DNA of 35,851 nucleotides from Opitutaceae bacterium (GTDB lineage: Bacteria > Verrucomicrobiota > Verrucomicrobiia > Opitutales > Opitutaceae): assembly GCA_018667915.1 (NCBI GenBank), contig JABIRI010000147.1, positions 1 to 35,851 on the forward strand, in the 5' to 3' direction. A program made the translations under genes and the position numbers. Below the pieces are notes generated by a model. The model was given only the letters and a program-made list of their open reading frames with translations. It searched no databases and was not told where the DNA came from. Of the stretch, positions 1-35,851 are shown piece by piece (within the stretch, counting starts at the first letter, position 1; each line of letters starts with the position of its first letter).

Positions 1-211
1 CAAGTTTCACCGGCTGCTCCAACGAACGCAGATACGCCAGGGTCTCTTCCGAGAGGGTGTGCCGGCGGTGATTGGTGAGGTCCCATCGCCAGCCGTAGTT
101 TAAAGCCAGGTAGTTGAGCCCGCCGAAGAACGTGAGCAACAGCAGGGCTTGCAGGACCAGATTTAAGGTCCGCATCCAGCGAGCAAAAGCGAAAGTATGC
201 CGAATAGCCAT
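1..211 (-). CDS. GldG-like ABC-associated protein, N-terminal fragment
   Basis: This is a partial gene. It starts at ATG 211-209 and runs off the left edge of the window after about 70 codons. The visible part has a charged N-terminus, one hydrophobic segment at about residues 16-39, then a region reading 'WDLTNHRRHTLSEETLAYL'. The 'DLT..+.+TLS..T...L' pattern is typical of the start of the extracytoplasmic GldG/'ABC-type uncharacterised transport' family. The start codon lies two bases after the TGA of the upstream permease, so the two are almost certainly co-transcribed. Together with the permease and ATPase it would form a Gld/Nos-type ABC export or secretion cassette of unknown cargo. The family call rests on a short fragment and on context. 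Confidence 0.7.
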   Translation of the reverse strand, partial: MAIRHTFAFARWMRTLNLVLQALLLLTFFGGLNYLALNYGWRWDLTNHRRHTLSEETLAYLRSLEQPVKL

Positions 212-213
212 GG

Positions 214-975
214 TCAGCTGTGAATCAACTTGGCCTCCAGTCCCAAGACGCTCAACACAAGCGTGAGACAGGCTCCGCTTACGTAGAAAAGGAGTTGTCG
301 TGTATCCACAATTCCACGACTAAAATCATCGAGGTGTTGGAAGACCCGCAGGTATTCGAGACCGGACTTGATGGCGGCAAACGATTCCAGGTTGACCGTC
401 GCCAGACCCGACAACAATTGCGTGCCGATGATCAGTCCAAACAGCATCACTACGCCGAAGATTCCCGCGACCGCCTGATTGCGGGAAAGTGAGCTGGCGA
501 AGATGCCGATCGCGACAAACAGCAGCCCCGAAACGACGATGAACAGGTAGCCGCCGATCAATGGACCTAGATCCAGCAGAAACGAATCCTGGGTGAAGCG
601 GTGCAGGATGTAGAAAAGGCCCCCTGTGGAGGCCCACAACGAGAGGTAGAGTAAATAAGCCGCGCCGTATTTTCCCATCACGACTTCGCCGGTGGAAATC
701 GGAGTCGTGAGCAGTGTCTCGAGAGTGCCGAGTCGACGCTCTTCTGATATGCTCTTCATGGTGAGCAGCGGCACGATAAAGATGACCGGCACCCAAAACA
801 GCTCGAAGAAGGCGACTGCCGGGGAGTTTTCCTGCGGGGTGGTTGAATACTCCGCCAGAATGCCGGCGAAGATAAATCCCATGAATGCCAGAAACGTGAC
901 CGCAGCAATATACGTGCTGGGGCTTACCAGTAACATCCGGACTTCGTGACCTAGAATGGTGAGAAAATGACGCAT
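214..975 (-). CDS. ABC-2 type transporter permease (GldF-like)
   Basis: This is a 253-residue inner-membrane permease with about six hydrophobic segments (roughly residues 15-42, 58-72, 102-125, 137-160, 165-190, 230-248). The segment 'MKSISEERRLGTLETLLTTP' after the second helix is the cytoplasmic coupling-helix signature of ABC-2 permeases such as GldF and NosY. The length is normal for the family. It begins six bases after the stop of the ATPase gene and ends two bases before the GldG-like gene, giving the order ATPase-permease-GldG seen in many Bacteroidota and Verrucomicrobiota. The substrate is unknown. The cassette may act in gliding-type or envelope export, but nothing here shows gliding itself. 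Confidence 0.88.
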   Translation of the reverse strand: MRHFLTILGHEVRMLLVSPSTYIAAVTFLAFMGFIFAGILAEYSTTPQENSPAVAFFELFWVPVIFIVPLLTMKSISEERRLGTLETLLTTPISTGEVVMGKYGAAYLLYLSLWASTGGLFYILHRFTQDSFLLDLGPLIGGYLFIVVSGLLFVAIGIFASSLSRNQAVAGIFGVVMLFGLIIGTQLLSGLATVNLESFAAIKSGLEYLRVFQHLDDFSRGIVDTRQLLFYVSGACLTLVLSVLGLEAKLIHS

Positions 976-981
976 GGGGAG

Positions 982-1980
982 TTACGGTTTTGGCTTTAGC
1001 ACAGGGCGGTCGACCACGTCCCAGCTCCGTTTTGTCGCCGCGAGGAAAACGTCTTCGAGGGTGGGTTGAGCGCGGGTGAGGCCGCGCAATCGGAAACGGT
1101 CATCGGATGCGAAACTGCGCAGCAGATCTTCGCTAAAGTCAGATTCTTCATCCGTGCTCAACTCGATGGTGCGGAAACCCTCGGCGTCGGGCATGGTTTC
1201 GGAGGTGATCTCCAGGGAGGGATCGATCGACGCGATCAATCCCGCCACATCCGCGCTCTCTGCCACGATCTCCACTTCGTAGCGGGCGCGACCCAGCAAC
1301 TCGCGTTTGAGGGCCGCCGGTTCGCCGGCGGCGACCACCCGGCCTTGATTGATGATGAGCACGCGGTCGCACGTCATCTCGATCTCAGGCAAGATATGGG
1401 AGGAAATGATCACAGTCATTCGACCGCGCAAACGGGAGATAAGATCCCGCACGATGAGAATTTGATGCGGATCGAGGCCGATGGTCGGTTCATCCATGAT
1501 AATGACCGGCGGCTCGGCGAGTATGGCCTCCGCGATCCCGATCCGTTGTCGGAATCCCTTGGAGAGTTTGCCGATGATGCGGTGGCGGACCCGTTTGAGG
1601 TCGCACAGCTCCAATAGTTCGTCGATCCGAGGACCTAACTGTCTGCGTGTCATCTCCTTGAGGCGACCCCGATAGTAAAGGTATTCGGAGACCCGCATGT
1701 CTTCTGGCAGCGGGTTGTTTTCCGGCATGTAGCCGATCACGCGTTTGACGGCGGCGGTCTCGGTGGCGACGGAGTGCCCGCATATCAGCACCTCGCCCGA
1801 GGTAGCGGGCAAGAAGCCGGTCAGAATGCGCATCGTGGTGGATTTTCCGGCGCCGTTGGGGCCCAGAAATCCCAAGATTTCCCCCTTCGCGACGTTAAAA
1901 CTGATATTACTGACCGCGGTGACCCCAGCGTAGTTTTTGACCAGATTGGAGACGGCTATGGCGGAGGGGGATTCAGACAT
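982..1980 (-). CDS. ABC transporter ATP-binding protein (GldA-like)
   Basis: This is a nucleotide-binding subunit of an ABC-2 exporter. From the chosen start (ATG 1980-1978, 332 residues) the Walker A GPNGAGKST is at about 40-48, the ABC signature appears as 'LSKGFRQRIGIA', Walker B and its Glu are in 'VIIMDEPTIGLDP', and the switch His is in 'IISSHILPE'. The C-terminal 100 or so residues form the extra domain typical of this exporter ATPase subgroup. The signature motif is LSKG rather than LSGG, which is common in this subgroup. An alternative start four codons upstream (1992) is possible. It is the first gene of the three-gene ABC cassette and reads toward the left edge. Confidence 0.92.
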   Translation of the reverse strand: MSESPSAIAVSNLVKNYAGVTAVSNISFNVAKGEILGFLGPNGAGKSTTMRILTGFLPATSGEVLICGHSVATETAAVKRVIGYMPENNPLPEDMRVSEYLYYRGRLKEMTRRQLGPRIDELLELCDLKRVRHRIIGKLSKGFRQRIGIAEAILAEPPVIIMDEPTIGLDPHQILIVRDLISRLRGRMTVIISSHILPEIEMTCDRVLIINQGRVVAAGEPAALKRELLGRARYEVEIVAESADVAGLIASIDPSLEITSETMPDAEGFRTIELSTDEESDFSEDLLRSFASDDRFRLRGLTRAQPTLEDVFLAATKRSWDVVDRPVLKPKP

Positions 1981-2103
1981 GGGCGAGCGCAACCCCCGTT
2001 ATGCGATGAAGCACCGGTAGAGCACAAGATCGGAGGCAGGAGATTGTGACCTGAATTGAGCCGAAAAATCAGGGTCGGTGGAGTCGCCCTCTTGGAACAA
2101 CCC

Positions 2104-2991
2104 TCAACCGAGGGCGCGGCCCTTGAAGGTGAGTTCGGCGATACCCGACTTATCGAGCTCACCGAGGCCCATGGCAGTCATCTTCGTGTATTGATCGAAG
2201 GTGGCTTGGGCGAGGGGGGTGGCGATGCCGCTGGCTTCGGCGAGTTTCAAAGCGATACCGGAGTCTTTGGCGGCGTGTTCGGCCGAGAAATAGCACTCGT
2301 GGTCGCGGGCGACCATGTCTTCGCCGTCGGTTTCCAGGACCCGCGAGCGCGCGCCGGTTTGGCCGAGAACCTTCATCAGCATTTCCAGGTCCAGGCCCAG
2401 GGCTTGACCGATACCGAGGCCTTCGGCGAGCGCCGCGGTATTGATGTTCATGATCATGTTGACCAGTACCTTGACCTCGGAGGCCTTGCCCGCCGGACCG
2501 ACGAAGTGGAGTGCCTCGCTGAGATCGTCGAGCAGGGGTTTGGTGCTTTCGAACACGGCTTGGTCGCCGCCGATCATGAGGAACAGTGAGCCATTGCGGG
2601 CTTGGGGAATGCTGGAGGCCATGCAGGCCTCCAAACTCGAGGCGCCGACGGCCGTGGCGGCATTGTCGACCCGGCCATGAATGGCAGGGGTGAGCGTAGC
2701 GCAGTTGATGAAGATTCGCCCCGCGGCGTCTTTGAGCAGGTTGTCTTCCCCAAAGTAGATGGACTCCATGGCGGCATCATTGGTCACGATGGTCAGAACG
2801 ATGTCTGACGCCGCGGTGATTTCGGCCAAATTAGCGCAGGAGGTCGCGCCCACTTCGGTGGCGAGGGCGCTGGCTACGTCTTGATTGAGGTCAAAGACCG
2901 CGGCCACGTTGTAGCCTTTGTCATTGAGGCAACGAGCCATATTGCCGCCCATGCGGCCGAGTCCGACGAATCCGATTTTTTTATCTTTCAT
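2104..2991 (-). CDS. NAD(P)-dependent beta-hydroxyacid dehydrogenase (HIBADH/GLYR family)
   Basis: This is a 295-residue soluble oxidoreductase. The N-terminus carries the Rossmann dinucleotide motif 'IGFVGLGRMGGNMARCL' at about residues 6-22. A likely catalytic Lys lies at about 174 in 'SEVKVLVNM', the position of the conserved K-x-x-x-N of 3-hydroxyisobutyrate, tartronate-semialdehyde and succinic-semialdehyde reductases. The C-terminal all-helical domain includes 'DSGIALKLAEASGIATPLAQ', typical of the family. The exact substrate cannot be read from the sequence. It could be a semialdehyde from sugar-acid catabolism, which would fit the glycan genes nearby. The upstream leader contains a run of eight G (C on the coding strand) at 3013-3020. 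Confidence 0.88.
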   Translation of the reverse strand: MKDKKIGFVGLGRMGGNMARCLNDKGYNVAAVFDLNQDVASALATEVGATSCANLAEITAASDIVLTIVTNDAAMESIYFGEDNLLKDAAGRIFINCATLTPAIHGRVDNAATAVGASSLEACMASSIPQARNGSLFLMIGGDQAVFESTKPLLDDLSEALHFVGPAGKASEVKVLVNMIMNINTAALAEGLGIGQALGLDLEMLMKVLGQTGARSRVLETDGEDMVARDHECYFSAEHAAKDSGIALKLAEASGIATPLAQATFDQYTKMTAMGLGELDKSGIAELTFKGRALG

Positions 2992-3012
2992 AAATGGTAA
3001 GAACTTAAAGTT

Positions 3013-3020
3013 GGGGGGGG
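3013..3020. repeat. G8 homopolymer in the leader of the dehydrogenase gene
   Basis: Eight consecutive G on the plus strand lie about 22-29 bases upstream of the dehydrogenase start codon (minus strand). Such tracts are slippage-prone and can change promoter or leader spacing. Nothing else indicates phase variation here. Confidence 0.5.
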
Positions 3021-3093
3021 AAGACTACTAGACGAAGGATCGTCGTCCTGACAAATACTGCGCGAAAAAATTATTCTGATTTGGACTGAAATT

Positions 3094-3714
3094 TCATTCC
3101 GACTCTTCGGTAAAAAACCGTTCCTCCAGCGCAAGGCACAAGGTGTGGTAGATCGGCAAGTGTAATTCCTGAATTCGGAACGTCTCCGTATCTGGGACTT
3201 GAATACAAACATTCGCATGGGCACAACAGACGCCCTCATTCGCGCCTGTCAGCAGGAGGGTTTTGAGCCCTTTGAGTCGCGCGGCTTGTAGCGCGAGCAG
3301 CACGTTGCGGGCATTGCCCGAACAGGTGATGCCTAGCATGACGTCGTGGGGTCGACCGAGCGCCCAGACGAGCTGCGCAAATTCCAACTCGGGATCCGTG
3401 TCGTTGGCAACCGCGGTCCGCAGTGCGGGAAAGCCGGTGAGCGGTATGGCCGGTAGGCCACCTTGGAGCTTTTGGAGCGCGGGATCGAGCGAGTCCGCAC
3501 TGGGCAGATCGACCCATCGCGGACGAACGAAGCCCTTGAGCAGTTCTCCGGCGATGTGATCGGCGTCGGACGCACTTCCGCCATTGCCTGCGATTAGCAA
3601 CTGGCCGCCAGCACTGAAGCTCGTCTCGAGCATCTCGAAGGCGGCTACGATATCGGATTGGCAGGATACGAGGGAAGGGTGGCGTTCCCAAAGCTGTTGA
3701 AAGAAAGCAGACAC
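3094..3714 (-). CDS. SIS-domain phosphosugar isomerase (GmhA-like)
   Basis: This is a 206-residue SIS protein resembling D-sedoheptulose-7-phosphate isomerase. The segment 'AGNGGSASDADHIAGELLKG' at about residues 42-61 is the classic GmhA active-site and metal-site signature. A second phosphosugar-binding strand is seen in 'MLGITCSGNARNVL', and 'HLPIYHTLCLALEE' matches the conserved C-terminal His-containing helix. The length is slightly above the roughly 190 residues usual for GmhA because of a Pro-rich insert after the first motif (about residues 63-92). No other ADP-heptose genes are present, so it may serve lipopolysaccharide core synthesis from elsewhere or act on another ketose phosphate. 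It lies 102 bases upstream of the dehydrogenase gene on the same strand. Confidence 0.85.
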   Translation of the reverse strand: MSAFFQQLWERHPSLVSCQSDIVAAFEMLETSFSAGGQLLIAGNGGSASDADHIAGELLKGFVRPRWVDLPSADSLDPALQKLQGGLPAIPLTGFPALRTAVANDTDPELEFAQLVWALGRPHDVMLGITCSGNARNVLLALQAARLKGLKTLLLTGANEGVCCAHANVCIQVPDTETFRIQELHLPIYHTLCLALEERFFTEESE

Positions 3715-3812
3715 GATTCCGGTAATAAGTCAGTGCCGTGCTGGGGTGCAATCGTGATCATGTGGTGGTGCCACGATTGACGACTGACCTTTGTTTCAAA
3801 CAGGGTGGACCC

Positions 3813-4289
3813 ATGAGTGGACCGATCAAATGCACCATCGAGCAGGAGGCCGCGGGCTTGAAGCAGTTCTTCAAGGGCGATGGGCCGGCGGCTCTTGCCT
3901 TGGTTGAGCGCCAGTTGAATGCAATTCACATGCGTGCTCAGGTCGTGATTGGATTTGCGGCCGTGGCGGTGACTACGACGGGATTTTCCGGTCGCTTGAT
4001 CGCCGGCACCAGTGTGGTAGCGCAGATCAGTATCATCGCCGGATTGGTAATTATTCTTTCGTCCTGCTTGTCGATCTTCTTGCGGGTGCTGCGCGTAGAA
4101 TGGGTGGTCAGCCGTTATTTGCACCATGATCTCGAAACGACGCTCGTTCGCGTGTTGACCAGCCGAAACAATAAAACCCGAGCCTATCGAATTGGCAGTG
4201 CCGGGGTGTTTATCGGCCTGACCGTTTACGCCTTTGCGATTGCAATCATGCTGTTGAACCCGGAACCGATCACGGTGCCGGTGCGGTGA
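3813..4289 (+). CDS. Small hypothetical membrane protein (about three TM)
   Basis: This is a protein of unrecognised family. I chose ATG 3813, preceded by a GGGTGG-type ribosome-binding stretch, over an upstream in-frame start at 3738 whose extra 25 residues look non-coding. The 158-residue product has a polar N-terminus with an amphipathic stretch 'LALVERQLNAIHMRAQ', two closely spaced hydrophobic helices at about 43-63 and 67-90, a cytoplasmic-looking basic segment with 'RVLTSRNNKTRAYR', and a third helix at about 127-150. It is transcribed divergently from the SIS gene and is followed by a very strong stem-loop. No function can be assigned. Confidence 0.65.
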   Translation: MSGPIKCTIEQEAAGLKQFFKGDGPAALALVERQLNAIHMRAQVVIGFAAVAVTTTGFSGRLIAGTSVVAQISIIAGLVIILSSCLSIFLRVLRVEWVVSRYLHHDLETTLVRVLTSRNNKTRAYRIGSAGVFIGLTVYAFAIAIMLLNPEPITVPVR

Positions 4290-4309
4290 AGTGAGGGCGC
4301 TACTAGGCC

Positions 4310-4340
4310 GATGCTGTCGGGCGCAAAGCTCGACAGCATC
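4310..4340. terminator. Very strong stem-loop between convergent genes
   Basis: GATGCTGTCG (4310-4319) is perfectly complementary to CGACAGCATC (4331-4340). Pairing continues inward with a G-U and two GC pairs, giving about 13 pairs around a 5-nt loop. It lies 20 bases after the 3813 gene and about 60 bases beyond the end of the convergent sulfatase gene. There is no T-tract on either side, so it is either a bidirectional terminator without a U-run or an mRNA 3'-end stability element. Confidence 0.6.
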
Positions 4341-4401
4341 CAAATACTTTGGGTGGGCGGAACTTCCCGGATCACCACGTGAGCCGAGCACGCCGTTTCG
4401 G

Positions 4402-5982
4402 CTACCACGCTTGTTCGCGCACGGCCATGAGCTCGGGGTAGCGCTCGTCGGTATCGCCGATTTCGGCTTTGAGTTCTAGGAGCTCGTCTTTGAGCGAGGC
4501 GATGGTTTCAGTGTATTTGGGATCGCGATACAAATCGATCGTTTCATCGGGATCACGGCTCAGATCAAAAAATTGCCACCCGGCTGGTGACTGTTCTGGC
4601 ACGGCGCCCGATGCATCGAGGGGGAGACCGTAGTAGAAGATCAATTTGTGGTCTGTCGTGCGGATGCCGTAGTGCGCGGGCACGTAGTGGTGGGCGAGTT
4701 GCATCCAATACCGGTAGTAGACGGCTTCGCGCCAATCATCCGGGGCATCGCCGCCGTGAATCATGGTCTTGAAGCTGCGACCTTGCATACTGCCGGGGGC
4801 TTCGCCGCCCGCGAGGTCGATCAGGGTGGGAGCGAAGTCGACGTTGGTGATCATGGCGTCGCTGATGAGTCCTGCTTTGATGGCCGGCGGATAACGCACG
4901 ATAAAGGGCATGCGGAGGGACTCTTCATACATCCAACGTTTGTCGTAGTAGTCGTGCTCACCGGTGAGTTGGCCTTGGTCGGAGGTGTAGAGAATGATGG
5001 TATTGTCGAGTTCGCCGGTGGACTCGAGGTAGTCGATGAGGCGACCGATGTTGTCATCCACGCCCCGGACGCAGCGGAGGTATTTTTTCAGGTAACGTTG
5101 GTAGGCGGCGGTTTCGTAGGCTTCCGCCTCCATGTCCTGATCCACCCGCATCTGCATACCGATGTTGCGCTTCAGGTTTCGTTTGCCGATCGAGGAGCCG
5201 AGACCCTCGGTGCTGGGTGAACCGGTCACCGGGCCACCGCGCAGGGTGTGGGGTTCGGGAATGTAGGTGTTTTCGTAGAGGAAGTCGGTGCTCTCGGGAT
5301 TCTCCCAGTTGCCATGCGGTGACTTGAAATGGTGCATGAGAAAGAACGGTTTCGAGGTGTCGCGTTCACTCAACCAATGGAGTGAGAGATCGGTGATGGC
5401 GTCGTCCGCGTGGAGTGCGGCGTCGGCCTTGCCCAAAACTTTGCCGATCATTTGGCGACGGTTGTCCGGCCATTTGCCGGCGTTTTGGTCAAAGAATTCC
5501 GGGTTGAAGTAGGTGCCTTGGCCGGGGAGCACACAGTAGTAGTCAAAGCCGGTGGGTTCGACGTGAAGATGCCATTTCCCAATCATGGCGGTCTGGTAAC
5601 CGAGATCGGACAATACGTGAGGCAGCACGACTTTGTCCGGGGCGATGGCGTCGGTGAGGGTGCGCACGCCATTGACGTGGGAATACTGGCCGGAGAGTAG
5701 GGTGGCGCGACTGGGTGTGCAGATGGAGTTCGAGCAGAAAACGTTGTCGAACCGGACGCCTTCGCGGGCGAGCCGGTCGATGGTGGGCGTGGGATTGAGT
5801 GGCGCGAGACGACCTCCATAGGCGCCGACGGCTTGGCGAGCGTGATCGTCGGACATGATCCAAAGAATATTGGGGCGCTCGGTGGCGGCGAGGGAACTGA
5901 GGATCGAACCGAGCGCGAACGCCACACAAGCGATCATCGACTTCACGGAGCGGGAGTTGAAGGGGCAAACGGAGCGAAGCAT
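4402..5982 (-). CDS. Exported sulfatase (Cys-type, S1 family)
   Basis: This is a periplasmic type I sulfatase of about 526 residues. The chosen start (5982) gives a signal peptide ending near 'SLAATERPN'; a shorter start at 5937 would also leave a good signal peptide. Visible motifs are the metal Asp pair in 'ILWIMSDDHARQ' (about 45-46), the formylglycine motif C-T-P-S-R-A with Cys at about 88, GKWHL, a substrate-side His in 'HHFKSPHGNW', and the distal site 'YTSDQGQLTGEHD' with the following 'KRWMYEESLRMP'. The SDQG...GEH...K.RWMYEES pattern resembles sulfatases acting on amino-sugar or uronic glycans, but the substrate cannot be fixed. It is divergent from the cytoplasmic sulfatase gene and shares its intergenic operator-like sites. 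Confidence 0.92.
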   Translation of the reverse strand: MLRSVCPFNSRSVKSMIACVAFALGSILSSLAATERPNILWIMSDDHARQAVGAYGGRLAPLNPTPTIDRLAREGVRFDNVFCSNSICTPSRATLLSGQYSHVNGVRTLTDAIAPDKVVLPHVLSDLGYQTAMIGKWHLHVEPTGFDYYCVLPGQGTYFNPEFFDQNAGKWPDNRRQMIGKVLGKADAALHADDAITDLSLHWLSERDTSKPFFLMHHFKSPHGNWENPESTDFLYENTYIPEPHTLRGGPVTGSPSTEGLGSSIGKRNLKRNIGMQMRVDQDMEAEAYETAAYQRYLKKYLRCVRGVDDNIGRLIDYLESTGELDNTIILYTSDQGQLTGEHDYYDKRWMYEESLRMPFIVRYPPAIKAGLISDAMITNVDFAPTLIDLAGGEAPGSMQGRSFKTMIHGGDAPDDWREAVYYRYWMQLAHHYVPAHYGIRTTDHKLIFYYGLPLDASGAVPEQSPAGWQFFDLSRDPDETIDLYRDPKYTETIASLKDELLELKAEIGDTDERYPELMAVREQAW

Positions 5983-6026
5983 ACGGGATCGGGGCAAATT
6001 GTCCGGTTCGTTGCAACGCCCCTCGA

Positions 6027-6042
6027 AGTTTAACAGTTTAAC
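6027..6042. repeat. Tandem AGTTTAAC direct repeat in a divergent promoter
   Basis: Two perfect, abutting copies of AGTTTAAC (6027-6034 and 6035-6042) lie 45-60 bases upstream of the 5982 sulfatase start. A related AGTTTAAG occurs at 9319-9326 upstream of the TonB receptor gene. They could be half-sites for a regulator that binds in tandem; this is inference from position and repetition only. Confidence 0.4.
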
Positions 6043-6067
6043 TCGATCCAAAGAATCATCCGAAATG

Positions 6068-6081
6068 GTTAACTGATTTAG
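6068..6081. promoter_or_regulatory. Operator-like motif A, copy 1
   Basis: GTTAACTGATTTAG, followed by CGGC, lies between the divergent sulfatase genes, 73 bases upstream of the ATG at 6155. It matches the site at 19543 at all but two positions through the trailing GCGGC. It is one of three copies of GTTAA[A/C]TGATT[A/T]A in the locus. Confidence 0.45.
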
Positions 6082-6154
6082 CGGCCGGTTCGTTGATTGC
6101 GCCCAGCGCGAGGGCAGCTTTGGCTCCCTTCGCCCAACCCCGGTGAAGTTCCCC

Positions 6155-7537
6155 ATGGATGCCCCTAATTCCCCACGTCGCCCCAATATACTCTTCGTGA
6201 TTACCGATGATCACCAAGCTGATGCGCTGGGTGTGGCGGGTCATTCAATGATCAAAACCCCGGTCCTGGATAGTCTGGCTCGGCGAGGCGTTCGGTTTAG
6301 TCAGACCACCCATGCGGGGAGCATGGTGCCGGCGATCTGTTCTCCGGCCCGGGCGTGTTTGTTGACCGGTCACGATTTTGTCAGGTCCAATCAGAACCCG
6401 GGTCCCGCCAACGAGGGGGAGGCGACCGTGGACATCGCGAGCGATACGGCGACCCTGCCGGAACTATTGGGGCAGGAAGGATACGAGACATTTTTTTGCG
6501 GGAAATGGCACAATGACCGGGCGTCGTTCCTACGTTCGTTCCAACGTGCCCGCCGCATTTTTCATGGTGGGATGTGCGCTCATGAGGCGGTGCCCTTGAT
6601 CGCCGATCGTGAGGCATTTGATCGGGGCGATGAGGCGCAGATCGGCGAGGGTTTTTCTACCGAACTATTCTGTGAATCAATGGCGGACTATTTGCGGGAA
6701 CGCTCACCCGAATCGCCGTTTTTTGCGTGGCTATCGTTGACCTCTCCGCACGATCCCCGCACGCCACCGGAGTCGTATTTGGCGCAGTATGAACCGGATT
6801 CGATTCCGCTGCCGTCCGCGTTTTGCCCTGAGCCGAAATTCGATAACGGAGAACTCGATATCCGGGATGAAAGATTAGCCCCCAAACCTCTGCAGGAAGC
6901 GACGGTGCGGGAGCATCTCGCCGGTTACTACGGCATGATCACGCATCAGGATGAACAGATCGGCCAAGTCTTGCAGGCGCTCGATGAGAGCGGCGAGGCC
7001 GACAACACTATTGTCGTCTATATTGGGGACCACGGCTTGTCGCTGGGAAACCACGGCCTGCTCGGTAAACAGAATCTCTACGAACACAGCACGCGGGTGC
7101 CGTTTATCATGGCGGGACCAGGGGTGCCGGCTGGGCAGTGTCGGGACGGTTTGGTATATTCGCTCGATGTGTTCGCGACGTTACTCGAGTTGGCAGGAAT
7201 CGCCACTCCCTCCGGCTGTGCAAGCCGTAGTCTGGTGCCGGAGTTCACGACTCCGTCGGGCGGACGGGAGGAAGTGGTTTCACTCTACAAAGACAACCAG
7301 CGCATGGTGAAGGAGGCGCGTTGGAAGTTAATCGAATATCACGTGAATGGTGAAAGCCGAATCGAGTTGTTCGATCTTGAAGCCGATCCTCACGAATTGA
7401 CCAACCTTGCGGGAGCAGATGAGTCGACCCAGACTATTGATCGGCTGCGGCGGAAACTCAGCAATTGGCAGACTGAAACCGGTGATCGCTGGATGCCCCT
7501 CGATCTCAATACCCAACCCATTTCCGTCGCCTCATGA
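6155..7537 (+). CDS. Sulfatase without signal peptide, probably cytoplasmic
   Basis: This is a 460-residue type I sulfatase. I use ATG 6155, preceded by GGTGAAG at a six-base spacing, rather than the GTG at 6143. The protein begins 'MDAPNSPRRPNILFVITDDH', so the sulfatase fold starts at once and no signal peptide exists. Motifs: metal DD at about 18-19, C-S-P-A-R-A with Cys at about 62 (Ala in place of the usual Ser before Arg), GKWHND, 'SLTSPHDPR', and 'IGDHGLSLGNHGLLGKQN'. The stop overlaps the start of the SSS symporter gene by four bases (ATGA), so the two are translationally coupled. This suggests that a sulfated mono- or disaccharide is imported by the symporter and desulfated inside the cell. 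It is closely similar in layout to the 19742 sulfatase, which is exported. Confidence 0.92.
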   Translation: MDAPNSPRRPNILFVITDDHQADALGVAGHSMIKTPVLDSLARRGVRFSQTTHAGSMVPAICSPARACLLTGHDFVRSNQNPGPANEGEATVDIASDTATLPELLGQEGYETFFCGKWHNDRASFLRSFQRARRIFHGGMCAHEAVPLIADREAFDRGDEAQIGEGFSTELFCESMADYLRERSPESPFFAWLSLTSPHDPRTPPESYLAQYEPDSIPLPSAFCPEPKFDNGELDIRDERLAPKPLQEATVREHLAGYYGMITHQDEQIGQVLQALDESGEADNTIVVYIGDHGLSLGNHGLLGKQNLYEHSTRVPFIMAGPGVPAGQCRDGLVYSLDVFATLLELAGIATPSGCASRSLVPEFTTPSGGREEVVSLYKDNQRMVKEARWKLIEYHVNGESRIELFDLEADPHELTNLAGADESTQTIDRLRRKLSNWQTETGDRWMPLDLNTQPISVAS

Positions 7538-9153
7538 ATTCTCTCCGTATCGGCGCTCTCGATATCGCCATTGTTTTAGGATATTTCGCGCTGACGGTGG
7601 CCTTCGGCCTGTGGATCGGGCGGCGCAAGGTGAAGTCGGGCGAAGACCTGTTTCTCGCTGATCGATCAGCTTCTTGGCCGATGATTGGTGCGTCGTTGTT
7701 TTCAGCGAATATCTCGAGTCAGCAGTTTGTCGGGCAAGCGGGGTTGGCTTATACGATCGGGATCGCAGCGGGTGCGTTCCAGATGGTGGGCGCGATGTGT
7801 TTCGTGTTCCTCGCGGTGTTCTTTGTAGAGGTTTATCTCGGACTACGATTGCGCACGGCTCCGGAATTTTTTGAGCGTCGCTACAATAGCAGTTCTCGTT
7901 TGTTCGTCGCTGCGATCAACATCGTGATGATTTTGGCGGCCAACATCGTGACGGCGCTTTATGCGGGTGCGACGGTGATCAACGACCTGCTGGGATGGAC
8001 GTCTACCTTCCATTTTAATATCGCCGTGGTGGTGATCGCGGTCGCGGCGGGTCTCTACACCGTGCTCGGGGGACTTCGCTCGATCCTATGGGTCGATATG
8101 ATGCAGGCGACCTTGTTGGTGCTAGGAGGCGCTATGACTCTGGTATTGTCCGTTCAAGCTGCGGGAGGCATAGGGGAGGTTTTGGCTCTGCCGGAAGGGG
8201 CGACGGAAAACCCATGGTCGATCATCAAGCCGTGGTCTCATGCCTTCGGTTGGTTGCCGCTCATCACGGGGGCCACGATTTTAGGAGTTCATGGGCACTG
8301 CACCGATCATGATTATGTGCAGCGGGCGTTATCGGCCAAAAGTCTGTTTCACTCGAAAATGGGCGCGGTGTTTGCCGGTTTTCTAAAGGTCTTGGCCTTA
8401 TTTATTATCGCGGCGCCCGGGGTGGTCGCGGCGAAGTTGATTCCCGGTCTGGCTCATCCCGATCAGGCTTACACGCGCTTGATCACGGAATATGTGCCGA
8501 CTGGATTTGTGGGATTAGTGATGGCCGGTCTCTTAGCCGCGATTTTGGGCACCGTGGCCGCGGGTCTCTCCGCTTCGTCGGCCATGCTGGTATTCGATTT
8601 TATCGGGAAATGGCGTCCCCAGATGACGGAAACACGTAAAGTGCGGATGGGGCGAGTGGTAATGATTACAATTCTTGTTATCTGCACGTTGCTCGCTCCG
8701 AGTATCAAAAGTTTCCAGGGGGTATTTGGATACCTCGTGAGGATTTGGTCTTTGTTAGCCCCGCCCGTTTTTATCTGTGTGGTTTTCGGTATATTTTCCC
8801 AGCGCGCGACCAGTCGCGGGGCCGTGGCGACGCTCACCACCGGCGCGGTGTTGGGCGTGATTGCGTTCTGGATATTAGGTCGTCCGGACATTTTGGATAC
8901 GCTCCCCGTCTATTTTCGTAGTTCGCTCAATCTCGGTGTGCTCATTACCGTGGTTTGTGCCGTGGTGATGTGGTCCTTGCGGGCGGCGAGTCCCGTGCCT
9001 CAAGCCGCTGCCATCCGGGCTACCAGCCAGCCGAACTCCGCGATCATGACGCCCAGCGAACAACGTCTTTATCGCGTATCATTGATTTCACTACTCGTCT
9101 TGATTGTCGGCGTGGTCTGGCTGCTCTCTCCTTGGGGCGTGGCAGGCCTGTAA
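7534..9153 (+). CDS. Sodium/solute symporter (SSS/SGLT family)
   Basis: This is a 539-residue inner-membrane transporter with about 13-14 hydrophobic helices, a normal size for the SSS family. The N-terminal 'GRRKVKSGEDLFLADRSASW' followed by 'MIGASLFSANISSQQFVG' is the family hallmark in helices 1-2, including the small-residue sodium-site region. 'AGLYTVLGGLRSILWVDMMQ' is the conserved loop before helix 6. Sugar and sugar-acid transporters of Bacteroidota and Verrucomicrobiota with this pattern are common next to glycan-degrading genes. The start codon overlaps the stop of the cytoplasmic sulfatase gene, so its substrate is probably a sulfated or otherwise charged sugar. It is the last gene before the promoter region of the TonB receptor. 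Confidence 0.93.
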   Translation: MNSLRIGALDIAIVLGYFALTVAFGLWIGRRKVKSGEDLFLADRSASWPMIGASLFSANISSQQFVGQAGLAYTIGIAAGAFQMVGAMCFVFLAVFFVEVYLGLRLRTAPEFFERRYNSSSRLFVAAINIVMILAANIVTALYAGATVINDLLGWTSTFHFNIAVVVIAVAAGLYTVLGGLRSILWVDMMQATLLVLGGAMTLVLSVQAAGGIGEVLALPEGATENPWSIIKPWSHAFGWLPLITGATILGVHGHCTDHDYVQRALSAKSLFHSKMGAVFAGFLKVLALFIIAAPGVVAAKLIPGLAHPDQAYTRLITEYVPTGFVGLVMAGLLAAILGTVAAGLSASSAMLVFDFIGKWRPQMTETRKVRMGRVVMITILVICTLLAPSIKSFQGVFGYLVRIWSLLAPPVFICVVFGIFSQRATSRGAVATLTTGAVLGVIAFWILGRPDILDTLPVYFRSSLNLGVLITVVCAVVMWSLRAASPVPQAAAIRATSQPNSAIMTPSEQRLYRVSLISLLVLIVGVVWLLSPWGVAGL

Positions 9154-9174
9154 CAGGCGATAGAACCCATTCGG

Positions 9175-9215
9175 TATAGGTTCTTAACCCTATATCAGGT
9201 CGATTTATGCGCATA
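9175..9215. promoter_or_regulatory. Inverted repeats upstream of the TonB receptor gene
   Basis: The 252-bp gap between the symporter and receptor genes holds TATAGG (9175-9180) facing CCTATA (9189-9194) across eight bases. A perfect 10-bp palindrome, TATGCGCATA, follows at 9206-9215. The first could be a weak hairpin after the symporter gene; the second looks like an operator. The next 70 bases are AT-rich and probably contain the receptor promoter, but I could not place -35/-10 boxes with confidence. Confidence 0.35.
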
Positions 9216-9289
9216 TTTATTGCGTTCTCTGTATTTTTTCTACCGCGCGTTATTTAAGCGGGTATGCAGTAGAAATCTGCGAGAGGGGA

Positions 9290-9303
9290 GTTAAATGATT
9301 AAC
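9290..9303. promoter_or_regulatory. Operator-like motif A, copy 2
   Basis: GTTAAATGATTAAC is an inverted repeat (GTTAA-N4-TTAAC) located 102 bases upstream of the receptor ATG. It is the most symmetrical of the three motif A copies, so it best shows the likely dyad of the site. Confidence 0.5.
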
Positions 9304-9405
9304 TGCGAAACGCGTCGTAGTTTAAGCGTTCATTGAGTTTGGTTGGACCGGTTCGTTCACCAAGGCGAACTGTTACTCAAGACCCCCATCCAAACCTCTG
9401 TAATT

Positions 9406-11721
9406 ATGAACGCAAAGTTCAGCCTTATGGCTCAACGCGCCGCCTTATTTGGCCCTGCGCGATTTACCCGCACGACCCTAGCCGTCGTTTTAGTTTCACT
9501 GGCTTCGTCTGTTTCCGCGCAGGACGATAACAGCGATGTAATCACCCTCGATCCGTTCGACGTCACGTCCGTTGAAACCGATCGTTACCTCGCTTCGAAT
9601 TCGATCTCCGGCACCGCGATGAACACGTTGCTTAAAGATATTCCGATGACGATTAATGTGATCACCAACGAATTTCTCGATGACGCCATCGTGGGCGATC
9701 TGGAACGGGCGTTGGATTTTAATTCCTCCGTTTCTCAGACCACGCGTGGACAGATCAGCAATCAAAACGCCATTTATTCCCTGCGTGGTTTCCGTAACCG
9801 CAATGTGCTCCTCGATGGTGTCATGGGTGGTGATCATATGCCCCGCTATCTCGTCGATCGTATCGAGGTCGTGAAGGGACCGAATACACTCTATGGTCAA
9901 TCTGACCCGGGTGGATTGGTAAACATGATCAGCAAGCGTCCCCGTTCCGACAATCGCACGGTGGTGACGTCCCGTTTTGGTCAGGATTCCACCTACGGGG
10001 CTGACATCGATATGAACATTGCCCAGATCGCTCCTAATGTAGGCCTGCGTCTGCTCGGTTCGTTTGATGATACCAAAGGCTGGCGTTGGAGAGATGATAA
10101 GGATTCCACCTTTCTTGCGGCATCGGCCGAATGGAAAGTAACGGACGCGACTAAGATTCGGTTCATTGCCAGCACCGCCAATAAAGGTGGTTTGCCGACC
10201 AATCGGGCGACTTATTCCTTCATGCGTATTCCCACCGATCTCAATGGTGATGGAGATACCAACGACCGCGTCGGTGGTGTGGTTGAGGCTACGGCCCGTT
10301 ACAATAACGATTTCTTACCGTGGGAGTGGACCAGTGAAACGGAGCAAGCTTCCGATTTTAACCAGACGCACCAATACGCTCAGTTGAATGTGATTCACCA
10401 AGTGAATGACATGCTGAATCTCCAATACAGCTACACGAAGAGCTATCGCGAAACGCACGTGACCTTCCGTGAGTATAACACGTTTAGCCCGGCCAAAAGC
10501 GTTTCGGCAAATTACACCACGAGCACGAGCGAGAATGAAACCGACGCGCACACGCTCAATGCGTTCATTACGGCTGAGACCGGTGAGGTGAAACATAACA
10601 TCATCGCAGGTGTGCGTTACACCGATGATCGCCGTTTCGGCCAAGGTAATCGTCTGCGCCCGACCAATGGTGGAGAGCGGGTTATTCTCGACTGGCTCGC
10701 TGGCCAAACGGGTAAGAACTTCCGCCATACCGTAACGAAGGATGAAATCCTCGCGGGAGCTCAACTCTGGCTCGATGATGCACCTACCCGGACCGAGCTG
10801 CGCACCTATGGGCCGCGCACGAATCAAAACGGCGATAACTTCGAAGAAGTCACCACACTGTTTGTGAGCGACAGTATGACCATGATGGAGGACCGTCTTC
10901 GGATTTTGGCTGGACTGCGTAATATTGAGATTACCGGTTTCGGCTTTAACGCCTCGGGTGTCTCCAATGGCGCGAAACGCACCTCCAAGGACACCAGTTA
11001 CCAGTTGGGTGCGAACTTCGCCATCAACGACTCTTTGGTGCTCTTCGCCAACACCGCGACCGCGTTTAATCCCAATGGTTTCAATAGCGATACCGGAGCG
11101 TTCTTCGATCCGGAAGAATCAGAAGCCTTCGAAGTGGGTGCCAAGTTGGACGGCCTGCTCGGCGGTAAACTCTCGGGATCTGTCGCGCTGTTCAAGATTG
11201 ATAAGCAGAACGTAGTCCGCAGTGACTTTAACCCCGTCACCTTCATGAGTGATCGCGAGATCACCGATGATCGCAGTGAGGGTATCGATTTGGAGCTCTT
11301 CCTCAATGCGAGCGAGGGGTGGCAGATTACTTTGGGTTACACCCATCTTGATGCTCGCACCGTAGTCAGTCAGACCGAAGCCCTCGGTTTGAGACTCGAA
11401 GGTGCCGCACCGGATAAACTGACGTTCTTTACGACCTATTCCTTCGCGGATGACAGTGGTCTTAAGGGACTGCGTATTGGCGGTGGAGCGATCAAGGCTT
11501 GGGGGCCGATCCAACAATTCGGCACCAGTGGCAATCGTCTCGTGGTGGAGGATGGTTACACGCAAGTGAACGTCTTTGCCCGCTATCGCACTGAGCTATT
11601 CGACCGTCCTACGACGTTTGGACTCAATGTCAGTAATCTCGGAGACGAATTCTTTATTCGCGCTCGGGCCAACACCGGCACACCTCGCCAGGTGATGGGT
11701 TCGATCCGGATGGAATTTTAA
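9406..11721 (+). CDS. TonB-dependent outer-membrane receptor
   Basis: This is a 771-residue outer-membrane transporter that would import oligosaccharides (or another large ligand) using TonB energy. I chose ATG 9406, which gives a clean signal peptide ending 'SSVSAQDD'; the upstream in-frame TTG at 9343 lacks support. The plug domain begins at about residue 45 with 'VITLDPFDVTS' and includes 'NTLLKDIPMTINVITNEFLDD', 'YSLRGFRNRNVLLDG' and 'DRIEVVKGPNTLYGQSDPGG'. The rest is barrel, ending in 'MGSIRMEF' with the terminal Phe expected by the Bam machinery. There is no SusD partner and no carboxypeptidase-like N-domain, which fits verrucomicrobial receptors. A strong intrinsic terminator follows, so it is probably transcribed alone from the region carrying motif A. 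Confidence 0.95.
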   Translation: MNAKFSLMAQRAALFGPARFTRTTLAVVLVSLASSVSAQDDNSDVITLDPFDVTSVETDRYLASNSISGTAMNTLLKDIPMTINVITNEFLDDAIVGDLERALDFNSSVSQTTRGQISNQNAIYSLRGFRNRNVLLDGVMGGDHMPRYLVDRIEVVKGPNTLYGQSDPGGLVNMISKRPRSDNRTVVTSRFGQDSTYGADIDMNIAQIAPNVGLRLLGSFDDTKGWRWRDDKDSTFLAASAEWKVTDATKIRFIASTANKGGLPTNRATYSFMRIPTDLNGDGDTNDRVGGVVEATARYNNDFLPWEWTSETEQASDFNQTHQYAQLNVIHQVNDMLNLQYSYTKSYRETHVTFREYNTFSPAKSVSANYTTSTSENETDAHTLNAFITAETGEVKHNIIAGVRYTDDRRFGQGNRLRPTNGGERVILDWLAGQTGKNFRHTVTKDEILAGAQLWLDDAPTRTELRTYGPRTNQNGDNFEEVTTLFVSDSMTMMEDRLRILAGLRNIEITGFGFNASGVSNGAKRTSKDTSYQLGANFAINDSLVLFANTATAFNPNGFNSDTGAFFDPEESEAFEVGAKLDGLLGGKLSGSVALFKIDKQNVVRSDFNPVTFMSDREITDDRSEGIDLELFLNASEGWQITLGYTHLDARTVVSQTEALGLRLEGAAPDKLTFFTTYSFADDSGLKGLRIGGGAIKAWGPIQQFGTSGNRLVVEDGYTQVNVFARYRTELFDRPTTFGLNVSNLGDEFFIRARANTGTPRQVMGSIRMEF

Positions 11722-11735
11722 GTAGTTTGTTGTCG

Positions 11736-11767
11736 CGGCGGGTCGCTTCTGCGGCCCGCCGTTTTTT
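11736..11767 (+). terminator. Rho-independent terminator after the TonB receptor gene
   Basis: CGGCGGGTCGC (11736-11746) pairs with GCGGCCCGCCG (11751-11761), 11 pairs including one G-U, around a TTCT loop, followed directly by TTTTTT (11762-11767). It lies 14 bases after the receptor stop and separates the receptor from the fucosidase gene. Confidence 0.92.
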
Positions 11768-11813
11768 CGTTTAAGCCCCCGCTGATTTTTCATCCTCTCG
11801 TCACTTTTTCGCC

Positions 11814-13688
11814 ATGATTTCTTCACGCGCCGTTCGCTTCATTTTAACCCTTGGCCTATTGTGTTTGGCCGCCGCGTTTACCGTCTCTGCCACCACCAAG
11901 GAAGAACCGGATCTCTATGTGAATCCGGAGCGACTGGAGGAGTGGAATGATTGGCGATTCGGTCTCTTTATCCACTGGGGACCGTGGGCTCAGCGGGAGG
12001 TCGGTTACATTTGGAAGATGGTCAACGAGGAGTCCCCGGAGGTTGGGAGTAAGAGTTTCGATCTCTGGGAGACATTTAATCCGACCGAATTTGATCCCGC
12101 AAAGTGGGCGAAGGCCGCGAAGGCCGCGGGCATGAAGTATGTCGTCTTCGTGGTGAAGCACCACGATGGGGTGAATAACTACGACACCCAGCTCTCGGAC
12201 TTCAAAACGACCAATCCGACCGTGCCGTATCATACCAACCCTAATGCCGATCTCACCAAGGCGATTGTGGATGCGTTTAGGGCGGAAGGTCTGGCGGTTG
12301 GTCTCTATTATTCTCACATCGACTGGCATCACCCAGATGGGAAGTATTTCTCCCGCGACCATTGGGACTACGACGCGAGCCGGATCGATTCTGACCCGGA
12401 ATCATGGAGTCGTTTTGCAGAGTTCCAGAAAGGTCAGGTGCGTGAGCTCCTCACCAACTACGGTAAGATTGATATCTTGTGGTATGACATTCATTGGCCT
12501 AGCGGGGGCACCGGCGACACCGTTTTTGAGCATCCGGTGGTGCGAAAAGATGCTCTCGATCTCCTACGCATCATGAAAGAGTTGCAGCCCGATCTGATAT
12601 TCAATGATCGGGGCACCGACAAATTTGGTGGATTCTACACGCCGGAACAACAGGTGCCGGCGACGGGATTGCCCGGATATTGGGAATCCAATATCACGAT
12701 TACCAACGAGCGTGGGTTTTGGTATAAAGGAGATCAAGTTTCTGCGAAATCGCCGGAGATGCTCACGCGCATGTTGATCGAAATTGCGGCTAAGGGCGGA
12801 AACTTCCTGATGAATGTCGGCCCCCGTCCTGATGGTGAATTATCCCAAACCGAATATGATGCCTTGGCCGGTATCGGAGGGTGGATGGAGGCCAACGGCG
12901 AGAGTATCTACGGCACAGATCGCTCGCTCTTTGTGGATCTGCCGTGGGGCTGGTCCACCACGACCAAAGACAAACTTTACCTCCATGTGTTTGACTGGCC
13001 TACCGACGGAAAGCTGATTGTGCCGGGACTTCAGTCAGGAGTGAAAAAAGCTTATCTGCTCGAAGATGCCAAAATGAAGTCGCTTGCCGTTCGTCGAATC
13101 GAAGACGGCAAATCGATCGCGGTGGGAAAGAAGGCACCGAACGCGGTGGCATCGGTGGTGGTGCTGGAACTCTCCGAGACTCCGAAAGTGCACAATACCT
13201 TCCGTCAGACTCCGGGGGAGAGCATGAAGTTCTCCACTGCCATTGCTCAAGTGGAGGGGCCTAACGCCAGCTACAATTACGGCACTGCTACGCGAAAAGG
13301 AAACTTTGTGCAGGACATCAAAACTCCGGGTGATCGGGTTGGCTGGGATTTCCTTTTGCGCACGCCCGGCAAGTATCGCGTGTTGATCGAATACTCTGCG
13401 CAACACCCGCAGGCAGGCAGTGAGTTTGCCCTCGAGGTCGGTGATCTTGCGAGCTTCCGCGGAACCGTGCGCGGCACGGCGGATTGGGAGGGTTCTTTGC
13501 TGGAAGTGCAGCGTCAGACCTTCGATGCGCATGAGCGGCACAACAACCTTTGGACGTTCCAGCAACACGAGCTCGGCACCTTGAATTTTGCGGATCCCGG
13601 CGCTTATGAGATCGAAGTCGCACCGGTGAGCATCGCGAAAGACTACCTCGCCTTCGTGAAATCCGTCACCCTCGAGTTGGTCGAGTAG
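11814..13688 (+). CDS. Exported alpha-L-fucosidase (GH29) with C-terminal beta-sandwich
   Basis: This is a 624-residue secreted retaining fucosidase that would release terminal alpha-L-fucose from glycans. The signal peptide ends near 'TVSATTKEEP'. GH29 motifs are clear: 'RFGLFIHWGPWA' (about 48-59), 'VFVVKHHDGV' (about 111-120), the probable nucleophile Asp at about 225 in 'ILWYDIHWP', 'LIFNDRG', and 'IEIAAKGGNFLMNVGPRPDG' near 320-340. The catalytic barrel ends at about 360 and is followed by the usual small beta domain. A further roughly 180-residue module (about 445-624) looks like a beta-sandwich carbohydrate-binding domain. Only 46 bases separate the start from the preceding terminator, so the promoter must lie in or before that hairpin. 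This gene is the best clue that the target glycan contains fucose. Confidence 0.95.
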   Translation: MISSRAVRFILTLGLLCLAAAFTVSATTKEEPDLYVNPERLEEWNDWRFGLFIHWGPWAQREVGYIWKMVNEESPEVGSKSFDLWETFNPTEFDPAKWAKAAKAAGMKYVVFVVKHHDGVNNYDTQLSDFKTTNPTVPYHTNPNADLTKAIVDAFRAEGLAVGLYYSHIDWHHPDGKYFSRDHWDYDASRIDSDPESWSRFAEFQKGQVRELLTNYGKIDILWYDIHWPSGGTGDTVFEHPVVRKDALDLLRIMKELQPDLIFNDRGTDKFGGFYTPEQQVPATGLPGYWESNITITNERGFWYKGDQVSAKSPEMLTRMLIEIAAKGGNFLMNVGPRPDGELSQTEYDALAGIGGWMEANGESIYGTDRSLFVDLPWGWSTTTKDKLYLHVFDWPTDGKLIVPGLQSGVKKAYLLEDAKMKSLAVRRIEDGKSIAVGKKAPNAVASVVVLELSETPKVHNTFRQTPGESMKFSTAIAQVEGPNASYNYGTATRKGNFVQDIKTPGDRVGWDFLLRTPGKYRVLIEYSAQHPQAGSEFALEVGDLASFRGTVRGTADWEGSLLEVQRQTFDAHERHNNLWTFQQHELGTLNFADPGAYEIEVAPVSIAKDYLAFVKSVTLELVE

Positions 13689-13732
13689 TTCGCGGCTGAC
13701 AACCCGTCGGTTCCTCCGCACGATTCGAAGCC

Positions 13733-14485
13733 ATGAAATACCCCCATGGATTTTGGATCATTGGATTGGCGCTAGGAATGTCTGCGGTGAGCGCGGCGGA
13801 AAAGTCAGCCGAGACTGCTTGGGCGGGACTCGTGGGTGACCTGGGCGAGCGCGCGGCATTTGCCTACGTGGAAAACGATGCGACGTTGCCCAACGTTTTG
13901 ATCTACGGTGATTCGATATCGATCGGATACACCCCTGGCGTGCGGACAGCGTTGAAAGGCCGTGCGAATGTCTATCGCGTTCACCTCAACGGCGGGCCAT
14001 CCGGATCGTTTATCGGAAAGTTCGATACGATGGAGTCGACCATGCGTGCCCCCGACATGGCCGGGCATTGGGATTTCGCTTGGGACATAGTCCATGTGAA
14101 CGTCGGTCTGCACGATCTGAAGTATGTCAACGAACGGGGTAAACTGGACCTAGAAGCAGGCAGACAGGTCGCGACCATCGCGGAGTATCAGGCGAACCTG
14201 CGCCGAATCATTGCGCATCTCCGGAATGCCGCACCGAAGGCGAAACTCATTTTCGCGCTCACGACCAAAGTCCCGCCGGAGTCGAACGGTCGTCATGAAA
14301 ATGCCGAACGCGCCTATAATGATGCGGCAATGGCGGTGCTGAAGGATTTTCCGGAAATTGGCATCAACGATCTGCGCACGGCTTCTTTGCCCTACGAGCA
14401 GCCCGGCAACGTGCATTTTAAACCGGCGGGTATTGCGGCCCAGGCCGAGCACGTCGCGAACGTGATCGCGACGTGCTTGCGGTGA
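13733..14485 (+). CDS. Exported SGNH/GDSL-hydrolase-like protein
   Basis: This is a 250-residue protein with an N-terminal signal peptide (ending near 'VSAAEKSAE'). The block I motif 'VLIYGDSISIGY' has the nucleophile Ser at about 61. Block III is 'VHVNVGLHDLK', with His where the usual oxyanion Asn of GxND stands. The C-terminal block V is 'PGNVHFKPAG', with the catalytic His at about 228 and Gly instead of the usual Asp three residues earlier. Related verrucomicrobial and planctomycetal proteins commonly sit beside sulfatases and fucosidases and are thought to remove acetyl or other acyl groups from glycans. The altered blocks make the exact chemistry uncertain. It follows the fucosidase gene by 44 bases on the same strand and is probably co-transcribed. 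Confidence 0.85.
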   Translation: MKYPHGFWIIGLALGMSAVSAAEKSAETAWAGLVGDLGERAAFAYVENDATLPNVLIYGDSISIGYTPGVRTALKGRANVYRVHLNGGPSGSFIGKFDTMESTMRAPDMAGHWDFAWDIVHVNVGLHDLKYVNERGKLDLEAGRQVATIAEYQANLRRIIAHLRNAAPKAKLIFALTTKVPPESNGRHENAERAYNDAAMAVLKDFPEIGINDLRTASLPYEQPGNVHFKPAGIAAQAEHVANVIATCLR

Positions 14486-14489
14486 AGGG

Positions 14490-14517
14490 GGAGGGCCGGA
14501 CCGCCGGGCCGTCCTCC
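14490..14517. terminator. GC-rich hairpin between convergent genes
   Basis: GGAGG (14490-14494) pairs with CCTCC (14513-14517), and an inner CCGG/CCGG stem with an ACCG loop continues across an asymmetric internal loop. It sits in the 49-bp gap between the converging esterase and PVC-cytochrome genes. No T-tract is present, so terminator function is tentative. Confidence 0.35.
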
Positions 14518-14534
14518 TACCTTCCCCGATCACT

Positions 14535-17500
14535 TCAGTTGTTTTCGAGCGGATGCTCTTTCAGTAACTCGGCGGGACTATACAAGCCGGTCTGGTCTTT
14601 TACTTCGGCGCGAACGCGTCGGACCTGGCCGGGGCGGATGGGGCTGGCTTTGTTGCCAAAGGCATTGCGCACGTAGGTGAGCACCGCTGCCATTTCGTCA
14701 TCCTTGAGCAGTCCTTCGAACTGCGTCATGGGCACGACTCCGGGGTAGGCTTTCCCTTTAACCTCGATGGGGCCCATCAGGCCTTTTAGGGTTAGTTTGA
14801 TGAGGCGATCAGGATCGCCCAGTGCCCATTGGGTGTCGGCGAGGGGAGGGAAGCCGACATCGGGTAGACCCTTGCCATCGGGTTGATGGCAGGTAGCGCA
14901 GTGGCCTTCGCGTTCGTAGATCTCAGCGCCTTGAATGAAGCGTTTCGCATCTCCGTCCTCAAGGTGTTTAGGCGCTTGGAGTTCGTCTTCGCGAATTGCC
15001 TTCGGCAGAAAATCACCGGCTAAGGCCGCTTTGGCGTGTTCGAAACTGATAAACATATGATCGTCGATCCCCATGGCCTCGGCAGCTGTGAGAATGGTCT
15101 CACCGGTTTGGCGATCCAGCCGACTTGCAGCCGTAATCGCTTCGAGGCGAACTCGTCCGTGCGGATCGTTGGCCGCTTGCATCAACAATGATTTATGGTC
15201 GGCGAGTTGGTGGTCATTAAAACGCACGGCCCGCACGGCGGCAGAGCGAACGCGGTGGTCGTCGGATTTGAGGAGTTCCTCAAGGAGCTGGCGATCGATC
15301 CGGTCGGCGCCCCACGTCACCCACAGGGCTTCGAGTTTGAAGCGATCGTCCGATTGCTTCGCTGCCCAAGCGGACGCCGCCGCCGTGACTTTGGCGTCGT
15401 CGCGACCGCGCAGTTCGCGTTTGGTGCGGTAACGGGCGCGGTATTCGTGAAGTTTCAGATTCTCGAGCAATTGTTCGATCGAGGCGCCATCAATTTGCGG
15501 CGGCGTCACGAGCGGGCGTGAAGGGTAGGTGATGCGGTAGATGCGACCGTGGGCGTGATCGCGCAGCGGGTCGCGGGCGGAGTGCTGCATGTGCCCGATG
15601 AGGGCGTTGTGCCAGTCGACCACGTAGAGCGAACCATCGGGCGCGAACTCCAGATCGACCGGGCGGAAGTTGAGGTCCTCGGAAACGAACAGGTCTTGGC
15701 GATGTTCGGTGGTAAAGCCCGTGCCGTCTTCGATGACCTGATGCTGTTTGGCGCCGAGGAAACCGATGGCATTGTTGAACAACATATCGCCTTGCACCTC
15801 GTCGGGAAAGTGACGGCTGGAAACGAATTCGAGACCGGACGTAGGCCGCACTTTATTAGACGTAATGAGATCAGGGGCCTCAATATTTACGCCGTAGACG
15901 GGTTGCACCGAACCGGGCATCATCCAGGCTACCTTGGTGCCCGAGGTGAAGAGGAAAAAATCCTGTCCATAATCGTCAAATGCGATGCCCCAAGGATTGG
16001 GGATTTTGAACTGAGCGTAGTTGATCAGTTTTCGGCGTTGTGGCGTATACCGGTAGAACACACCGTTGTTGCCGCGCACGGTGCCGTAGGGCGTTTCGAC
16101 GTTGGTGTGACTGAACAGTCCTTCCGCCATCATGATGGCGCCGGACGGATCGGCACTAAACGCGGAAATGGCGTGGTGGGTATCGTGATCGTCGAACCCG
16201 CTGAGTAATACTTCCTTGGTGTCTGCTTTGTCGTCCCCATCGGTATCGCGCAGCAGGACCAAACTGCCGCTCTGCGAGACGAAGACGCCGTCCGGCGTGA
16301 TCTCGAAACCAATCGGAATGTGAAGATTTTCGGCCCAGGTGATTTGTTTGTCTGCGACGCCATCGTTGTCGGTATCTTCGAAGATCAGCAACTTGTCGTT
16401 GGGGAGCGGATCCCCGATGCGGTAGTGGGGATAACTCGCCATGGTCGAGACCCAGAGGCGGCCCTTGTTATCGAAGGACATTTGAGCGGGATTGGCTAGA
16501 TCAGGGAACCGATGTTCGTCGGCGAAGAGCTCGATCTTATATCCGGGAGCGGTAGTAATTTTAGATTCAACCGCTTTGCCGGGGAGATATTCGGTGGTGC
16601 CGTTTTTAACGCTGGGTTTGTAATTGGTTTCCACCTCGGGCAGCTCTCGGGTTTTGGCATCCTCCGCGGCGAGATCAAAGCGTTCGCCGGCGAGCTTCGC
16701 CCAGATGAGGCGATCTCGGACCGCGGTCATTTCACGGGTCTTTTCCAACTCGAACGGATAATTGTCCGGACCGAACGGATTGTAACGGCGGCCATACGCG
16801 TGCACGCCGTTGGGGATTTTATACAGATTGAGCCACGCCCAGTTTTTTTGCCGAACGGCATCGAGCACGGGTCCACGCTTGCCTTTATGGCGCTCGGTCT
16901 TCGGGAACAGTTGGCTGCTTAAGTAGGGAGCCAACTTGCGATATCCCCGCTCGTTTAAATTTAATCCATCGGTGGTGTATTCCTTGCCATCCTGGAACCA
17001 CTTCTTGGACGGGATGAACACATCGACGAACAGGACACCCTGCTCAGCAGCTACCTCTCGCATCGCCTTTGTATAGATGCGAAGGTTCGCGTTCGCCGTT
17101 TTGCCATCGGGGGTGTGATACTTGGCCGATAGGTCTTCGAATGCGGTGGGAGAAACGAGCGCGAGTTGCGGAATGTTTTCGCCGTTGTATTTCTGGCTGA
17201 GAGTGTGGCGGATGAAGGCAGCAAGCTCCCACTTGTAGCGGTCCAGCCCATCGGGGCCGCCGAAGGAGGAGTTGAGGCCAAAGAAAGCGATGATGGTATC
17301 GGCGCCGAAGCGGGTCAGCCACTGATCAGGCGTTTCGAAATGTCCCTTGGGTCGCGAATCAACCTGATACTTGGCGGGCAGGAGCTCCTTGGCGCCCGGA
17401 AACGCGTATTGTTCCTCCTTGTTACGGGCGGAGTGCGGGCGAAACGCCGGCGTCGTGCCTTCGTCGGCGAAATTGCGGATGGTGAGTTTATGATCGGCGA

Positions 17501-17744
17501 AGCGCAGGAAAATCTCCGTTTCGAAATCCCCGAAATGCACCATGCGCGAGGCGAGCCCGGAGCCGATTAAGGCGATGCGATCTCCCTTTTCGACGGATAG
17601 GCGGTCCGGCGCATCCGTGCGGACATAAGGCACGGACTGAGGATTCAGCGGAGTGATGACACCGGGAGGTAGGTCTGATTCGGTCTCTTGACCAAGGGCA
17701 ACCGCGGCCAAGAGCGCGGATAGGGTGAGCGAAAAGATTTTCAT
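14535..17744 (-). CDS. PVC-type fusion: SGNH domain, propeller, HEAT region and cytochrome c
   Basis: This is a 1069-residue exported protein of the 'PVC-type heme-binding CxxCH' class, with a signal peptide ending at 'AVALGQETES'. In order: an SGNH-hydrolase-like domain (about 50-290; 'IALIGSGLASRMVHFGDFE', 'IIAFFGLNSSFGG', 'TTDGLNLNERGYR'); a beta-propeller dehydrogenase-like domain (about 390-770; 'NKGRLWVSTMASYPHY', 'DTDNDGVADKQ'); a helical HEAT-like region (about 800-920); and a C-terminal cytochrome c with CATCH at about 949-953 and a probable Met ligand at about 1006 in 'VVPMTQF'. Such proteins abound in Planctomycetota and Verrucomicrobiota, where they are presumed to be periplasmic sugar-oxidising enzymes; the true substrate is unknown. 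It is divergent from the broken sulfatase gene and is preceded by promoter module B, shared with the 19742 sulfatase. Confidence 0.9.
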   Translation of the reverse strand: MKIFSLTLSALLAAVALGQETESDLPPGVITPLNPQSVPYVRTDAPDRLSVEKGDRIALIGSGLASRMVHFGDFETEIFLRFADHKLTIRNFADEGTTPAFRPHSARNKEEQYAFPGAKELLPAKYQVDSRPKGHFETPDQWLTRFGADTIIAFFGLNSSFGGPDGLDRYKWELAAFIRHTLSQKYNGENIPQLALVSPTAFEDLSAKYHTPDGKTANANLRIYTKAMREVAAEQGVLFVDVFIPSKKWFQDGKEYTTDGLNLNERGYRKLAPYLSSQLFPKTERHKGKRGPVLDAVRQKNWAWLNLYKIPNGVHAYGRRYNPFGPDNYPFELEKTREMTAVRDRLIWAKLAGERFDLAAEDAKTRELPEVETNYKPSVKNGTTEYLPGKAVESKITTAPGYKIELFADEHRFPDLANPAQMSFDNKGRLWVSTMASYPHYRIGDPLPNDKLLIFEDTDNDGVADKQITWAENLHIPIGFEITPDGVFVSQSGSLVLLRDTDGDDKADTKEVLLSGFDDHDTHHAISAFSADPSGAIMMAEGLFSHTNVETPYGTVRGNNGVFYRYTPQRRKLINYAQFKIPNPWGIAFDDYGQDFFLFTSGTKVAWMMPGSVQPVYGVNIEAPDLITSNKVRPTSGLEFVSSRHFPDEVQGDMLFNNAIGFLGAKQHQVIEDGTGFTTEHRQDLFVSEDLNFRPVDLEFAPDGSLYVVDWHNALIGHMQHSARDPLRDHAHGRIYRITYPSRPLVTPPQIDGASIEQLLENLKLHEYRARYRTKRELRGRDDAKVTAAASAWAAKQSDDRFKLEALWVTWGADRIDRQLLEELLKSDDHRVRSAAVRAVRFNDHQLADHKSLLMQAANDPHGRVRLEAITAASRLDRQTGETILTAAEAMGIDDHMFISFEHAKAALAGDFLPKAIREDELQAPKHLEDGDAKRFIQGAEIYEREGHCATCHQPDGKGLPDVGFPPLADTQWALGDPDRLIKLTLKGLMGPIEVKGKAYPGVVPMTQFEGLLKDDEMAAVLTYVRNAFGNKASPIRPGQVRRVRAEVKDQTGLYSPAELLKEHPLENN

Positions 17745-17756
17745 GGGGTGGGGTGG

Positions 17757-17770
17757 GAGGTCTAGACCTC
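17757..17770. promoter_or_regulatory. 14-bp perfect palindrome in the leader of the PVC-cytochrome gene
   Basis: GAGGTCTAGACCTC is a perfect palindrome ending 12 bases upstream of the start codon at 17744 (minus). In the transcript it would lie between the predicted -10 of module B and the start codon. It could be an operator that blocks transcription or a small RNA hairpin near the initiation region. No conventional Shine-Dalgarno sequence is visible between it and the ATG. Confidence 0.45.
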
Positions 17771-17784
17771 TGGTTTACACAACG

Positions 17785-17840
17785 CTAGATTATATCCGTT
17801 CCCTGTGGCTAGGATCACGACGTCAAACTTTGGTTCAGGA
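17785..17840 (-). promoter_or_regulatory. Promoter module B, copy 1 (PVC-cytochrome gene)
   Basis: Read on the minus strand from 17840, TCCTGAACCAAAG is followed by TTTGACGTCGTGATCCTAGC (33 bases), 14 variable bases, then ATAATCTAG (17793-17785). The 33-base block matches the copy at 19631-19663 at 30 positions, and the ATAATCTAG block is identical at identical spacing. TATAAT is a good -10 box, 40 bases before the ATG. The TTGACG is 26 bases from TATAAT, too far for a normal -35, so the conserved upstream block is more likely an activator site. CAAA-N-TTTG inside it is a small dyad. Confidence 0.7.
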
Positions 17841-17898
17841 ACGTCTGGGCGGGGCGATTTTACGTTCGCTCGGAGCTGACTGAGAGCATTCCGTATCA

Positions 17899-17913
17899 AG
17901 TCCCTTTAGGACT
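17899..17913 (+). promoter_or_regulatory. Small hairpin covering the ribosome-binding region of the 17921 sulfatase
   Basis: AGTCC (17899-17903) pairs with GGACT (17909-17913) around CTTTA. The AGGA that would serve as Shine-Dalgarno is inside the hairpin, eight to nine bases before the ATG. It may limit translation initiation; five pairs make it weak on its own. Confidence 0.3.
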
Positions 17914-17920
17914 GCACCCC

Positions 17921-19516
17921 ATGTTTCGTTCCTGCATCGCTTTCTTCAGATCCGGATTACTCTGTGTAGGGTTGGCTACCTCACTGGTCGCGGATAATCG
18001 ACCGAATATCATTCTGATTGTCGCCGATGACATGGGCTACTCCGACATCGGCAGCTTTGGTGGAGAAATTGCCACGCCTAGTCTCGACCAACTCGCTCGC
18101 GAAGGTTTGCGCTTCACCCAGTTCTACAATTGCGGGGTATGTGTGACCACCCGGTCGGGGATGTATACGGGATTGTATCCCCGATTTCCCGGCCAGGCGT
18201 CTGCCGCCAATTCTTCGCTGCGTCCCGAGATGACCACATTGGGGAATGTGCTCAAGGCGGCGGGATATCAAACCGCCATGACCGGCAAATGGCATCTGGG
18301 ACAGGAAGCGCCCCTTCGACCTATCGATCGGGGTTTTGACGAGTTCTATGGTCTGCTCGATGGGTGCTGTAACTTCTTCAATCCGGCCCAGCCCGATCCG
18401 GATTTTTACAACGGCGGGCTCGTGCGGCACTTCGCCCACAATGAGGAAACGGTGACGTCCTTTCCGGAGAACTATTACTCGACCGATGCGTTTACCGACC
18501 ATGCGATTGCCACTCTTGAGCGATATGCTGGCTCGGGAAAACCGTTCTTCATCAACCTCAACTACACCGCGCCCCATTTCCCGTTACATGCCTTGCCGGA
18601 GGATATCGCGCGCTACCGCGGAAAATACCATATGGGCTACGAGCGGATGCGACGAGATCGTTATGCCCGCCAGATCGAATCGGGTCTCTTTGATCCGAAC
18701 GCGGTATGGCTCTCGGCGGCTGACACCAAGGAATCCGATTTTCGTTACGACAATGAGATCGTGCCGTGGGAGGAGTTAGACGATGAAACCCGTCGTCGGG
18801 AAGAGGCGCGCATGGAGGTCTATGCCGCGATGGTCGACCGGATGGATCAAGGTATTGGAAGGCTGATGCTCGCACTCGAGCAGAGTGGGGAGGCCGATAA
18901 TACGATTGTGATCTTTTTCTCCGACAATGGCGGTTGCGCGAGTTGGCCGACCGGGGATGTGGAGCCGGATTTCGTGGACCACAACGAAGGGATTCCGGTG
19001 GGCGACGGCCGCGGCTACGAGTTTGTCGGTAAGGCCTAGGGCTGGGCCCAGAACGCGCCGTTTCGCCGCCATAAGGTTTGGACCTACGAAGGCGGAATCG
19101 CCACACCGATGATCGTGCGGTGGCCAGCTAACGTTGCTGCCGGCACGCTCACGCGACAACCGGGGCACGTGGTTGACCTTATGCCTACATTTCTGGAGTT
19201 GGCGAAGGGGAATTACCCTGAAACTCGGGAAGGGCATGACGTTCCGCCCATGGAAGGGCATAGTTTGATCCCGATTCTCGAAGGTGGGCGCCGCGAGGCA
19301 CCCGCTATGGGGTGGGCGTTGTTTCACAACTACGCGTGGCGGGAAGGGGACCGTAAAATCGTGTTCAACCGTAGTCGTCAGGAGTGGGAACTCTACGATC
19401 TCAGCGGCGACCGGGCGGAAACACGAAATTTGGCGCCGCAAAATCCGACCGAGGTCAAACGGTTGGTTACCGCGTGGTGGGAGTGGGCGGAGCGGTGCGG
19501 CATCACCAAGATGTAG
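17921..19516 (+). pseudogene. Exported sulfatase interrupted by an in-frame TAG
   Basis: This is a type I sulfatase gene broken by one amber codon at 19037-19039 (codon 373 of 532). The first part encodes a signal peptide (to about 'SLVADNRPN'), the metal Asp pair 'VADDMGYSDIG', the Cys motif C-V-T-T-R (Cys at about 74; Thr replaces the usual Pro or Ala), GKWHLG, 'YTAPHFPLH' and 'FFSDNGG'. Directly after the TAG the same frame continues 'GWAQNAPFRRHKVWTYEGGI', the normal sulfatase sequence containing the active-site Lys, and runs 158 more codons to a proper stop at 19516. No frameshift is present. A protein ending at the TAG would lack the distal Lys and the C-terminal subdomain. It is either a very recent nonsense mutation, a sequence error, or a readthrough site. 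It is divergent from the PVC-cytochrome gene. Confidence 0.88.
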
Positions 19517-19542
19517 TGGGCGGCATTTTGTCCTCAGATTGA

Positions 19543-19556
19543 GTTAAATGATTAAG
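19543..19556. promoter_or_regulatory. Operator-like motif A, copy 3
   Basis: GTTAAATGATTAAG, followed by CGGC, lies 185 bases upstream of the 19742 sulfatase ATG and about 75 bases upstream of promoter module B. It is nearly identical to the copies at 6068 and 9290. Confidence 0.45.
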
Positions 19557-19630
19557 CGGCGGTAGATTTGCTGCAAAGGTTTGGAGCTGAGTGGCTCTTG
19601 CGCGCCGCAACGCTCCTTTCCCATAGCCGC

Positions 19631-19686
19631 TCCTGAACCAAATTTTGACGTGGTGGTCCTAGCTGCAATGCGCGAAGATAATCTAG
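19631..19686 (+). promoter_or_regulatory. Promoter module B, copy 2 (19742 sulfatase)
   Basis: TCCTGAACCAAAT plus TTTGACGTGGTGGTCCTAGC (19631-19663), 14 variable bases, then ATAATCTAG (19678-19686). It matches copy 1 near 17785-17840 at 30 of 33 positions in the upstream block and 9 of 9 at the -10 region, with the same internal spacing. Here the -10 would be GATAAT, about 60 bases before the ATG. The two genes therefore probably share a regulator and start transcription in the same way. Confidence 0.7.
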
Positions 19687-19695
19687 TATCGATTC

Positions 19696-19722
19696 TCCTA
19701 GGTCCAAGCTTCGGCCCTAGGA
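19696..19722 (+). promoter_or_regulatory. Leader hairpin of the 19742 sulfatase mRNA
   Basis: TCCTAGG (19696-19702) is perfectly complementary to CCTAGGA (19716-19722) with a 13-base loop. It falls just downstream of the -10 of module B, so it would form at or near the 5' end of the transcript. It could protect the mRNA, attenuate it, or be a DNA-level operator. Confidence 0.4.
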
Positions 19723-19741
19723 TGCCTTTCTCTCCCCTATC

Positions 19742-21211
19742 ATGTCTTGTTACCCTTCTCTGAATCCTGGCCGCTGGGCCAACTTGCTGCTGATTGCCAC
19801 CCTAGCGGGCAGCTCACTCTCGGCCGATCATCATGCGCCCGCTGCCGGCTCGAAGCCGAATGTGCTGTTTCTCTTCGCTGACGACCAAACTTACGCCGCG
19901 GTGCGGGAATACGGTCTCACCGATATCGACACGCCGAATCTGGATCGATTGGTCAAACGCGGCACGACCTTTACGCACGCTTACAACATGGGCTCATGGA
20001 GTGGAGCGGTTTGTGTGGCGAGTCGGACCATGTTGATGACGGGTCGCAGTCTCTACGATGCGGGTGCGCACGATAAAAAACTCGCCGCCGAAATCGAGCG
20101 GGGCGTCATGTGGCCGCAGTTGATGAAAGAGGCCGGTTATCGCACTTACTTCACCGGTAAATGGCACGTGAAAGCGGACACCGAAAAAATCTTCGACGAA
20201 GTGCGGCATCAGCGACCCGGTATGCCTCGCACCAATGTGAACGATCACAACCGGCCTCATATCGGCCAGCCCGATACCTGGAATGCCGCCGACGAATCTC
20301 TCGCCGGATTCTGGGAAGGCGGGAGGCACTGGAGTGCAATCGTCGCTGACGATGCCATCGAATATTTGGACCAAGCGAAAAGCCATTCCGAACCGTTCTT
20401 CATGTATGCGGCGTTCAATGCGCCCCATGATCCACGGCAGGCTCCGCAGGAGTATTTGGATCTTTATCCGCTTGATCGCATCGAGGTCCCCGCGACGTAT
20501 TTGCCTTACTACCCTTACAAGGAAGAGATGGCCGCCGGAGAAAAATTACGTGATGAGAGTCTGGCACCGTTTCCGCGCACGGAATACGCGGTCCAGGTCC
20601 ACCGCCGCGAATACTACGCGCTGGTAACTCATCTGGATGCGCAAATCGGCCGCGTGCTCGACGCCCTCGAGGAATCGGGCCAAGCCGACAATACGTGGGT
20701 ATTTTTCTCCGCCGATCATGGCCTGTCGGTCGGCCAGCATGGCCTGCTCGGTAAACAAAACATGTATGAGCACAGCCTGCGCGTTCCGTTCATGGTCGTG
20801 GGCCCGGGCGTTCCGGCCAACCACCGTATGGCGGCCCCGATTTATTTGCAGGATGTGATGCCGACCGCGCTCGCATTGGCCGGAGCCCATACGCCTGACC
20901 ACGTGTTTTATAACAGCCTCTTGCCGCAGATCACTGGCCACGATGGCGAAACCAACTACCCGGCGGTGTTAGGCTCATACCTCGACAAACAACGCGCGGT
21001 GATTCGAGATGGTTGGAAACTCATTCTCTATCCCGAGGCCCAAGCGGTGCGTCTCTACAACGTCGCGCTCGACGAGCTCGAGGAGCACGACCATGCCGGT
21101 TACCCCGGCTCCCTCGATCGTCAACGCGCGCTTTTTGCCGACCTTTTGGAACTGCAATCTGAACTCGGCGACGCCTTGGATCTGCGCGAGGTCTATCCGC
21201 ATCTGCGTTAA
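19742..21211 (+). CDS. Exported sulfatase (Cys-type, S1 family)
   Basis: This is a 489-residue periplasmic sulfatase. The signal peptide covers residues 1 to about 28 ('LAGSSLSADHH'). Motifs: 'VLFLFADDQTYAAVREYG' with the metal Asp pair at about 47-48, C-V-A-S-R-T with Cys at about 91, 'YFTGKWHVKA', 'AAFNAPHDPRQAP', and 'FSADHGLSVGQHGLLGKQN' then 'YEHSLRVPF'. The distal region and overall architecture are very like those of the cytoplasmic sulfatase at 6155, so the two are probably paralogues acting on related sulfate esters in different compartments. It heads an operon with the 21236 sulfatase (24 bases downstream) and probably the 22724 and 23218 genes. Transcription is likely from module B, with motif A further upstream. 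Confidence 0.94.
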   Translation: MSCYPSLNPGRWANLLLIATLAGSSLSADHHAPAAGSKPNVLFLFADDQTYAAVREYGLTDIDTPNLDRLVKRGTTFTHAYNMGSWSGAVCVASRTMLMTGRSLYDAGAHDKKLAAEIERGVMWPQLMKEAGYRTYFTGKWHVKADTEKIFDEVRHQRPGMPRTNVNDHNRPHIGQPDTWNAADESLAGFWEGGRHWSAIVADDAIEYLDQAKSHSEPFFMYAAFNAPHDPRQAPQEYLDLYPLDRIEVPATYLPYYPYKEEMAAGEKLRDESLAPFPRTEYAVQVHRREYYALVTHLDAQIGRVLDALEESGQADNTWVFFSADHGLSVGQHGLLGKQNMYEHSLRVPFMVVGPGVPANHRMAAPIYLQDVMPTALALAGAHTPDHVFYNSLLPQITGHDGETNYPAVLGSYLDKQRAVIRDGWKLILYPEAQAVRLYNVALDELEEHDHAGYPGSLDRQRALFADLLELQSELGDALDLREVYPHLR

Positions 21212-21235
21212 CTCCCGACCTTCGAATTTTTCTCG

Positions 21236-22672
21236 ATGCAAAATCTCACCCGATTCCTTCTGACCGCTGCGGTTGTCGCATGCACCAGTCTTTCCGTTGC
21301 GGCCAAGCGCACCGACGATCGCCCCAATATTCTGTTCATTTTGCTCGATGATCTCGGCAAGGAATGGGTGAGCTCTTACGGTGCGACAGATATTGAAACG
21401 CCGGTGGTCGATTCCCTCGCGGCGGGCGGTATCAAGTTTAACAACTTCTACGTCATGCCCCAGTGCACACCCACCCGGCTCACGCTCATGACCGGCCAAA
21501 AGCCCTTCCGTCATGGTTGGGTAAATCACTGGGATGTGCCGCGTTGGGGCGGAAGAGCGCACTATGATTATATCCTGAACCCCTCGATGGTCCGCGGTAT
21601 CAACGAAGCCGGATACGCTACTGCGGTCGCTGGCAAGTGGCAGGTCAACGACTTCCGCGTGCAACCCGAAGCCATGGTCGAGATGGGCTTCGATGACTAC
21701 TGCATGTGGACCGGCTGGGAGGCGGACAACAAACCCAGCGCCGAACGTTATTGGGACCCTTATATCCACACCAAGGAAGGCAGCCGCACCTACCAGGGTG
21801 CGTTTGGCGACAAGGTTTTTACGGATTTCCTGATCGACTTCATGGGCAAGCATAAGGACGAACCGATGCTGATGTATTTCGCCATGTGTCTGCCGCACGG
21901 CCCGTTAGTTTCGACGCCGTCCGAACCCGACGTCACCGACAAGATGGACAAACACAAGGCGATGGTCCGCTACGCCGATGAATTGACGGGGCAACTCGTG
22001 CAGGCGCTGGATGATCTCGGGATTCGCGATGACACCATCATCATTTGGACGACCGACAACGGCACCGCCGGCAGCATCACGGGCACCCGAAACGGACGCC
22101 GCGTGCCAGGCGGTAAAGCCAAGACCCTCGAAACTGGCGTCAACAGTCCCTTCATCGTCAACGCTCCCGGTCGCACGCCCGTGGGAATCGAAAGCAACGC
22201 ACTCTTCACCATCGCCGATATGATGCCCACATTCGCCGAACTCGCCGGCGCCAAATTGCCTGAACAGTTCGTGCTCGATGGCGTATCCGTGGCCGATGCG
22301 TTGCTCGGTAAATCCGAACGCTCACCCCACGACTGGATCATGGCGATGGGTGGCCGCAACGAAGCTAAACTCACCGATGCCGGAGTGGAAAATGCCTACG
22401 TTTACCGTGACCGCGTGCTGCGTAACGAACGCTTCAAACTCTACGTCGATACGAACCGCACACCGGAGAAACTCTTCGATCTGGAGAATGACCCTTGGGA
22501 AGAGCACAACATCATCGGCAGCACTGACCCCGATGCGGCCGCCGCTCAAGCATTCCTGACCCTCCAACTTTCCCGTTATCCGGGACGCGACAGTGATCCG
22601 ATCTACAATCCGCTTCCCGCTCGTCCTTGGGACGTGCCCGTGACGGCTCAATCAGAAGTCTGGAAAAAGTAG
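21236..22672 (+). CDS. Exported sulfatase with GKWQ in place of GKWH
   Basis: This is a 478-residue periplasmic sulfatase with signal peptide to about 'LSVAAKRTDD'. It has 'ILFILLDDLGKEWVSSYG' (metal Asp pair about 38-39), C-T-P-T-R-L with the modifiable Cys at about 77, 'MCLPHGPLV', 'WTTDNGTAGS' and the distal Lys in 'VPGGKAKTLETGVNSPF'. At about 134-136 the usual GKWH reads GKWQ: the Lys is kept, but the His that normally contacts the sulfate is Gln. All other catalytic positions are intact, so it may be active with altered specificity or pH behaviour. It lies 24 bases after the previous sulfatase gene, so both are in one operon. The substrate is not predictable from sequence alone. Confidence 0.92.
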   Translation: MQNLTRFLLTAAVVACTSLSVAAKRTDDRPNILFILLDDLGKEWVSSYGATDIETPVVDSLAAGGIKFNNFYVMPQCTPTRLTLMTGQKPFRHGWVNHWDVPRWGGRAHYDYILNPSMVRGINEAGYATAVAGKWQVNDFRVQPEAMVEMGFDDYCMWTGWEADNKPSAERYWDPYIHTKEGSRTYQGAFGDKVFTDFLIDFMGKHKDEPMLMYFAMCLPHGPLVSTPSEPDVTDKMDKHKAMVRYADELTGQLVQALDDLGIRDDTIIIWTTDNGTAGSITGTRNGRRVPGGKAKTLETGVNSPFIVNAPGRTPVGIESNALFTIADMMPTFAELAGAKLPEQFVLDGVSVADALLGKSERSPHDWIMAMGGRNEAKLTDAGVENAYVYRDRVLRNERFKLYVDTNRTPEKLFDLENDPWEEHNIIGSTDPDAAAAQAFLTLQLSRYPGRDSDPIYNPLPARPWDVPVTAQSEVWKK

Positions 22673-22723
22673 GTTGGCTCGAGCGGGAGGTGGAGCTATG
22701 GTCCTTCGTAGTTACCCCTTCCG

Positions 22724-23221
22724 ATGAATCCTCCTACCAGTGGCTTTAGTGTTCGCCCGCGCTTTGAACAGATCGTGGATCCCTCTCCAGATGAATTGCG
22801 CGAGCGATTAGTTTCCGAAGCGGTGGAGTCCGCCGAATGCGAAGTTCGATCTACTACGGGTATGGTGGTCATTCACGTGGCCGCAAAAAAACGAGATCGT
22901 TGGTCGCCTCGTTTACAACTCAGCTTGGAACCGGACGAGGGCGGAGGCACGCACGTCGTGGGCGTTTACGGACCGGAACACGAAGTGTGGTCGTTTTTCA
23001 TTTACGGTTATATCGTGACGGGACTGCTCGGCACCTTCTCAGGCATTTACGGATTCGCCCAAATGTTCATTGGGGAGATGCCTTGGGCCCTGTGGATTTG
23101 CGGCTCCATGTTAGTTATAGCCTGCGCCCTCTATCTGCTGGCCCAACTCGGCCAAAAGTTTGGTGCGTGGCAAACTTTCGAACTCCACCAACTCTATCAA
23201 GCCGCGATCAAGACTTCATGA
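22724..23221 (+). CDS. Hypothetical two-TM membrane protein
   Basis: This is a 165-residue protein of unrecognised family. The N-terminal half (about 1-88) is a soluble alpha/beta-looking domain with 'SAECEVRSTTGMVVIHVAA' and 'RLQLSLEPDEGG'. Two hydrophobic helices follow at about 90-115 ('FFIYGYIVTGLLGTFSGIYG') and 122-145 ('ALWICGSMLVIACALYLLAQ'). The layout resembles small 'membrane-anchored helper' proteins seen in many genomes, with no known catalytic motif. Its stop overlaps the start of the sialidase-fold gene by four bases (ATGA), so the two are translated together, although their roles are not obviously linked. Confidence 0.75.
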   Translation: MNPPTSGFSVRPRFEQIVDPSPDELRERLVSEAVESAECEVRSTTGMVVIHVAAKKRDRWSPRLQLSLEPDEGGGTHVVGVYGPEHEVWSFFIYGYIVTGLLGTFSGIYGFAQMFIGEMPWALWICGSMLVIACALYLLAQLGQKFGAWQTFELHQLYQAAIKTS

Positions 23222-25119
23222 CGCCTCCGGCCCGATGGATCACGATACTACTTGGCCTGGGTTTGGCCTGGGTGGGTTTAGCCTCCGCCGATACGGTGGC
23301 AGACGACCTCCCAGCCAATTGGCGCAATATTGCCAGCGGTTGGACGATTCCCGATGAAGACTACGCCGATCAGCCCTATCTGGTTAAATGCGATGATGGT
23401 GCATGGCTCTGTGTGCTGACGACGTCGGATGGTCACGAAGGCGCGACTTCCCAACATATTGTGGCCACGCGCAGCACCGACTTTGGGCGCACGTGGTCAC
23501 CTTTGATCGACATCGAAGAGACGGGTCCCCCCGAAAGCTCTTATGCCACGGCGGTAAAGGTGCCGTCGGGGCGAATCTACGTGTTCTACAATTACAACCG
23601 CGACAACCTGCGGGAAGTGGTGCGGGTGGATGGGGTGTTGCAGACGCGCGTCGATACGCTCGGAGCGTTCGTCTTTAAGTTCAGTGACGATCACGGTCTT
23701 TCGTGGTCGGAGGAGCGTTACGAGATTCCGGTGCGTGAAACTGAGATCGACCGGCAGAATATCTATGGGGGAGACGTGCGTTTTTTTTGGCATGTGGGCA
23801 AACCGTTGATTCACGATGGAGCGGTCTATGTCACCCTCCACAAAGTCGGGAATTTTGACGCTCATTTTATGACGAGTTCCGAGGGTAATTTTCTCCGGAG
23901 TGAAAATTTCCTGACTGAAACGGATCCTCAAAAAATTCGGTGGCAGACCCTGCCGGAAGGTGACGTCGGTTTGCGTGCGCATGCGGGCACGATCGGCGAG
24001 GAACATAGTATCGTGAGTTTATCGGACGGCTCGCTCTACTGCGTCTATCGCACCGCTGGTGATCACCCGACTCAGGCCTACTCCCGCGACGGTGGGCGCA
24101 CCTGGACCTCACCAGAGCCCATGACCTACGGGCCCGGACGGCGGAAAGTGAAACACTCCCGTGCCGCCAATTTCGTCTGGGATGCCGGGGAGGGGCGCTA
24201 CCTCTATTGGTATCATAATCACGGTGGATATATTTTTCATAATCAGCGAAACCCCGCGTGGATTGCGGCGGGCCGGGAAGTTGATACGCCGGAGGGTAAA
24301 GCGATTGCCTGGTCAGAGCCGGAGGTTCTGCTCTACGATGAAGATGCCTATAATGCGCGAATAAGTTACCCGGATTATCTATCCGACAGGGGGCGCCACT
24401 TCATCACCGAGACCCAAAAATCGATTGCCCGCGTGCACGAGATTCCGGCCGAGTTTTTGGAGATGCTGTGGGGGCAACCTTCGCGGGACGACGTTACCGA
24501 TGACGCGGTGGCCTTTGAAGTGGTCGCCCCATCCACGATTACGTCTGGGCCGACATCCCTGCCCGAGCTCTCCGCATTTGTCGCCGAGACGGGTGTGGAA
24601 GGGAGTGGGTTTACCGTCGAATTTTGGGTGCGGTTTAAAGCGCTGACGGTGGGACAAGAGTTGGTCGAAGCCCGCGATGCGGTGGGCAATGGATTTTCGG
24701 TAACCACTACGAATCGGGGCACAATCCAACTTGGGATGCGGGGACCGTTTGGCCCGCCGCCGATCGATGACTATTATCGAGGCATTGCCGACTTCGGTAT
24801 CGCCGAGGCGGGTTGGGACAGTGATCCCGGAGCGTTAAAAACGGATCAATGGCACCACGTCGCGATCGTGGTCGATGGCGGTCCTAAGATTATTTCATTC
24901 ATCATCGATGGCGTGCTTTTGGATGGGGGAGACGTGCGCCAATTTGGCTGGGCGCGGTTTCCGGCTCAGTTGCGCACGGTGAGTTTTGGCCAGCCGCTCA
25001 AAATTGCCCCGAACCTAGACGGTCAGATAAGAGATTTCAGGCTTCACCGTCGGGCTCTGCGCACCACCGAAGTGATCGGGAATTGGCGGGCGGCGGAAGC
25101 GACAAATCGAGCACGCTAG
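23218..25119 (+). CDS. Exported sialidase-fold (BNR) protein with C-terminal LamG-like domain
   Basis: This is a 633-residue secreted protein. I use ATG 23218, which overlaps the preceding stop and starts a signal peptide ending 'GLASADTVADD'; the much longer upstream reading frame is an artefact. Residues about 30-420 form a six-bladed sialidase-type propeller with Asp boxes 'STDFGRTWS' (about 86), 'FSDDHGLSWSE' (about 155) and 'YSRDGGRTWTS' (about 288). Residues about 430-630 form a LamG/concanavalin-like module ('FTVEFWVRFKAL', 'DQWHHVAIVVDGG'). This fold covers exo-sialidases but also rhamnosidases, lyases and other glycan enzymes, and the Arg triad of true sialidases could not be confirmed by eye. 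In this locus it is most likely a glycosidase or glycan-binding protein for the sulfated polysaccharide. Confidence 0.85.
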   Translation: MTPPARWITILLGLGLAWVGLASADTVADDLPANWRNIASGWTIPDEDYADQPYLVKCDDGAWLCVLTTSDGHEGATSQHIVATRSTDFGRTWSPLIDIEETGPPESSYATAVKVPSGRIYVFYNYNRDNLREVVRVDGVLQTRVDTLGAFVFKFSDDHGLSWSEERYEIPVRETEIDRQNIYGGDVRFFWHVGKPLIHDGAVYVTLHKVGNFDAHFMTSSEGNFLRSENFLTETDPQKIRWQTLPEGDVGLRAHAGTIGEEHSIVSLSDGSLYCVYRTAGDHPTQAYSRDGGRTWTSPEPMTYGPGRRKVKHSRAANFVWDAGEGRYLYWYHNHGGYIFHNQRNPAWIAAGREVDTPEGKAIAWSEPEVLLYDEDAYNARISYPDYLSDRGRHFITETQKSIARVHEIPAEFLEMLWGQPSRDDVTDDAVAFEVVAPSTITSGPTSLPELSAFVAETGVEGSGFTVEFWVRFKALTVGQELVEARDAVGNGFSVTTTNRGTIQLGMRGPFGPPPIDDYYRGIADFGIAEAGWDSDPGALKTDQWHHVAIVVDGGPKIISFIIDGVLLDGGDVRQFGWARFPAQLRTVSFGQPLKIAPNLDGQIRDFRLHRRALRTTEVIGNWRAAEATNRAR

Positions 25120-25150
25120 AGGTGCTGGAATTTGCTGTAGCCGGGGTCGC

Positions 25151-25861
25151 TCAGAGCTCCTTGATGCGCAGGTCACGGAACCACACGCGGTGGCCGTGAT
25201 CTTGCAGGCCGATGTGGCCTTTATCCAAGGTCGCGAAGTCTGCCCATTTGGCGAACTTCGCGTTGGCGATCTGCTCTTTCCATTTCTCGCTGTGCATCTC
25301 GTAGGTCGCGGTCATCGCGCCGTTGATCCAGTATTCGACGTGGTTGCCGCGAACGACGATTCGACCTTCATTCCATTCCCCAACCGGGTTGGTTTCGTTG
25401 CTGAGTGGAGGTTCGATCGCGTAGTGCGATCCAGAGTATTCGGAGGGTCCGACGGGGAGTCCTTTGCCGGAGCGGAACCCCTCGTTATCGAGCACCTGAT
25501 ATTCGGGGCCGGTGAGGTAGGGCTGTTTCGGGCCTTCGCCGATGTTGAACATGACGCCGGAGTTGGTGCCAGCTTCAACCTTCCAGCCGAAACGCAGGTC
25601 GAAGTCGTCGTAAACCGCTTCGGTGATGATGTTCGCATGCGGGCTGCCTTTGGGCTGGGCGGTCAAGTGCAGGGTGCCGTTTTCGGCCACCCAGACGCCG
25701 TCCATGGGACCGCCGTTGTAGCCGCGCCAGCCGGTGAGATCCTCGCCATTAAACAAGGAAACGAAATCTGCCTCGGCAGCGACTTCGGTGGTTTCGGTTT
25801 TGGCGCATCCGCCCAAGAGAGCGGCGGTGGCGAGAAGAAGGGGAAGGGAGGATCGAAGCAT
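25151..25861 (-). CDS. DUF1080 (3-keto-glycoside hydrolase family) lipoprotein
   Basis: This is a 236-residue lipoprotein. I chose ATG 25861, which gives a lipoprotein signal with lipobox LLGGC (Cys at about 19) followed by 'AKTETTEVA'; an upstream extension to 26035 would overlap the PQQ gene and is unlikely. The mature part is one DUF1080 (PF06439) domain: 'FVSLFNGEDLTGWRGYNGG', 'FDLRFGWKVEAGTNSGVMF', 'GPEYQVLDNEGF', 'HYAIEPP', 'GHIGLQDHGHRVWFRDLRI'. The family is named 3-keto-disaccharide hydrolase and has a concanavalin-like fold. It lies 47 bases downstream of the PQQ dehydrogenase gene on the same strand, and that protein carries its own DUF1080 domain, so the two probably act on the same oxidised glycosides at the cell surface or in the periplasm. 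Confidence 0.9.
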   Translation of the reverse strand: MLRSSLPLLLATAALLGGCAKTETTEVAAEADFVSLFNGEDLTGWRGYNGGPMDGVWVAENGTLHLTAQPKGSPHANIITEAVYDDFDLRFGWKVEAGTNSGVMFNIGEGPKQPYLTGPEYQVLDNEGFRSGKGLPVGPSEYSGSHYAIEPPLSNETNPVGEWNEGRIVVRGNHVEYWINGAMTATYEMHSEKWKEQIANAKFAKWADFATLDKGHIGLQDHGHRVWFRDLRIKEL

Positions 25862-25908
25862 GGGAATTATTGAGTGAGGGATGAAACACAGCGTTACGCC
25901 AGTTTTCG

Positions 25909-28900
25909 TTAAAGTTTTACCAATCGAAGATCGTCGAACAGCACACCGCCGCCGACGGTGTAGGCGGTGGAGAACATTTCGAGTCGGAGTCGGCCGTCGG
26001 CAGGAATGGTAACCTCGCACGAAGCGGATTCCCACATAGGTACTTTCTGCGATTGGTCTCGAGCCAAGCGCATCGCGAGAGCTCCATTGAGATACACTTC
26101 AGCGGTGAGTGGATCTTCCTGATCCCACCAGGTGTGGCGGGCATACTTTAGGGAGAGGCGGTAACGCGCCCCAGGTTCGAGGTCGGTGATGATCTGGCCG
26201 ATGCCTCCTGCACCGTGTCCACCCAGATCAACGACGGCTTTACCCTCGGGTGCGCCGAAGCGTTCGTAGCTGATCACATCGATGTTTTCGCGCAGCACGA
26301 GCCAGCCGGGAAGCTGATGACCACAAAGGTGTGGGTTGGCTCCAAAGTGTTCGGCGATCGGTGCCTCAAAACCAGCGTTCGCAATGGCGGGGCTTTCCGG
26401 GAGCGACGGCAAACCGCCGGGCACGAGGCGGAGGTTGTCGATGACCATGCCGTGAGCGCCGGGTAGGGTGGAACGGAGTTCGAGAGTGATCTCGCCCTTC
26501 GCACTCGATCGCAGCGGCACGCCAATCCCGTCCATGTAGTCGGGTGCATTGGAGGTATTGCGCAGGGTCGTGATGCGTTCGCCGTTGGACCAAACTTCGG
26601 TGGTGACGATGACGGGATTATTGCCCCGTTGTTTTTGATCCGCGTAGGCGATTCTCAGGGTGTAAGGATGATCGGGCTTGAGGTCGCCGACGGTTTGGCG
26701 AATCGCGCCGGGTTGGTCGCCGTTGAGGTCCAAAGCGTAGTTTCCGTTGGCGGCTTCGAACTCGGAACTCGCAACGAGTTCCACATTGCCACGAGTGACT
26801 TCCCAACCCGTGAGGGTGGAGAGCACGGTGCGATCGGCCGTGGGCGCGTCGGCCTCGAAGGAGGCGTTCGCAAAGACGTCGCTGCCTGGTGACTCCAGCG
26901 GACGGATCCGGATATTGCGCCAACCCATCTTAAATGATCGCGCATCTTTGATCCCGTGAACCTGCAGGCCGATGAAACCACTGGGGTGGCTGGCGTGGAG
27001 GGCATGGTCGACTAGGTCCTCCACTAGGTTTCCGTTTACCCATGTTTGAATGCGGGGGCCCTGAGCGACGATGCGCAGCTTGTTCCATCCGGTGGGATCC
27101 GAGTAGTCGTGGCCGCGCTCGATGGTTTCCTTCGAGCTCATCCAGCCGGAGCCTACGGCCTCGGCGTAGAGCACGCCGGTGGTGGGGGAATTGGGTCCGA
27201 GATTGCGCCGAATCTCGGCTTGAGGTCCCCAAACGCGACCCGCCCATTGCGTGTTGCGAGGGCCGATGGTCTCGGGGCGCACGCCAGAGCGGATTTGGAT
27301 GCCCGAGTTGGTGACGTCATCAATCCATACCTCTACTTCGAGCTCGAAGTCGGCGAATTCTTGGGTCGTGCAGAGAAACGAATTGGGGCTGCCCTCGACG
27401 GTGCGCCCGATGATGGCTCCGTCTTCGACCGTGTAGGTATGCTCGCCGTTGAGGCGGGCCCAACCGTCGAGCGTTTCTCCGTCGAAAAGTTCGATCCATT
27501 CGCCGTCTGGTTCGACCACGCGGGATTTCTCCGGTAAGGCGAATGCCATGATGGTATCTCCCGATGGGGTGCCGATCTTACCACCACCGCCGCAGGCGAT
27601 GGCTACGAATTGGCGTCCCTCGACCGCGTAGACGCTTGGGGTGGCGTAACCGCCGGTGGGAAGTTGGACTTCCCAAAGCAGACGTCCGCCGTTCTTCTCG
27701 AAGGCGTGCATTTTCTCATCGGCGGTAGCAGCGATGAAGATCACGCCGCCCGCCGTCGCTACGGCTCCGCCAAAGTTCATCGAACCGGTATTGCGGATAC
27801 CTTGTTTGACGAGGTGCGGGTATTCGCCGAGCGGGACTTCCCAGCGGATTTTGCCGGATCCCAGATCGATGGCGCTCAGTTTGCCCCATGGCGGTTTGAT
27901 CCGGGGAGCGCCCAGCTCATCCGTGAATTTGCGATAGCCCGCCATAACGTAGCGTTCGGGGAGACCAGTTGGTGAGGCGTCCTCGACGGAAGGTTCGGAT
28001 CGCAAATGGGTGATCAGGGCGCTGAGTTCGTCGGTCGAAAATTGGGTGAAGGCCGGCATGAGGCCTTGGCCGGTTTGGAGCAGAACTTCGATTTCGGCAT
28101 CGGTTTTCTGACTCGCCATCAACGAGGGGAATACTGGCGGCACGCCTTCGCGCTGCAGGCCGTGACACGATGCGCAGTTTTGCACGTAGAGGCGTCGACC
28201 GATCTCGGCGGGGGTGGCATCATCGGGCAAGGGATCTCCCTCCGGCACGAGCTGCATGAGGGACGGCGAGTCGTGGGAGTTGACGTAGAGGATGTTGCTA
28301 TTCGCGTCGTAGGAAGCGCCGTGCCATTCGATGCCGCCCAAGGTGCCCGGAATCATAATGCTCTCGGTCAGGGAAGGCGGCGCATACATCGGCACGTTGC
28401 GGAGTTTCGCGAAGGCCTCCAGCGCGGCGGCGGCGCGTTCGGGCGACGTGTTGTCGAGATCTTCGACGGTCATACTGGTGCGATTGACCGAGACCGGAAG
28501 ACGCGGAATGGGTTGAGTCGGCCAGGCTTCTTCGCCGGGAATCGTGGACGGCGGCACCGGAACTTCGTCGACGGGAAAGATCGGTTCACCCGTATCGCGA
28601 TCGAGCACGAAAATCAGTCCCATTTTGGTCATCTGCACGACAGCGTCCTGTTTGCCGTTTTCACCGTTAATGGTGACGAGGACCGGCGCCGAGGGGTTGT
28701 CCATGTCCCAGAGATCGTGGTGCACGGTTTGGTAGTGCCAGATGCGTTCGCCGGTGCGGGCATCAAGCGCGAGCACGCAATTTCCGAAAAGGTTCATGCC
28801 TTTGCGGTTGGCTCCGTAGAAGTCGAAGCTCGGCGATCCGGTGGCGGCGAAGACCCAGCCGCGTTCGGCATCGAGGGTGAAGCCGCCCCACGCGTTGGCT

Positions 28901-29667
28901 CCGCCGTAATTTTGACCCTCCCGCCACTCCCACGTATCGTGGCCAAATTCTCCGGGTTGCGGAATGGTGTGAAAGATCCAGCGGAACTCGCCGGTGGTCG
29001 CATCGAAAGCGCGAATGTGTCCGGGCGTGGAACGATAGCCTTCCGGCACGCGCGACGCGATGATCAGGTTGTTCTCAAAAATGATGCCGGGAGTCGTGAC
29101 CTCCACGGATGCCGTGGTCGGATCGACATCGAGGTTTTCGCGTAGATCGAGCCAGCCGTCGGAGCCGAATTTTACAACCGGTTTCCCGGTGCGGGCATCG
29201 AGCGCATAGACACGACCTTTGACGAAGTGGAAGATGCGTTGATCCTCGCCATCGTCGCTTTGCCAATAAGTCACGCCGCGGTTACGACCGGCTCCGGTCT
29301 TGGGTGCGCCCGGGAAGGTTGCGGGATCAAATACCCAAAGTTCCTCGCCAGTCGCGGCGTCCAACGCGATGGCCTTGAGACCCGGTGAGGTGAAGAACAT
29401 ACGACCTGCGATGATGATCGGGTTGCTGTAGATCGTGGTGCCCTTTTTGGCATCACCGGTTTGGTAGGTCCAGACCGGCTCAAGGTCGGCGACGTTGGCC
29501 GCGTGAATTTGGCTGAGGTCGGAGTATTGCTCTCCTTTGCTGTCGCCTTTGTAGATTCCCCAATCGACGAGGTTGTCGAGAGAAGCCTCGGCGTAAGCGG
29601 CCGATCCGAGAGTCGTAATAATCGCGGCATACCGGATAGCACGTGAGAAAGGGGTAAGTTTCATCAT
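25909..29667 (-). CDS. PQQ dehydrogenase-cytochrome c-DUF1080-carbohydrate-binding fusion
   Basis: This is a 1252-residue exported protein; the signal peptide ends near 'SAAYAEASL'. Residues about 30-710 form a PQQ-type eight-bladed propeller of the glucose/quinate-dehydrogenase kind ('LKAIALDAATGEELWVFDP', 'GGIEWHGASYDANSNILY', 'GKIGTPSGDTIMAFALP'). A cytochrome c domain is inserted in it, with CASCH at about 498-502 and a Met ligand candidate in 'GLMPAFTQF'. A DUF1080 domain follows at about 715-925 ('WIELFDGETLDGWARLNGE', 'NSGIQIRSGV', 'SGFIGLQVHG'). Two jelly-roll carbohydrate-binding-like (DUF642/CBM-like) domains are at about 930-1090 and 1092-1252. The fusion suggests sugar oxidation and keto-glycoside cleavage in one protein, with electrons passed to the inserted heme. 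It is the first gene of a two-gene operon. The start could be either of two adjacent Met codons. Confidence 0.9.
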   Translation of the reverse strand: MMKLTPFSRAIRYAAIITTLGSAAYAEASLDNLVDWGIYKGDSKGEQYSDLSQIHAANVADLEPVWTYQTGDAKKGTTIYSNPIIIAGRMFFTSPGLKAIALDAATGEELWVFDPATFPGAPKTGAGRNRGVTYWQSDDGEDQRIFHFVKGRVYALDARTGKPVVKFGSDGWLDLRENLDVDPTTASVEVTTPGIIFENNLIIASRVPEGYRSTPGHIRAFDATTGEFRWIFHTIPQPGEFGHDTWEWREGQNYGGANAWGGFTLDAERGWVFAATGSPSFDFYGANRKGMNLFGNCVLALDARTGERIWHYQTVHHDLWDMDNPSAPVLVTINGENGKQDAVVQMTKMGLIFVLDRDTGEPIFPVDEVPVPPSTIPGEEAWPTQPIPRLPVSVNRTSMTVEDLDNTSPERAAAALEAFAKLRNVPMYAPPSLTESIMIPGTLGGIEWHGASYDANSNILYVNSHDSPSLMQLVPEGDPLPDDATPAEIGRRLYVQNCASCHGLQREGVPPVFPSLMASQKTDAEIEVLLQTGQGLMPAFTQFSTDELSALITHLRSEPSVEDASPTGLPERYVMAGYRKFTDELGAPRIKPPWGKLSAIDLGSGKIRWEVPLGEYPHLVKQGIRNTGSMNFGGAVATAGGVIFIAATADEKMHAFEKNGGRLLWEVQLPTGGYATPSVYAVEGRQFVAIACGGGGKIGTPSGDTIMAFALPEKSRVVEPDGEWIELFDGETLDGWARLNGEHTYTVEDGAIIGRTVEGSPNSFLCTTQEFADFELEVEVWIDDVTNSGIQIRSGVRPETIGPRNTQWAGRVWGPQAEIRRNLGPNSPTTGVLYAEAVGSGWMSSKETIERGHDYSDPTGWNKLRIVAQGPRIQTWVNGNLVEDLVDHALHASHPSGFIGLQVHGIKDARSFKMGWRNIRIRPLESPGSDVFANASFEADAPTADRTVLSTLTGWEVTRGNVELVASSEFEAANGNYALDLNGDQPGAIRQTVGDLKPDHPYTLRIAYADQKQRGNNPVIVTTEVWSNGERITTLRNTSNAPDYMDGIGVPLRSSAKGEITLELRSTLPGAHGMVIDNLRLVPGGLPSLPESPAIANAGFEAPIAEHFGANPHLCGHQLPGWLVLRENIDVISYERFGAPEGKAVVDLGGHGAGGIGQIITDLEPGARYRLSLKYARHTWWDQEDPLTAEVYLNGALAMRLARDQSQKVPMWESASCEVTIPADGRLRLEMFSTAYTVGGGVLFDDLRLVKL

Positions 29668-29734
29668 GGGGTAGGTGTCGGAAGACTGAACTCAGTTGAG
29701 AGTCCCGTAAAGCCCGACCCGCCCTCGTAGGAGA

Positions 29735-29745
29735 TGAATGATTCA
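29735..29745. promoter_or_regulatory. Palindrome TGAATGATTCA upstream of the PQQ gene
   Basis: This perfect odd-length palindrome (five-base arms around one G) lies 67 bases upstream of the PQQ gene start. It shares the AATGATT core with motif A, which may be coincidence. It is one of three dyads in this 160-bp divergent intergenic region. Confidence 0.4.
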
Positions 29746-29769
29746 GCGATGGGCAGATTTTGACTAGAT

Positions 29770-29787
29770 GAAGAATAATTAATCTTC
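29770..29787. promoter_or_regulatory. 18-bp near-perfect palindrome between PQQ and YceI genes
   Basis: GAAGAATAATTAATCTTC is self-complementary except at one symmetric pair of positions. It lies 102 bases from the PQQ start and 40 bases from the YceI start, a position suited to a repressor controlling both divergent promoters. Confidence 0.5.
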
Positions 29788-29797
29788 GGTTCATGTT

Positions 29798-29807
29798 GGG
29801 TTAACCC
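29798..29807. promoter_or_regulatory. Palindrome GGGTTAACCC upstream of the YceI gene
   Basis: This perfect 10-bp palindrome lies 20 bases before the YceI start codon, close to where its transcript should begin. It could be an operator or a leader hairpin. Confidence 0.4.
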
Positions 29808-29827
29808 GTCAGCGTTAAGGTAGGTCG

Positions 29828-30391
29828 ATGAAATATCTATCTGGTCTCCTTTTGATTTGTTGTGGAACCAGCATGTTGGCCGCTTCGGAATGGGTTCCTT
29901 TAGTCGTGGATCGGAGCGAGTCTCGGATCGAGGTGGATGTGAAAGCCACGGTGGGATCGTTTGTCGGTCACCTTGCGGATTACGACCTCGACGTCGAGGT
30001 GGACCCGATCGAGAAGCGGATTAATTCCGCCACGTTGTCATTCAAGTTTTCCGATGTAGAAACCGGCGAGGAGAAGCGTGATAAACACATGCACAAGTGG
30101 CAGGAGACGGAAAAGTTTCCCGATGTGTCGTTTATCCTGCGTCGGTTGGAGTCGACGGCCGATGGCCGGTATAACGCCAGTGGCCAGTTGGCATTTCATG
30201 GTCAGACCCAAGCGATTCAGTTTCCCGTCTCTGTTTTGCAAGAAGGCGAAGAGTATTTGATCGAGGGCGAAGCGGTGGTGGATACGCAGCTGTTTGGGTT
30301 ACCTATCATCCGCATGTTTCTCGCGCTCAAGGTCGATCCCCTCGTGACCGTGCGGATGACGGTGCGAGGCACCGTCGCTGAGCCGAAGTGA
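29828..30391 (+). CDS. YceI-family periplasmic lipid-binding protein
   Basis: This is a 187-residue exported protein with a signal peptide ending near 'TSMLAASEW'. The body is a YceI domain: 'VDRSESRIEVDVKATVGSF' with the lipocalin-like first strands, 'SFKFSDVETGEEKRDKHMH', 'KFPDVSFILRRLE', 'ASGQLAFHGQTQAIQFPV'. YceI proteins bind polyisoprenoid or amide-containing amphiphiles in a long barrel. The next gene, 46 bases downstream, encodes a polyprenyl synthase; this pairing may reflect handling of isoprenoids, although YceI proteins are also linked to stress and respiratory-quinone functions. The gene is divergent from the PQQ dehydrogenase gene and shares its palindrome-rich control region. 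Confidence 0.9.
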   Translation: MKYLSGLLLICCGTSMLAASEWVPLVVDRSESRIEVDVKATVGSFVGHLADYDLDVEVDPIEKRINSATLSFKFSDVETGEEKRDKHMHKWQETEKFPDVSFILRRLESTADGRYNASGQLAFHGQTQAIQFPVSVLQEGEEYLIEGEAVVDTQLFGLPIIRMFLALKVDPLVTVRMTVRGTVAEPK

Positions 30392-30437
30392 GGTTTTTGA
30401 GTCTACGCATTTTTAATAATCCCCTCCCTAGATAATT

Positions 30438-31379
30438 ATGGTCGCTCCCCGCCTTTCCCTTTCCGCCGCCGATCCGATCGTGCAAGCGCTGAAGGAGTAT
30501 TCACCAGATATTAAGAACTCGGAAACGCACTTGGCTGGAGTGCTTAATCAGGCGGTGGGGAATCCGGGTAAGCTGATCCGTGCCCGGTTGGTGGATGCGG
30601 CGGCCACGACCCACGGGATGGATCGTGATGGCGCCTTGCAGTTGGCCTGTGCGGTGGAGTATTTCCATTTGGCTTCTCTGCTTCTCGATGATCTTCCCTG
30701 CATGGACGATGCGCAGACACGCCGAGGCAGGACGTGTCCTCATCGGGTTCATGGCGAAGCCCCGACCATCTTGTCTTCGCTGGCGCTGATCAACCGGGCC
30801 TATGCCTTGGCCGGTTTCGCTCTGGCGGGTGAAGCAACCCAAATTCGTTTGGCGGCGATGGGGTGTCTTGATGCGTGTTTGGGCGTGCCGGGGTTGGTGG
30901 GCGGACAGGCTCGAGATTTGGCTTTTGCTGAAAGTGATCGTTCGGCGCGGGAAGTGGGACGTATCGCAGCGGCTAAAACCGGGGCATTGTTTTGGTTGGC
31001 GATCTATTTCCCCGCGTTGTTGGCCGAGCCTGATGCGGAAGAAGGGCATCACTTGAAAGCACTCTGTTTGTATTGGGGGCTCGCATTCCAAGCGATGGAT
31101 GATCTGGGCGATTTAGCGATTACGAAATCGGGCGAAAATCAAGGGAAGACGGCTGGTCGGGATTACTCCATGACGCGTCCTAACCTGGCTCTTGCCATGG
31201 GTGAAGTGGCGACCAAACGGCGCGTTGCTCGTCTGATGGTGCAGGCCACTCGAGTGCTCACGAAACTCACGGAGCGCCGCTCATCTTGGTTTTATTTGAT
31301 GAACTTTCATCGGGAGTATTTCGAAGCCAATGTCCGGTTGGTTCTTCCGGAGATGGAAGCGTCATCGATGGCTATCTGA
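30438..31379 (+). CDS. Polyprenyl (farnesyl/geranylgeranyl-type) diphosphate synthase
   Basis: This is a 313-residue all-helical prenyltransferase that would join isopentenyl diphosphate to an allylic diphosphate. The first Asp-rich motif is 'LLLDDLPCMDDAQTRRG' (D84, D85, D90), the DDxxxxD form usual in bacterial short-chain synthases, followed by 'HGEAPTILSSLALINRA'. The second is DDLGD at about 221-225. 'AAKTGALFW' carries the conserved Lys. Normal synthases have an FQ before the second motif, and 'FQAMDDLGD' keeps it. Product length cannot be read safely. It heads a compact plus-strand operon: the ABC permease starts two bases after its stop. Confidence 0.9.
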   Translation: MVAPRLSLSAADPIVQALKEYSPDIKNSETHLAGVLNQAVGNPGKLIRARLVDAAATTHGMDRDGALQLACAVEYFHLASLLLDDLPCMDDAQTRRGRTCPHRVHGEAPTILSSLALINRAYALAGFALAGEATQIRLAAMGCLDACLGVPGLVGGQARDLAFAESDRSAREVGRIAAAKTGALFWLAIYFPALLAEPDAEEGHHLKALCLYWGLAFQAMDDLGDLAITKSGENQGKTAGRDYSMTRPNLALAMGEVATKRRVARLMVQATRVLTKLTERRSSWFYLMNFHREYFEANVRLVLPEMEASSMAI

Positions 31380-31380
31380 T

Positions 31381-32493
31381 ATGCGTATTCTTTCCTTAGT
31401 ATTGGTAAATCTGCTACGGCATCGGCTGCGGGCTTTTATCGGAGTCGCGGGCATCAGTTTTGGGGTGGCCGCGATGTTGACGATTCTCGCAATTGTGACG
31501 GGGGCGATCGGCATGTTTGAGCGTATCCTCTCGACGGACAGCCACTATCTCGTCTTTGAGCGAAATGTTTCGGATCTGTTTTTCAGTTCGGTGACGTCGG
31601 ATCAAGTGGCTTCGATCCGCGAACGGCCAGAAGTGGAGGAAGCGCACCCGATGTTGTTTGGTATCGTGGCGGTGGGCGATCACCCGATGGTGACCTGCTT
31701 CGGTATCGAAGCGACTGATCCCCGTCTGGCGACAGGGGAGTGGTTGGCGGGAGATCGAGCGATGTTTGGGGTGCGTGACGACACCTTGTATCTAGGCTCG
31801 AGAGCGGCAGAATTTTTAGCCGTGCAGGCCGGAGATGAGATTGAAGTGGGTCGTGGCACCTTTCGAGTGGGGGGAGTTTTTAAGAATGAGAACGGCTTCG
31901 AAGATGGAGGCGTATTTATGCCTCTCTCAATGGCGCAGGACTTCTTTCAGCGGGAAACCGCCTCCTCCGTCGTGGCGGTGAAATTGCGCGAGGAGAGCAC
32001 GGGACCGACGTTTAAAGCGGCGGTAGAGATGGATCACCCGGGTATTATTGCTTTGGAGAACCGGGAGTTTAGTCAGAGTTATAATAGCTTCAAGATTTTG
32101 AACTTCACCGCATGGGCGGTAGGTATCTGCGCCTTTTGTTTGGGAGGGCTCGGGGTCGCCAATACGATGCTGATGTCGGTGTTTTCGCGGATTCGAGAAA
32201 TCGCCGTCCTGCGCGTATGCGGATTTTCGAATCGGCAGGTCACGATGATGATCTTTGGTGAGGCTTCGATGATTGCTTTAGCGGGAGTCTTAGTCGGCTT
32301 TGGGATCGGATTTGGCGTGTTGGCGGTGATGGAGCACACACCGCAGTTCCAGGGTTATGTGCAGGCCTCGATCACGGGGTCGGTGATGGTCGGAATTGTG
32401 ATCACCGCCCTTTTTACGGCGGTGGCTGGCGCGATTTATCCGGCGATTTACGCGTCGAAAGTTCAGCCAGCGGAGGCATTGCGTTATGAGTGA
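31381..32493 (+). CDS. MacB/LolCE-type ABC transporter permease
   Basis: This is a 370-residue inner-membrane permease of the FtsX/MacB superfamily. ATG 31381 is one base after the stop of the synthase gene; an upstream in-frame start overlaps that gene and is not favoured. There is one N-terminal helix (about 18-45, 'FIGVAGISFGVAAMLTILAI'), a periplasmic MacB-type domain (about 50-235), and three C-terminal helices (about 240-270, 290-320, 335-360) with the conserved 'MSVFSRIREIAVLRVCGFS' coupling region. The gene overlaps the ATPase gene by eight bases. MacB/Lol-type transporters move lipoproteins, peptides or lipids from the inner membrane without a channel through it. The cargo here is unknown; the prenyl synthase upstream hints at a lipid. 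Confidence 0.88.
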   Translation: MRILSLVLVNLLRHRLRAFIGVAGISFGVAAMLTILAIVTGAIGMFERILSTDSHYLVFERNVSDLFFSSVTSDQVASIRERPEVEEAHPMLFGIVAVGDHPMVTCFGIEATDPRLATGEWLAGDRAMFGVRDDTLYLGSRAAEFLAVQAGDEIEVGRGTFRVGGVFKNENGFEDGGVFMPLSMAQDFFQRETASSVVAVKLREESTGPTFKAAVEMDHPGIIALENREFSQSYNSFKILNFTAWAVGICAFCLGGLGVANTMLMSVFSRIREIAVLRVCGFSNRQVTMMIFGEASMIALAGVLVGFGIGFGVLAVMEHTPQFQGYVQASITGSVMVGIVITALFTAVAGAIYPAIYASKVQPAEALRYE

Positions 32494-33163
32494 TCGCGGA
32501 GAGATTATTGTCCGGGCCAAACAGGTGACCAAGTCCTATGATGATGGTCGTATCACCGTGCTGCATGGCGTATCCTTGGAGGTTCGGGCGGGTGAAGTGG
32601 TGGGGTTGTGGGGTGCCTCTGGATCAGGTAAGAGCACCCTGTTGCATCTGTTGGGTGGATTGGATTTACCCGATGCGGGGACCATGGAAGTGTGCGGCTT
32701 GGATCCGACGCGGGAAGTTGATCGAATCGAATTACGCCGCCACCAATTGGGCTACATATTTCAGATGCATAATCTGATTCCAGATTTGACGGTGGAGGAG
32801 AATGTTCGGGTGCCTGCGTTGGCCATCGGAACCCCTCGGGCTGAGACGGCAAAGCGAGTGAGAGAACTGGCTGACAAAGTGGATATTCGTCATCGGTTGC
32901 ACCATCGTATTCAGGACCTCTCGGGAGGAGAACGGCAACGAACCGCGATCTGCCGAGCCTTGATGAATGGTCCTCGATTATTGTTGGCGGATGAACCTAC
33001 GGGATCGCTGGATGAAAAAACGGGTAACACCGTATTTGCTCTGCTCAAGGAGATGGCGGAGCAGAATAATATCGCGATCTTGTTGGCGACTCACGAGCGA
33101 CGGTTTGCGGAACAGTGTTCTCGGGTCCTGCGGGTGCGCGATGGACAACTCAGTGAAATCTAG
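32486..33163 (+). CDS. LolD/MacB-type ABC transporter ATP-binding protein
   Basis: This is a 225-residue ATPase partner of the preceding permease. Walker A GASGSGKST is at about 43-51, the Q-loop is in 'YIFQMHNLIPDLTVEENV', the signature LSGGERQR at about 145-152, Walker B with catalytic Glu in 'LLLADEPTGSLD' at about 165-176, and the switch His in 'LLATHERRFAEQ'. These, with the single short domain, are typical of the LolD/MacB/FtsE subgroup. Its start overlaps the permease gene by eight bases, and the next gene starts two bases after its stop. Confidence 0.95.
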   Translation: MSDRGEIIVRAKQVTKSYDDGRITVLHGVSLEVRAGEVVGLWGASGSGKSTLLHLLGGLDLPDAGTMEVCGLDPTREVDRIELRRHQLGYIFQMHNLIPDLTVEENVRVPALAIGTPRAETAKRVRELADKVDIRHRLHHRIQDLSGGERQRTAICRALMNGPRLLLADEPTGSLDEKTGNTVFALLKEMAEQNNIAILLATHERRFAEQCSRVLRVRDGQLSEI

Positions 33164-33164
33164 G

Positions 33165-34445
33165 ATGGCGGTTTTCGCGAATTCGGAAGGTCCGCTCGAG
33201 CAGGTGGAGGAACGCGATGTGGCGCGGTCGATTCGGAGTCATGCGTTGGGTTGGTGGATGGCGGCAAACCTCGTGGGGGTTTGGCTCGCGGTCTTGCTGA
33301 TTTGGCCGCAGTGGGGCGATTGGATGGCGCCATTAAGTTATGGGCGATGGATGCCATTGCACCTGAACTGGCAACTCTACGGGTGGTGTGCGTTACCGTT
33401 GGTGGGAGTATTGCTCAAGTGGATACTCTGGCTACCGCATCCGCAGGCAGTTGGCCATGCCCGCGTGGCGTTGGCCGCATGGTCTATGGCGTTGGCGTTG
33501 GGTGGGCTGTCTTGGCTGGGAGGAGTGACGAGTGGGAAACTGTTTTTGGACTGGCACGGATGGGCCCGGTTCGTGTTGCCCGGGGCTATGACAATTTTGT
33601 GGACGGTGTTGGCGGCGCATGTGTGGTGGGGGTGGCGACAACGCGCACTGTCTGATCGCTGGGCCCAAGCCGGAGTGGTGGCGGGGTTACTGGCGGTGCC
33701 AGCGGTGCTGTATTGGGTATCCAGTCAGAAGGTTTATCCGGCGGTGAATCCCGACAGTGGTGGAGCAACGGGCGCGGCCCTGTTGGGGTCGACTTTGGGG
33801 ATCGTGGCCATTTTCGGGTCGATGCCACATGGGTTGAATGTCAGACGATTGAATGAGCGGGCGCGTAGTCGTTCTGTTGCGATTTTTTGGACAAGCTGGG
33901 GACTTTCCATGATGGTTTGGCTGCTGATCGATCGGGGCAACAGTAGTCATCACGACGGGAGTCAGATTTTAGGTTTGGGGGTCCTTATGCTTTGGGTGCC
34001 CATGCTGGTTTGGTGGTGGAGACAGTTTGATTGGGGAGAGGGAGCCCGACCTTGGTTACATGCCGCGATGGTCTGGTGGGCAATTTTGGTGCTGTCGGGA
34101 TGGTTGTCATTTCTACCGGGAATTTCGGAAAAAATGAAATTCACCAACGGTTTGGTGGCCCACGCGCATCTGGCGATGGCAGGATTGCTGACGAGTGTGA
34201 ATGGGGTGATATTAAACCAATTGGATGGTTCGCGGCCCATCCGAAGAGGCATGCATCTATGGCAGACGGCCACGGCGGTGCATGTGCTGGTATTGATGGT
34301 GGTGGGCTGGTTGGAGCTTTCGCGACCGGGGGAGTTTTTTGCGGGCGCATCGTGGGTGACGGCAGGATTCGCGGTGCGCTTGTTGGCTGGCGTAGCGATG
34401 ACTTTTGCGTCGGTCCAACTTTTTTACGAAATCCGAAAATCATGA
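33165..34445 (+). CDS. Polytopic membrane protein resembling heme-copper oxidase subunit I
   Basis: This is a 426-residue protein with about 11-12 hydrophobic helices. ATG 33165 follows the ATPase stop by one base; a longer frame starting inside that gene is an artefact. The His pattern is like that of cbb3/NOR-type subunit I: H66 in 'RWMPLHLNWQLYGW' (helix II position), H262-H263 in 'NSSHHDGSQILG', and H333-x-H335 in 'TNGLVAHAHLAMAG' (helix X position). The 196-residue distance from H66 to the HH pair is as expected for cbb3. However, the His that would be the first copper ligand, about 50 residues before the HH pair, is absent (G-rich 'DSGGATGAALLG' instead). It may bind hemes without a normal copper site. 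The assignment is by motif, not by search, and remains tentative. Confidence 0.6.
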   Translation: MAVFANSEGPLEQVEERDVARSIRSHALGWWMAANLVGVWLAVLLIWPQWGDWMAPLSYGRWMPLHLNWQLYGWCALPLVGVLLKWILWLPHPQAVGHARVALAAWSMALALGGLSWLGGVTSGKLFLDWHGWARFVLPGAMTILWTVLAAHVWWGWRQRALSDRWAQAGVVAGLLAVPAVLYWVSSQKVYPAVNPDSGGATGAALLGSTLGIVAIFGSMPHGLNVRRLNERARSRSVAIFWTSWGLSMMVWLLIDRGNSSHHDGSQILGLGVLMLWVPMLVWWWRQFDWGEGARPWLHAAMVWWAILVLSGWLSFLPGISEKMKFTNGLVAHAHLAMAGLLTSVNGVILNQLDGSRPIRRGMHLWQTATAVHVLVLMVVGWLELSRPGEFFAGASWVTAGFAVRLLAGVAMTFASVQLFYEIRKS

Positions 34446-34849
34446 CTACTTCTCGAACCATGGGTTACATGCGATTTCTCGCGCTAGGTGCGGGCGTGAT
34501 GGATTTTTTGACGGGCCTCGGGCTCGTCTTCTTCCCGTCCTTGACCCTGCGGTTGATGATGGTGCCCGTGCCCGAGGATCCTTCCCTGATATTCGTGCGG
34601 TTTGTCGGCGTGTTTGTCGGGGCGGTGGGCGCGATCTACTTGGTGGCGTGGTTTCGGCGGGATCCTGCTGATCTCGTGGCGGTCTTCCGGCTTACGTTAC
34701 CATTCCGGTTTGGCGCCGGAACGTTTTGTGCCGTCTCGGTGGCCATCGGAGATCTTGCTCCGATGTGGTTGAGTGTGAGTGCAACTGATCTTGGATTGGT
34801 AATCGTCCAGGTGGTTTTGGTGCGTCGACTGAATGAGGCCGGAGGATGA
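34442..34849 (+). CDS. Small four-helix hypothetical membrane protein
   Basis: This is a 135-residue protein of unrecognised family. ATG 34442 overlaps the stop of the previous gene by four bases, which decides the start; an upstream extension to 34031 lies antiphase inside that gene. It has four hydrophobic segments, about 10-35, 47-68, 80-105 and 108-128, short loops, and basic residues 'WFRRDPAD' between helices two and three. No catalytic motif is visible. It is coupled on both sides by ATGA overlaps, so it probably works with its neighbours in the membrane. Confidence 0.75.
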   Translation: MTTSRTMGYMRFLALGAGVMDFLTGLGLVFFPSLTLRLMMVPVPEDPSLIFVRFVGVFVGAVGAIYLVAWFRRDPADLVAVFRLTLPFRFGAGTFCAVSVAIGDLAPMWLSVSATDLGLVIVQVVLVRRLNEAGG

Positions 34850-35851
34850 TGGTAGCCTCGTCGACAGAAAGCGCCGAAAACCCAGCACCCGAGCTCGGAG
34901 ACCAAGGGAGTGGATTCGTGGCGGCCGGCATAGCGATCGGAGCCGTATATTTCTATTTTTTGATTTTTGCCGAATTCGCGCTGTTGGAATTGGCCCGACC
35001 GCTCATCGACGAAAAGCTGATCCAGTTACGAAGTCTCATGGCCTGCTTGGGTGTCGGGGGCGTGGTGGGCAGTGCTTTGGCCGTGCGGAAGTTCACCTTG
35101 GCTCGTTGGCAGAGTCAGCTCCGCTGGGGCTTTCGAGCATGTGCTGGAGGTGCGGTGCTGGCGCTTGGACCGGTGTCAGGGACGATCATGATGTTGGTCG
35201 CCGCGACTTGTGGCGGCGCGCTGGGTTGGTCCACCGTCATATTGGCGGGGGGATTGAGGGCGGTGGTTGGCTCCCGTCGCATGGGAGTGGTCGTTGGGGT
35301 GGGGACCGGGACGGCCTACACCTTGTGCAACCTTCCTTGGATTTTTGAAGCTTCAGCCCAGGTCCAGACTCTTTGCGCGGCCGGGGTCATCGTGCTGGTT
35401 TCGATGGCGGTGCCTAGCCCAAACCTCGCGGAAACGACGGTCAGTGCAGAATCAGATACGCGTTTGCGCGGGTTGTCGGGATGGGTGGGGATTCTGTTAC
35501 TGCTGGTCTGGCTGGACTCGGCGGCGTTCTACATTATCCAACACCAACCCGAATTGTTAGAGGTGACTTGGATGGGAACGGATCATCTTTGGGCGAATGC
35601 GGTGGTGCATTTCACCGGAGCAGTTTTCGCCGGATGGTGGTGGGATCGAGGTGGTCGCATTAGTTTGGTGATCGGCGCCTTTGGTCTCTTGGCCGGTGGG
35701 TGTTTGTTGTTGGGCAGTGCTTACGCGCAATGGGCCTCGTGGTGCTATGCTGCCGGGGTGTCCCTCTATTCAGTTGTATTGGTGTGCTATCCGGCGAGGA
35801 CAGGCAGAGCCGGGATTGCCGGCGCGGTTTACATCATGGCGGGATGGGTGG
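34846..35851 (+). CDS. Polytopic membrane protein, partial (MFS-like)
   Basis: This frame is open from ATG 34846 to the right edge (about 335 codons, no stop). The start overlaps the preceding stop (ATGA) and has GGAGG just upstream; a second ATG follows at once. After about 25 polar residues there are at least nine hydrophobic segments, e.g. 'VAAGIAIGAVYFYFLIFAEF', 'SLMACLGVGGVVGSALAV', 'GWVGILLLLVWLDSAAFYII' and 'ISLVIGAFGLLAGGCLLLG'. The helix spacing and the 'WWWDRGGR' loop resemble major-facilitator-type transporters, but no diagnostic MFS motif is certain. It continues the operon of the oxidase-like protein; its function is unknown. Confidence 0.75.
   Translation, partial: MMVASSTESAENPAPELGDQGSGFVAAGIAIGAVYFYFLIFAEFALLELARPLIDEKLIQLRSLMACLGVGGVVGSALAVRKFTLARWQSQLRWGFRACAGGAVLALGPVSGTIMMLVAATCGGALGWSTVILAGGLRAVVGSRRMGVVVGVGTGTAYTLCNLPWIFEASAQVQTLCAAGVIVLVSMAVPSPNLAETTVSAESDTRLRGLSGWVGILLLLVWLDSAAFYIIQHQPELLEVTWMGTDHLWANAVVHFTGAVFAGWWWDRGGRISLVIGAFGLLAGGCLLLGSAYAQWASWCYAAGVSLYSVVLVCYPARTGRAGIAGAVYIMAGWV

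Follow-up and report, generated by a model that had tools for sequence, protein, structure and literature searches.

The oxidising partners of 3-keto-disaccharide hydrolases and keto-glycoside lyases of the BT2157 type (PF06439, DUF1080) are NAD-type oxidoreductases, and LacABC of Caulobacter, which is not NAD-dependent, has a dehydrogenase of the flavin type. In excerpts of two papers, the DUF1080 proteins to which an activity is ascribed cleave either keto-glycosides or glucans (PMC9007349, PMC10881899); the 3-ketotrehalose hydrolase BT2157 is one precedent, beside LacABC with its DUF1080 protein (PMC9007349, excerpt), and its deletion caused no defect on raffinose-family sugars (PMC11501099, excerpt). 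For LacABC and the DUF1080 protein CCNA_01705, the excerpt of PMC9007349 already proposes a periplasmic route in which glycoside oxidation is followed by the action of the DUF1080 protein. A PQQ sugar dehydrogenase of Coprinopsis is secreted and carries haem and a cellulose-adsorption domain in the same chain; it is eukaryotic, has low similarity to known PQQ enzymes, and DUF1080 is not named in the excerpt (PMC4133262). No paper treating DUF1080 together with PQQ was found in the literature searched.

LacABC consists of separate genes with an unrelated dehydrogenase, whereas in the locus described here a PQQ propeller, a haem and a DUF1080 domain lie in one chain. Since a periplasmic LacABC–DUF1080 route has already been proposed (PMC9007349, excerpt), the novelty lies in the quinoprotein, one-chain version. 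The open reading frames and Pfam matches bear out an exported fusion of PQQ dehydrogenase, cytochrome c and DUF1080 next to a DUF1080 lipoprotein. The features of the window, that is, the whole analysed stretch of 35,851 nucleotides from an Opitutaceae bacterium, are as follows.

25909..29667, minus strand: fusion gene, 1252 aa (signal peptide, PQQ propeller with inserted cytochrome c, DUF1080, two C-terminal beta-rich modules)
29590..29667, minus strand: Sec-type signal peptide, residues 1–26, cut after AYA (by eye)
28234..29562, minus strand: PQQ propeller, part 1, residues 36–478, with R130, E209, W260, S280, D321, K348 and N463 at mGDH active-site columns
28705..28707, minus strand: D321, at the Asp466 column of E. 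coli mGDH
28003..28209, minus strand: c-type cytochrome between propeller blades, residues 487–555, CASCH 498–502, distal Met537
27523..27957, minus strand: PQQ propeller, closing blades, residues ~571–715
26902..27501, minus strand: DUF1080 (PF06439) domain, N-type, residues 723–922
25912..26880, minus strand: two C-terminal beta-rich modules, residues 930–1252, weakly CBM_4_9, HpiC1-like and choice-of-anchor C
25151..25861, minus strand: DUF1080 lipoprotein (C-type), 236 aa, ATG at 25861, lipobox LGGC by eye
4402..25119: surroundings, with five sulfatases, an SSF transporter, a TonB receptor, an alpha-L-fucosidase, a GDSL esterase, a GDSL-DUF7133-HEAT-cytochrome c protein and a BNR-LamG protein
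4402–6186, minus strand: sulfatase
6143–7537, plus strand: sulfatase
17921–19516, plus strand: sulfatase, interrupted
19742–21211, plus strand: sulfatase
21236–22672, plus strand: sulfatase

The fusion frame is unbroken over its length, with an N-terminus of Sec type by eye. The Pfam matches are PF01011 at residues 36–478 (624.9 bits, cut-off 26.7), PF13442 at residues 487–555 (44.7 bits), PQQ_2 with its best stretch at residues 595–680, and PF06439 at residues 723–922 (140.4 bits, cut-off 26.8). The structure prediction that had been called for gave a good AlphaFold model of residues 27–935 (mean pLDDT 85.9, pTM 0.88), and the eight-bladed propeller was recognised both by family model and by fold. 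Among the best folds (Z ~36) are the type II quinohaemoprotein ADHs 1kb0, 1kv9 and 1yiq, which likewise have a PQQ propeller and a c-haem per chain; their cytochrome is C-terminal and they lack DUF1080, whereas the cytochrome of the fusion (487–555) is nested between 36–478 and 595–680. One correction to the earlier description is that the cytochrome sits inside the propeller and is not appended to it.

The closest NCBI subfamily is mGDH (TIGR03074), whose active-site Asp, Lys, Trp and Asn are conserved; the score of 457.9 lies below the subfamily cut-off of 832.65, and the match begins at profile position 150. The fusion differs from mGDH in having no N-terminal membrane domain, in the inserted cytochrome and in the absence of His262, which is not conserved in the fusions, so mGDH is no guide to the substrate. 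The expected catalytic, metal, PQQ and haem residues are all there: the propeller has D321, E209, K348, W260, N463 and R130 as catalytic Asp, metal carboxylate and PQQ contacts, Asp466 of E. coli mGDH being the catalytic base. Across eight fusion rows, the active-site columns keep R, W, D, D, K and N without exception, and the column of mGDH Asp354 holds Glu in all eight; the Glu of the window's protein aligns with a Glu of the quinohaemoprotein ADH 1kb0 that serves as a metal ligand. The haem motif CxxCH (C498–H502) and a distal Met, both features of c-type cytochromes, are found, and Met537 is present in 26/26 aligned rows that carry the cytochrome insert. A PQQ site without its metal and Asp ligands had been named as one observation that would speak against the prediction; these ligands are intact, as are the haem residues.

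The DUF1080 domain shares its family with the BT2157-type enzymes above the Pfam cut-off and differs from them as a divergent N-type. Among solved structures it matches best the N-terminal domain of the tandem DUF1080 protein BT3469 (PDB 4jqt), which, unlike the fusion, is without a dehydrogenase part and whose entry title names no function; the lipoprotein matches best the C-terminal domain of BT3469. The lipoprotein gene begins 47 bp downstream of the stop of the fusion, and its PF06439 score is 174.1 bits (cut-off 26.8). A longer frame reaching 26035 is not needed. The rows nearest to the lipoprotein (≤43% identity) belong to DUF1080 genes that lie one or two ORFs away from a PQQ gene, and elsewhere PQQ genes are accompanied by both of the window's DUF1080 types, with N+C tandems in L197 and L222. 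In the regions fetched around the other fusions, a few of them short, no such lipoprotein gene adjoins the fusion, which speaks against a conserved pair; a GSDH-DUF1080 gene lies ~5 kb from the fusion in two genomes, G007 and G089.

The C-terminal modules had been predicted to be two carbohydrate-binding-like modules holding a polymer. Two beta-rich modules are indeed there, and their likeness to CBMs is weak: CBM_4_9 reaches 21.4 bits when the entire protein is scored and 26.1 for the C-terminal region by itself (cut-off 25.9), HpiC1-like 34.1 bits in the isolated region (cut-off 27) and choice-of-anchor C 72.2 bits against a cut-off of 120, and structure prediction models these modules poorly (mean pLDDT 56.4). 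Of 222 other genomes of the order, one has a 44% relative, encoded by an unfused ORF that is still open where its contig ends. The window's protein alone among the ten fusions has these modules; DUF1080 is the end of all nine others, so they are not a core part.

A search for the same domain order in genomes from outside Planctomycetota found the join of PQQ and DUF1080 in 10 genomes with the window's included: 8/253 belong to the order, and the other two are MAGs, one of Verrucomicrobiota and one of Gemmatimonadetes; the count may be too low where the full-fusion query was used, because two candidates only were scored per genome. The cytochrome is present in 8/10, being absent from G007 and, as far as split contigs show, from G089. 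The core order in 10 genomes and the grouping of the fused domains in a clade of their own (100/99) rule out a chance ORF or an assembly chimera. A plastocyanin/azurin-family gene adjoins one fusion, and look-alikes adjoin two more.

In the PQQ tree, one clade (SH-aLRT 99) holds nine fusions and two Bacteroidota PQQ proteins with DUF1080 adjacent or two ORFs away, and DUF1080 neighbours turn up again, in our reading, at about five other places. This tree nests the two Bacteroidota split proteins within the fusions (95), while in the DUF1080 tree the fused domains are monophyletic with the two split proteins outside; it should be noted that five fusion rows of the PQQ alignment kept some DUF1080 residues, which the filter for columns filled in ≥30% of rows should remove. 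Seven genomes, six of one genus, hold the stand-alone DUF1080 proteins nearest to the fused domain, and the fetched regions of these seven gave no PQQ-mGDH match, which disfavours a simple pre-fusion operon. Sulfatases lie near these relatives in L180, L181, L182, L184 and L185, and a ThuA gene in L181 by Pfam, with L182, L183 and L185 alike by eye.

We regard the case as evenly balanced that the fusion is an exported quinohaemoprotein whose glycoside substrate is first oxidised and then cleaved, both outside the cytoplasm. The propeller with PQQ and metal would oxidise one of the ring hydroxyls of a sugar unit, possibly at C3, the position used by the known partners of DUF1080. The inserted haem would take up the electrons and hand them to a cytochrome or cupredoxin, a route suggested by the haem ligands and by the plastocyanin/azurin-family neighbour and its look-alikes. 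DUF1080 may then break the glycosidic bond so activated, through either elimination or hydrolysis, and the C-type lipoprotein may act on this product or a related one. The likely substrates would be oligosaccharides of a sulfated, fucose-containing glycan, because sulfatases and a fucosidase neighbour the fusion.

Linkage of unfused genes bears on this reading and on its main competitor, in which DUF1080 has no catalytic role and serves as a laminin-G-like module for sugar binding or targeting, with the PQQ-cytochrome part as an ordinary aldose or glycoside dehydrogenase acting on sugars freed by the sulfatases and fucosidase and feeding respiration. In Bacteroidota, DUF1080 (best 150 of 462 matches) lies within 1.5 kb of 8/50 related PQQ-cytochrome loci, with 0.24 expected, and 0/150 sulfatases (best 150 of 690, a total summed from the table) adjoin a listed DUF1080 at that distance, so that, among the matches listed, DUF1080 keeps close to PQQ genes and not to sulfatases. 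The rows are not independent; five of the eight close adjacencies among the matches listed come from one lineage, and at 10 kb the contrast shrinks to 10/50 PQQ loci versus 10/150 sulfatases among the matches listed. DUF1080 was found in 13/41 fetched Bacteroidota PQQ regions (41 of the 50 loci, with the nine lowest-ranked or unlisted left out) versus 1/20 arbitrary control regions (0/14 Bacteroidota controls). It is absent from the remaining 28/41 and from 22/23 non-fused Verrucomicrobiota PQQ regions, where unfused linkage thus does not go beyond 1/23 (one of the 23 being without a PQQ ORF called by the script); these absences favour a binding module.

A binding role is a serious rival because DUF1080 also follows sulfatase, PhoD phosphatase and GDSL esterase domains, as well as DUF7133, in four other proteins of this genome, as an accessory module would. 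The same genome has 25 PF06439 matches, 22 of them above the cut-off. Against mere binding, nine polar residues invariant among 25 N-type sequences (N787, Q816, E818, Y834, E836, N862, N878, Q902 and H904) are kept in the fused domain, the listed DUF1080 genes adjoin PQQ genes closely and the listed sulfatases not at all within 1.5 kb, and the members with reported function are cleaving enzymes, as cited above. We consider the binding module unlikely, with real weight nonetheless. For oxidation followed by cleavage, the intact cofactor residues, the conserved fusion, the adjacency above chance in another phylum and the retained polar residues of the DUF1080 subfamily all count in favour, as do further quinoprotein fusions with the orders cyt c-GSDH-DUF1080-ankyrin and DUF1080-ThuA-GSDH-PKD. 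Counting against it are the two fusions without cytochrome, the missing His262, the DUF1080 fusions to other enzymes, the many PQQ relatives with no DUF1080 near them, the stand-alone DUF1080 relatives with no PQQ-mGDH match in their fetched regions, the pqqC result given below and the lack of a defect on raffinose-family sugars after BT2157 deletion.

The order of events could also be reversed, with DUF1080 as a true hydrolase that cuts the polymer first, after which the PQQ-cytochrome part would turn the freshly made reducing end into a lactone or aldonate, much as auxiliary oxidoreductases do when biomass is broken down. C1 is the common oxidation site of mGDH-family enzymes, whose products can be lactones, and this counts for such an order. 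The endo-glucanase activity of a Thermogutta DUF1080 protein (xanthanase/lichenase; PMC10881899, excerpt) and the fungal union of PQQ sugar dehydrogenase, cytochrome and cellulose-adsorption domains (PMC4133262, excerpt) point the same way. However, in the excerpted literature glucan cleavage by DUF1080 is known from one enzyme, and C1 oxidation by itself needs no DUF1080 in cis; we judge this order improbable.

The gene pqqC was not found in 8/8 fusion genomes tested and was found in 2/2 positive-control genomes, so PQQ would need to be scavenged or else the site is empty, and the description of the machine as self-contained was too strong. That the propeller works without PQQ in vivo, as a scaffold or in another redox role, would fit this absence and is nevertheless very improbable, since the PQQ and metal residues are kept and E. 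coli uses an mGDH though it is without PQQ synthesis.

The domain content, the intact cofactor residues, the conservation of the fusion and the recurrent linkage of its two parts across phyla are observed. Beyond the single protein, we tentatively propose, with the balance slightly on the side of doubt, a class of quinoprotein systems that cleave glycans oxidatively, spread over Verrucomicrobiota, Bacteroidota and one MAG of Gemmatimonadetes, in which PQQ-cytochrome dehydrogenases would make keto-glycosides for DUF1080 lyases or hydrolases in the same chain or a neighbouring gene, outside the cytoplasm and coupled to respiration, as a third electron-acceptor version beside the NAD and LacABC types. 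The fusion lets the question be tested with a single expressed protein. If the proposal is true, some bacteria would degrade glycans outside the cytoplasm through respiration-driven oxidation and not through classical glycoside hydrolases, and the dehydrogenase they use may depend on PQQ scavenged from elsewhere. A group of PQQ-cytochrome genes so far uncharacterised would then gain a suggested function, and the multiplication of DUF1080 in these bacteria would have one possible reason.

The genome that carries the fusion spans 4.28 Mb in 361 contigs. A second gene with DUF1080 follows the fusion; the features on which the argument depends are listed below.

25909-29667, minus strand: fusion gene, 1252 aa, with a Sec-type signal at the start
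Fusion residues 36-478: PQQ domain (Pfam)
Fusion residues 487-555: cytochrome c (Pfam)
Fusion residues 595-680: closing blades, best PQQ_2 stretch (Pfam)
Fusion residues 723-922: DUF1080 (Pfam)
25151-25861, minus strand: DUF1080 lipoprotein gene, 236 aa, 47 bp downstream of the fusion

A sub-threshold CBM_4_9 match (Pfam) begins at residue 930, and the C-terminal modules gave a poor predicted model. The nearest NCBI subfamily is TIGR03074, the glucose/quinate/shikimate membrane dehydrogenases, but the fusion scores far under its cut-off and lacks the membrane part. The AlphaFold model of residues 27-935 (37 sequences; mean pLDDT 85.9, pTM 0.88) matched PQQ alcohol dehydrogenases in Foldseek and VIA, with a best Z of 36.3 over 494 residues, and Foldseek matched 4jqt (BT3469) at 36% identity.

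The active site was examined in an alignment of 33 proteins: the window protein, the rows of seven further fusions, 21 additional relatives and four proteobacterial mGDHs. Columns are named by E. coli mGDH residue numbers, and the Citrobacter protein has the expected residues at these numbers with an offset of 3 or 4. In the window protein, R130, W260, D321, D323, K348 and N463 occupy the R266, W404, D466, D468, K493 and N607 columns, E209 stands at D354, S280 at T424, and A126 fills the H262 column. All seven other fusion rows share R, W, D, D, K, N and Glu at these columns, and E209 aligns with a Glu of 1kb0. The site thus resembles a quinoprotein dehydrogenase whose metal carboxylate is of the ADH kind and in which the His of mGDH is lacking. 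The original prediction would have been refuted by a PQQ site without its metal and Asp ligands; residues suited to these roles (D321, D323, E209) are present in the alignment. The haem motif CxxCH lies at residue 498, and Met537 is retained in all 26 aligned rows that possess the cytochrome insert; the sole row without it is the fusion of genome G007.

The original prediction also looked to other genomes for the same domain order, and the PQQ-DUF1080 fusion occurs in ten including the window's, eight of them with cytochrome; G007 has none, and neither has G089 on the contigs available. The fused DUF1080 domain, searched in 253 genomes of the order, matched 15 at E <= 1e-55: eight fusions with E below 1e-78, one of them the window's, and seven stand-alone proteins; the G089 fusion is divided between two contigs, with the junction visible on one. 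Two MAGs add one fusion each: L178 (OX638348.1), a named MAG of an uncultured member of the Opitutaceae, and L179 (genome of JAHWJV010000059.1), a Gemmatimonadetes MAG and the only match among 150 genomes of that phylum at E <= 1e-45. At 69% GC, the L179 contig piece lies above the window and the fusion regions of Verrucomicrobiota (47-57%), so it is not an obvious stray from the same source. When the full-length protein was the query, the fusion appeared in just two of 387 Verrucomicrobiota genomes, the window's and G236; two candidates were scored in each genome.

Genome G007 encodes, besides its window-type fusion, a cytochrome c-GSDH-DUF1080-ankyrin protein (L116 15318-17969), which has a close relative in G089 (L187 6006-7682). 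A 1166-aa protein of locus L198 (11761-15261) has the order DUF1080-ThuA-GSDH-PKD; it is encoded five ORFs away from a PQQ-cytochrome gene adjoined by another DUF1080 gene. In the window genome, DUF1080 also forms fusions with a sulfatase, a PhoD phosphatase and a GDSL esterase (L133, L135 and L147).

Close PQQ-cytochrome relatives were found in 39 of 296 Bacteroidota genomes (50 matches to the full-length query, E <= 1e-130), none of the 50 reaching the DUF1080 domain. These 39 genomes hold 462 PF06439 matches; among the best 150, a DUF1080 lies within 1.5 kb of 8/50 PQQ loci (0.24 expected), five of these eight close pairs being one lineage, and within 10 kb of 10/50 (0.97 expected). For 150 listed sulfatases of the same genomes the corresponding counts were 0/150 and 10/150. 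DUF1080 is contained in 13/41 fetched Bacteroidota PQQ regions and 1/23 non-fused Verrucomicrobiota PQQ regions, and in 1/20 arbitrarily placed 20-kb regions (0/14 Bacteroidota, 1/6 Verrucomicrobiota; Fisher P = 0.017 for 13/41 against 1/20). In a quick PQQ tree of 83 rows, nine fusions form one clade (SH-aLRT 99) with the Bacteroidota L190 and L197 proteins, whose genes have a DUF1080 adjoining or two ORFs off. On our reading of the tree, DUF1080 neighbours return at five more places: L209 with L218, L245, L208, L222, and the seven-row L198-L211 clade. DUF6807 (PF14100) is a third partner of the PQQ-DUF1080 pair in Bacteroidota, either as a fusion with DUF1080 or encoded between the two (L190 5279-9098, L197 8308-10594).

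The fused domains group in a single clade (100/99) of a 70-row DUF1080 tree. The rows nearest the window lipoprotein, at identity <=43%, are DUF1080 genes of the L198-L211 lineage, each at a distance of one or two ORFs from a PQQ gene (fork 96/38, wider fork 98/82). Loci L197 and L222 encode an N-type and C-type tandem near a PQQ gene, the same pairing as in BT3469; the window therefore holds both members of such a tandem, the N-type joined to the oxidiser and the C-type as a lipoprotein. N787, Q816, E818, Y834, E836, N862, N878, Q902 and H904 are kept in 25/25 compared N-type domains; N787, N862, N878, Q902 and H904 are kept in 92-100% of 13 C-type domains, in which Glu and Gln are swapped at 816/818. 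Such conservation, read from sequence, does not amount to catalysis.

The window also carries genes for an alpha-L-fucosidase, GDSL esterase, SSF transporter, TonB receptor, BNR-LamG protein and five sulfatases, one broken by a TAG that may be either a genuine nonsense change or a sequencing error.

17921-19516: interrupted sulfatase, in-frame TAG at 19037-19039, 372 aa before it and an open frame after it to 19516
14535-17744: GDSL esterase-DUF7133-HEAT repeats-cytochrome c protein, 1069 aa

In a protein similar to the latter, encoded at L183 949-4281, a cupredoxin domain stands at the end in place of cytochrome c. BLAST with one window sulfatase found sulfatases near the fusions in L112, L115, L116 and L178 and not in L111, L113, L114 and L179, some of these regions being short. 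A plastocyanin/azurin-family gene adjoins the L111 fusion (4399-4860), and N-termini suggest look-alikes at L112 6550-6999 and L114 1528-1977. The pqqC profile (TIGR02111) found no gene in eight of the ten fusion genomes, all but G603 and G605, and was positive in both control genomes.

A less likely but serious alternative is that DUF1080 is a non-catalytic sugar-binding or targeting module on an ordinary aldose or glycoside dehydrogenase; the strongest evidence for this is the range of other partners that DUF1080 has in the window's own genome, namely DUF7133, sulfatase, PhoD and GDSL. In published work, a known fungal PQQ-cytochrome protein bears a cellulose-adsorption domain (PMC4133262), deleting BT2157 left growth on raffinose-family sugars unimpaired (PMC11501099), and endo-glucanase activity is reported for a Thermogutta DUF1080 protein (PMC10881899). 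Fitness data link a DUF1080 protein and LacABC to Caulobacter lactose use, 3'-ketolactose hydrolysis itself not being demonstrated there (PMC9007349), and for unrelated enzymes keto-glycosides are described as being split by elimination instead of hydrolysis (PMC10628242). No paper naming DUF1080 and PQQ together was found, most subscription journals being outside the search.

Taken together, the PQQ-cytochrome-DUF1080 fusion first noticed from the sequence is real, and it is now better founded because the PQQ-DUF1080 linkage recurs across phyla. Extracytoplasmic glycoside oxidation by the propeller, with electrons passing to the haem and cleavage by DUF1080, has in our judgement about an even chance of being right; this putative oxidise-then-cleave chemistry is plausible.
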